From Panorpa germanica (Eukaryota > Arthropoda > Insecta > Mecoptera > Panorpidae), in the NCBI GenBank assembly GCA_963678705.1, contig OY783203.1, positions 30,672,535 through 30,736,534 on the forward strand: 64,000 bases of DNA. The letters run 5' to 3'. Position 1 is the stretch's first letter. Each line of letters opens with the position of its first letter. Positions 1-64,000 of this stretch are shown here, in pieces. The position numbers and the translations under genes are program-made. The notes under the pieces were generated by a model. That model worked only from the letters and a program-made list of their open reading frames with translations, made no database searches and had not been told where the DNA came from.

Positions 1-730
1 AAATATGCGTATCTATTTACATATATACTGTTGTAAATATGTCTTATCATATTCTGCATCAAAATTTATTATTTTTTAATATGTTATTGTCAATTATATT
101 ATCCCATAGTTATTATCATATTTAAATGTAAATTCATATTTTAAGTCGACATTATATCAGCGATCGTTGAGAACTCTACTGCAAATCGGAAACCCATGTG
201 ATCAGATTAACGTATTTCAATTTGAATTGTCTAATATAGTAATACACAATATTTCTGAGGTAGTGATTTAGAAGATATAATGTTAATTATTCACTGTTAA
301 TAGTCCATCTGAAGTGATCTACCTTGATACAAAATGTGAACTAATTAATTCAAACCAACTAATTTAAGAACATAAATATGTATATTCAATTGTATAACAG
401 ATGGCGTTTAAGGTAGACATAATATACGCATCGTTTTCGAATGTACTTATATTCCGTTTAAGTTGTAAATAAGCAACGAGCGCAACGAGTGGAATCGTCA
501 AGAGTCGTGTCGGCTAAGTACACTCGCTGTCAAAGCTCAGATCCCTCAGATCAACTCTGTGTTTTGTGTGTATGAATATCTCTATGATTATATGCATCGC
601 TGTGTGAAAGCGATAGTTCAGCTTCTGTGTAGTAAGAGTTACAGTGTAATTTGTTAGTTTACAATTGTTTTGTTTAAAGTGATATATTAAATTATTATTC
701 ATTTACAAAGTTTAACTAAAATAATTAAAA
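1..730 (+). promoter_or_regulatory. Upstream region and probable 5' UTR of Lasp
   Basis: Non-coding, AT-rich sequence ahead of the Lasp start codon. A less AT-rich stretch at about 465-620 probably holds the transcription start and the 5' UTR; this is inferred from composition and distance to the ATG only. I see no convincing TATA box at a fixed spacing. A short minus-strand reading frame at 514-702 has no recognisable domain and is treated as chance. Confidence 0.35.
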
Positions 731-3700
731 ATGAGTAAAACGTGTGCTCGATGTGAGAAGACAGTGTATCCAATTGAGGAACTGAAATGTTTGGACAAGG
801 TGGGTCATAGTTGTCAGAATTATTGATGCTGATGTAATTACTTTAATATTTTATCCGTAATTTGTGAATAAACATAGAATCAGAATATATTTTCTTACTT
901 AGAAAACCGCTTTATACAGCTAATAAACAATATTATATTACTGTAATTTTTTAATTAGTTTTCATTGATATTAAATCGACAGCTGTTGCTTACAAATATT
1001 GTTATTTTGATGTTCTTTCGAATATACTCGTTTATACAATTGTTTGTATATACTCGTATATTAATGTCTAGGCAATTGAATATATTTAGAATATTTAAAA
1101 ATATAAATGCTATTTCGACAGGTACCTATCGAAAAAACAAACTTCAAAGTTATTATCTATTTTGTTGATAAAATCTAAGATTTTGTTTTAGACCTAATAT
1201 TTTACAAATCTCCAGGATATAAATGTATTACAGATACTGGTTAGAATTTATCATATGTCACTTCAAATATTAAATTATCTTATAAATAAAATTCTTAAAT
1301 TACTCAACTAATATGATACAAACTACAAATATATAAGAAATAATTAACAGCAATATTTTAATTACAAAATAGTACACATATATCTGTATTTAATATTTAA
1401 TTGTTTTAAGTTTATATTTTATCATATTGTTTTAAAAACATTGCAAATATTTGTGTTAAAATTATAAATATCAATTAAGAACTTGATATTGTATATGTAT
1501 TATATAAAGTCCAAATAATATATTTTCATAAAATACATATTATATAAAATGCATTTCTATATATATTTTTTTTAGATTTTGCATTTTGTAATGCTTCAAA
1601 GACCGTCTATGTAACATGTGTGTACATTTTTTTGAGTGTACATGTGCTGCATTGTCGCTAAGTTAACATTTACTGCGATTAAAATGTTAGCACAGACACT
1701 CTGTGGCACAATCCTTATCTTTTTATTTCGCAATTTTTAAAATAATAATATATATTAAAATTCAAGAAATTTACGTTAGTTTTTTTTACTTAGAATCTAC
1801 ACTAAGCAGTAATGTCAGTACATGTATACTATATTGCAAAATAGCATGTGATTTTTATAATTTGTTTACAAAATTAGGATATCTTATATCTATATAAGTA
1901 CTTTTTACATTATATTTTAATTGTATGGTACACATATTGAATAATTCATATATTGATTATGTAATATGGTTATGTAATATAACTTTGAATGAATGGTATA
2001 ATCAAAACAATATAGATAAAGTATTCAATATTTCATGTGCAATATTTATTACCCAGTAAACTTAGTAATGTAACATGTATGCCTAATCGTATCTGTCATT
2101 GAACGTTTGTATTTTAGAGAAAGTGCTAACATTTCATACAGCAATTATTGTTTAGATTCAGCGCACATTGTAGACATGACTGTCTTAAAACAATTTTGTC
2201 TGTCCTAGAAGGTTAAGATAAATTAAACCTAGAGAGACAAAATACTCTTGTCTTTAGTTTGCACTAAGCCTAATTGTAAATTGTTTCTATAAGTTACAAC
2301 TTGAAATATTTCCGTGCCCAAATTTAAAAACAATTTTTCTCAATTGACGCATTTTTTAAAATTCACTATATTTAAAGTTGGCACTGATGTGTTATAGTGT
2401 TGTAAAGTACATGTAAAATTTATTTGATATAAGAAAATTTAACTTTTAACATATTTTTTAGGTTAATATAATGTAAGATTACAAAACAAATGTTATTTTA
2501 CGACATTTACTGACGTCAATAAAGTATTTTTATGTAAATTCTATAATAATTCTGATACATATTAAATTAAAATTGTAGTAAAAGATTTTAAGTACCTGTT
2601 GCTGCATTCATTCAATGACAATGTAACAGAATTATACTGAATTTCTGTAAAAACTAGCTTAAAAAATATTAAGCTAAGTAACAGTTATTTTCGTTAAAAT
2701 GAGGTTACTTTTTGGATTTAGTGGGTAAGCTTAGTACAATCATTGCAACATACATCAGCTTTATAGTGATTAATTAAATATGCTGTTCATACATTACATC
2801 CATTTTAATCCCCATTACAAATGTCTCCAAGAAAACTTAAATATATATAAATAGAAAGCATGACCTCTAGATGTAATTGGTTTATGGAAAAATGTAACTA
2901 GGACCCGTTTATAAGAGTACTATCATTTTTATATCTTCTTTGATTGTGAATTATTCAATAAATATTTTCCCAATTTCTGCTACTAAATTAAAACCTGCTC
3001 AGTTTTTTCACTGTCAATTTCATAGTTATTATTTTAACTCCAATTCCGATGACAATTGAAATTGGTTTGTGTAGCCACAACTACTGATGCAGAGGTTTTC
3101 GGGAGTGTCTGTCATGCTTCACTTGCCGTGATTCTATTCTATAAATTGTAGATATTTTGTTGTTATTTCAATGAAATAATATTTACGGTTACGTCAGAGG
3201 CGTAAAACCTATATTGGGGAGGAGTGAAAGGTAAAGGGGAGCTGATTGTTTAGAATAGACATTCAATAACTCTGAATATGAGAATGTGAGTATGTATGTA
3301 AAAGTAAAGTAAAATAAACGTGAATAAAAATTTCATCCTATCGTTACAATTGTTTATTTAGGCCTATATCGTCGGGTCCACCACTTCTAGTGCCTCCATT
3401 GTAAATTAGAGTAGTAGATCAGATTTTGGGCAAAATAGGTACTTATTACGTATACTTATTTAAATAAATAAAGAAAAAAATCGTTTTTTCCCCTTTTTCA
3501 ATTATTTTGATTACATGTTGCTTACAATTAAAATTTAGGCCTCTCAAAGCAAACAAGAAATCATGAGTAATAGATATGTTTAAGGCTTCTTAATTGTATT
3601 CAGTCACAATTTGCTACTAAACATAAGACTTCAATATCCACTTATTTTTTAATGAGTCATAATTTTGTAGAAGATGTTAGCAACTGAGTATTTATACTAA

Positions 3701-6700
3701 TATAAAGAATTTAAAACTAACGAAAATTCCCAATTACGACATTAATCTTGATTATTCATTTTTATAAAGTAGAAAATAATGATTTAAGGTTTGTCAATTT
3801 TTATCAAAATTGCTATCACCGGAAACCGCATGAATGAATACTATTTTCGAAATTAAAGTAATTATTTATGATTAAATTACAATTACCATATAATCTAACT
3901 CTGAATATGAATTATGTTTATTTGCTGAATGTAATGAACTTATTTTTTGCTATAAATATCATATAACAAATATTTGACATCAATTAAATAATTTTATGCA
4001 TATTATTACGAAACACTGATTATATCCCAATTTGGGTATTCAATACCCAAAAACATTATTCATTAATTCAGTGATCTACATAAAAAAATGGAGAAAATAT
4101 GAAAATACCTGACGTTCAATTTAAAATCAATTTTATTCTGGTATAAATTTGTATGTTCATCAAGTGGTGCCTACATTTCAGGTTCATTCTAACCAATGTA
4201 AATTTAAAGCATCTGCGACCGTTCTCGAAGGCGGTAACGGTTCCTGTATTTAACTACATCTATTTGGTAAAGTGCCCCGCTGTTGTCGTACAATGCGTGT
4301 ATCTGTTTCAACCAAAACTCTACGAATTATAACATAAAAAATAATTCAGGAAAGTGAAATGTACACTGTTCTAATTATAAGTGATAACGAACTGCAGAAA
4401 ATAGACTGAGTAGAGGGTAATGCTTTTCTATATAATAAAATATAAAAAAATATATAAAGTTAAATAATACCACTAATCATATAAATTGTGAAAAAGGTAT
4501 TTAAACCTTTATAAAATGTATGTTTGTTTGTATTTAATTTGTAGTGTAAAATAATAGACTTAGGGGCCATCCATAAATAACATCCATAAATTTCATGCTA
4601 CTTTGAACACCTACTCCACTCCCCGTATTTGCCACATTTTGCCGACCCCGAATATTTACCAATTTTTACTACTTTCTACTTTTTAGATTGCATGTGACAT
4701 CACAAAGCTTCTCTGACAAAATGACTTATCTTTATTTATTTGAATATTGTATTTTCTGTTTAATATGTTATCGCACTAGAAATTTTGCATATTTTTCGGG
4801 AATCTGGAATAAATCTATTTAATATAAATAGATTTTAAAAATCATATGTAGATACATATACTCGTATATTCGCCTCATTTAAATTTGAACAATGCAGGTT
4901 AAATTTAAACAATTTATACAAATTTTTGTTTCAGTTTCAATTATTTGACTTGGATTTTGCTTTGTTATGTAAATAAAGTTCAAATAGCACCGTAACAATA
5001 GCATAACTCCAGGTCTACTTTTAGCATTATGAGCTCAGTGACTTTGAACTTTAGCCTATATTAGTTCACAATAAATACAAACCAACCTGTGAATCTAACA
5101 CAGTCTTAATGTAGAGTATTTCATATTGAGTATAAATTTTGTTATCAATTTCTATTAGATAGCTGACCCGACAGACTTTATTTTTTCCAAATTTCTTTCA
5201 CAATTCAACAGAAAATAAACAACTGAATCAATTTTTCGTCACTATTAGATTGATTTACAATCTGCTGTCAAACGACATTTGCGCACATTTTTCAATTCTT
5301 TTCTATAAAAATCTGATTAAGATTATTACGAATATTAAAAAAAAAAAATTAGCTAAATCGGTCCAGCCATTCGTAAGTGGTGCGCTTACCAACAGGCTGA
5401 GACTCTTTTAAGTATAGACTAATCTGTGTCCATTTGTCTTAAGTGTTACTTTCCATATATATTCTTTTATATGAATAATATAAAATTGTTTTTTTAGCTG
5501 CTCATAATTTATTTTATGACCTATTACATTTTAATGAAGTTATTAATATTTCATTAAATTAATTAGAAAATTATTATTCGTAATCGAAGAATTATAATTG
5601 GTAATCACACTGTTTTTTATTTAACATTTTGTACAAATAATTAGAACTGTTAATTTAAATAATTTTTTGTAATATTTACTATTTTGTTATTTATTTACAT
5701 AGCGTTTCAGATAGTGTAGTTATTAGTGTCTTTGTTTACAACCCATAAAATAGCGAGTTAGAGCCTGATATGGGGACCTTGAACAATAATTTGTCACAGA
5801 GTTTTCATGACTTTTAATAATTATTATTTCACGTCCTGGCGTCGATAATTAGGTTGTGAACCATAACTGAATTGATAAAGTTGCATATCAAAACCTCATA
5901 TATTCAATTCGCAATATTATAGAAGATATCAACGAATGAAATAGTCATTTTTTCTCTTTAATAATTAAAGGGGTAACAATTTACAAAAAATGACTTTAGT
6001 GTACGACGTCATTGCTTCCTCATCTTCTTCATCACTTCTATTTGCCTACCTTTACCATCACAATTAAATCAGAGAAGTGCAAAAGAGATGCAGTATTAGA
6101 CTGTCGCAGCTATAGCAGCTGTTGAGTCGACTGTGATCTAAAACGAAAAATAAATTACATTGCTTATGATATTCTTTTTAATTTGTGATGTCATTAACTA
6201 CTACGCAACATATATGTTGTCGTGGGCCATATATGGTATGTATACAACACCGCTGCCTAATAACTTAACATATATGTACATAATCAATTTAATTTAATAA
6301 CAACCAAATTCAGAAAATATAACTCTTGTCCGGGGATCGAACCCGAAAACACAGCAGTCAGTCATTAAGTATCAATGCACTCTCCCGCTGTGTTGCATTA
6401 ATTGTGATTTTATTGTTAAAGATTTTAAACTTTTATTTAAAATTATTTTTTTGATTCACTGAAAAAGTAAGTACATGCAATAAAAATTAAATGGCACACT
6501 TAGGGTCCTAATACAATTTTTGGCATTTTTCCCTATGTAACATTTTGACCAAAGATGGCTTAATAGTTCGCGCCAGATATTTATAATTTTGGAGATATCT
6601 TGCCAATTCAAAATTTATTTGTAGTAAACAACAAAATGATTTAAATAATATAATTACTTACTTACTGTAATCTTAGAGCTAGTTTTTGTCTGGGATTGTA

Positions 6701-9700
6701 CAGGTTGTGTGACGAGCAATATTTTTCTATGGTCTAACACTTTTACACAAAGGAAAATAATACTTGAAGACAAATGTAAGTATAAAATCGTTACAAGTTT
6801 GTATACAAGGAGTACGCTTGTATGTACTCCAACATATTTTGCGAAACAGTTGCATGAATATTCCTTTTCATAAAAATATAGAAATATACTCACAAATTTT
6901 AACTTTTCCATATACTTTGATGGTATTTAATCTGATCTATACTTACTTGAAATTGTAAAACGTCGCAAATTTAATTGAAACTGTTTTTTATGTTTTGAAC
7001 TAGGTAACATTAGCTCTGTTGTAAAATTTTGTTGACCTAACTTATAAAAGTCTAAAACAAACTCTAGACCTGTTGGATTTTTTATGAGTACCGCAATCTT
7101 TTAAATAATTGTTTCATTTCTTACTCAAAATTAACTGTATCTAGTCACTTCTCATTTTAAGCCTATCTTGAATGTGATAGATCTTTATCTCTAAGACTAT
7201 GCTATATTCTCGGTAATGTTTTGTTCATATAAATAGCACGTTGATTTTAAGCAACGTGTCCGTTAAGGTAGGTCTTGGTTTTTTTTTTAAATTTGAAGTA
7301 TTCTAGATTAGATAGTATATATTCTAGGCCACGTTAAGGCACGTATGAGAAAACATCTTATATTATAATGTTCCAACTGTATATTCTTATATGTTTGGTA
7401 CTGAACTTTGTATGGCAGCCCGAAATTTTGGAAAAACTGGAAAAAAGTTGGGCTCTTTTTTACTGTATAACTTTTTATTCGTAAAAGATAGAAAGGTGAA
7501 GTTTTGCATGTGTATTACGCTATTGAATGTAAACGTATTTCAAAATTTAGAAGTTCCAAATTTTATAAAAGAAGCGCTGGAAAAATTAGGGGGTCTAGTA
7601 AGAAACAAAGGAGAAAGCTTAAATTTTAGATTGTGTAATATTTGAATATCATATTAAAAGAAAATAATTGAAAAGTCAAAAATTTTATTTGGGAGCACGG
7701 GGGGCGGTTTGTGCTAGATAATTGAAATTTTGTATATAGGCTAACTTTGATACCTAATTTACAAATCGGAAAAAAAATTCCCAAATTTTGGAAAAAAGTT
7801 GATCAAATAACGAATAAATTGAAAATATTTTATATTTTATTAGAAAAAATATATTATTTTAGTCAGTTTATATGACAAATTATTTATTGTTATATGTAAA
7901 ATTAATATAGAACGAGTTAAATATTTCAATTTAAAAATGGAATTAAAATTTGAAATGAAATTCAATACACACATAAAAGACAGTCGTCGCTTGCGACGGG
8001 CGTAACTCTAGTAACTTAAAATAAAAGTAATTATAAAACACATAAACCCTCAGCTTGAATAATGATCAGAATGTCATGAATTTTGATACATATCGTTTGA
8101 AGATTGATACTACCAAAAAATCATATGAATTTGAATTATATGTCATCCTACGAACTTATTGAGTGATGTGTTAATTGTGAAAGTATTAAAATATAACAAG
8201 TTGATGTGTATTATTCATCAATAATATGATGAGATAATGAATTATTAAAAGTAAGAAGCTAACCAAGGTTCCTTAATCGATGATTAACAGTTAAAATGAG
8301 CAATTATCGTAAAAATAATGATTCTCTGTATTTAATTTCAATGTCTGGAAAACCATGACTTTAAAATTTGCAAGAAAGTGGTGGCTATAACAAACCCGTT
8401 AACGGAACACAAGGCGGCGAGTAGGATTGTCGTATTGTGGCACTGTGGGCTCGTTGAATCGATGACAAATGCCATCAATGGATCATCATGATCATTCACG
8501 ATTTACGTCATAAATAGTACGACGCATTTTAGAATCAGAAAAAAACAATGATGAATTAATAATTTATGATTTCATAACAAGAAATTTCAATGAAAATATG
8601 TTATATTTTTTTGATATACTTCAACGAACTACTACTGCTTATGCTTATATGCGGTATTGCAGCGGTGGCAAACCTTTTCATGTGTTTCCTAAAATTTATT
8701 ATAACATTTGTGAAGTTACTACATATATATAATTAAAATATTGCCGAATTTTATTGTGGGATCTTAAATCCATGTAATTTCTTATCTAAGCGAAACCTAG
8801 TAATATTTAATCTAAAAAGTTTTTTATGTTTTATGATTGTATTACGCGAAAATGAAGATTTATTTTTTAAAAATCAATAAGACGTTGTAAATTAAGGAAC
8901 ATTGTTTACATAACAGGAAACTTTTGTTATGTTAAATAAACTTTAAATACACATAATAATGTTTAGCGTGATAGTATTTCATAAACTTGATATAGTTCAA
9001 ATTACGAGAGTTCGGCGGCGACTCATACTTAAAACAAGTTGTGGGGTACAAACTGCCGATATAACTAAAAAGCACTGACTCACTTATTTTGCTATAATGT
9101 ATATAGAAACGAATAAGATAAAATTCATTATCGTATTATACATTTATACCGCTCTTATAACCTCTTTTAAGTAAAAGTCACCGCCGAACTATCGTGGTTT
9201 TGACTATACGAGTATATAAACATTGGATGCTATATGCCTTATATTAGAATCATATTTCATCACTTTATTAGTCGCGTTCATTTCTAAGCAATATCAGGAT
9301 ACAATTGGTTTAGGTTTATTATAAACCTTGGTTGAATGTAAGCTTTAGCTTTGATAATTTTTTTCCAGTCAATCGTATCTGTAAGCAAAATACTTCCGTT
9401 ACATTATTCGGTAGTTAACTGTGGTTCTTTATTATCAAAACTATAAAAGAAAAACCAATTTTTTAATTTAAACTTTAGTTATGCCATAACTGACATTTGT
9501 TAGGCTGGGTTCACACGGCATTTTACTGCACGTTTCTTTGCAGTATAAATATTATCGAATAAACAGTAAAAAAATTATAAATGGGCTTGTGTCCTATGTC
9601 TTAATTTCTATAAAACTGTACTATATATCGATAAAGTGGGTTACTAGAACCTCAAATGTTCAATTATTTTTTAATAACTCCATATATGTTAGGAGATATT

Positions 9701-12700
9701 AACAATTAAAAAAGTCATTTTGTCTCTTTAATTATTAAAGGGATTCAACGTTGTACAAACTCCAAATGCATGTGACATCACAAACCTTGTGTAAGGTTAC
9801 CAACCTTACAGATCATAAATCTCTGCTCTATGTATTTATATATCAAAATATCAAATATTATTTACAGTTATTTCAAGGAACAATAAAATTTCAATATTAT
9901 GTCTGCCTTAACAGGGTTAAATAAAGTAAAAACTTATTATTCTTTGACTTGACTGGATTGTTTGAGTACCAACAACTACAAAACATTACCACAACACTGA
10001 CCTACTCAACAAATAACTGACGTTAAAATGCATTCCATGTCATACAAATATGGCCAACCATTTCTAGCGCTAAAACTACAATTCAAACTTTTAATTGCTA
10101 TATCTCCGTCAATATTTAGATATTTAATAAAATAGACACGCCAATACACATTTATTAACATCAATTTCAATCAACAATTGAAAAATCGACCACTACAAAA
10201 TGAGGACACAAGCCCATTGATGTTCTTTGCAATTCGTGGATGAGTCAAGCATGTTGTACGCATAACATAGGTTCGTCAACTCTGGTTTATGTTTCTTTAT
10301 ACTCACCATCTGGCGAGATCATGTGTGAGAAAATTATTATTTACATTATCAAAATCGTATGAATGTTTATTATGTAATATGACCTGCTAATTCCTTAGAG
10401 ATAGTAACCGTAAGTAGATCTTAATAGAATATATCTTGAACTCAAATTCGAATTTATTCAGTTCTTTTTGTAGAATAAAACTGATAGTAAAAACTGATTA
10501 GTTGATTTGAATTTTGTTTTTACTTATCGCGGAACACCATTTGCGAAACGTTATATCGGTTTCACATCAGAGAGACAGTTTTGTTGTCAAAAAACAAAAC
10601 AAAAACATGTGTTGGTTTATTTTAAAACAGTTCTGTTTTTCGAAAACAGACTGTTCACTCTGAACAGACTGGTTTTGTTTTTAGTGTTTTTCTGTGTGTC
10701 CCATAAAAATTATAAACAACAACTGACAAGCGCAAATGTTCACTAAAAACAAAACTGCGTGTTCAAACTAAGCAGACTAAGAAACAACAAACGTGTTTTC
10801 CTTTGATCTTACCGACTCAAGATGGGAATGTGTTTTGTTTACTAAAACAGCATCAAAAGATAAAAATGTTTTAAGAACTGTCTCTTTGGTGTAAACATTG
10901 GTGTTTTTGTTCAGAAAAACAAGTTTTTGTTCGTGTTTTATTGAACTGTCTCTCTGGTGTGAAACCGGCATTAAGTTACTCTATTAAATATATAAGTATA
11001 ATCACTCCAGGTGACATCTATTGTCCTTGGCTCTAATTGGATCCAGGCCTGGCAATACCGTTCATAATTGCAAACACAATTAATAGTTGTCTGTGAAATT
11101 CCATAGAAACAAGGTTATTATATTTTTTAAGCACATTATAACTCTTATACAAGGAACAATATCAATGTTTGCATTTCTTTTATTTTGTGTTTAATAACTG
11201 TTCTACTTATAAAAATATTATTTTTTGTAAGTAGTACTAGTACAGTTTTAAATTACAATTTTTTTTTATAAGTAGTGCATATACAGGGTGTCCCAAGATA
11301 ACGTTTTTAGAACACATTTTCAATATTTATAACACAGTAGCTATTTAAATGCAACGTGTTTTTAAGTAGGAACACATTTCTGTTTGAAAATGACATAAAT
11401 AAAATATTTGTATGAATCTTTTACTTATCTGAAGATATGTCAGGGACAGTGCTGAAAACATAGTGTTATTTCACTGTAATTTCACCTTATGCGGCACAAG
11501 CAAATTTAAAATTAGGGGTTGTCCATAAGCTATGTAGCTCTATTTTACTCTTCTTCCCCCATGTGACCAACGTAGTTTCTACCATGCACCCCCCTTCCCC
11601 CTCTCTGAGGTGGAACGTAGTTTTTTTCATTGAAAAAAAAAACAGAAAAAAAGTTCCCAGAAAAAAACTTAATGTTGCCAAATAAAGTAAATGACTCAAA
11701 CTACGTAACTTCACTCTAAGTAAACTCCCTCCCCCTCCTCTTTCCATCCGTGTCATATATAAAGGCTACACCGCTATATAATAAGTTTATGATTATGTAA
11801 CTACATAATCAATTTAACTTAATAACAATCAAACCCAAAAACTAACTCTGGTCCGAGGATCGAACCCGAAGACTAGCAGTCAGGGTTTAATCAATGCTCG
11901 TCCACTGTGTCGGTTCGATATCCTTCCTATAAGAGTTTATAAGCGATTATTTTGGGTCTTCGTTAATTCAAAGAGCGTTCAAATCATATATTCTGAAACA
12001 AAATTCTTTTCGGGCTGAATTGTGAACACCTGCCATACTACATTACTATTTATAAATTTAATTCAAACTTTTTTAATGTGCGATAACACTTATCATAAAA
12101 CATGACGTTACATTTTGTGCAAGTATCTACCTTATAAACAAAACTTAGTTTCAGCGTTACCTTGAAATATGATAAAACTATAAATAGATCTACAAAAATG
12201 TTCAAATACTTCTAACAACTGTGTGTGTTACAGTTATGCATATTTTTTTATTTTAAGTTAATCCATGGAATGTGAGAGAATATTTTTCAAATTTGTTTTA
12301 TATTTTATTATTATCTTTAAAATGTTTTACATTTAGATAAATTTGATAAAATATTTTAATTATTGGATTGTTAATTTTTGAAACAATTAAATAATTATAT
12401 TTAATTATTTATTGTTTTAATTCCTGTTTATTGTTATATAACTTATATATTTAGACATACAAATAGTTTAGTTGCATTGTTATTTATAAGAAAAAAATGA
12501 TGATTCGGTTATTTCTAAATCACTATGTCAGCATAATTATTACATGTTTGTGTTATGTTCATATTCATTGCTAATTCTATTATATATTCGTACACTATGT
12601 GTACATATTCCTATACTGTGAGAAATACTTAGTAAAAATTACTATGTGAACATAAGGTGCTATAATGATTTTATAACTAAAACTCTATGTGTTGTATTGT

Positions 12701-15700
12701 ATTTATTAAAATATCATATGCGCCGTTAGACATTACATTCTTCCGCTTTAAATTCACTTACTTCATGTATTCATTTTAGGTCTACTTCGCTTTCCAACTT
12801 CTCTCTCCACCTACTCTTAATCTGCTCTAATTTTTCTACTTTCTTGCCACACATCCTACATAGTTTCTGTTCCTTTGCCCCTCAGTATCTACTTCCCTTT
12901 TCTTCATTCCTCATACCAAAACTGGTGATCATTTCCTTTTCTTTACCTCCTATTTTTCTGCGTATTGTGGCATTCTTTTTGACCATAACTAATTGTACCT
13001 TTCTTCATCCATTCTCTTTATTCTATCCTTTATCTGATTTCATGCCTCTCTTCTTTACTCTCTTAGTCTTACTATCTCCTCCGCCGCTATTCCTCTTCCT
13101 TCGTAATACCTTATGCTCTTTTTTCCCATTTTGTATTCCTCTATTTCTGATTTGCTTACTCATCACTCCCACCATTCCGTTCACGTTTTCTTTCCACCTT
13201 ATCGCTTTAGACCTTGCCTCTATTCTCAAGTTGTTCCTCTTTACCTCTTCCTTGACTAGCATCCGCTCCCAATACCCATTTTGCGTACTTCCCCTGTACC
13301 TCCATAAATCGCTATGCAAACTATAAAAATTACTATCGACGTAATTTTATTTGGGATGCTATAATTTTTTGTTATAAAACCATTATATAGCATTCTGGTA
13401 TTGTGGTCATATTGTAATTTTTAATGTTTATTCTCACTGTGTATGAATGAATTGTTTACGTAACAGGTAACATTTATTACGGTAGGTAAAACCTAAAAGC
13501 ACTTAACGGTGTTTATCGCGATATGCAGTATTTTGCGAAACTATTCTTTATTTTCAATTGTTTCATAGAATGTGGCTCACATACTTTAAACTTTATAATA
13601 TCAAAAAACATTCAAAACGTCTATTTCTTTCTATTTATGTTTCTATATCATTTGTTTTTTATTAATTATATGACCATTCATTTTGGGTCAATGTACAAAA
13701 AATTAGATTTGTACCGTTAAAATGAAATTATTTTTAGCTGGATATGATTATTATAAAAATCGTCTATAAACATGTGATTTTGTCGTTGAATACTCACGTA
13801 CGTTATACGTAACTTTATACGTATCTACGTAAGGTATTCAGTGATGTCCAAGTGTCGGTCTGTTTCATTTACTATAGTGTTGGTTTAAGAATTTAAATTA
13901 GAGATTATTTGATAAATAATGTAAAACTTACTTTACCGACTTTATCTTTCTGCCGAATTAATAAAACTTATCCTCGTGTGCTCTTCACAGCGCACGTAGC
14001 TGCTCAATATAACTACTATGTAATATGTGATACATCGTCTAGCGTGTGCAAACCATATGAAGTATATGGCGTTGATCTGTACACCGCACGAGAATGAAAA
14101 TTACCGGGGCTTGCTGAAATAGCATGACATGACCATTGACCATTTCGCCGCGGATAAAAGTCGTCGGATTGATTTAATATATAAAAAACAAAATTATTAA
14201 TAAGAACATGTCGTTTTATTGCAACTTTATGTCATAAGTCTCTATAAGCTGGTAAAGTGCACCAATTCTCGTAGCCTACGAACTAATTATTGGCTATTGA
14301 AAATTTACTAAATGAAATTGGCTCGAGTTCTAATAGAAGTTGGGTATCACTGTTTATGTTCATATATACGAGTAGGTATATTCATGACCTGCGTCAAAAA
14401 CGATCAACAAATTCCAGTGTTTTACATTACAATACAAAACTCCATTGCTTAGCAGTTTTATCGCACACGCCAATGTCAATTCAGCGTTATTGTTATTATG
14501 CAAAATAGGTTAAAATTGTGAGTTAGAACAAATAAAAGCCAGGTGGATAAAGAGGAGTATACAGTGCTGTCAATATTATAAGCATTGGTGTAGGTTGTGT
14601 ACAACCTACTTAAAAATATTCACGCAAAATTTGACAAGAATTGACTTTGACATTTTTTAGAGGATATATAGGTAACAACGGGCAAAAAAAAATTACATAA
14701 AAATTTTTTCTTTCAAAGGTCACACTTTTGTACAGCAAAACTTAATCATCAAACCAAATTTCACTTATTGGACATAATTTCATTCATTTTATTTGTTAAA
14801 AGCATAATGACGGAATTTGAGGGTGAAAATGTAATATAAGTTGTTTATATGGAATACATAATTCGTTAAATATGTCAAAGTTATACTCACTAAACACAGT
14901 TACATGTATTTAAGGTTTATTTAACATAAAAGTATTTACTTGTTATATAATATTTTTGGTTAATATAATGTAACATCACAAAAGTTACGTTTTGATCTAA
15001 ATTTATATTTTTTGACATTATTAAACCGTTTTATGCAAGATTATATTATGTTACTATTAAATTAAGATATTAGTAAAATATTTTTAATGTCTTTTGCATT
15101 TAATTAATGACAATGTAATAGAAACTTCGCGTTACGTAAATAAATATAAATTGCATATAACACATGGGCTGAAAAGTCCCGGGCCTAACAAAGAAAACAC
15201 AGTTTTTTTGGTTCAAAATTAGCTTTATTCATCAACGTAATCTCCATCAAGAGCAACGCAATCATTCCAGCGCCGCTCTAACATTTCAATACCACTTTTG
15301 TAGAACGATTTATCTTTTGCCTCAAAATAGGCCTCAGTTTCAGCGATAACCTCTTCATTCGTGCGAAATTTCTTACCGGCGAGCATTTTTTTCAGGTCTG
15401 CGAACAGGCAGTAGTCGCTGGGAGCCAAATCTGGAAATCCGAAAACGGTGGATGTGGGAGCAATTCAAAGTTCAATTCATGTAGTTTTGCCATTGTTTTG
15501 ATTGACTTGTGACACGGTGCGTTGTCTTGATGAAACAAAAAAATTTTCTTTGCCATATGCGGTCGTTTCTTTGCAATTTCGGCCTTCAAACGCTCCAATA
15601 ACGCTATATAATATTCACTGTAGTAACCATACTGTAATACCATTAGTATTTCCTTTCTCAAGATAGTCGATGAATATTACACCACGCACATCCCAAAATA

Positions 15701-18700
15701 CCGAGGCCATAACCTTTCCAGCCGATTGTTGTGCTTTCGGGCGCTTTGGACGAGGTTCACCAGTTGCTGTCCACTCAGATGACGATCGTTTTGATTCCGG
15801 AGTGAAGTGATGGATCCATATTTCATCCATTGTCACATATCGACGCAAAAATTCCGGTTTGTAACGTTTAAACATGGCCAAACACTGCTCAGAATCATCA
15901 ATACGTTGTCGTTTTTGGTCAACAGTAAGCAAACGCGGCACCCACTTTGAACAGAGCTTTCTCATAGTCAAATGCTCATGCAATATAAAGCCAACACGTT
16001 CTTTTGATATCTTTACGATGTCAGCTAACTCACGCAACTTCACTTTTCGATCATTCAAAACGATTTTGTGGATTTTTTTTATGTTTTCTGGTGTTACCGC
16101 CTCATTTGGACGTCCACTGCGTTCTGCATCATCGGTGTCTCTACGACCACGTTTGAAATCAGCAAACCAACGTTTTATTGTTGTTTCTGATGGAGCGGAG
16201 TCCCCATAACACTTTTCAAGCCATTGCTTCGCTTGAACGGTATTTTTTCCCATCAAAAAGCAGTGTAAAATTAAAACACGAAATTGTTTTGAAAATAACA
16301 AAAGTAGCGTCACTCTTAGCACAATAACTCAGAAACTACTGAATAGAATATCATGAAATTTTAACAGCTGTTTTTTAAAGGTTAGTATAAACTGAAAAAA
16401 AGGTGACTGTAACAAAACTAGCGCCATCTATGTGTTAGGCCCGGGACTTTTCAGCCCATGTGCTAAATATACTTATGGGGTTTAAATGGTATTTAAATAT
16501 TTTATTTTTTCCTAAAATACTTTTCTTTAAATACAAAAGCTCATTTTTCAATTTTTTAAATCCTGAAATAGGTCTTACAATTTTTTTATTGAAAGAATAA
16601 TGTGTTGATTTTATTAACACAAAAAAGCTCATTATATGATTCTAATTTTTAGAAAATAGACAACAGAACGTAACATTTTTACGTAAAAGGTAACTTTTTC
16701 TATGTGGCGTTAATCTTAAATATATGTAGCTGTGTTTAACGGGATGTTTATATAATTCTGATAAATTTACAAGATATTTCACAGATTAATTATGCAGTGC
16801 AATGCATTATCTCTTTTCCTGGAACTAATTCTTATAGAAAAATATGTAAAGTAGATTATAAAAGTAGATATTAATTGTACTCGAGATTGCTTAATAATGT
16901 GGAAGAGCAGAACCGCATTAAGCTATGAACAGGCCCTATGCTGAAAACTTGACTGAGGCCTGTTTGAAGTTGAGTTTCTGAAAAAATTTATTTACCCAGT
17001 CAAAACTCTAAAATTGTAGTCTGATGTGAGGTTCTTATATTCCGGGTCTAAGGCTGCTTTCACACTCATTGAGTTGTTAATTTAAGGTTTTAACCTAAAA
17101 CCAACAATTTATAATAAATAAAAATAGTAATTATTGTAAAATAATATATATTACTGACGCAAGATGCATGTTTTCACAAGTTTAAAATTACATTTAAGGT
17201 TAAAAGCTTAAATAGTAAGGCGGCACTTTGATATACATACATACGAAGCATAATTTGTATACGGACGTATCAAATACATTCTTCTGCTGTGCAATAGTTT
17301 ATTCACAAACAATAATATAAACTTTCTCGTATTTAATTTGTAATATAAAACCAAAATTATGTAAGTCGACGAATAAGTGCAGTAAGAAATATAGAAACTG
17401 CGTAATAAATTTCATTTGAACTATAAATAACTATAACCTAATTTGACATATTTTTCTCCATCATCGTCACTTGTCTGTGTAAGCAGATAAACATAGCGCC
17501 TGATAACAAGATAAGATTAGCAAACGTGTTTATATGCAAAAAAAAATTGATAAAATGTAATTAAGGATATTTTCATTTCATTTAATATTATCTTAAATAT
17601 CATTAATGTTAGTAGGTATAATGTAGATGTAATTGCATAACTAATAAATTAAAATAATGATTTAACACTAAAATCAAGTCCACTAGCGTTGATTTCTGAG
17701 AATCTTTAGTAATTTTATTCATTTTTCTCATTTACTTATTTCACAATGCAAAATTCGACAACAAATGCAACAAATTTACATTATATTTGGAACTTATAAT
17801 AAATTAACACAATTATAATATTATTGGCCAATTTTAACCTTAGTAGTAGTTGAATTCAGGCTAATATCAATTTGAAACCAATATTTATCAAAATAAATAT
17901 CTTAGATTTCCGTAAGTTTCAGGATGTGGTTCCCTCTAAATTTAAAATTGTGAATATGTTGTCATTATTGGTATTAATCAACAACATTTATCTGTATTAC
18001 CAAATATGTAATTCGCTGATATTTTTCTTCTAATCTACGATTGTGGTTATATATTTTTAAGTTCGTAACATGACATAAAGACGGCGACATTATCGACAAA
18101 TTAATATGATTTTGAGATAGTACCAACTTTCAAACGATATGTGTCAAAATTTCATGCTACATTCCTACCATTAGTTTACGAATTACAGTGGTTTTAGTGG
18201 CGCTATTTTTGTAATTTTCAGTAATTTGACTCCGAAAACACTTTTCAAGCCATTGCTTTGTTTGAACGGTACTTTTTCCCATTAAGAAGCATTGTTTATT
18301 CAGTTACGAAATTCAGATTTTTCCATTGTTTTGAAAATAACATATTGTAAATTTTATTGCAAATTTTGTAAATTTTGAAAGAAAATAATCAACTTCACCC
18401 TCCTACGCGTGGTTGTAATAGGACTCTAAGAAAAATTAATTTGGAGTAATACCCAAAAAAGTTAACTGACCGACTACTGTCCACGGAAACAGTCCGCGCT
18501 ACTTTTAATTTTATACTTTCTTGTTGGACACTCTGTATAATCGACTTTTATTACAAGATTTCTTATCTTGGCCAGAATTAGCAATATACATGTGCGTTTG
18601 ATTACTTTCGAATGTTGCAATAGACAGTAATTTAAACATTACTTCACAGTCGGTATCTATAGTTCTAGGCTAGTTTATCGTAATGCAATTTATCGCAAGT

Positions 18701-21700
18701 AATTCATCTTAATGTAATTAATCGCGAGACAGATTATTACAAAGGTGCTTTAAGGTGTCAATTATGCTATAAATACTTTTTTTCTATATTCATATATATT
18801 TTTAAATATATTTTATAATTTACTTCTTCATTGAAAAATATATAAATGTCCTTTTTAATTTAAAAGAACGCTTTTCAAATTTATATAGCGATTATCCTAT
18901 TCATTTTTCTATTCCTTTTATTGCTAATCAACCATTTATAATGTTGTAAACAAATCTACAATTTTTCTAATAATTCTTCATGAATTTATATAATAAATAT
19001 TTAAAATTTATTTTGTGAGTTTTTTATTGTGGTAAAAAATATATTTCATAACTTTTGGGATTTAGAATGTTTTGTATCATTTAATTTTTTACAATTGCCC
19101 TTAAATGGCTACATCTAATATTTTGAAAAAAATCTTTGACTTTTACCCTAAATTTTATAGAAAGCATTAATTTTAGAATGCAAAAACTTATACAGCCTTA
19201 CAAATAAATCTGATATAAAATTTATACCAGATATAAACAGTATCAGCTTATATCTGGTATACATTTTATAACAGGTTTATTTGTAAAGCGGATAGTGTAC
19301 AATTTTCTAAAATAAAAATGAAACTTCGTTTCAAACGGCAAAATTACATCCAGTGGCGGGAGTGATCTACAGTAATTATTGAAATAATGTAAAGGAGGAA
19401 AGGCTGGGAATATACACTTTGTTTTCGCGTACATATAAAGAAAGACACGGAGACAAAGTGTGTGTATTCAATTTTTTCTCATCTCTCCAGAACGTTTCGT
19501 CGGACGGCAGTCACATCAAATTAGAATCTTGAACAAGAATATAAGAGATCTTTCTGGAGCAAATGACAAAATTATATTCAGTGACGGGGGTAGTAGAAAG
19601 GAGGTGGTTGGGGCAATTGAATTTGAATTAAGAAAGAAATGTAGATTAAGAAGAGAAATTTTTTTTAACCAATTTTTCGTTTACGGTGTTGTCAACTGTG
19701 ATCTTTGTATAAATTTAAATGCATCATTAATGTTTTAATATGGTAATTAGTGCATCATACCATTTGTCATTGCTCCACCTCATGTATAGTTGACCATCAG
19801 TTAAATGATGATGAAATTTAAATAGCGTCATGTTTTTTCGATTACAATTATTTTTTTATAAGAATTATGAACTCATAATTTGTTAATTTAATTTCTCATA
19901 TTTATTTCGTTTATATAATATAATTTTATTTACTCTTATAATTTATGTTCATTTATTTTTTTTGATTTTGGTTTTTTTCTTATTTTTATTTTAGATATGG
20001 CACAAGGGATGTTTCAAATGCCAGATTTGTGGCATGACATTAAATATGAAAACTTACAAGGGATATAATAAACAGCCGTATTGTGAAGCGTAAGTATTAT
20101 TTTCTTATCTTTATATTATTTATTTATTGTTTTTTTAATATTACATTCTTCAAAAATTTAGCTAATAAACCTCGCATTATTTTAAATTATCAAATATTTT
20201 ATTGTTCTTGTTTTTGCCTTATCTTTCCTTCTTCTCTGTATCTTTGCCATCTACCTCTTACCTTTTCCACACAATTACTTACCTTTTGTCCCATTGATGT
20301 CTCTTTTTTAGTTTCCTTTCTCCTTTTCTTTCACTTCAATTTCCGTTATCATTACTTCCCCGTTGTTAACTTGTTTTCATTCTTGCCTTTTTTTCTTTCT
20401 TCTCTTGCTTTGTTTGCTTCTTTGCCTCTATCACTCATCATACTCTTTTAATTTTCTCTCATTCTTCTCCTTATCTCAGTGATCGTCTTCTATTTACTCC
20501 TTCTTCTCTTCTCTTCTAGTGACATTTCCTCCACGATTGTTTTCCTTTGTACTTTCGCCTTTTTACTTTTTACTGCTTCCTTTTCACTTCTTCCTTATTT
20601 ATCCTTCCATTCAAGAATATCAACTTGGAATCATTTTATCTTTTTTTTTTTACTAACAAATCAAACAATCTGTTTTTTTTTTAAATATGTTGAACCATTC
20701 TTGAGATATACTCGTATCTTAAAACGATGGAAATTTGGGGTACATATCAAATGTTGTATTTAAGTTTAAAGGATACTTATATTAGCATCGTATTTAAAAT
20801 TTATCAAATTTTGTAGAAAAGTGTTTTTACCAGTCAACCCATTACCAATAATATTACCAGCCAATTACCCATTACCTTTTCGGGGGTTATCTACCCCTCT
20901 TAATCAGCGGTAATCTCCCCTACCTCGTACAGTGAAGGTATTTGTATTACAAGCATAAAATTCGCAACTGTTTTGTCAGTTTGTAGTTTGGACACATTCA
21001 CTAAATGAAAGTTTCTTAGGTAATCCGAACGCGGCGTGTGGCAATTAAATAATTGCTGAGACGCCATGCCCTTCTCCAATGCATAAGCTATGTGCCAGTT
21101 TAAATTGATAGACTCAGCGGACTTAAATCCAGTTCAGATCATCTAGACCAGACTATTAATAATAATGTCGTAAAATATTTCATTTAACCTAAAATATTAT
21201 TTATAATCATTCCATGAACTATAGATTGGAGGTATCCAATAAGATCCATCACAGACAGATATGTCAGATGTCCTGGAATACCTGGGAGAGTTTCGCTTAA
21301 GAGGAATTTGTCCCGCGTTTCGCATGGACATTTAAATGTTCTTCCAGATGAACCTATAGGGTTCATAATTCAGAGAAGCCTGGTTCAAGAGCATGTATAT
21401 ATGAAGAGAGAATGCTGGACCTGAAAGTGTGTCCAAAATATGTGCGAGAGAGATAAGTATATGTTCCTATTGTTCTCTATGCGCATGCGTCGAATGTGAC
21501 AGTTGTCAAGTCAGAGCTGTCTAGATATATTACGTGACAGTTAATAAATATGACATTATATTGATGTAGATATGCATAAATATAAATAAACTATATATAA
21601 ATATAACTAAAAGCGTGAGTTCTGTCCACTCCAAATATCAACTGTGTTGGCGTTATTCTAACAGCGACATTTATGACGTTCATGAGTATATGTTTTCACT

Positions 21701-24700
21701 GAACGATCACTGTTTTACCGACAGACGAGCTTTGTACCTATTAAAGAAACATAATTTCTTTACATATTTAATATTTATTATATCTAAATAGCATATTAAT
21801 AATTATTATATCTAGACAGCTGTCACTTTCGACGCATGCGCATTGAGAACAAATAGGAACATATACCTTTCTCTCTCACACACATTTTGGCCATACTTTT
21901 AATCTATAGGAAACATAGGCTATTCACACTGCATATATATAACCTCTAAGATATTAGCCTAAGAAAGGCAAGAGTACTACAAGTTACAAACAATTTAATT
22001 TAATTTTATATCAACTTAAAACTCCTGCTGTAGATAATTAAAAATTAACTAACAACTATTATTCAGAAATAATTTGACAATTAGCATAACCTCTAACTTT
22101 ATTTCACTGAGGTCTCTAACAATTTACCAAAAAGGATTCAAATAATGTCTTCTAAGTTTTAATCCATTTATGTTTTGTATAATACTTAGTGCCAGTGTGT
22201 AACAGCAGTTTTCATTTCTGACAGATCTAGTCCGCCGACTTATCTCCTGATTTAACACCGCAGATAAAACCTTGCATGTATTGCGACCAATTGGCCTTAT
22301 TACCGTGCGATATTGATATGTAAACGTAAAATGTTGTCCTTATGCTCCTTATAAGGTGATAGGAGAACAACAGCTACGGATCATATACAGAACCTACAAC
22401 ACACTGCTGTAGACGGGGAGCTCATGACATATGCGAATTCGTTAATACGATTATCGATCTTATCGTAAGATCGCTTTTATAAATTAGTTATGAGTCATAT
22501 GACAGATATGCATAAGGTCGATTGTATTTACAAATCAGAATATTTTTACAAAATATATTTTTTAATTACCTTCCCTTTTTTAATTCGGCTCGCGGGTTGA
22601 TATTGTTATTACATGGGTTTATAGTAAATATTACTATAAATATAATTTGTGATTTCAATATGAGTGTACCCTTTCCAAAACACACGCATACTTGTAAAAG
22701 TATACTTACACATGTATAGATGTCTCCAAGAACCTTTGAAGTTAGTTAAGAATAATGTCTGTACGTAGGACTACTCGCATATTCGCTTTCTTTCGTCTGC
22801 CGTATAACAAGTGTTGACAGGTATGGTATGAACTACAGTATGGTGAAATATTATTTCAGAAACTATAACTACAGTCATCGCATTGATACAAAATTTAACC
22901 AGTATTATAATATGTTCATTATTAAATAGAAATACGGGGTGTCTCATAAAGATCCAACTACTTCAAGTGCGAATTATTATCTCTGAACAGATATGATTTA
23001 TATGAGTGAAACATTTTACGAATCACTTTTAAAACATTTTTTTTAACTATAATAATAATTAATAATAAAATTCAGAAATAGTACAGGAATACTCTTTTAA
23101 AAGTGATTCGTAAAATGTTTCACTCATATAAATCAGATCTGTTCGATCACAATCATTGTTCGCAAGACTCAGGAATAGGGCCCCTGGTGCGGATGAGACG
23201 GTGCGATATCGCGATTGTGTGAAGTGGAGTGCGCTGTTAGGTAGCGTAGGTTGAGCAACGCGCTTCCTTTTAAAAAATAAATATTTGTTTCTTTGCGTAT
23301 TAATTCTTACCAATAAACTATTTTAAAACAACTTTATTCTTTGTGAGACATCCTGTATTTTATTCGTTTTTTATTTGTGCATTCTGTAAAAATATCACTT
23401 TCTTGCAAAACAAAACTTTGAAGCTGTTTTATTTTGTTGATCCACGAGTAGTAGTATTTGCTATCTGATCCGAGTTTTACCATCTAGGTCATTTAAAATA
23501 GGGATTGCCGACCCCTAACCTAATGTAAGCGTATTTATCATAAGTAGTATAAAGATCTTTCAAGAAAAGGTTTCATTTTAAATTTCGGACCATTTTTGTA
23601 CCGTTCACCAGCGATGACATTTGGCAGAGTTTGTGCTTTGGATTAAAATAAAAATATCATCACTTTTCACATAGAAAGAATTTTTTTAAAATGACATCGT
23701 GGCACTGACCCATGTCACGAGCTCCTAGACTACTATGAGTACATATGTACATTTCATAACGCGGCGTAATGTCAGAAATGAAAAGTGACGTAATAGCACT
23801 GGTCTTCTATGTTAAATGCAAGCGTTAAGGAATGTAATATACTCGTATAATAGTTATAGCGACTGTGGTTTTAATTTAACATTGTGCCTTTAATTCATTT
23901 TAATAGGAGACTTAAATTGATCTCATTAGAGGTAGTTAGGAATGCTGGCATGGTGTTTAAATCCCTATATTTAGTAAGTTCATTTACCCCTCTATATAAA
24001 ACGGGAATAAGGATGATTCATAATACTCATTTATTTTATTTAATAGTGTTTAATTTTTTTCATTGGTTAAATTTCTTCTATCAAATATTATATTGTAATT
24101 AAAGTGAACCATGGAAATTAACAGTTTATCATGTGATAGCTTAGCTCCCCTTCACAAATAAATGTAGGAGATAAGAATTAAGCATAATCAATCAGATTTA
24201 GTGATAAAAATTCTGTGAAATAGTCGCTAACTTTACAGTACTGATAACAGAAATTGAATCTATAAATAGTTGTTGGTAATAAAGCCAAGATTATGTAAGT
24301 GTAATTAACAAAAGGGTACATAACTTTGTAGATTGAATTTCCGGGCATTACAGAATAAGTTAAAACTAGCGTTCCACATAAAGTGCTCTGTTTTCCCGAC
24401 TTTTTTTTTCACAATAGCGGGAAATTTAAAAACAAATTTCTCGGGAGTCTAAAGAAATATAAAAAAAAATTAAATTATTTGTAAATAAACTTGTATAGTC
24501 CAAATTACGTTAGTTCGGCGGCGACTTATACTTATACGATAATGAGTTTTATCTTATTTGTTTCTATATACATTATAGAAAAATAAGTGAGTCAGTGCTT
24601 TTTAGTTATATTGGCAGTTTATACCCCACAACTTGTTTTAAGTATGAGTCGCCGCCGAACTCTCGTAATTTGAACTATACAATGCAACACTTTACAATTT

Positions 24701-27700
24701 ATACTCTATAATAATATAAGATATTTGTAACGCACTCTCCAAAATATACAAAACCCCCCATGTTTTTCTTAGTTTTTAAACAAAAATATTTAGATCATTT
24801 TTTACCAGTTAAACTAAAATATTTTAAAATTGTTAGCCAATGTTATTATCTAATGGTCCATGTTAATAAATCGCATTTTCCTTGTTCCGAATCATGCCTT
24901 AAGCAGCGTGTGCAATTTTAAAAATTTTATTCAGCGGAAACAAATATCATTAAAAAATCACCTGTCATAAGATCGTAATAAACGAATCTTATGGCAGGTA
25001 CACTTAAAGGTTATTTTTCAATCATATTTATTTAGGTTCGTATTCTGATTAGCAATTTTTAGCGATCTATTTGAAACCCTTTTTAGACGGTCAGATCATA
25101 TCTTAAGGCCATCCTCACACGGGTCGATTGATTGTAAACGCGAGCTCCGAATCTGTCCGAACCGAATGAGAATGCAAGTGTGTTGTGAGTGAGAGAACGC
25201 ACACGGCACGAATGAAAAAAAACTAATTTGAAATTGGTTTTGAGCGACTTCGTTTCTAGATCGCAGGGCAATTACATTGCATGCTTTTGATGTTGAACAA
25301 CATGAGCAGAGATGTGCACAAATACTTTTTAAAAGTATTTAAATACATACATACATACAAATACCTCACAATACGACACAGAAGAATCCCCTATTATGCT
25401 ATTGTTAAAAATTCTAGAGTCACGAAACACGGCTCGACTTGTTTTGTTTTTCGTTTTCGTTGGAAACTGCGTTGCGTGACTAGTTTTCAAGCAGTCGACC
25501 CGTGTGCGGACGGCCTAAATCTGATTCCTAGGCTGATTCCATTTTAAAGCTGACAGACTGTTCAGATTTTCATGTTTACACATACGATAAACGAACAGTT
25601 GGTCTCAATCATAACCAAAGCTTGTTGTATCCAGTCAAATAACATTCTTTCACTCACTTTGGTAGCCATTTATAATTTGATGAGTTGAAAAGCCTTGGGC
25701 AATGGTTCCTCTGTGAAATGTCTTCAGAAAGTTTATATTTTACACTTCTTTTTGATTTGAGAGAATATCATTTTAACACAGTTTAAATATAAAATAGAAA
25801 ATAATTTAATTACTTTTACTCAACGTAATTTAAGGGTAAATTGATCAGTGTTATGCAAAAGGGGGTACCGTACTTTGATTTCACTGATTTAATAAATCAT
25901 CGAACCAAATAGGGTACAGTTTTTTTTATTCATGATGAAAGTAAAAAGTAACCTTATTAATGAAGTGTTATTAATTTGACCTTGAGATGTTAAAATCATC
26001 AAAAGAAGCCATATCACATACTTAACTTAACTCACTCACACTATGAGCTAACTTCTTTGGTATTTCTATTTTATATATATATTTTTTATTATGTAACTGG
26101 ATTTAAACAAATGCAAATATGCAGCGCAGCGCAGTGCAGTTTTACATTCCTATAATCTCAAATGAAAGAGAGTAAAAGAAATATTGCGTTACAATATTAA
26201 ATAAACAAATTCCAGGTAAAATTCCAATTTGGATTTTATTAATTTACATACGCCTATATGAGTAGCGTCTTTTTTTATGGAATAGTTCTACTGTGAGTCA
26301 TTCAATATTATTCGATTTGTTTCTATAGTTTTTAAAGAGATACATTTTTATCTAACAATTAACAAACTATAGGTAGGTTCTAGATCATTTGTTGAACCGT
26401 GCTGATACGCTGAATAACGTATCCACACTGTAAAGAAAATTGATTGAAAAAAATTAGACGCCTCTTTCTTAATCCAGCAATTTTGAAAACTTGATTAATT
26501 TCATCAAAAATTATGGAGTATAGTACACATAGTTTAAATCAATGCAGCCTTAAGAACGAGGCGTCTAAAGTGTTTTTTTTTTAGTGAAAATTTTCACAAA
26601 ATCTACTTTATATATAAGAGCGATTAGTTTCGATTTTTTTCATCCATGTTTTTATTTAAGATCGCTCTTATAAAAACACGAGTATCTAAAGTAAAATTCT
26701 TATATTACGTCATCAATAAAAATACTGCAAATAGGGTATGCATCGTATCATTCAGTAGTGGAGATAGGTTTGCGTTTTAACTTTTGAAGGCGTATCCGTT
26801 TTTTCTATTCGTTTCCTATTCTTCCAATACACAATTAAGCACAACAAGTTCTTCGTCTTTTACTAAAGGGGTACTAGGGTGGCCACAGACCTGGAAAATC
26901 TGGAAATCCGGGAATTATTAGGGAATTTAATGTAATATGGAAATATCATGAAAATATCAGGGAATTTCAAGAAATTTCATATATAGTATATTATATTTAA
27001 TTTAAAATTCAAAATGAAATGAATCAGAAAATTTGAAAAGAAAACGTGTAGCTAATGAAAAAAATGTAGTGTCAAAAAACGCTAAATTTTTAGCTGAAAT
27101 TCAAGTTATTGAGATCAATCTTCAATAATTTTATCTATTAAATATTAAGAGTTAATTTGTTCTAGTTTATACTAGTCATTAGCTTATTTTTGTGTTTCTC
27201 AAATTAAGTTACTTTTTATTAACGAATAATAAATCGTATTTAATTAGTTCATTCATTTATAATAGTAATTGTGTGCCTTTCGGCTTTACAATCTACAATA
27301 ATATATTTCTTAATACATTTCATTCCTATATACATTCAAACTTAAAACTAAACTTAAATTATTCTAGACTTTTACTACTTCCAAAAGTGCTTTCTACTTC
27401 TTCTTCTCTGGACCCTCTCTCTTCATGTTCCCCATGAAAACCAGATAACGAGATTACTATTTATTGTAATGTTTTTCGTTCCTTTTTCTATTTTCGCCAT
27501 TCACCTCTTTCCTTCACTGCCTCCCTTTAATAACTGCACAATAGTCTTCTCGCTCATTACTTTTTCCTGGCAAGAAAACTTAATGTGCTCCAATGTTTCA
27601 ATCTCCGTTCCGCACACTCTACACATTCTTTCCTCGATATTTGCCCAGTATCTGTTTCCTTTCTCCTCGTTTCCCAATCTAAATCTGGCAATCCTTCTGA

Positions 27701-30700
27701 TGTTTTTGTGTCTTTTTCTCTTAAGTAATGTGGTATCTCTCTCTCCGAAATCCTTTTATATCTTGTGTTGTAATTGCTCTTCTCGATTTTTTCCATTCTT
27801 TCCTGTTGCTGTATCTCCTGAACAGTGGACGCACTTATATGAGTAGGCTTGAATGGCTTCATGCCGATCTGTGTACACTTTCCGTCTTTTATTTCGTTTG
27901 ATTAACATTAATAAAATGGCATGCATACACCATAGCAAATATACACATATAGTGAAAAAACGGTGTTTGTAAGATACTACATATTTCAAAAAAAATATTA
28001 TATTTGAGCGTAGGACTAGTTGTAGTTAAATAGCTAATATTAACTCAAGCTTTAACTAGAAAATTGTTCACCAGAACAACGGAAGCTTATCTGACAGTGT
28101 GACACACACGGTCTGGTCTGCCCAACATGGTTCCTGATTGTCATATAATGCGTCCGATCAAGTCCTTCCGCTCTCAATTGATGGTTCACTTCATCAATTG
28201 TTGTTAGTCAATTTAAATGTTGAGCAAAATAATATGTGGTACAATGATTTTTTTTCATTGTTACTTTTATTACAATTTATAAAACTAGTGTTTACCCCAG
28301 TCACAAGCGACGACTGTGTTCTATGTGTAATTTAAATTTCATTTCAAATTTTAATTCCATTTTTAAATTGAAATATTTAATTCGTTCTGTATTAACTTTA
28401 CATATAACAACAAATCATTTTTCATATTAACTGACTAAAAAAATATATTTTTTCAACAAAATATAAAATATTTTCAATTTATTCGTTACTTCACCAACTT
28501 TTTTTCAAAATTTGGGTTTTTTTTTTTATTTGTAAATTAAGCACTAAAGTTAACCCACATACACAATATCACCTTTCTAGCACAATTTTTACCCTCGACA
28601 AAAACCGCCTCCGTGCCCCCATTAATTTTGAATTTTTTGTTTTTAATATGATATTCAATTATTACACAATCCAACATTTGAGCCCACTTTTTTTCAGTTT
28701 TTCCAAAGTTACGGGTTTCCAGGAAATACAGGGGAAAATTCAGGAACGCCAAAATAATTTTTTTCTCTACGAAACAGGAAATTTTCGTAAACATTGTAGA
28801 AGCCGTTTTCGAGCTACCATACAAAATTTAGTACCAAACATATAAACAAGTCAGATACACCTGGAAAATTATAATATAGGATTGTTTACGGAGAAAATAA
28901 AAGGAAATTATAATATCCACTGTATTTTTTAAATTGGCTGAAATTAAAAAAAAAAATTAAAAGTAATATAGGTTACATAAATATTATTATAGTTTGTATA
29001 ACATATATGTAGAAAAACTAATACATGAACGAAATACATAAAGGTTTTATATTTTAATTACTATTGTGTATTAAATTACCAATTTAGCATAATTTGGTAG
29101 AATTACATCAGATAATGGAAATCTTATTTGGCTAGACACGCCAGTTAATGTATTATGTACATCCAGTATCTACTATAACTAACTCAGTAAATTAAAATTG
29201 TATGTACTAAGTTGAAATGGTATTGTGTGATACAAATTATGCGAATTAGTTGAGACAAGCTAGTGTAGGTTCCAGCTTTACTGTGAGTTTCAGCAGAGCA
29301 GTAATTGCAAGTCTAGAATTATTTTCTGTGTTACTCTGCCATTGTTTACACGTCCATTACTAGAAATGATATTTCGTAGGCTGAAGACGTGATTGTATGA
29401 TTCATACTTGCTTAGACTTTTAAAGCTTGCTGAAAACTTCTTCTCCCAGGAAAGGTATTGAAGTTATCCATGAAATCTGAACCCCATTGAAAATATTGCA
29501 AATTGCAAATATTCAAAATCTTTTATTTAATATGCAAGATTATTATAACTTTGCATAAAACGTTTCATTAACGTCAGAGAACATAAATTTATGTGAAAAG
29601 ATAACTTTTGTTATGTAATCTTACATTATATTAACCTGAAGAGTTTTATGTAAAAGGTAATCTTTTTATGTTAAATATTTTTTACATGTATGTAACTGTG
29701 AATCAATTATTTCAGGCATATACCGAAAGTCAAAGCGACAACTATGGCTGAGACTCCTGAACTAAAACGTATCGCTGAAAACACTAAGATCCAGTCCAAT
29801 GTAACTTACCACGCAGCTTTTGAAAAAAGTAAAGGTAAATTCACTCAAGTCGCAGATGATCCAGAAACTTTAAGAATCAAGCAAAATTCGAAAATAATAA
29901 GCAACGTCGCTTACCATGGTGATTTGGAAAAAAAAGCTGCGATGGAAAAGCAAAGGAATATTCAGGAGAATGGAGAGTTTCCAGGTAAAACTATGACAAA
30001 TTACTTTTTTTTTAATTAAATAATCAACTTATTACATAATCAATATGTTTAAAAATTAATAATAGTGCCACCTACATTCATAACTATTAAAGTTTCACGG
30101 TGGTTGCATAATTGGTCTCTATGTTTATTCATTTCATTTTAATGTTTCGAGTTGCATGTTAACTACACCTTTGTGTTAAAAATTACACATGTAGACGTTC
30201 AAATTGTCCGTCTGATTATGAGCCAAATGTACTCGCAATATAGTGCGTAATGCTTTCTATGTCAAGTAATAAAACCAATCACACTAATGTTATAATAAAA
30301 TTGTTAATTGGTATTTTAGGTTTAACATATTACATATGCATAGTAAATTTAATAACATCAACTTCATGACTAATAATTATTGTAAAAATATTACTTCTGG
30401 AGTAAACGCTACATATTATTTACTTATTTTAAATAGTATTCAATTTTATAAATATGACGTACTGACCAAATTCTTTCAGTGCATGCATTTCTTTAACAGT
30501 ACCTTTATCCTATGATTATTTTCGCTATAAGGAAAAGAGATTTAGAAAAGTACAGATGACTTTTACTAAGTTGGTAGTTTTTATGGCATCCAAGCCACAA
30601 ATACATCTCTGCTTAATAAGTTTATGATTATCTATTACGTATAATTATTTAACTGAAAAAAGAACCAAACTTTCAAACTAATGCACTTGTCCGGAATTCA

Positions 30701-33700
30701 AAATCACAGAGTGCTCAGCCTTTCATGGCTTAACACTCTCAGCCACTGTGCTGTAAAATTCCAGATATTTCAAACATTAAAGGTTTTTGGTAAGGTTTTA
30801 TAGGCGTGCCAAATATAAATAAAAATGGAAAAAATTCACGTATAGAATAAATTTGGCGCAACTAGTGTAATAAATTTAATTTATTATAATAAAAAAAATT
30901 CAATTCAAGATTAATGTTTATACTTTAGAACAAGTTGGCTAGTTAATATTTGATAAATTGTAAATTACTTTTTCTTTTTTTTTTGTACAAACTCTGTACT
31001 GAGATGAACTTTATTGTCATTCCAATTAACTTATGGTAATCCCCGAAATAATTGATTGATTGGCTTGTTCTATAGAGAGTGTGCAGCAGTACACTAAAAC
31101 CATCACATTTGAATTACTGGTCGACATTTGCAACAGTATCAAATGAAATCTTAAAAATTTCTATAAGCTAACAAAAAGCCATTTGGCATAATTAAAATCT
31201 TGATAATCGTAAGCAAAATATGATCCTTCATTCATAAAATTTTCGCAAATATTAATTACGACAAATTATTAGAATGATTTATTATTTAATATCAGGTTTT
31301 CATAAATCATTAAATCAACTGAAGTTTTAACAATTGCTTTTGGTTGATAGTTGACTACATGTTGGTGCATATTCTCTATAGTAATAACATAGATGTATTC
31401 ATTTAGCTCAATACGCTTTATACTCGTATAATCATGTGTTGTCTGCTTTATTTGCATTTGTAGATGCTTCTGATACTGAAGCTATAATGGAACCATCATC
31501 TGTATCTCAGCCTATAGTGCCAGGCGTTCAAAATTCATCGGGAGTTTCATCATCACATTACCATCGTCCTCCGTCTGATTATTATTCTGATAATTACCCG
31601 GAAGGAAATTATACACCACAAAAAGTAGGGAACTTTAATCAAGAAGTTAAACAACAAGGGTATAACAAACCACCAGTTCCACAAAATATGGGTCATAATG
31701 CAAATTATGTTTCATCCGAACATAACACAAATCATGGGAATCTTCCCACAAAAACCGCTGTATATCAGAATCATCCTGGGCAACAACACCAACACCATCC
31801 CAATCAAACGTATAGTAACAGCACGCCATATCCTGATAACCGAGCTATGTATAACAACATGGATGCATACGCTCAAAACAATTCTCCTTATCCAAATCAG
31901 CAATGGATAAATCCCAACGTTTATCCTCAAGGCAATGCTGCGTACCCTCCCAATTATAGTGTTGGTAAAATAGCCGATTACGACCCAATAGTGGATGGTC
32001 CGAGGAACTCGCCTTACACAGCAAGACAGAGTGCCACCTTAATATACAGTTCCGATAAGGGAGCAGGTGAGACCACATTATACATTTATAAATAAATATT
32101 ATACCGAGTTTTGATAACCTAGAATTCTTATCATTGTTCGGTATATTGAACTTTTAACCAGTCACTTTCAACCAGTAAATTAAATGGGTAATAATAATTA
32201 TTTACTAGTAGGGAAAATTGAAATCAGCTGCGCTTAACTCAGCTCAAAATTTACAATATTAAAGGAAAATAACGGACTACAGATCATCAGGTATAAAAAC
32301 AAACAGTAAAGTAAGAAAATAAGATGGTTTAGCCTTATTTTATGTTTGGTTGACATTTTGTATTTGTAACTAATGTATTCAGTGTTATTTTGTTTATTTG
32401 CTTTAATCGTTGGCACTTTGTGTTGTGTTTTATAACTAGATGCTTTTAGATAACCTTTTTGATGTTAGCATTTTTTGAAATAGTTTTTTCTTAATTGCAA
32501 TAAAACATATATGGTTTATTATGATCTTTAACTAATTGAATAATTTTAGTGGCAGGCCAACCTACACGACGAATTGGATCTATTGCAGATATCGATCCAA
32601 TCAACAATGTCTATGGCTCACTCGGAGAAGCTCAATACCATGCAAACAAATCTAACAATGTTCAGAATCCAGCACAACAACAAACATCAGGAAGCAACAC
32701 AAATACTCATCCAGGGCATAATATTCAGCATCCTCAAAATCCAAATCAGAACATTCAAGGAGTAATTACCTTTTTTTTAATTTAATAATAAAATATGTTC
32801 AATTGTATATTAAAAATATGAATTATACAATTTAATATATATATATATATAAACATTACATAGGATATAAGATCTATACATCTTTGTTACAATAACGTAA
32901 TATATAATCGTTACTTATAATTATATCATCTTCTCAACTTACACCAAATTTGTGAAGTTGTCAATTTCGTGAAATAGACAGATTTCTTAAGCAATGTTTG
33001 CCTAGTTAGTGAAACAAGCAATTCTTTATAAGCAGTTGTCAATATAAATCTTTATAGTGAGAAGTAATAAAGAATTATAATTACAATATAATATGAACAT
33101 AAACTTTAAAGAACGAACAGATTTTTTATCCAGTTGTATCTAGTTAAAGTGTATTTCACGAACTAGGCAACCATTACAAACTAGTAATGTTTCCTAAGTC
33201 GATGTGAAGTATACAGGTTTGCTCCTTACATTGCCATTGTTTTTGTTAACTCAAAACAACATTAACAACAGGTTGTTATTATTTCTTTAATTCTAATTTT
33301 AAACGTTACTCTCTATATTGTCATCCAAGTTTAGAACCACAGTAAACTTTCGTTTACAAATTGTTTTATATTGAAGTAGTTATTTTATCCTCCAATGTTT
33401 TTCATACAGTTTTGTAAACAGTTAAATTAATAAATAAAGCTATAGTAAAAACGAAACAAAACAAAAATAAAAATACATTTAAGTATTTACATGCCGTATC
33501 AAAGTATGCATCTCAAGTAGCATCAATTTTATGCAATTGTGTCGAGAAAAAACTTATTATTACCACTTACTTGTTACAACTTCTCGTGTCTTTAAATGAA
33601 ATATTTCAAGAAAATCTCTAAAATATTATATTAATGTAATAAGTATTGGAATAATTGTTAAAACATAAATACTATAAGTGAGTGTTTTTTTTAGAGAGTT

Positions 33701-33874
33701 TACCGCGCAATGTATGACTATTCTGCTCAGGACAGTGATGAAGTAAGCTTCAATGACGGCGATCTAATTGTTAATGTTACGTCTATCGATGAAGGTTGGA
33801 TGACGGGAACTGTTCAGCGAACAGGCCACACGGGAATGCTTCCAGCAAACTATGTCGAGAATGCAAGTATATAA
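731..33874 (+). CDS. Lasp: Lasp: LIM and SH3 domain protein, six coding exons
   Basis: Actin-binding scaffold of the nebulin/LASP family, acting in cytoskeleton and muscle thin filaments. Exons: 731-799, 19995-20089, 29716-29984, 31464-32066, 32550-32761, 33695-33874 (stop TAA 33872). All introns are GT-AG and the phases join cleanly to 475 residues. The LIM domain spans residues 5-56 with zinc ligands C5, C8, H26, C29, C32, C35, C53, H56. Two nebulin repeats follow at about 62-96 and 98-132, then a Pro/Asn/Gln/Tyr-rich linker (145-416) with two related blocks, [11 protein letters not shown] and [10 protein letters not shown]. The SH3 domain is 417-475 (AMYDY, then a GW motif and PANYVE). The start is the first ATG, in context AAAATGA, and gives the expected N-terminus MSKTCARC. 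Intron 1 is 19.2 kb. The domain order and length fit insect Lasp; identification is secure. Confidence 0.95.
2460..2640. repeat. Dispersed AT-rich repeat (family with GGTTAATATAATGTAA core)
   Basis: This stretch shares the block GGTTAATATAATGTAA and following sequence with 14950-15130; related blocks are seen in reverse orientation at 29525-29705 and more loosely at 62185-62470. The copies differ by many substitutions, so they are old. It is non-coding and probably the interior of the TIR element described at 14893-16745. Confidence 0.4.
5160..5420 (+). mobile_element. Degenerate LINE 3'-end relic
   Basis: It opens with GCTGACCCGACAGACTTT and later carries AAATCGGTCCAGCCATTCGT. These two phrases bracket the non-coding 3' ends of RTE-like LINEs in many arthropod genomes (general knowledge, not a search). 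No reverse-transcriptase reading frame remains. Confidence 0.45.
6217..6396 (-). mobile_element. Degenerate tRNA-derived SINE copy
   Basis: It matches the better copies at 37608-37882 and 44349-44619 along its length, including the segment complementary to a Pol III B box (CCGGGGATCGAACCC) near 6333. It lacks the far 3' part and has no visible target-site duplication. The SINE reads on the minus strand. Confidence 0.6.
7361..8012 (+). repeat. Dispersed repeat DR1, copy 1
   Basis: One of five copies of a 0.6-0.85 kb non-coding repeat; the others are 28276-28884, 41973-42722, 50763-51609 and 51612-52404. One end reads TATTATAATGTTCCAACTG and the other CGTCGCTTGCGACGGG. A short frame at 7391-7645 lies inside it but has no domain and is disrupted in other copies. 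The end structure recalls RTE-type LINE 3' regions, but no coding part was seen, so the class is open. Confidence 0.6.
8991..9208. mobile_element. MITE with AGTTCGGCGGCGACT terminal repeats, copy 1
   Basis: Both ends carry an inverted repeat of about 35 bp: TATAGTTCAAATTACGAGAG then TTCGGCGGCGACT at the left, with its complement at the right. The interior is non-coding. It matches 24494-24679 in the opposite orientation. The length and the lack of coding sequence make it a MITE; the superfamily is not clear. Confidence 0.75.
9581..10217. mobile_element. 637-bp MITE with ATGGGCTTGTGTCCT ends, copy 1
   Basis: It begins ATGGGCTTGTGTCCT and ends with the exact complement AGGACACAAGCCCAT. The whole length matches the copy at 43725-44757, which is longer only because of two later insertions. 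No coding potential. Target-site duplication not resolved. Confidence 0.75.
10557..10967. mobile_element. MITE-like element with CGGTTTCACA ends
   Basis: The left end CGGTTTCACATCAGAGAGAC has a near-complement at the right, GTCTCTCTGGTGTGAAACCG. The interior is rich in CAAAA/TTTTG tracts and has no credible gene. Reading frames at 10507-10746 and 10777-10971 lie within these repeats and are chance. Confidence 0.6.
11757..11912 (-). mobile_element. Degenerate tRNA-derived SINE copy
   Basis: Same family as 37608-37882, from the 'ggctacaccgc' block to the terminal CACTGTGTCG, with many substitutions. The B-box complement is diverged (CCGAGGATCGAACCC). It lies in the same orientation as the other copies. 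Confidence 0.55.
12610..13440. mobile_element. Possible TIR element carrying a retroelement relic
   Basis: The left flank (12620-12675) and the complement of 13345-13435 share ACTGTGAGAA, AAAAATTAC and ATTTTATAAC in order, suggesting inverted termini. A third related end lies at 42740-42830. The AG/CT-rich middle is a LINE relic listed separately, so this is either a nested insertion or a composite. Boundaries are approximate. Confidence 0.35.
13023..13319 (-). pseudogene. Non-LTR retrotransposon reverse-transcriptase relic
   Basis: On the minus strand, one frame reads [16 protein letters not shown] and, after a frame change, [20 protein letters not shown]. These are the usual consecutive phrases ([13 protein letters not shown], then EEVKRxxLRxxA) downstream of the RT core in arthropod LINE ORF2 proteins. 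The plus-strand open frame over the same bases (12844-13326) is its CT-rich antisense shadow. At least one frameshift; not functional. Confidence 0.5.
15160..16463 (-). mobile_element. Mariner element, irritans (Himar1-like) type
   Basis: 1,304 bp with 31-bp terminal inverted repeats (15160-15190 and 16433-16463) that differ only at the outermost base, flanked by TA duplications (15158-15159, 16464-16465). The shared end reads CACATGGGCTGAAAAGTCCC then GGGCCTAACA. The transposase lies on the minus strand and is broken. Intact ends mean it could still be a substrate for a transposase supplied in trans; that is inference. Confidence 0.95.
15225..16322 (-). pseudogene. Mariner transposase, frameshifted
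   Basis: Cut-and-paste DNA transposase of the DD34D class. The helix-turn-helix region ([20 protein letters not shown]) and [10 protein letters not shown] are intact. All three catalytic aspartates are visible: [15 protein letters not shown] and APSDYC, the last two 34 residues apart in the family. The coding frame breaks twice: near 15615-15650, where about two dozen extra bases with an internal duplication interrupt the stretch before [11 protein letters not shown], and near 15430-15445, just before APSDYC. The usual N-terminal Met-Glu-Lys start is also not readable (the region reads [18 protein letters not shown]). The C-terminus ends normally at the TAA at 15225. Not functional as read. 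Confidence 0.9.
18232..18340 (-). pseudogene. Fragment of a second mariner transposase
   Basis: On the minus strand it starts MEKSEFRN, then hits stops, and continues with [12 protein letters not shown] in another frame. That is the N-terminus of the same transposase type as 15225-16322, including the Met-Glu-Lys start lacking there. About 110 bp only; no terminal repeats seen. Confidence 0.7.
19197..19287. repeat. 40-bp inverted repeat (hairpin)
   Basis: Arms 19197-19236 and 19248-19287 are complementary with about five differences, including TACCAGATATAA against TTATATCTGGTA, around an 11-base loop. Probably a foldback mini-element; no gene. Confidence 0.7.
21424..21900. mobile_element. 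Foldback element with ~100-bp terminal inverted repeats
   Basis: The left end (21424-21528) and the complement of the right end (about 21800-21900) align along some 100 bp, sharing GTATATGTTCCTATT, TGCGCATGCGTCGAA and AGCTGTCTAGATATA. The short interior is AT-rich and non-coding. Long inverted ends with no transposase fit a foldback or MITE-type DNA element. Confidence 0.75.
22933..23357. mobile_element. TIR element containing a near-perfect 50-bp hairpin
   Basis: Outer ends TACGGGGTGTCTCATAAAGA and, complemented, TACAGGATGTCTCACAAAGA form terminal inverted repeats. Inside, 22985-23034 and 23095-23144 are inverted repeats identical at 49 of 50 positions around a 60-base spacer. The minus-strand frame 23059-23313 crosses this structure and shows no domain. 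Confidence 0.7.
24494..24679. mobile_element. MITE with AGTTCGGCGGCGACT terminal repeats, copy 2
   Basis: Same family as 8991-9208, in the opposite orientation and somewhat shorter (186 bp). Ends TATAGTCCAAATTACG and CGTAATTTGAACTATA. Non-coding. Confidence 0.75.
24960..24999. repeat. Short hairpin, 14-bp arms
   Basis: ACCTGTCATAAGAT and its complement ATCTTATGGCAGGT (one G-T-type difference) around 12 bases. No gene nearby; role unknown. Confidence 0.5.
25106..25516. mobile_element. MITE-like element with AGGCCATCCTCACACGGGTC ends
   Basis: The left end AGGCCATCCTCACACGGGTC has its near-complement at 25495-25516, GACCCGTGTGCGGACGGCCT. The interior has no credible gene; short frames on both strands are chance. 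Confidence 0.6.
26454..26568. repeat. Inverted repeat with TTAGACGCCTC arms
   Basis: TTAGACGCCTCTTTCTTAA at 26454 and its complement at 26550-26568 flank about 77 bases. A second small pair, ATAAGAGCGAT/ATCGCTCTTAT, lies at 26616-26672. Probably remnants of small DNA elements. Confidence 0.45.
26875..27253. mobile_element. TIR element with GGGTGGCCACAGACCTG end, truncated copy
   Basis: It matches 39091-39440 over about 350 bp, including the terminal GGTGGCCACAGACCTG. The match stops at about 27253, where retrotransposon sequence begins, and the opposite terminus seen at 39652 is missing here. Non-coding. Confidence 0.65.
27501..27862 (-). pseudogene. C-terminal relic of a non-LTR retrotransposon ORF2
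   Basis: One minus-strand frame gives [15 protein letters not shown], and a frame one base away gives [18 protein letters not shown] followed by [17 protein letters not shown] and KFSC. This is the characteristic tail of LINE ORF2 proteins, with the Cys-X2-Cys-X8-His-X4-Cys knuckle. A single-base frameshift lies near 27700 and a TGA stop at 27501. It follows the truncated TIR element directly. I associate this LINE type with Hymenoptera, a weak clue. Confidence 0.8.
28276..28884 (-). repeat. Dispersed repeat DR1, copy 2
   Basis: It starts ACTAGTGTTTACCCCAGTC and runs, in the opposite orientation to copy 1, to TTATAATATAGGATTG. Shared internal blocks include the 'acaaaatttgg' and 'ccgttttcgagct' regions. 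The frames at 28537-28824 and 28648-28845 are inside this repeat and not genes. Confidence 0.6.
29985..31463 (+). other. Lasp intron 3 with a SINE relic
   Basis: Donor GTAAAA at 29985, acceptor ending 31463. Apart from the SINE at 30571-30752 it is AT-rich, with nothing else recognised. Confidence 0.75.
30571..30752 (-). mobile_element. Degenerate tRNA-derived SINE copy
   Basis: It aligns with 37608-37882 from TTGGTAGTTTTTATGG through GCTTAATAAGTTTATGATTA to the final CCACTGTGCTGT, with heavy divergence. Same orientation as the other four copies. Confidence 0.5.
32067..33694 (+). other. Lasp introns 4 and 5 (around exon 32550-32761)
   Basis: Intron 4 is 32067-32549 and intron 5 is 32762-33694; both are GT-AG. 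Apart from an (AT)n run near 32837-32851, the sequence is unremarkable and AT-rich. Confidence 0.75.
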
Positions 33875-34948
33875 GGCAAGTATACCTCAATCTCACTAAA
33901 GAAAAATATTTGGATTTCAAAAATTGTTTTTGTAATTCATTTAATTCTATTACTAAAATAAACGAAATAAATGGTAATCGGATGACACTTCAGTTCTTTT
34001 AATTTTTGTAATGCTTATGCTACATAATATTAATCAGTGTCTCATGATATATGTTTTACGAATATGCATATAATATGCATTACATTACATGTATTACACA
34101 ATTCTACCATCATTTATATTATAACCATTACAATTTCGAAAAACAAGTTACGGTTTCTTACCAACTAAATATAATATTCTTTTGAAACGTTTCTAATTTT
34201 GAATTTTTTGTTTCAGATTTGATTCCAAAATTATATATTTATATGTTTTATAGAATGAACAATAAAAATCAAAATGGTTAAATAAATACCATTAAGTCAC
34301 ATTAACAACTATTAAAAATAATATTCTTACTTATTAAATACAATTTTGATTTTTACAAACCTATATAATTGGTATAATTAAGTACTAATATAATATGAAA
34401 GTATTATTTCTTAAATAATTTAATATATTTAATTTTTAAATTAGTCGCAAACTTTGTTATATAAACCAATAAATAAATGCTGTATTTCATTTAATATTAA
34501 AATTAGCTAATTACTTTAGAATCAGAATCCATTAATTATGTTCTACTTATTATAGTTATTATTATTTAAAATGTTCAAATCAATGTTTAATATTATCCTA
34601 TAATATCTGTTACATTCAGTAAGCAAATACACTTTAATTTTAAAAATTTTATAAACAAATAAAATACGTTATTCTGTTAATAATATGTATTTTTATTTGA
34701 TAAGTAAAAATTATGTTAAACTTATAAAAAAGTACAGAGAATTGTCTCCTTTATAAATTATTTTCACATTAACGTCTTAAAGAAAATATATAGAGTTACA
34801 GAAAGTTTTTATGGGAATGTATCATAAATTGTGCGGTTGCATTTTACCTGTCTAATTTCATTTATTTTTAATTCAAGAGCTCTGTTATATTTAATATAAT
34901 ATTTATAATATTGCTTAAATATAATTCAGATTGTATGGTGACGTTAAG
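33875..34948. other. Convergent 3' regions of Lasp (+) and glycosyltransferase copy A (-)
   Basis: Plus-strand AATAAA signals at 34261 and 34281 are plausible Lasp poly(A) signals. On the minus strand, AATAAA complements 34861-34866, some 80 bases past the copy A stop. A CAAGTATAC donor-like site just after the Lasp stop and a TTTCAG at 34216 could mark a spliced 3' UTR, but this is untested. Confidence 0.5.
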
Positions 34949-37900
34949 TTAAACATTTGCAAGGTCCACTAGAAACCATGTATACAGGATTTGCTGACAT
35001 CTTTCTGTCAGATTGTAGCGAAGATTGTTTAACCCGTCAGTTTTATACCGCTGTTTACTCGTTTGTAAAAGCGTTCTCCTATATTCAAAAATGTTTTATT
35101 ATTTTGCTATCTTTAAAAACGTAAGAATTTAAACAGTAAGTTCCAAAATATATTTACCGTTCTTCATTAGGTTTCTCTGGTGCGTGTTTCAGCATGGTAT
35201 ATCTGCCTATATCTTCCGATCCTCGTATTACCTGGTATCCCTGGTCTTGAATTCTACAAGTAATTACAACACAGTATTATTGAAAATATATGGCTGTTTC
35301 GGGTTCGATTCCTGGATAAGTGCTACATACTTAGAATTTGGTGGCTTTTTCGTGTAACTTGATTTCTTTTTTATGAACATTAATAACATTGAACACGAAT
35401 GAAATATTTAAACAATATTAATCTAATTCGGTGAATAAATGTTCAAGCTTTATTTTAAAAATATATTATAGAAAGCATATGAATTATTTAAGGAGTTGAA
35501 TGCGTAAAATTTGTTTTAAATTTCCTAATATTATTTTATACCTGCGGCCACAAATGCAAAGAGAAAATATAATCATACACATGAGACCCGACGCAAAACC
35601 AGTAACCCGTTTTTCTTTGTTGTTGTTGTTTTCTTTTGTTGCTAAAATTGATTTCGCTTGCAACAAAATAGTATTTAACAGGTGTAATGAGTGATTACAG
35701 TGAAGATATTATACCTGGCATAGATGTCGTCGTCTTCTCCTCCCCATCCCCAAAATGAATTAGAATATCCATTTATTTTTTTGTATTGATCAGTTGGAAT
35801 GGCAACTACTCCACCAAATATTTGCTCATAAGGCAATCTAAAAAAGGTTAATCCAAATTTATCAGACTTTATAGAAATTGAAAAGAGATTTATCAAAATA
35901 ATTTATTCCAAACTTGTATTTCGCTTATTATACTAGTAACCATGTGTGTATGTAGAAATTCAGATGATAATAGCAGTTAAATGATTTTTCAGCATAATAT
36001 TTAATAATCTTACTTATAGTTGAAAATATCAACAGCAACACTCATATGACGAGGATATTTTGGACAATTGTAGAGATTGTGGTCGTTCTCAGGTATAAGA
36101 TCAACGTCATGAAAAATAAAACAATCGAAATTCTGAATCTTGAGAGCCTCAACTACTCCAACATTAAAAAGAGTTGCTTTGTTAAATAGTCGGTTTTTAG
36201 TTTGCTCCACTACAAAAATTGTGTATTTAATTTGTTGTTTCATCAGGAACGGATGTAAATTGTTAAGTAGCACTGGTAATTGTGATTCACGGTTTCTGAA
36301 AAAAGAAAAGGTTTCTGTAATAGGGGTTGTGCGAAAATTTTAGCAAAATTTTTATCAAACACTAATATATCAAGAATATTTAAGATATCTTGTGAAAGTT
36401 GAACTAGATCACAGAAAGTATACTCGTAAACCACAAAGCATGTATATTACCACCTTATATTCATATAATAATTTAGTTAAGCAAAACCATGTAATATTTA
36501 ATCTAAAAGGTTCTAATTGTATTATTTTATAGCTATTCTAAAAGGTTTTGTTTCTCAAAAACACATCGTATAAACGAAAATTAAAAAGTAAATCTTTGTC
36601 AACTTTTCGATATTTATACAAATATAAAATTCGATAGACATATTTAAGCATTTACCTATGTAGTTTTATATCGGTTTACTCCGAAGAAAAAGTCATTTGA
36701 AACATATTATTTTGCTTATTGTGTAGACAAACAAAAAACAGTTATACAATTATAAGTTGTTAATTAAATAAATTACGTCAAAGAAAAAATGTATAATTAT
36801 CAATAAGAATAAATAAGTTTTAATTAAATTAATTGTCAAGTTTCTTGAAAAAGAAATTCCAAAAAGATAGAAACAGCGGTATAAATTTATATTGTTGAGT
36901 AAAAATAACATTGAAATAAAGGAGAGGATTTAACATAAGGTTGCTTAATTTTACCTTTAACTTTCAGGATGGTATTGATTTTTTTTACTATTTTATTAAG
37001 GCAATAAGAATAATAACTTTTTTTATATATACAAAATTTACTTCATAGAAAATGGAACGCCTGAATATATGGCAACACACATAACCGCTTCTACATGTCA
37101 CTTTTTTAAAATTGCAAAAGTATTTGGAATAATAATAAAACCTATGCGTATGTTTTATATTTACACATTATATCGAATTTATTACCTCATTGGTATTATA
37201 ATTGCAATCCATTCTCGAGTTTCGCATGACGGAAAAAATGTTCCTCCTAGTATAAGAAGTTGTCCAATCTTTACTTCTACTTCGCGCATATCGATAAGCG
37301 ATGTGTTTACTTGGATATTACCCACTGAAAAATTAATTGTTTACATTGGTTTTTAGTATTTACGAGAATGGAATGGTCGATGAACATCAGACGGTGTTTT
37401 ATCACGTTTAATATCCAAATTGTAAGTAGCTGTAATATTCGTATTTTTATTTTTTTTTTATTATTTTGTAAAAGAAATTTTTGATAAGGTTTCAAAATGA
37501 CCAATACGGCAATAATGGGGTACAGCACAATTGCTGAGGAATCATAGAACAAAAATAATCCTTAAAATAACTTAACACTTAATTAAGTAATAAATACTAA
37601 AAGTTTATTTTTTTTTTTTTTATTTAATTTATTTAACGTCGGCCTATTTCCGATGCTGAGTCCTATCACCGACGACCTCCTTCAATGTTGGCAGTATTTA
37701 TGGTGTCGTGGCCTCATATATGTGGGCTACACCACTGCCTAATAACTGTATGATTATGTATGACCATAATCAATATAAGTTCATAATAACCAAACCCAGA
37801 AAATATATATCTGGTCCGGGGATCGAACCCGAAGACACAGCAGTCGGCGTCAAGCATCAATGCTCTCGCCCACTGTGTCGTCACTAAAAGTTTAATCTAT

Positions 37901-38725
37901 TGCTATTATATGAAAAATTGGTCCCCAAAATCATTCATTCAAAATGATTTATTTTTAAATTTAGAGTTAGAGTAGACTGTAGAGGGTTTACTAAAGTTAA
38001 AATAACACTAACTATTGAAATGCTAACTTGCCTAAGTTTGGGGGTATAGGCGGGCACTCGTTTTCATTTATGTCCTCTACATTATTTTCCTTAAAGTCAT
38101 TTAATTTAGTGAGCGTTTCCATATTTTCTAATTTTTCATTTGATATGTTTCCCATATCAGTTTCATTCTTAATAATTTCAATGTTAAATTTGTCATCTTC
38201 TACTTTTTCTGTGTCATCTTTTACTTTTTCTGTGTCATCTTTTGCCTTTTCCGTTTCATCTTTTGCCGTTTCTGTGTCATCTTTTGCCGTTTCTGTGTTT
38301 TCAAACATAATATCAGCATTGGTCTTGTAAGCAGCGACAGCGTCGTTGTTATTGCTTTCGTCTTGTAAGTTGACCACATCAACTTCTTTCTCAATATCAT
38401 TATGGTTTTCATTAATGTCGTTCATTGGTCCATTGTTGTTAATTATTTCAACAGCAGTCCCTTCATCTATTATCTCCTTTACTTCTTCATCAGTGTGTAC
38501 CTCGTTTCTTTTACCTGTTTCGCTCGATGCAGTTTTCGTGGAATATAAAGTAGGTACATTTTCATTGTCTTGAGAGGATATTCTTAACAGCGATACAGCT
38601 TTATTATTTTCGTTGCGAAAATAAATTTTTAGAGATACTAATACAAACACAGTTACAAGAAGCCCACAATATATTTTATACAAAAGCCGCTTTGAATACA
38701 TTTTACGATATGCAATGGAATTCAT
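34949..38725 (-). CDS. Beta-1,4-GalT/GalNAcT family glycosyltransferase, copy A
   Basis: Type II Golgi transferase of family GT7, probably adding beta-1,4-linked GalNAc to GlcNAc ends of glycans. Exons (5'-3'): 38725-38032, 37324-37186, 36295-36014, 35837-35715, 35253-35158, 35078-34949; 487 residues. Membrane anchor about residues 15-33, acidic stem to about 224, then the catalytic domain. Visible motifs: DVD at 341-343, WGWGGEDDD at 401-409, metal-ligand pair M433 and H436, four conserved Cys. Ile378 precedes FGGV; the equivalent bovine beta4Gal-T1 residue is Tyr289, and Ile or Leu there favours UDP-GalNAc. Two oddities: FNK replaces the usual FNR, and Ile368 replaces a conserved Lys. Intron 1 needs a GC donor (TTAG|GCAAGT); the nearest GT would give a stop at once. 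A second in-frame Met (residue 9, MYSK) matches the starts of the other copies. Confidence 0.9.
36296..37185 (-). other. Copy A intron 2
   Basis: AT-rich intron between GTAATA at 37185 and TTTCAG at 36296. No element recognised. Short frames at 36243-36434 and 37069-37356 are chance or antisense to exons. Confidence 0.7.
37608..37882 (-). mobile_element. tRNA-derived SINE, full copy with 12-bp TSD
   Basis: 275 bp in intron 1 of copy A, flanked by the direct repeat ACTAAAAGTTTA (37596-37607 and 37883-37894). On the minus strand it starts at a tRNA-like head with a B-box match (GGGTTCGATCCCC) and ends in a poly(A) tract. It reads as identical to the copy at 44349-44619 outside the tail, so it is young. 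No coding capacity; it would depend on LINE machinery. Confidence 0.9.
38191..38301 (-). repeat. 21-bp coding tandem repeat in the copy A stem
   Basis: About five units of 21 bp, each encoding a seven-residue acidic/lysine unit of the type DTEKAKD (variants DTETAKD, DTEKVKD, DTEKVED). They lie in the lumenal stem, are in frame and carry no stop. The other two copies lack this array. Confidence 0.9.
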
Positions 38726-38833
38726 CTAAAGAATTCTCTATGTTCTATTTTACTTAACTTTGACGAAAAACTAATAGCAACTGATTCACATTTAGTAAGA
38801 AATAAAACGTGTCGTCAAATAATTTATTCAGAA

Positions 38834-38905
38834 AAATATTTACATGCAATAAAATAAATACTAATTAATAAATATTGAATGGGTACAGTCTGTGATAGGC
38901 ATATA
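38834..38905 (-). promoter_or_regulatory. 5'-flank block shared by the glycosyltransferase copies (A)
   Basis: The block (AAAATATTTACATGCAATAA, then ATAAATATTGAATG) recurs about 100-250 bases upstream of the ATG of copy B (48163-48236), more loosely of copy C (56590-56665), and next to the decayed copy (52874-52945). Its position suggests promoter sequence carried along in each duplication. No known factor site is claimed. Confidence 0.45.
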
Positions 38906-39090
38906 TACAATAATTATATTTAATAATTAATTGAACGTGTTCGAAAACATTGCACGAGATATTCCTTCGATCAGGAGGGTCTGCCTTATACTTTCAGCCA
39001 CGACCAATGATACGTGTCTAAAAGAGAAATATCTGTCTTTTCTTGATGGAGAGATAACTCGCTATTCAAATTCGTTTATTATAGTTATAC

Positions 39091-39652
39091 AGGATGGCCA
39101 CAGACCTGAAAAAACTGGAAAATCAGAGAATCAGGGAATTTCAGAAAATTTAAAAAAATATCAGTATATAGTATATTATATTTCATTTAAAATTCTAAAT
39201 GAAATGAATTAGAAAATTTAAATAGAAAATGTGTACCTAATGAAAAAAAAATTTGGCGTCAAAAAAGACTTTTAGCTCAAATTCAAGTTATTGATGATCA
39301 GTTTAAAAATCTTCAATAATTTTATCTGTTAAATATTAAGAGTTAATTTGTTCTAGTTTATACTAGTCATTAGCTTATTTTTGTCTTACTCAATTTAAGT
39401 TACTTTTTATTAACGAGTAATAAATCGTATTTAATTAGTTATTAAACACCAACTAAGGCAATGAGATAAAAATAAATCAGAAATAATTTTTATTTTTTTT
39501 AGTTTAATACTAGATATTTTAACTAGTAGTAGAAAACTTTAAATATTTAACTGATACGAATAAAATTTGTATAGCAGGGAAGTACGAAAAACTTTACTGG
39601 AAAACCTGGAATTATCAGGGAAATTTGAAATCATTTTTTTGTGGCCACCCTG
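39091..39652. mobile_element. TIR element with CAGGATGGCCAC ends
   Basis: The left end CAGGATGGCCAC and right end GTGGCCACCCTG are inverted repeats, and the flanks share a possible 5-bp duplication TTATA. Inside the left end are GGAAAATC/CAGGGAATTT-type repeats, matched near the right end. It shares about 350 bp with 26875-27253. Non-coding MITE; superfamily unassigned. Confidence 0.7.
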
Positions 39653-40354
39653 TTATAGTTTTTATTATAACCCTTTCGGCAAAATCGGAGTCACAGTCAG
39701 TCGGAATCGGTGTGTAATATTGATGCCTATGCTTACTAAAAATGAGACTGGAAATCAGCCTCTCGTTTGTAAATATTATTACAAGAAAGGACCTTAAATA
39801 GCCGCACAAACAATTTTGATCAGATTCGATCAAGTTGAATACCATAAGTCTGTAACATGCACAGAATCTGAAAAGACATTTGGGCGATATACGCTTCTTC
39901 TGGACAAGAAAAAAAAAATCGTGATCGTATCGACACTGTTTCGACAAATAAAAGTTTCAGAAGAAAAATTCAGAACGCCTACTCAGATTTCAACCAATAA
40001 GGTTCAATAAAGGTAGTCGTAGAACACGAGCTTACTACATCGTGGTAAAAGTGGCCCCTTTACCTTTACTGTCATTTTTATGTATTATATAAGAATGGCG
40101 GTATTTTTTAAATCGAGTAATTTCAGTTGCAAGATAGGTTCAATACTTTGCGGTGAACTTTAGTCATTTACTTTCGATAAAAATAAAATTGAATATGCTT
40201 CTACTATTTGATTCATCCTTAGAAGGAACTTACAAGATCAGGGCCTCCAAGGGGCCTACAAGAGCCTCATTGAACATGATCGCATGATTTTTTTAAAAAT
40301 ATCTCATTACAAGTGGGTCCTAAGATAAAAATAGTTATTATCAATCTGATAAAG

Positions 40355-41416
40355 CAGCGGTTCTCAAAGTGTGGGGCGCGACCCCCAAGGGGGGCGCAAT
40401 GAAGACTCAGGGGGGGCCCAAAGCTTGGTTGAAAAATGAATTAAATTTACTTACAAAATAATAAAGCAAACTTTTTATTTTTAAAATTACAACAAGTGTA
40501 TAATTTTTAGTCAACGTCGTAAGAGTGCCGAACATTTTATTTTTTTAAATTATCAGAAAATACAGAAAAAAGATGCAAATCTTCTGTAATGGACTGAAAA
40601 GGTGAAAAGATTTGTAATGAAGCTAAGTTTGTACGAGTGCGGTCTGAAAAGTGACAATTTGAAGCTATTTCCTAATCTTAAAATTATGATTGAAGAAATG
40701 AATCTCAAAACTATTCCAACCAATGCAAAGAAATGCTTTCTTAAACACTTAGAAATCCTCAAATCTCGTTTTAAAAAATATTTTAATGAGAACTTGGATG
40801 GTTTGGCATGGATTCAAAACCCGTTCAAACCTTCAGTCGATGAGTGCTCCCTCAACATGAAGGAAAAAGAAAACCTCATTGACCTGAAAGGTGACACTGG
40901 GCTTGAAATGAAGTTTCAAGAATCTTCTATCACATGCTTCTGGATTGGTGTATAAAAGGAACATCCAATTTTGAGTGAAAGGGCATTGAAAATACTCACT
41001 TCATTCGCCACAACATATTCTTGTGAAACTGAGTTTTCTGCTCTAGCTGCCATGAAGAGTAAATATCGTTCAAGACTGGTTGTGACCAAGGAACTAAGAG
41101 TAGCGTTATCAGAACTGACACCGCGTTTCAAGAAGCTCTTTTAATTATTATTGCTTTGAATTACAAATATCAATTATGTACTATAGTAGCTAAAATAATT
41201 AAATAAATTGTAATTCTTTGTATAGAATTTGTTGTTTGATTACGATTAAACCTATTAGAGTATGCATAGAATGTGCAAAACTTAATCAAATAAAAATTGA
41301 CTGTAAAATGTCAAATGCGACTCCCTTATAATATATAGTACGCTTACATGTGGGGGGGCCCGGCTTACAGCTGGATTATGCAGGGGGGCTCGAAGTAAAA
41401 AGTTTGAGAACCGCTG
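40355..41416 (+). mobile_element. hAT element with 8-bp target-site duplication
   Basis: 1,062 bp. Ends CAGCGGTTCTCAAAGTGTGG and, complemented, CAGCGGTTCTCAAACTTTTT; flanked by TGATAAAG (40347-40354 and 41417-41424). The 8-bp duplication and CAGxGGTTCTCAAA ends are hallmarks of hAT elements. It holds only the 3' half of a transposase gene, so it is an internally deleted copy. Confidence 0.93.
40602..41144 (+). pseudogene. hAT transposase C-terminal half with one nonsense codon
   Basis: 180 codons in one frame ending at TAA 41142-41144, broken by a single TAA at 40953-40955. The C-terminal part includes KEHPILSERALK, SFATTYSCETEFSAL and MKSKYRSRL, the dimerisation region of the ZBED5/Charlie-like hAT family. 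The N-terminal BED finger and first catalytic region are absent. Apart from the one stop the frame is undamaged, so the loss of function is recent. Confidence 0.85.
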
Positions 41417-41972
41417 TGATAAAGGATTATATATTTATTTATAGTGTATAAGCATATTATATATCATTAAAAAGGATGTTTAATGTTCTACAAATTTTCT
41501 TTATATATTTTTTATTAATATTTTAATAAAGTAAATTGTTTACATACAAATATATAAAGGGAAGTTTTTAAATTCTTTATTTAACAAATTTGGAATTATT
41601 ATTTGTATTCATTTTCAACCTCGTTTCAACGTGTTAGGGTTCAGTGTATTTTTTAAAATTGTTACGTAAACAAAAGGAAAAAAAAAATAGTGAAACTTAT
41701 GTAAATATAAAATTATTTTTTTAGTATATATTATTGAAGAATATAATATCCTTATTCTAGTGTTGTAGTCACAAAACTGTACATTTTTTTAAATGTTTTA
41801 TGTTTAATTTAGAACACATATACTTACATATACTTTATGCGGTGTTATATACTTTATTTAATATTATATTATCTTTTACTTTAGTAGATTATAGGTTGTA
41901 AACTCGTTCTACAAAAAAAAAACACAGTTACGTGTATTTAGAGTTTATCTAAAAAAATAAAAGGCCATAATC

Positions 41973-42722
41973 ATATATTATAATGTCCCAGGTGTATATT
42001 TATGATCTTATATTCTTATGTTCTTATATTCTTATGATCTTATATGTTTGGTAGCTCGAAAACGGCTACGTCAATGTTTTTGAAATTGCATATTTCGTAG
42101 AGAAAAAAATTCTAAGACTTTTGGCGTCCCCGGATTTTTCCCTGAGTTTTCTGGAAACTCGTAATTTTAAAAAAACTAGAAATAAAGTGAGCCCTTTTTT
42201 GCTGTATTTCTTTAAAAAGATAGAAAGTTTGATAGAAATGCTGATATTTGTCAAAAATTAGAAATTCAAAAATTGAAAAAGGGGGGTTGAAGAAATTCGG
42301 GGGCCCGGTAGGGAACTTTGGAGAAAGTTCATATTCTGAATTATAGAATAATTAAGTATATTATTAATTAAAGAAAATTCAAAATTTTATTTGGGAGCAC
42401 GGGGGAAGTATTCGCCGAGAGTAAAAATTGTGCTACAAAGATGAAATTTTGTATATAGGCTAACCTTGGTAACTTATTTACGAATCGAAAAAAAAATCAC
42501 ATATTTTGAAAAAAAGTTGGTCAAATAACGCATAAATTGAAAATATTTTTTATTTTGATAAAAAAAATATATTTGTTTAGTCAATTTATATGAAAAATTA
42601 TTTTATTATTGAGCGAGTTTATTATTTTAATTTAAAAATAGAGTTAAATATGAAATGTAATTACGAATTATTTTATTGGATTCAAATCATACACGCCAAA
42701 AAGAAAGGGGTTAAAGTTTAGT
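41973..42722 (+). repeat. Dispersed repeat DR1, copy 3
   Basis: Same orientation as copy 1: it starts near TATTATAATGTCCCAGGTG and ends in AAGAAAGGGGTTAAAGTT. Internal blocks match copies 4 and 5 closely, for example GCGAGTTTATTATT and CGAATCGAAAAAAAAATC. No coding sequence; the frame 42066-42254 is within it. Confidence 0.6.
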
Positions 42723-43004
42723 AATTTTTATATTTTACTTAGAATGTTTTGTCATAAAACTATTATAACACTCTGGTACTATGTTCACATAGTTATTTTT
42801 GCTGTATACTTCTCACAGTGTACTTATAAAACACACTTACTTATAAAATTAAAACCAAAATGGAAACTAAAACATACTCGATTAGAATTACACATATTGT
42901 AATATAGTATACTATTCTTACAACAAAAAATTACAACAAAAAATAGTAGGTGGGAATGATACTTAAGAGATCTTATATAGTTCTCTGAATGGTCGAAGTA
43001 GTTA

Positions 43005-43045
43005 GGTCGTGGACTCTTACACTCAGCAATGCAAGTTCGATTCTC
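43005..43045 (+). repeat. tRNA-like fragment with B-box motif
   Basis: GTTAGGTCGTGGACTCTTAC followed by a B-box-like AGTTCGATTCTCGG. It does not fold into a full cloverleaf and is best read as a SINE head fragment of another family. A second B-box-like GGGTTCGATTCCTGG lies at 35299-35313. Confidence 0.3.
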
Positions 43046-43202
43046 GGAAATGAAATGAATTTATTCTAAGAATTAACTTATCATATAACAAACCAAGTTA
43101 CAAAAACACATAATTAATATATTGTTAATAAGAGATATAACCTAGCATTTGAAATTGCTTATTATATAGTTATATTATATAACTTAGAAAATAATTGTTA
43201 TT

Positions 43203-46200
43203 TTATGGTGTTGGTAAAGTAGCATTTGAAAGTTTTACTAGGAGCCTCGTGTACAGCGGGAACTGGCGTTTATCTTCCAAATCGTAGCGAAGGTCGTACA
43301 AGCCATCTGTTGAACGGTTCTCGAATGAATTAGCAAGTGAGGTCCTATAGAAAAAACAACATTTTATAGAAAGTGACACATAGAAATTTGTGTAGATTGT
43401 ATCTACTTAAAGCAATAATTTTACCGGTATTCTTTACGTGCTAACACTGCGTTTTTGGTCATGGAGTATCTGCCTATATCTTCTGGATAATGCATTACTT
43501 TGGATCCATAGTATTCATGTCTACAAAGGAAACAGTATTTAGCTTATTACTTTTATAAATTTAATATTTATTTAACATAAAAAATTTACCTTTTATCAAG
43601 CAAATGTTAACTCATGTGCAATGTTTTGTGACCTACTATACTTTATTATCAAAATACTCGATAATGGAGTAGATGAAAGGAAATAAAGTGACAGTAGAAG
43701 CGGATGAGATCTCGAGTTATTGAAATGAGCTTGTGTCCTATGTCTTAATTTCTATAAAAATGTACTATATATGGATAAAGTGGGTTACTAGAACCTCAAA
43801 TGTTCAATTATTTTTTAATAACTCCTTATATGTTAAGAGATATTAACAATTAAAAAAGTCATTTTGTCTCTTTAATTATTAAAGGGATTCAACGTTGTAC
43901 ACATTTCAAATGCATGTGACATCACAACCACTGCCAACCTTATAGCTCATAAATCTCTGCTATATGTATTAATATATCAAAATATCAAATATTATTTACA
44001 GCTATTTCAAGGAACAATAAAATTCCAATATAATGTCTGCCATAACTCTACAAACAATTTCTCTAAATTTCGTCCGAATCTAATACGATTCTAATGCGAT
44101 TCGGTTCAATCCGTTCGAATCTAATACGAATCTTGTCAACATTGTTTGTAGGGAACAGGGTTAAATAAAATAAAAATGTATTATTCTTTGACTTCACTTG
44201 ATTATTTCGGCTACCAACAGCTACAAAATATTACCACAGCACTGACCTACTCAACAAATAACTAAAGTTAAAATGCATTTCACATCATACAAATATGGTC
44301 GACCATTTCTGGTGCTAAAACTACAATTCAAATTTTGAATTGCTATATTTTTTTTTTTATTTAATTTATTTAACGTCGGCCTATTTCCGATGCTGAGTCC
44401 TATCACCGACGACCTCCTTCAATGTTGGCAGTATTTATGGTGTCGTGGCCTCATATATGTGGGCTACACCACTGCCTAATAACTGTATGATTATGTATGA
44501 CCATAATCAATATAAGTTCATAATAACCAAACCCAGAAAATATATATCTGGTCCGGGGATCGAACCCGAAGACACAGCAGTCGGCGTCAAGCATCAATGC
44601 TCTCGCCCACTGTGTCGTCGAATTGCTATATCTCCGTCAACATTTAGATATATAATAAAAAAGACACGCCAATACACATTTAACATCATTAACATTAACA
44701 TCAATTTCAATCAACAATTGAAAAATCGACCACTAAAAAATGAGGACATAAGCTCATTGTAAGCAAAGAACTTAGGAAGCGACGGAGAAGCGATACGAGG
44801 TAGAAGAAGGAATAACGAAAATAAAATAACGGAAGAGACGGAGGAGGAGATAGAAAGGGTAAGTGAAGAGGCAGAGAGTAATAAGAGAAATAAATATTGA
44901 AGTGAAGCAGCAGGAGAGCATGTGGGGAGGAGAAACAATGGGGGCCTGTTTCTTTTAACTCTCATGCGAAGTCAGTTGTATATAGTCATAATTGGAACAA
45001 GTTTTTAGGAAGACTGCGGCCCTCCTCGGTTCGTGTCTGTGGAAATGGTGAAAAGCAGTATAAGTCTGTAACTGTTGCTAGGTAAGAAAAAGGGAAGATA
45101 ATGGTTGACGAAAGTTAGAGGATGGACAGAAAAGAAGGAGAAGTGAGATGGTGAACATTGAATAGGAATAAATGACTGTAATTTTTATCCTTCGATAATT
45201 TAAAATGAAATGTGAAATACAGGTAAGCAGCTTGAAAAGCTTTAGTTACATACACTATACCTACTTCATTTAATTTTTAAAATAATTCTATCTTTCCATA
45301 AACTATCGTATTTCAGATAATATCAGTTTTTTTCAATAGCGGTTTTTTTTGTTAGTTTTGATAACCACAAAGATAATCAACTCATACCTCGTATAGAAGT
45401 CATCATCATCTCCTCCAAATCCCGCATACGCATTTGAATATCCATTTACAAGTTGGTATACGGCAGTTGGGACGGCAAGTACTCCTCCAAGAAATTTCTC
45501 ATAAGGCAATCTAAATCATATCAATCCAAAATTATTAGAATTTATAGAGATTTTAAAGTATAGTATAGAGTGTTTATCATTTCAAATTTACTACATAGTA
45601 AACCATATTATTTCAAATGGAAGAAATCAATCAATCAATTAAAATCAATCTAGAAAAAATCAATTGTATCTATCTGTAACAATTGCCTTCAACGAACACA
45701 GTTGTAACTAGCCATAATTGTCATACGGTTTTTTGATTGTAACCAATCACAATTCGCTTGAACGATACGCCATCGGCTGAAGTTGGATTCATTTGGAATT
45801 CGTTATGAATTCGATTAACAGACTTGAGTTAACAATGAACTCATAAAGAAATCACTTCCACTATTCCATTTCGTTTTATGATTTACTGGGTTGATAGATA
45901 AGATACTTACGTATAATTCAAAATATCAATAGCAGAACTCAAATGACGAGTAGATTCTGGACAAGTGTACAAACAGCGATCGTTCTCAAGTAAAAGGTCA
46001 ATGTCATGAAATATGAAACAATCAAACTTCTTGTCTTTAAGAGCCTCAACTACACCAACATTACAGAGAGTTCCTTTATTGAATTCACCTTCCGCGGTTT
46101 GTTCCACTACGTAAAATGTGTATTTAATTTGTTGCTTTATCAGGACCGGATGTAAATTGTTCAGCAGTATTGACAATTGAGAATCTCGATTTCTAGAAAT

Positions 46201-47984
46201 AATAAATATTTAATAATGTATGAAATAAAATAAACGGGGTTCGAGGAAGGTAATTTATGTTGCCAGCATTTTAGGCGTTACGATTATACATTACCTTATA
46301 CAAATTTAATTCAGCAAGAATTTAATTTCCTCACTTCTTTTATTCTATACTAAAAAATACTCTATTTGGGACATCTTCCTTTTTAGAAGAAATATATTTA
46401 ATTGAACGGTAACTTCCAAAACATAAATTTATAACTTAAAGAAAATACAACGCCAGAATAGACGGCAACACTAATAACAATCTCTTTATATAACACGAAC
46501 ATTATTTGTGATTCTTTTTTTTGTCTATACTATGTTATCTATAATTACCTTATTGGTACTATAATGGCAATCCAATGCCGAACATGACATTCTGATGGAA
46601 TAAAGGTTCCCCCAGGTAAAAGAAGTGATCCTAATTCTTTCTTTATTTTTAATCTATCAACAATTATTGAATTCGTTTTGATTGTACCAACTGGAAAAGA
46701 AATTGGATGAACATTGTTATAAATATCTACAAATTGTACAAATTGGGTTAACAACAATAAAGTTTACTGAGAGATATAATTTTAGACAAATATGAAATGG
46801 TCAACACAATCTTTAAGAAATTTATGCTAGATTTGTTGAAATAAATTTATTGCATTTGTTTGTTTATCCCCTAAATCGTTTATAAACCTATAACTGTAGT
46901 AAAACTATTCAAGCTAGCATATAGGGACTTAAAGGGTGAGCGTTTACCGTTTAGCATGGAAGGCAGTGGATTTTTTAGTGAAACGTAGAAGAGAAATCTG
47001 GTGAAATAAAATCGAATTCTTTTCAAATTAAATATGGCTAGTATTGTTTAATTAAAATACCACATATATTCAAGGAAATATCCAATTCCTGTGTTTTACA
47101 GAAGGATTCAAATCTGATTTCTTACAAAATTTTAATAATAGTTGCTTTAAAGAATTTATTAAAATATTGTTTAAAAATTTTCCATAAGAGAAAAAATGCA
47201 GGGTATGTATTCCAGTAATGGGACAAAACTATTTTTATTACTCACTTTGATCACCATCACCAATATTGAAAAAAATATTTATAAAATTTGGTTTCTATTT
47301 TTAAACACACAAGCCAAAAAAAATCTGCACTCTCAATCAAATAATCAAATCAATGAAAAAATAAAAAATAATGAAATATTTAAAAAGCATTTTTTATTTA
47401 GAAACTGTTCTCGGCTCTTTGTTTTCTCGGAACATAGTTTCAAGATGCTTTCAGAGTTGTAGCAACTTTAAAAATTAAAAGAAATCCAACTTGCCTAAGT
47501 TTGGAGGTTCATCTGGACAATCTGCTTTATCTATGGCTTCTGAATTATTTATGGCAATGCCAACTTTTGGCAAGTTCACAGTTGACAGTACGAGAATATC
47601 TTTATTTTTAAAGTTATTCTTCCTTATTGTAACTTTCTCAGTTTTAGTTTTTTCAAGTTGTTCTTCTGCGCTAATATCTTTTATTGAAATTTCATTGTTT
47701 TCATCATCATCACTCGCTTTATCGTCTTCTTCACTTGCTTCTTTATCAAGGTTTATTGCCTCATTTTCGTTATCTTCTTCGCTTGATTTAGTTTGGTTGG
47801 CACGTAAATTAATAGAAACACTTTCTTCTTCAGGATAAGAAATATTTAAAAGTAAAAGATCTTGGGTATTTCTAGAATCTAAATAATATTTAAAGGATAC
47901 TACTATTATCATCATTAAAAGAAATATACAAATTATTTTAGTGGATATCCAGCATTTTAGTTTTGAATACATTTTGCCACACAA
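43203..47984 (-). CDS. Glycosyltransferase family 7 paralogue, copy B (probable pseudoenzyme)
   Basis: Exons (5'-3'): 47984-47495, 46690-46549, 46192-45911, 45510-45388, 43520-43425, 43344-43203; 424 residues with no stop or frameshift. Membrane anchor about 17-30, acidic stem to about 156, then the GT7 fold. The DID metal motif (274-276), M366 and four conserved Cys remain. The signature WGWGGEDDD reads AGFGGDDDD (334-342), and the metal-ligand His is Asn369. In bovine beta4Gal-T1 numbering these are Trp312, Trp314, Glu317 and His347, which serve substrate and metal binding and catalysis. Phe311 sits at the donor-specificity position. Loss of activity with the fold kept is inferred. Intron 1 needs a GC donor, as in copy A. 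Intron 4 (1.9 kb) holds a MITE with nested insertions. The start could be Met1 or Met5 (MYSK, as in copy C). Confidence 0.88.
44047..44156. mobile_element. 110-bp micro-MITE nested in a larger MITE
   Basis: Absent from the matching site in the other MITE copy (about 9910), so it is an insertion. Its ends CTACAAACAAT and ATTGTTTGTAG are inverted repeats, and the empty site suggests a 3-bp duplication AAC. The interior has two near-repeats of CGAATCTAATACGA. Confidence 0.65.
44349..44619 (-). mobile_element. tRNA-derived SINE, full copy with 12-bp TSD, nested in a MITE
   Basis: 271 bp flanked by GAATTGCTATAT (44337-44348 and 44620-44631); the uninterrupted site can be seen in MITE copy 1 near 10097. 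It reads as identical to 37608-37882 outside the poly(A) tail. The frame 44445-44762 crosses it and is not a gene. Confidence 0.92.
44765..45230 (+). repeat. AG-rich retroelement-like stretch
   Basis: Purine-rich, charged-codon sequence like the LINE relics elsewhere, but no diagnostic motif could be read in any frame. It lies next to the MITE in copy B intron 4. Confidence 0.3.
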
Positions 47985-48162
47985 TAAACAACCGTTTCTA
48001 GAAAAAATAATTTCAATCTAATGAATTAGTTATATTTCACTATATTTAACTTAAACGACTAGCTAATTATAATTTCATTTCATTTATTTATGAAAAAGAA
48101 ATTAATAGCATCTGGACAAATATTTTGCTCTGGATATACTCCATAGAAAATAAAAAATAAAT

Positions 48163-48236
48163 TTATTTAAGTAAATATTATTTGCATGCAACAAAATAAA
48201 TATTGTCCGACAAATATTCAAAATGTTTACACACTG
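48163..48236 (-). promoter_or_regulatory. 5'-flank block shared by the glycosyltransferase copies (B)
   Basis: TATTTGCATGCAACAAAATA, followed by AAATATTCAAAATG, corresponds to the block upstream of copy A. It lies about 180 bases upstream of the copy B ATG. Confidence 0.45.
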
Positions 48237-48589
48237 ATCCGCATACGTTTATTTATTTTGTTTTTGTAAAAATTGAAGAAATATTAGGTATCAATAATAA
48301 ATAATTGATTTTACTTACAAGTTATTCATATTCACATAAATAAAAATTGACCAAAATTTCTTACTAAAGAATTTGTAACTATATTTATAATAACATATTA
48401 TTGCTTTAAAGAGCAACTTATTCCTAATTTCTTTATACATTTAGATTGTATTTTTTTAGACTACGTATATTTAGACTAATTAGACTACGAGTTTACAACT
48501 ATATATAAAACTAGCTGTTCGGCCCGTCGCAAGACAGCGAGTGTGAGTTATGTATTTCCTTTTTAAATAATTAATATTTCAAATGTGTT

Positions 48590-49640
48590 TAATTTTTTAA
48601 TTGATCTATATCCGCTACACTTTAAATTGATAAACTGTTTAATTAAATTTCCAACATCTTTTTTAAATTCATGGACTTTTTATTCTAAAATTTTTTTTTG
48701 CATTTCTTTACATTTTTTTATGCAGTTTTGTTGGTTAGGGTTTAAATTAAAGAACTGCTTCATTACATTTTAATTATCTTCGCGATTCTGACTTTAATGG
48801 GACCTTTTTTAAATTCATAGACTTTTTTTTCCTAAAATTTTTCTTGGATTTCTTAAATTTTTTTGATGCACTTATGTTCGTTAGGCTTTAAATTAAAAAG
48901 CTGCATCATTACATTTTAAATATCCACTCGATTTTGGTTTTTATGCTACCTTTTTTAAATTCATGGACTTTTTTTTCCTAAATTTTTTTGATGCAGTTAT
49001 GTTCGTTAGGCTTTAAATTAAAGAACTGCATCATTACATTTTAAATATCCACGCGATTTTGGTTTTTATGCGACCTTTTTTAAATTCATGGACTTTTTTT
49101 TTCTAAATTTTTTTTTTGATTTCTTGAATTTTTTTGATGCAGTTATGTTCGTTAGGCTTTAAATTAAAGAACTGCATCATTACATTTTAAATATCCACGC
49201 GATTTTGGTTTTTATGCGACCTTTTTTGAATTCATGGACTTTTTTTTTCTAAAATTTTTTTTGGATTTCTTGAAATTTCTTGATGCAGTTATGTTCGTTA
49301 GGCTTTAAATTAAAGAACCGCTTTATTACATTTTAATTATCTCCGCGATTTTGGTTTTTATGCGACCTTTTTTGAATTCATGGACTTTTTTTTTCTAAAT
49401 TTTTTTTTGGATTTCTTGAAATTTCTTGATGCAGTTATGTTCGTTAGGTTTTAAATTAAAGAACTGCATCATTACATTTTAAATATCCACGCGATTTTGG
49501 TTTTTATGCGACCTTTTTTAAATTCATGGACTTTTTTTTTCTAAAATTTTTCTTGGATTCCATAAAATTTTTTGATGCAGTTATGTTTGTTATGCTCTAA
49601 AATAAAAAACTGCATCATTAGATTTTAAATATCTACGTAG
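48590..49640. repeat. 146-bp tandem repeat array, about seven units
   Basis: The marker AATTCATGGAC (first unit variant AATTCATAGAC included) starts units at about 48665, 48812, 48958, 49083, 49229, 49375 and 49521, spaced 146-147 bp except for one short unit of 125 bp. Each unit also holds ATGCAGTTATGTTCGTTAGG and GCGATTTTGG. AT-rich and non-coding. It begins just after a DR1-like head (ACTAGCTGTTCGGCCCGTCG, 48511). Confidence 0.9.
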
Positions 49641-49844
49641 ATACTCAAAAAATTGCATTGCTCTTAAAATCATAAAAGTGAACCTTTTCATCATTTTTAA
49701 CAAGATTATAGTCTTCTTTCTATATGGAGATTTAATATATTGATATATCATAAACTAAAATACTTATTTAAAAATTAATAACATATTTGAAATCAGTGTT
49801 CAATTTTATATTAAAAACCGTTATAAAAATTAGTTATTTTTTTC

Positions 49845-49902
49845 TTCAATTTTTATGAAAAGTAAGAAGAGTATAACCTTCTTACTTTTCATAAAAATTG
49901 AA
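49845..49902. repeat. Perfect 25-bp hairpin
   Basis: Arms 49845-49869 and 49878-49902 are exact complements (TTCAATTTTTATGAAAAG, then TAAGAAG) around an 8-base loop. It sits between the tandem array and its inverted units. Confidence 0.9.
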
Positions 49903-50164
49903 AAAAAAAATTCGTTGGTTTTTTAATGGTTTTTAATGTAGTTTTGGATGCTGATTTCAAATCTGGAATTCATTTTTATGTAAGTCTTTTGGTTTACGAG
50001 ATATGACCATTTTAAAGTAAAAAAATAGTCGAAAACTTTACACGCAGATTACTCTAAACTATAACAGATAATTCAAAATGGATTTCAAATTTGGAATCAG
50101 CATAAAAAATTACGTTAGAAAACATAAATCAATTTTAAAAAATATAAACATTTTAGTTTTACGA

Positions 50165-50480
50165 AAAAAGGTCCATGAATTTAAAAAAGGTCGCTTAAAA
50201 GTCAGAAAAGCTTAGTTATTTAAAATGTAATGAAGCAGTTTTTTAATTTAAAGCATAGCGAACATAACTGCATCAAAAAATTTCAAGAAATCCAAAAAAA
50301 ATTTTAGAAAAAAAAAGTCCATGAATTTAAAAAAGGTCGCGTAAAAGCCAGAATGGCGGAGATATTTAAAATGTAATCAAGCAGTTTTTTAATTTAAAGC
50401 CTAGCGAACATAACTGCATCAAAAAATGTAATAAAACGGTCTTTTATTTTAGAACATAAGGAACATAACTGCATCAAAAC
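50165..50480. repeat. Inverted units of the 146-bp array
   Basis: Two and a partial unit in reverse orientation (CCATGAATTTAAAAAAGGTC at 50172 and 50319, 147 bp apart). With 48590-49640 they form a large inverted repeat centred near the hairpin. Confidence 0.8.
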
Positions 50481-50762
50481 TTTCAAAGAATGAAGAAAAA
50501 ATTAGAAAAAAAATGAGCATGAACTTAATAAAATGTAAACATCATTGCGCCTGACAGAGCGGCAACATTACTTACAAGCAAAATTTACATCACGTTGGAA
50601 CATTGTAATATAAGATTATAGTCTTCTTTCATCAAGAAAATAACAGAAAATTTATGATTTTTTAAAGTCTAAAAGTAAACCTTTTCATCATTTTTAACAA
50701 GATTATATCCTTCTTTCATCAAGGGTATTGACAAAAAAATATTTATGCTGAAATGTAAAATA

Positions 50763-51609
50763 CACTAGCTTTTACCCCCGTCGCAAGCGACGTCTGTCTT
50801 TTGTGTGTGGCTTGAACTTCATGTAAAAATTTAAATTCCACTTGAGTTTACCACCGTCGCAAAGCGATGACTTTTTGGCGTGTATGATTTGAATTCAATA
50901 AAATAATTCGTAATTACATTTCATATTTAACTCTATTTTTAAATTGAAATAAATAATAAACTCGCTCAATAATAAATTGACTAAAAAAAAATATTTTTTT
51001 TTTATCAAAATAAAAAATATTTTCAATTTATGCGTTATTTGACCAACTTTTTTTCAAAATTTGGGATTTTTTTTTTCGATTCGTAAATAAGTTACCAAGG
51101 TTAGCCTATATACAAAATTTCAACTTTCTAGCACAATTTTTACTCTCGGCAAACACTGCCCCCCGTGCCCCCAAATAAAATTTCGAAGTTTTGAATTTTT
51201 TTTTATTAATAATATACTTAATTATTCTAGACAGAATATGAACTTTCTACAAAGTTCTATACCGTGCCCCCGAATTTCTTCAACCCCCCGTTTTTCAATT
51301 TTTGAATTTCTAATTCTTGAGAAATGTCAGCATTGAGTACCTTAATACACATGCAAAATTTCAACTTTCTATCTTTTACGAATTAAAAGTAATACAGCAA
51401 AAAAGGGCTCACTTTTTTTTCAGTTTTTTCAAAATCACGGGTTTCCAGGAAATTCAGGGAAAAATCCGGGGACGCCAAAAGTCTTAGAATTTTTTTCTCT
51501 ACGAAATAGGCAATTTTCAAAAACATTGACGGAGCCGTTTTCGCGCTGCCATACAAAGTTTACTACCAAACATATAAGATCATAAATATACATTTGGAAC
51601 ATTATAAAT
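50763..51609 (-). repeat. Dispersed repeat DR1, copy 4
   Basis: It begins CACTAGCTTTTACCCCCGTC and ends TTTGGAACATTATAA. It lies directly before copy 5 in the same orientation; the two are alike across their length. Confidence 0.7.
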
Positions 51610-51611
51610 AA

Positions 51612-52404
51612 GACTGAGTTTACCTCCGTCGCAAAACGACGTCTTTTAGGCGTGTATCGTTTGAATCCAATAAAATAATTCGTAATTACATTTCATATTT
51701 AACTATTCTATTTTTAAATTGAAATAATAAATAAACTCGCCAACATATACATTGACACATAGTAAATTGACTAAAAAAATATATTTTTTTTATCAAAATA
51801 AAAAATATTTTCAATTTATGCGTTATTTGACCAACTTTTTTTCAAAATTTAGGATTTTTTTTTCGATTCGTAAATAAGTTACCAAAGTTAGCCTATATAC
51901 AAAATTTCAACTTTCTAGCACAATTTACTCTCGGCAAATACTGCCCCCGTGCCCCCAAATAAAATTTTCAAATTTTGAATTTTTTTTTAATAATAATATA
52001 CTTAATTACTCTAGAATCCAGAATATGAACTTTCTCCAAAGTTCCCTACCGGGCCTTCGAATTTCTAAAACCCCTCCTTTTTCAATTTTTGAGTTTCTAA
52101 TTTTTTAGAAATGTAGGCATTGAATACCTTAATACACATGCAAAATTTCAACTTTCTATCTTTTACGAATTAAAAGTAATACAGCAAAAAAGGGCTCACT
52201 TTTTTTTTAGTTTTTCCAAAATTACGGATTTCCAGGAAATTCAGGGAAAAATCCGGGGACGCCAAAAGTCTTAGAATTTTTTTCTCTACGAAATAGCAAA
52301 CTTTCAAAAACATTGACGGAGCCGTTTTCATTCTACCATACGAATTTCAGCAACAAACAAACATATAAACATATAAATATACAGTTGGAACATTATAATA
52401 TAGG
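51612..52404 (-). repeat. Dispersed repeat DR1, copy 5
   Basis: It begins GAGTTTACCTCCGTCGC and ends CAGTTGGAACATTATAATAT. Its end lies within about 10 bases of the decayed glycosyltransferase exon 1, so insertion of DR1 copies may have removed or displaced the rest of that gene. Confidence 0.7.
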
Positions 52405-52408
52405 ATCA

Positions 52409-52945
52409 AAATTTCAACTTACCTAAGTTCGGAGTACTTACCTTAGTTTAAAGTAGACACTTTTTTGTATTATTAAAAGACAATCTTTGAAATTATTTGT
52501 ATTATTAACATGTATTTCACTAGGGTTTCTAATTTTAGTAGACTCTCAGTTGGTATGTTTCACAGTTTTAACTTTCTCACTGTGATGTTATCATTAATAA
52601 TATCATCATCAGTACTAACTTTTATTTGCAAATAAAGTAAATGTAAAATCTTTTTCCTCATTAAAGGATATTTTGAACAATTGTTTTACAATCAAATAAA
52701 ACTATAAAGATACTATGAACAATACAATTACAATAAATACTCAAACTAAAACTGTAGTTATAAAATTTATAGTTAACTTTAAAAAGGAGTTTATTTGCAG
52801 TTGATTTACGTTCAATGATACACTTGGCTAAATAGTTTTAACAAATATACGTTCATAAGTAAAATAATAGAAAACGCAGCAAAATATTTACTGTGTGATA
52901 AATATTGAATATGTTTGCAAACAGTCTCACAGAAGTTTACACTTC
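52409..52945 (-). pseudogene. Decayed fourth glycosyltransferase copy (exon 1 and 5' flank traces)
   Basis: TTCAACTTACCTAAGTTCGG at 52411 matches the exon 1 end and GT splice donor of copy C (on the minus strand CTTAG|GTAAGT). Further up, 52640-52790 loosely follows the stem and membrane-anchor region, and 52874-52945 matches the shared 5' flank of copies A and B (AAAATATTTACTG, then GATAAATATTGAATATG). No open frame remains and no exons 2-6 were found between here and copy B. The call rests on short matches and order; it needs alignment. Confidence 0.5.
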
Positions 52946-53992
52946 ATATGTATTAAAGCTTCTAAGTCTCTAAAGTCTCTAAGATTCGTCTAAAGCATGT
53001 TGTCACATCATATTAGCAATTATGTATAGTGGTTCAAGAACATCTTTAAATGCCGATAATTATTTACAATTTATCAAAGAATTTTAATTCGCTATAGATA
53101 TAATATAGTATAGATGTAGAATTGTGTAAGATATATTTTTTTTATAAAATGTATTCTTTATTCAGGTTTATTTTATAGTTAATATACATTTAAAGCTGAT
53201 AATGATCCGCCTGAGTTATTAGCAACACAAATTACTTCTAAAATATTGTAAAATTTAAAAGCGAAGAAGACTCTATTCTTATTATTTAAATTAATAAAAA
53301 AATTGTTATGTATTTTCTTTTTTAATTTACGTTGAAAAGCAGAAACAACATATGTTTTAATATTAATAGATTTTTTCAATTTTTTTTTATACAATTTGAA
53401 ACTTGTCGCCATCTATTAAAGAAATATTTAAATAAATAATAATGGTTTAAATATTACTATACATTGTGGTACCCATGCCATTTACAAAACAATTTAGTTC
53501 AGCTATTCATTACTAGAGGTTTTGTCGTTAAGTGAATTAATATAAATATAACTAATTCATAGATTGAAATTATTTTTCCTAGAAACAGTTTATTCTGTAA
53601 TTCTATATTAAAAATTCTATATTAAAAACTAAAATATTGGTTTTCCTCTAAAATACGTATTTTAATACTGAATAATACATTGATTTACATATAATACACA
53701 ATATATACATTTTATTTTTAAAATTAATAATATATTATTTAGTTTATGATGCTTATTTTCATATAATACGTAAGTTACATACAAAATATCTATCTATTTT
53801 TATATATACTAGGTAAAGATAATTATTTTTCATTACGAGCCAATTATAGATTAATGTGTTTATGAAGATACATTTATACAGAGTCTTATAGAAGTAAATA
53901 ATTAATGATGTGCAACATTTTACTTGCGTAACATACGCACGTAAATTTGTATATATATAATAATACAAAATAATTTAGATGTTATGTTTAAT

Positions 53993-56506
53993 TTAAACAG
54001 TATTGGTAAGATTCACTAAAAGCCGCGTGTAAAGAGGAAGTTGACGTTTTTCTTCCAGCTCGTAACGAAGACTGTTTAGACCATCTGTAGAAGAGCGAGT
54101 GATGCTGGATTCCAAAAGTAGTGCCCTGTGTAAATAAAAATATTTTATTATTGTATTTTAATAATATGATAAAATGAATGCAGTTAATGCCATCTATAGG
54201 ATTTAATTTTGTCAAACGTTAAAAACTATATAAAACAATAGCGACACAGTGGCCAAAAGTATTTACGTCTAATGCCAAACTGCTGTTGGTGAATGAGAGG
54301 GACATCAGCAAATCGAATGCTGCTGATATAAATGCGTTTACAGATCAGTATTTGGCGGCTGGTATCAAACAAATTCATTAAAAGCATAATGCTTAGTATT
54401 GCATGGATAATCGTATCAGACAGGCAAATGAAAGGAAAGAAGACTGCATTGTGATTACTGTATGTTGGAATAGAAAATAGAAACGGAGACGCCTTCAAAA
54501 ATTCGAAATAGCCTGTACTGGCAACATGGTGCACACCTCTATCCACGCAACATTGTTATTGAATTCGTTTGATACGGTGCGTACAATGCTGACCTATGGA
54601 CGCGTACTTTAAGATGTGTATGCAACTGTATAAATTAATCTAACAGTTTTACCTCTCGTCATTAGGCTTTTCTGGTGCATGTCTCAGCATGGTATATTTG
54701 GATATATATGATGAATATCGTAAAATTTTGTATCCATGACTGTCAAGTCTACAAATAAAAATGTATTTAGCTTACAAGATGTTTTTTAAATCAAGATAAT
54801 AATTCATTTTTCTGTATAATTATTTTAATGTAAATATTAAAAATAATTTAAATTTTTTATTTACCTGCTAAACATATCATCATCTTCCCCTCCCCATCCC
54901 CAATACACATTAGAAAATCCATTTACATTTTTGAACTGGTAAGTTGGAATTGCACATACCCCGCCAAATAATTCTTTATAAAGCAATCTGAAACAGATCA
55001 ATTTAAATTTATCAGTATTTGTAGAAGACGTCAATCATTTTAATTTAACAATACATTTATTTTTCTAGAAAAAAAAAATGATTTTAATAATTATATTTCA
55101 GATATATTTTAGCCAATTACAGAATAAATACTTGTACTTTGACAGACTTTGTATTAATATCTTACGCATAATCAAAAACGTCAAGGTAACCACTCATGTG
55201 AAGAGCACTTTCTGGACAAGTGTACAAGCAGTGGTCGTTCTCAGGTAAAAGGTCAACGTCATGAAAGATGAAACAATCAAAATTGTGATCCTTAAGAGCT
55301 TCCACTACGCCACAATTAAAAAGAGTTGCTCTATTGAATAACCTGTCTTCAGTTTGTTCAACTAAGTACATTGTGTACTGAATTTGCTGCTTGATTAGGA
55401 ACTCATGTAAATTGTTGAGTAGCACTGACAGTTGTGACTCCCGGTTTCTAAAATAATATCAATTCCGTATTCACTCATTTGTTTGACGTTAAAGAAGTAT
55501 TTATGTTGACATAATTTTAGACATTATATAACCTTATAATAATTTGAACGATAATTTTGCAATAATTTGGTTTAAATATTTTAAATAAATGAAGTAAGCA
55601 ATATGTTACTTTATAGGAAATACAACGCCTGAACTGAGAGCAACACAAATAACTTCTTTTTTAAATGGTATTATAATTGTTTGTAATTCTAAGTAAATAT
55701 TTTCAGAGCATTTTATATTCATTTACACATTGTTGTTAATTACCTGTATGGTATTATAATTGCAACTCTGTCCCGAGCACGGCAAGATGGGGCATAGCTC
55801 CCTCCAGGTAGAACAAGTTTTCCTAATTTCTCCTCTACTTCATGCCTATCAACAATGGTTTTATTCACTGTGATGCTGCCCACTGAAAACATATTTCTGA
55901 TGTAAATTATACTTCTTATATTAGATTACATATTAATTACTTATTAGTAAATGATTTTAAGTGTATTTTGTTTAATAACAATGTAACAAAATAATGTTAT
56001 ACTTCGGTAAATTATAAAACTTTAACATCTCCCAAAAATTCGGCCAGTTTCATTTACCGGCTCATAAATTGGGGCTTTGCGAGTTGGTACGACCAAATGA
56101 ATTACAAATATCGAAACTTACCTAAGTTTGGAGGCACGGCTGGGCAATCTGTAATATTTCTGATATCTAAATTATTTGTAGTAACGTCTTCTATCTCAGT
56201 AGGGTTTTCCACGTTTCGTGAGTTGTCAACTGACACGTTTTCGTTTTCAATGTGTTTCTCTTTTGTAACAACATCCGTTTCATCTTTTTCTTCATTTTCT
56301 TTATCAATGTTTACCTCATTTTCTTTATCTGCTTCTTTTACACTTGATTCAGATTTTTTTTCGTTTAAAGTAAAAGGAAAATTATTTTCTTTAGGCTTAG
56401 ATATTCTTACCATAGATTTTGAAAAATGAAAATAAATTCCAAAAGATAGTGTGACCACAATTATTAATACACAAGCTATTTTAAACAAAACGCGCTTTGA
56501 ATACAT
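53993..56506 (-). CDS. Beta-1,4-GalT/GalNAcT family glycosyltransferase, copy C
   Basis: Golgi type II transferase of family GT7. Exons (5'-3'): 56506-56122, 55882-55744, 55447-55166, 54987-54865, 54748-54653, 54125-53993; 385 residues. Membrane anchor about residues 10-26, short acidic stem, then the catalytic domain with PYRNR, FNRAT, HDVDLLPEND (DVD 238-240), WGWGGEDDD (298-306), M330/H333 and C-terminal LYTRLLVNL. Leu275 occupies the donor-selecting position before FGGV, suggesting GalNAc rather than Gal transfer (inference from the beta4Gal-T1 Tyr289 precedent). Of the three copies it is closest to the family consensus and has the shortest stem. All introns are GT-AG, including intron 1. 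It lies downstream of the kekkon-type gene on the same strand, about 2.6 kb away. Confidence 0.92.
54246..54546. mobile_element. Possible Tc1-like end in copy C intron 5
   Basis: CAGTGGCCAAAAGTATTTA at 54247 resembles Tc1-family terminal repeats. A 106-codon minus-strand frame covers the rest but has no transposase motif, and the opposite terminus was not found. Confidence 0.25.
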
Positions 56507-57254
56507 TTTTCGAACTTACTATTTAAAATAATTTCTTATAACTAACTGCATCAATTTTTTGTAGCACAAAAAAAAAATTACCTGTAATAAAACACCTGAT
56601 CATATATTTACACAAATACACGTTGAAAAATATATATTGAAAATATTATTGTTTACAGACATAGTACATTAAAATTTACTGTCTGGAGAATAAAACAATT
56701 GTGGAATTTTTTTTTTAAGACAGCTCTTGCGACTTTATAATAATTTATTTATCTTAAAAATGCAACATTTTCATCATTTTTAACAAAAGTAATCTTTCTT
56801 CCAAATAATGAAGAAAAAAAGTCTTAGTTCACCGCCTAATCAGCATGCAACTACATAAGCACAAATAATAGTATATATGATTGCATACTGATCAGGCATT
56901 GTAATTTATAAACTGGGAGTGCCATCTATGAAACAAATTATTAACTTTATCTGTAACATCACTGCTACTGTTAATAGATGCCGCACTTTATGTTTAAATC
57001 AATTTATATTATTAATTTTTATTTTATTTTAAAACAACTTGATTAGCAAAAGAATAAATTATAAATGCGCCATCTATTAAGAAGTAGATAAGCAATTACT
57101 ATTAAAGATTAGTTTCACAGATAGCAATAATAGTTGATATAATGACAACGCCTGATCCGCATGCTACTATATATACACATACGTAAATATATTAAGAACA
57201 TTTATTTTTATTAATAATTATTATAAATTCCAATACATTAAAAAAAGCAGTGCA

Positions 57255-57288
57255 TTACGCTGATTACACTGCAATGTAATCAGCGTAA
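57255..57288. repeat. Perfect 14-bp palindrome with 6-base loop
   Basis: TTACGCTGATTACA and TGTAATCAGCGTAA are exact complements. It covers the stop codon of the candidate exon 57280-57332. Confidence 0.85.
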
Positions 57289-57332
57289 CTTAGGTTGCAA
57301 CTTCTCTAGGTACATCCAATTTGGTGTGACAC
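57280..57332 (-). CDS. Candidate terminal exon of unknown gene
   Basis: A good acceptor (TCCTTATTCACAG) is followed by an open phase-1 frame, VTPNWMYLEKLQPKLR, and a TGA. AATAAA motifs follow about 80 bases downstream on the same strand. The residue composition looks protein-like, but no upstream exon could be joined to it and I recognise no family. It could be an alternative 3' exon of the kekkon-type gene, the end of a small separate gene, or chance. Confidence 0.25.
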
Positions 57333-59132
57333 CTGTGAATAAGGACAAATGATGAGCAAGATATTATTTACTTATAATGGTTAATATTTGACGTTAATTG
57401 GTTAAATTAATTTATTAAAATATTATTTTAATTTACTTACAAACTCAAACGCTTTAATGCAACAAACTTTATATTTTATCGAAGTTCTAATGCCTTCTAT
57501 GTTTATGTTAGCTTAGAACTTTTATTTTTTAAGATTCTTCTTCATTTTAAGGTATGGTAATAAGGTAATAAGTATGGATACACTACCAAATATATTATTA
57601 ATGAATCGTAGAATTGGTGGTCCACACTTGCTCTTCACGCATGATTTGTCTGTTCATCTTTCCAGCTAGTTAAAAGTCTACGGTACAGTTAAGTCTTTAT
57701 AGAGTACAGTTATAAGAATTATATATGCAATAATCAAGAATTGAATAGTTCTTAAAAATAAACGTTCAATAATTATAATAAAAATAAGATAAATAATACC
57801 AAAATTCACATTTTTAAGATATATAATATGATATTTATTGAATAATGTCTAACAACAAATAGCTACATTGGCAGGAGCGATGCTCCGATTGTTTATTACT
57901 TAAAATTACAGATTAAAATATAAGTTATTATTACATTATATAGTTGGCAATATATATATATATATACAATTTTGAATTTAGGTTTTCTGGTTTCTGGGAT
58001 TTTCTACGGACACTAAGAAGAACATCAATAATACGATGTAAAAATAGGATCTTACAAATTCTAGTTCTAGATAGCTTATTGTTATGTAGGTATATTTGAA
58101 TATAAATGTATACTTGAATATATATTTAAAATGTATGAACAAGCATACATATACTAGTTGCCATAGCATATCAATTTATTCCAGAAGCGGAACCAATATA
58201 ATTCTATTTCTCTATTGAATAATATATTCATTTTAAATTATTTACATTAAGATAAATAAAATAAAATCTTCAACGTGTAACTTTTGTATCTAACAAGATG
58301 AGCTCCCAAAGACGGTTTTACCCGATCAGTTATAGGTACGCTAAAAATTGTAAAGGAAGCCCTAAAAGTAACACGTTTCAAGATATGAAACAAATCACAG
58401 AACAGAAGCTCGGACACAAAGACTGAGAATTCGTTACTTTAACTTTAAACCATTATTATTAAAATATTTTACACGTCTATTATTAAAATTATCGAATTGT
58501 TTGTTTTTGAACTCATCTTTGTAACCAGGATGAAATCCTGTTTATAAACTTACGTCAGTCTATATTTGTTTAAATTTTGTCTTAAATGTAATTTGATTGC
58601 ATTATAAATTATATACATACATATGTTTTTAAAATACATAAATGTAACTATCTGTGCACTTACAAAAAATGGATTTAAATAGAATAACCACTGTGATTTC
58701 TTTGATTAACTATTGATTTTAAACTTTGTAATTAAAGGCACTGTATTATGGAATCATCATTGTAAAATGATTGAGCCATTTCAAAAATTTAGTATTATAT
58801 AATTTAGTATTTACACATTGTATGTGTCTTTTATTATGAATTTTTAAATTATTTCGCCGTATTGTTTATTTATTAATTGTTGACATATACGAATTACACA
58901 CTAGCCACTAGTTAGTGGCTTTTAAATTAAATATTTGTTAATCTAAGATACACTCGAAAAAGAGTTGTGACCTGGATATTGGTCCTCAATGTAACAAATC
59001 ACTTTTGTTTTAAATCTTTCTAAACATAACAGCACAATATTTTATTTAATACTCTTAACACCATTCGCAGCACCATCAGACTTAATAAAAATATATTATA
59101 ATGGTCTTTACTATAACTAATTGAAGATACCC

Positions 59133-61679
59133 TCAGACTTCAGTTCCGTCCTCGCCCTCGTCTTCGTATAATGGGCCGTTGCTACTCTTGGATGAGATTT
59201 TCTTCTTAGGTTTTGGAGGAGGTCGTGGCGGCACCTTTACGCGTCCTGGGGTATCACCATTAGTTAATGGATAAGACAATTCATTTTCTGTATCATGTCT
59301 TCTCAAGCTCGCACCATCAGGTCCAGGACGGATCCAACTACTTCGTTTCAAAGTGCCATTATCAGTTGCAGATACATCATTGTACTGCGAAGGACTTGCA
59401 ACTGGAGATAAATCGTGACCACGAATTGGTGTGATGACATTTGACCTATCTGCGCCTACACTATAATTACTAGAAGCTCGTGCCATTGTCGGTGACTGTC
59501 CTGCCTCTTGTTCCTGAATAGGTGCGTAGTGGGTGGGAAGACCGTTGGTTTGGAATGTGGGTGTTGCTGGCAGAGGGCGTCCACGCATTGCGGGAGAGTA
59601 CTGCTGAGTCGGAGTACTACAAACTTTATTCAGTGATAACACTGAGCTTCCATCTGCAGTAGTACGTAGTCCAAGGTTGTCATAAACAGGTTCCACAATG
59701 TCCCCACTGGAGAAGAGTTGAGGCGTAGCAGGAGGTGCACTTGCCCAACTAGGAACCCGAGGTCGTCTGGGAATGGTAACATAACCAGCCCGTGGATGCA
59801 CTACTGGAGCACATACAGATGCTGTAAAAGGAGACTGTGAACGAGAATAAGGAAGAGTTCGGAATAAATTTGGGTTGGTTCCATAGATAGGACTGTGGAT
59901 GGGAGATTGGGGGCCATGCTGTGGAGGTAAACGTGAGTTATCAGGCGCCGTTGAAGCAGAACTTCCAGCTGGGGATACCTGATCCGCGCGTGGTGGAAAC
60001 GACAGAAGATCTGGAGGATAAGCTCTATTGTCCTTACGATAATCCATATTCAACGTATCCTGTGAAGTGTGCTTCGGCAAGGGCTCCGCAAAATCAATAG
60101 ACCGACTTTCATCATCAGCAGCACCAGCTGTAATAAACAAAGAAACTATTCATTTACTGATAAACTGATTTAACAATAATTATAATGTTAAATAAATCAT
60201 AATCCATTTCACATGGTTGTAAAATGAAAAATGAAAAATGAAAATGAACTTACCAAATACTGAGTCATTGTCCAGCAGAGTGCGGTTAAGTTCGCACATT
60301 TCAGTAGCAGCAGTGGTGACAGAAGAAGGCACTTCACAGCGACGTGGTGGTTTCACAACGGGATTGACAGCCGTCAACAAGCTTTTCTCCATTTCGGGTA
60401 TGACAGATCCTTCAAGAATTGAGTCTCCATTAGGAGATAATACATCCGATTTGTTATGTCTTTTATGTGTGCGTTTGCGGCAATAAAGACAACATAGCAC
60501 AAGCGATATAACAATTAAAATCAAGGCTCCTATAAAGAGGCCAATAATTAGTTTTTGGTGGTCATTGACTCCTCCTGCAAATCCAGTTCTGTCCCCACTA
60601 CCAATGGGACATTCGAGAGTAATATTTCGCTCCTCTATTCCACCATGATTGCTAGCCACACATTTGTATTCTCCACGATCCTGATAACGCACGTTTACGA
60701 TAGTCAGATTCATCCAGCGTGTTTCATCGACCGTGTTGGTAGTAATGACATAACGGTCGCCCGTGTTGTGTGGTGGAATGATTTTCGTCTTGTGCAACCA
60801 TTTCATTTCCGGAATTGGGTCACCATTTGCTTGACAGACAATCGTTACATTTTCAGTAACTACTTCAAGTTTGTTTACACGTGGTTCAATAATCCTTGGC
60901 TTGCAAGCGAAATAGTTGGAGTCTAAATCAGTCCACAATTTATGCTGCAGATTAAAAGGTTCAGCGCAGGTTGTGGGCAATGTGTACAGATTCCGTTCGA
61001 TGGTCCAGTTACGGAAGTTCTTCAATTTGCAGTCGCAGTGCCAGGGGTTGTTGTGCAAGGTGAGACTTGTCAACTTTGCCAACTTCCACAGAGATTCTAC
61101 TTTGATTACTGATAGGTTGTTTCCATCTAAAGACAGCTGCGTCAGTGATGGAACATTGTCAAAGGTGAGCATTGCTATCTTCTTCAATCGATTGTTCCTA
61201 ATTTCAACGTTCTGAAGATATTTAAGATCTTTGAAAAGTCCTCCTTCCAATTTCTCCAATAAATTATCATTGAGGGTTATGATACGTATTCTCTTCGTTG
61301 CGTGAAAGGTCGCAGGGTGCAGTATTCTAATGTTGTTCTTGGATAAATCTATTTCTATCAAAATAGACAATTCAGTCAACGCTTGCTCGTGCACGTTGCT
61401 GATTCCACACGACTTCATATACAGATGATGAAGATTATTTATCTTAGCATCAAGGAAGACGTTTCTCGGTAATTCACTTATGGAATTCTCATTGAGATAC
61501 AAGATTTGTATCTCAGAGCTGAGTTCTGTTGGAATTGCATTGAGGCCCGCGTTTGTACATTCCGCATTTTTCTTTCCAGATGTCCATTTGCATTTACAAT
61601 AACCGGGGCACATTGCCCAATCTTTCTCCGCATAGCACAAGGCCAGTAGCGTAAGAAATACAAAAATGCGTGACCACAT
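59133..61679 (-). CDS. Kekkon-type LRR-Ig transmembrane protein, two coding exons
   Basis: Cell-surface receptor of the insect kekkon family, whose members modulate EGFR or BMP signalling and neuronal contacts. Exons 61679-60254 and 60127-59133, GT-AG, phase 1; 806 residues. Signal peptide about 1-17; cysteine-rich LRR N-cap at C24, C28, C30, C41; about six leucine-rich repeats (55-205); LRR C-cap from NPWHCDC (C215, C217, C238, C259); one Ig domain (C282-C340); membrane segment 377-400; long cytoplasmic tail with proline-rich stretch PPRPPPKPKKK and final residues DGTEV, a class I PDZ ligand. The start is the ATG at 61679; the in-frame triplet seven codons upstream is TTG. The tail with PDZ ligand suggests a kek5-like member, but I cannot fix the orthologue. 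Confidence 0.9.
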
Positions 61680-61796
61680 TTTTTTTATATTCTTAACCAA
61701 GTAGTTACAATAATTCTAGTTCCTATTCTAAATTCGGATGTATTTGTGCTGAAACTCTACTGACAGCAACTTATTCTAATTGCCATTTCTATTCAC
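61680..61796 (-). other. Probable 5' UTR portion of the kekkon-type gene
   Basis: A TTTTTCAG acceptor ends just above 61796 on the minus strand, 117 bases before the ATG, suggesting an upstream non-coding exon beyond it. No such exon could be located. Confidence 0.45.
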
Positions 61797-64000
61797 CTGA
61801 AAAAGAAAAAAATATTTGTTAGTATATTTTATTTAATAATATTGTACTAGAGTACTGACATAAAAAGTTCAATACATAAAAAAGACTTGTTATTTAATAA
61901 GGCTTTTGAAAATGATATGCAGTCTTATTATTTCACTCAGTTTCAGTTTCGAAATCCTTTTCTATGATTCTACTGTAGAAGTTTGCGTCACCGGCATATT
62001 TTATTATTTTCACAGGGTGTTTACGTATCTGGCGTGCCCACAATTTTAGTACACAAAATAAAATATTTAGTTGATTCTTTGAATTTCATACGGGTCAGAA
62101 AATCAAGAGTGAAATAGAGTTTTAATATGTTATGTTAGGAAATTAGTAAAATGTGCAATTAAGTATTATATTAATGGGAACTCTGTAAACACAGTTACAT
62201 ATATTTAAGATTTTTTCAACAAACAAAGTTTATCTTTTACATAAAAAAAATCAGATAAATATAATGTCAGGCTACATAACAAAAAAATGTTGTCTTTCGA
62301 AAATCAATGTATGTTTTCTGAAGTTAATAAAACCTTTTATATAATATTACATATGTTGTTACATATCTTTCTCATTAATTTAATAATGAAACGTAACGTT
62401 AGGTAAATTATATTACGTTAGATAATACATTAATTTATGTAAGTTAATAAAAGATTGTAACAAATTTAAAATTAAAACATTTACGCTAAACACATAATGT
62501 GGTAACCTTATATACAAAAAAAAAAATGAAACGTATATGGTAATATTTAATGTAAAAATGTTTATATTTTGCCTAAAATGGTTGTTTTTCTTCTTCTTCT
62601 AAAGATAAAAATAGGTAAAAAATATTTGCTTATGATAATATGTAAAAATGTTATTGTGATCTTAATAATTCAAAACACATCGAATTATTATATAATTAAT
62701 CGAAAAAAAAGTCGTTGAACTTTTTAAATAAAAAAAAAACCGAAAAAAGTAATTTTTATAACTGCTAGTAATAAATAACGTATTTATCATTCTTTTATGT
62801 CAAAGATATCTTTTTATTAAAAATACATAAGGTTAATTATTTCAAGGTTAAAAAATAAAAACAGCAAATCTCTATTACGCAGAGCACCCTGTGTTTCGCA
62901 TATTGTAGGGTAAAATGTAGTAACAAGGGAATTTGAAGGGGGTTGAAGGTAGAGAGACGGATTATACAAGAATCTTGAAATCGTACTATGCCGCGAGGCA
63001 AAAAGTAAACAAATGTGTTGTGCGCCAAATGAATAATTCACACGTGCTAAGATATGCATGGGTTGCCAACTCAATATTGTAAGGCGCGTGTTGTTTCAGA
63101 GGTGACACAAGCCTACAAAACTAGTAACTGTACAATTGAACTTAACAGTGTACTAGCAGAAGTATGTTCTGTGTATACCTGTACAATTTATATGAAAAAC
63201 AAGAAAAGGGCTGACCTACAATAGTAAAATATACATTTGTATATAAACTGCGCCATATGTTTCCAAGAAAAATGTTTTTTGATTTGCCTTTAAGGCAAAA
63301 GTCTACTTATGTTGTACACTGCAAAATTGATCTTACGCTGTAGCCACTCAAAGTTTAGGAGTAGTGACATAACTTGCATTATAAAGTTATGCGTAAGTAA
63401 CTTTTTTCACTGTTACTTATAAAATACTTAAAAACAAGATTATTTTACTTGGAAATATCCTCTTTAGTAAGTCAAGTGAAACACCTTGGTTAACATTTTT
63501 GGTAATCACATTTTCATATAGTCATACTATACACAGAAAAAAAAATCGCCGTTTATTCACTTTATTTGTTCTACAAAACATTACACAAAATATAAATTTT
63601 AAATTAATATAGACTGTCACAATTAGACCATTTTGAAAGTACACAAAATATTTTTTTAAATAAAAAATATAAAATAAACTAAAATCACTTGCACAGAATA
63701 CATACAGTGAAAAGAATGAACGAAAAATATTTCAATTTGTCATTGCTAGTGGTTGGTATATCATAAATAGTTTGCCTTTCTAACTGCCCCTGTGAGGGGT
63801 GTCACAAAGTTAAACGAAAACTGATTATTTTTATGACTTAGACTGGTATTTAACAATGGTTTACTGTAAAAGATTGTTTTTAAATCTCCCATTGTAAATT
63901 TGCATTTTTGTCCAGGTAGATTCGTATTTTTCACAGTAAAATTAGAAACTTATCTCTTATACATATATACACAAACTCGCTAAACTCAAAATCATGGATA
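61797..64000. other. Sequence upstream of the kekkon-type coding region
   Basis: Probably 5' intron or promoter sequence. 62185-62470 loosely resembles the dispersed TIR repeat seen at 14893-15135. A less AT-rich stretch at about 62870-63120 has minus-strand frames without any domain. Nothing else recognised. Confidence 0.5.

Follow-up and report, generated by a model that had tools for sequence, protein, structure and literature searches.

Copy B, the middle one of three gene copies in a tandem cluster of Panorpa germanica, is an intact gene in which active-site residues have been replaced and along which constraint is uneven. The excess of change sits in the Trp loop and lid while the remaining catalytic domain is still constrained, a pattern supported by our codon models, though more weakly by the one with a single shared background rate. 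Because needed residues are lost and the rest of the protein looks kept, copy B is probably non-catalytic, or re-tuned, rather than dying. On balance it is most likely a GT7 tandem paralogue turned pseudoenzyme, probably kept by selection for some non-catalytic Golgi function.

Gene model and surroundings of copy B

The window is the whole 64,000-nucleotide stretch of contig OY783203.1 that was analysed, and positions are counted from its first letter. Residue numbers follow bovine B4GalT1 unless marked as human (bovine position 347 is human His343). The features are as follows.

53993..56506, minus strand: copy A; 385 aa, with canonical WGWGGEDDD and MLRH
53524..53655, plus strand: inverted fragment similar to the 5′ part of copy B, at 76% across 135 columns
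52620..52748, minus strand: relic D, exon 1 of one more copy, decayed and carrying stops (E 1.3e-5 by nhmmer; E 7e-4 by tblastn using protein B, restricted to 48000-53990)
43203..47972, minus strand: coding span of copy B; six exons in one open frame, 420 aa, GT7 family
47495..47972, minus strand: exon 1 of copy B; short tail, membrane anchor and stem, with a GC donor
46549..46690, minus strand: exon 2 of copy B, from the spliced model
45911..46192, minus strand: exon 3 of copy B; most of the UDP pocket and the DID motif, by alignment
45997..46005, minus strand: DID motif (bovine D252-V253-D254, with V253I)
45388..45510, minus strand: exon 4 of copy B; part of acceptor loop 1, the donor-selector site (Phe289) and the Trp loop
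45399..45425, minus strand: AGFGGDDDD in place of WGWGGEDDD (W312A, W314F, E317D)
44348..44619, putatively minus strand: insert in intron 4 of copy B, putatively a SINE; its 272 bases are identical to an insert in intron 1 of copy C (37611-37882)
43425..43520, minus strand: exon 5 of copy B; Arg334 to His, Met344 kept, His347 to Asn, altered lid
43460..43462, minus strand: Met344 codon of copy B, counted on the spliced model
43451..43453, minus strand: Asn codon at metal-ligand position 347, counted on the spliced model
43203..43344, minus strand: exon 6 of copy B with the stop, from the spliced model
34949..38701, minus strand: copy C; 478 aa, with canonical WGWGGEDDD and MLKH, the exon 6 acceptor being ambiguous by 3 bases

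Spliced gene models gave copy B the same exon phases as copies A and C. All five acceptors are AG and four of the five donors are GT; the donor of intron 1 is GC (AG/GCAAGT), as in copy C, and is GT in copy A. The protein matches Glyco_transf_7N (PF13733) at 156.6 bits and Glyco_transf_7C (PF02709) at 70.3 bits, with cut-offs of 27 and 23, and also has the type II anchor, conserved cysteines and DXD of the GT7 sequence family. Its anchor is a single N-terminal hydrophobic segment (19 residues from residue 9, hydropathy 2.56), and the cysteines at bovine 134, 176, 247 and 266 are all retained in the alignment. A sequence-only reading had described an altered active site in an intact copy B, with the DID motif, four cysteines, anchor and splice sites kept; the gene model bears this out, and the span it gave, 43203-47984, is off by no more than 12 bases.

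A misannotated exon 5 as the source of the odd lid was ruled out: its length and phase match those in A and C, and its splice sites are AG and GT. No alternative exons were found in the copy B region, where models from A and C alone gave the annotated exons 4 and 5 and other matches had E values of at least 3. The SINE-like inserts of B intron 4 and C intron 1 each have their own flanking repeat.

The whole genome (464 Mb) was searched at the protein level with the best candidates scored, and no second B-like gene was present among the 18 matches listed. The alignment of A, B and C was also searched against viral and genome contig collections for relatives outside, and none of the 211 and 193 pattern matches was confirmed, as expected for a eukaryotic gene. 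All dN/dS values below are therefore based on paralogues of one genome (A, B, C and in part the paralogue P).

Residues changed and kept in copy B

Besides the Trp loop and the M-x-x-H metal-ligand pair of the lid, in which Met is kept and His347 is Asn, copy B is changed at F280, in most of the lid, in the acceptor loop and at both dimer salt-bridge partners. The alignment shows D318, D319 and Y286 retained, along with DXD and the greater part of the UDP pocket. On sequence, copy B is a protein with the lost catalytic and cofactor residues of a pseudoenzyme, and the shift W312A/W314F/E317D/H347N is in part conservative, aromatic for aromatic and acid for acid. W312 itself varies, since paralogue Q carries Phe there.

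Among positions common to A, C, P, Q and bovine B4GalT1, copy B breaks 10 of 68; the same count gives 2/60 for A, 1/59 for C and 1/59 for P, or 4/178 pooled (Fisher p = 0.0006). Where A, C and bovine agree, B has 19 changes, of which five (V253, F280, W314, E317, H347) fall within a 20-residue ligand list drawn from PMC6198961, compared with 0/10 for A and 0/7 for C. The claim that only active-site residues had been lost was too strong: the lid, acceptor loop and salt-bridge pair are changed, and A229G, P257L, F290L, R334H and N376Y, all among the ten B-alone changes, lie off that list. The contrast within the loops is weaker, copy A being changed there too. Conserved loop positions are broken at 7/20 in B, 4/17 in A and 0/13 in C, against 12/77 (p 0.063), 6/71 (p 0.096) and 7/72, respectively, in the rest.

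We introduced single B-like changes into the C-terminal part of copy C, where the GT7C score starts at 107.2 bits. W312A (102.4), W314F (101.8), E317D (104.5), R334H (103.8) and F290L (104.8) each cut the score modestly, and I289F raised it to 107.7; the Pfam profile alone is thus no proof of lost function.

PMC6198961 was our source for the roles of Trp310, Glu313, Met340 and His343 (human numbering). It places Glu313-Arg330 salt bridges at the human B4GalT1 homodimer interface and describes loss of the dimer signal in cells with H343A. At these three dimer sites A and C carry Glu, Arg and His, where B has Asp, His and Asn. Given E317D, R334H and H347N, a partner role through the B4GalT1 homodimer interface, and canonical homodimer-type partnering in general, is unlikely for B, which weakens one of the roles first proposed for it. 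Copy B also has a glycosylation sequon of its own in the acceptor loop (N281-Y-T283, bovine numbering), which would block the usual acceptor and dimer face too.

Constraint on copy B and competing explanations

In the three-gene codon model, dN/dS in the Trp loop and lid was 2.0 on the B branch vs 0.15 on A and C (about 2 vs 0.16 when taken together with the separate-P-rate model below), and in the rest of the catalytic domain it was 0.35 on B vs 0.27. The rest-of-domain value was below 1 on B (p 0.002), and none of 120 parametric bootstrap simulations reached the observed loop/rest contrast of 25.0, the maximum being 7.6. Adding P as an outgroup with its own rate gave a loop and lid contrast at p 3e-7 and a rest-of-domain value of 0.44 on B vs 0.29 (p 0.23), again below 1 (p 0.011). 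Outside the Trp loop and lid, dN/dS on B thus ranged from 0.35 to 0.44, close to A and C. With P included and one shared background rate, however, the rest of the B domain also appeared relaxed (p 0.002), and dN/dS = 1 there was not rejected (p 0.075-0.085 over two topologies); the separate-rate model, at the cost of one extra parameter, fits better by 9.1 log units. The loop value shifts with the set-up: when the loops were fitted with their own branch lengths, dN/dS was 0.70 on B vs 0.12 (p 0.027). An unguided scan along the gene peaked in the lid without reaching significance (p 0.13-0.42). Changes at two or three bases of one codon occur several times in the lid and push codon likelihoods up, and merging adjacent changes into events weakened the site test from p 0.0058 to 0.067.

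One explanation, which we regard as unlikely though worth weighing, is that copy B is still an enzyme whose Trp loop and lid were rebuilt for another donor, acceptor or metal. The loop and lid dN/dS exceeds 1 on B at p 0.054 (three-gene), 0.047 (separate P rate) and 0.02-0.025 (shared rate), compatible with positive selection; with loop 1 added it is 1.09 vs 0.21 and not above 1 (p 0.80). Because W314F and E317D are conservative and Asn can ligate metal, some residual activity is possible, and the kept D318, D319, Y286, DXD and most of the UDP pocket point the same way. Our literature search found no activity values for W314F, E317D or H347N mutants, the related passage in PMC4202792 dealing with other enzymes. 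The donor-selector site 289 differs as well: A has Leu, C Ile and the bovine enzyme Tyr, but B has Phe, and so neither the Ile or Leu associated with GalNAc nor the Tyr associated with Gal, and relaxed donor use is described for BmGalNAcT (PMC7943597). Against this explanation, the residue that is Asn in B is called a strong Mn ligand (His343, human) and the Trp loop strictly conserved across B4GalT1-7 and animal orthologues in the account of PMC6198961. Within this genome A, C and P have WGWGGEDDD and Q has FGWGGEDDD, though the C9 gene has WGWGLEDDE. Copy B has in addition lost F280 and changed most of its lid.

Somewhat less likely still is an early pseudogene that lost its function recently and has yet to accumulate stops or frameshifts. 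Copy B evolves fastest in the cluster (relaxation p 0.066, 0.036 and, in the shared-rate model, about 1e-4), the decayed remnant of a further copy, relic D, sits between A and B, and the shared-rate model leaves dN/dS = 1 on B unrejected (p 0.11-0.20 over four topologies). Plain decay nevertheless fits poorly, since a wholly neutral B branch predicts 14-15 stop codons and none is present in the frame. Each neutral substitution per site should bring 61 nonsense mutations, and the B branch is near 0.5; judged on the whole gene, a neutral last phase can have lasted at most about 0.035 substitutions per site, some 7% of the branch, or about 0.012 with an assumed indel rate added. In a phase of the whole-gene length, about 3-5 B-specific changes, two of these an assumed background, are to be expected in the Trp loop and lid, vs 13 seen (p ≤ 0.001; p ≤ 0.045 when merged into nine events). 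On the 263 catalytic codons alone, with P, the limit rises to about 0.08, some 16% of the branch, and would cover about 8 of the 13. Every splice site is kept, and the rest-of-domain constraint given above argues against a pseudogene in all but the shared-rate model.

Selection for a non-catalytic role over decay, as first suggested, therefore keeps its main ground, the contrast between changed catalytic parts and a maintained protein seen in the codon models and in an open frame that long neutral drift cannot account for; its wording that only the active site had gone does not stand.

Proposed function and known systems

The pseudoenzyme reading would run as follows. Copy B, a tandem paralogue of an insect beta-1,4-GalNAc-transferase of family GT7, would have become a pseudoenzyme; its product is a type II membrane protein with the GT-A fold probably retained. 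On the B branch the mobile elements that shut over donor, metal and acceptor, namely the Trp loop, the lid and part of loop 1, appear to have been freed from constraint, while selection would have held DXD, most of the UDP pocket, the two Asp residues that bind the acceptor, the cysteines of the disulfides and the remaining domain. Transfer would be lost or very weak, and the protein would be kept for a non-catalytic Golgi job, most plausibly binding of a glycan or nucleotide sugar, or contact with another transferase by way of its stem or anchor and not of the homodimer face known from B4GalT1. A more specific version, which we offer tentatively, is that with most of the nucleotide-sugar pocket and the acceptor Asp pair kept, the Trp loop and lid were rebuilt under positive selection, and that B is now a Golgi-resident regulator of its canonical sisters A and C that binds glycans or UDP-sugars.

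Compared with pseudoenzymes at large, fewer glycosyltransferase ones have an established role (CHPF, Cosmc, IRX9), and to our knowledge none of these is of single-domain B4GalT type. Pseudoenzymes as a whole are common, with 313 Drosophila genes, or about 8% of enzyme-like genes, counted in PMC12869072. The cluster, with two canonical copies, one with a rebuilt active site and one relic, offers a clean natural comparison in the same gene structure and neighbourhood, and lets one ask what purpose a Golgi transferase fold serves after catalysis goes. It also raises the question whether a dead sister gene regulates LacdiNAc-type glycan synthesis in Panorpa germanica. Should B prove unexpressed, it would be an ordinary dying duplicate.

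Insect GT7 beta-1,4-GalNAc-transferases (BmGalNAcT, TnGalNAcT, Drosophila GalNAcT), compared here by description, resemble copy B in GT7N and GT7C, type II layout, DXD and cysteines. Copies A and C share with them the Trp loop and the Leu/Ile selector-site class, which PMC7943597 ties to GalNAc transfer; B departs from them in its AGFGGDDDD motif, in having Asn instead of the metal-ligand His and Phe as its selector residue, and in the rebuilt lid. Bombyx XP_004926306, a "beta-1,4-galactosyltransferase 1-like" entry to which the source passage assigns no function, is likened to B by description rather than sequence. As a pseudoenzyme, B would resemble CHPF/CHPF2 of chondroitin polymerase, which contain GT7, have lost catalysis and stabilise an active partner, but these are two-domain GT31-GT7 proteins whose middle domain swaps strands with a known partner (PMC12748766). 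Cosmc, the T-synthase chaperone, is likewise a transferase-like paralogue of the active transferase it serves, but is a GT31 protein described as having no DXD and no Mn binding (PMC5493369), whereas B keeps DID. IRX9 and IRX14 of plant xylan synthesis are transferase-like with predicted catalytic residues that are dispensable, and in IRX14 the DXD still matters (PMC4132061), a pattern that resembles the kept DXD of B; unlike B, they are plant GT43 proteins thought to work with IRX10 in xylan synthesis. Finally, in ST3Gal1, an engineered case and a sialyltransferase, the single change H302A made a glycan-binding protein (PMC12274613), which by analogy suggests that a dead transferase can serve as a lectin.

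The GT7 cluster and its surroundings

Three neighbouring GT7 (beta-1,4-GalNAc/Gal-transferase) genes are arranged head to tail, with the relic of a further copy between A and B:

56506->53993, minus strand, copy A, 385 aa
52748-52620, minus strand, remains of exon 1 from a fourth GT7 copy, decayed and carrying stops
47972->43203, minus strand, copy B, 420 aa
38701->34949, minus strand, copy C, 478 aa

Each of A, B and C has six exons, with phases identical across all three, both Pfam GT7 domains and an N-terminal anchor. The exon 6 acceptor of copy C is ambiguous by three bases, shifting one residue, and its stem is made longer by a coding 21-base repeat (38191-38298, about five units, TEKAKDD-like peptide). 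A and C carry the Trp loop WGWGGEDDD and a Met-x-x-His motif, and B has AGFGGDDDD and Met-x-x-Asn. The sequence-only reading had described this loop and the Asn in place of the metal-ligand His, and both are seen in a spliced six-exon gene with its anchor. The intron 1 donor is GC in B (47494) and C (38031) and GT in A and in the outside paralogue P; GC is possibly a derived state common to B and C.

A genome-wide search for the GT7 family gave 14 matches: A, B, C, the paralogues P (contig C1) and Q (contig C3), a more distant paralogue on contig C9, which we take to resemble B4GalT7, and eight weaker ones. No further close copy was found among the best-scoring candidates (19 matches with protein C as query, 18 with protein B). 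P shares the six-exon phases of the cluster and is strongly constrained (dN/dS about 0.04), its branch being saturated for silent changes. In the protein tree B forms the longest branch of the cluster and groups weakly with C (support 19/51).

A donor-like remnant of the relic at 52434-52408 (minus) is weak (E 0.08). An inverted fragment at 53524-53655 (plus) matches the 5′ flank and start of B at 76%, without comparable likeness to A or C; it may reflect a rearrangement in which the promoter region of B took part. A tandem array of 146-base units, part inverted, lies immediately upstream of B (48658-50435). Copies of a dispersed repeat of ~770 bases (41978-42704, 50843-51607, 51615-52406) flank B in opposite orientations and could drive inversions at this locus; more lie near 7.4-8.0 kb and 28.3-28.9 kb. 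A SINE-like element with a poly-T end and, presumably, a tRNA B-box-like stretch occurs in B intron 4 (44348-44619) and C intron 1 (37611-37882). These copies are identical over 272 bases, each with its own flanking repeat, and are two recent independent insertions; elsewhere in the window the element's copies are 78-79% similar. Between C and B, 40570-41140 presumably holds a relic of a hAT-type transposase end, and an open frame of 237 codons at 15615-16328 (minus) we take to resemble a mariner-type transposase. The flanking genes are presumably Lasp-like (nebulin repeats, SH3; 29700-33880) and a kekkon-like LRR-Ig membrane protein (59130-61715).

Residue changes in copy B

B breaks 19/97 of the positions common to A, C and bovine B4GalT1; the corresponding counts are 10/88 for A and 7/85 for C (bovine numbering throughout unless marked human). 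Against five relatives (A, C, P, Q and bovine for B) the counts are 10/68 for B, 2/60 for A, 1/59 for C and 1/59 for P, an excess in B (Fisher p 0.0006); its ten changes are A229G, V253I, P257L, F280L, F290L, W314F, E317D, R334H, H347N and N376Y. R228K is common to B and C, and positions 188, 360 and 363 deviate from bovine in all three copies. A putative N-Y-T sequon in loop 1 of B (residue 299, bovine 281) is absent from A, C and P.

According to PMC6198961, human Trp310 (bovine 314) touches donor and acceptor, Glu313 (317) touches Gal, Phe276 (280) holds the acceptor, and Met340 (344) and His343 (347) are weak and strong Mn ligands, respectively. The Trp loop is there described as strictly conserved. 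Despite that label, single positions can vary, as in Q (FGWGGEDDD) and the C9 gene (WGWGLEDDE); P retains WGWGGEDDD. The altered loop of B is private to it among the genes inspected (A, B, C, P, Q and the C9 gene). From 20 listed ligand positions B retains P187, R191, F226, D252, D254, L255, Y286, G292, D319, M344 and R359.

Selection on copy B

Branches within the cluster show moderate silent divergence (about 0.4-0.56 each), so dN/dS can be estimated. In the catalytic domain (three genes, 263 codons) it is 0.49 in B and 0.27 in A and C (p 0.066 for relaxation of B and 0.015 for a B value under 1). For B it is 0.47 over all 373 aligned codons (below 1, p 0.0035) and 0.40 in the stem alone (below 1, p 0.19). 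Loop boundaries followed PMC6198961, except that the 35-codon set of Trp loop and lid starts the Trp loop at W312. These 35 codons give 2.0 in B versus 0.15 in A and C, and the other 228 give 0.35 versus 0.27 (p 0.47; B below 1, p 0.0017). Adding loop 1 gives 1.09 and 0.21, and fitting the loops alone with their own branch lengths 0.70 and 0.12 (p 0.027), both with the W312 start. With the boundaries of the paper (34 codons), the values for Trp loop and lid are 1.8 and 0.15, and the observed statistic was reached in 0/120 simulations under an equal ratio.

Adding P with its own rate gave B 0.53 versus 0.27 (p 0.036 for relaxation and 0.031 for a value under 1), non-loop codons 0.44 versus 0.29 (p 0.23; below 1, p 0.011) and a loop contrast of p 3e-7. 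Under a single shared background rate, which fits 9.1 log units more poorly with one parameter fewer, B stands at 0.59-0.63 and dN/dS = 1 is not rejected (p 0.11-0.20); non-loop codons are relaxed (p 0.002; equality to 1, p 0.075-0.085).

Relative to A and C, several lid codons of B carry two or three base differences, and multi-base events would inflate these likelihoods. Site counts give 13 B-specific changes inside the loops and 29 outside them, versus 4 and 49 in A and C together (p 0.0058); with neighbouring changes merged, 9 and 26 versus 4 and 40 (p 0.067). Copy A itself breaks 4/17 conserved loop positions. A scan without preset regions peaked on or beside the lid at every width, at no significant level (p 0.13-0.42).

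Nonsense mutations are expected in B at about 61 per neutral substitution per site, and a wholly neutral B branch (0.23-0.25) would carry 14-15 stops (chance of zero <1e-6). For the whole gene, a final neutral phase of 0.03 on the B branch costs 1.65 log units and one of 0.05 costs 2.77, which sets a 95% limit of about 0.035, or about 0.012 once an assumed indel rate is included; for the 263 catalytic codons, with P included, phases of 0.08 and 0.125 cost 1.8 and 3.1, with a limit near 0.08. At 0.035, about 4.6 B-specific loop changes are expected (two assumed background) versus 13 seen (p 0.001; for the nine merged events p is 0.045). On the whole-gene limit, then, constraint on the loops was lifted earlier than the gene as a whole can have become neutral. 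At 0.08, about 8 are expected and the comparison is not decisive.

The proposal of selection rather than plain decay stands in part: B has no stops and its non-loop codons fall below 1, but the shared-rate model leaves neutrality unrejected. The simplest account is that the B protein is retained, its catalytic moving parts being dispensable or rebuilt for another use, and we lean slightly towards a non-catalytic role; altered catalysis is less likely, and an early pseudogene slightly less likely again.

The dimer face and known relatives

PMC6198961 names Glu313-Arg330 (bovine 317-334) as the salt bridge of the dimer, with strong conservation across GT7; in cells, homodimers are lost with H343A or M340H but not with D315A or M340E. 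B is altered at 317, 334 and 347. A partner or chaperone role, as first suggested, is possible via the stem or anchor, but the face mapped for the B4GalT1 homodimer is damaged in B.

Among the open-access papers listed on pseudo-transferases and bre-4 tandem duplications, none concerns a single-domain B4GalT-type pseudoenzyme with demonstrated function. Degenerate GT7 paralogues are mentioned for Bombyx in PMC7943597, and CHPF, which contains GT7, acts as a non-catalytic stabiliser according to PMC12748766.
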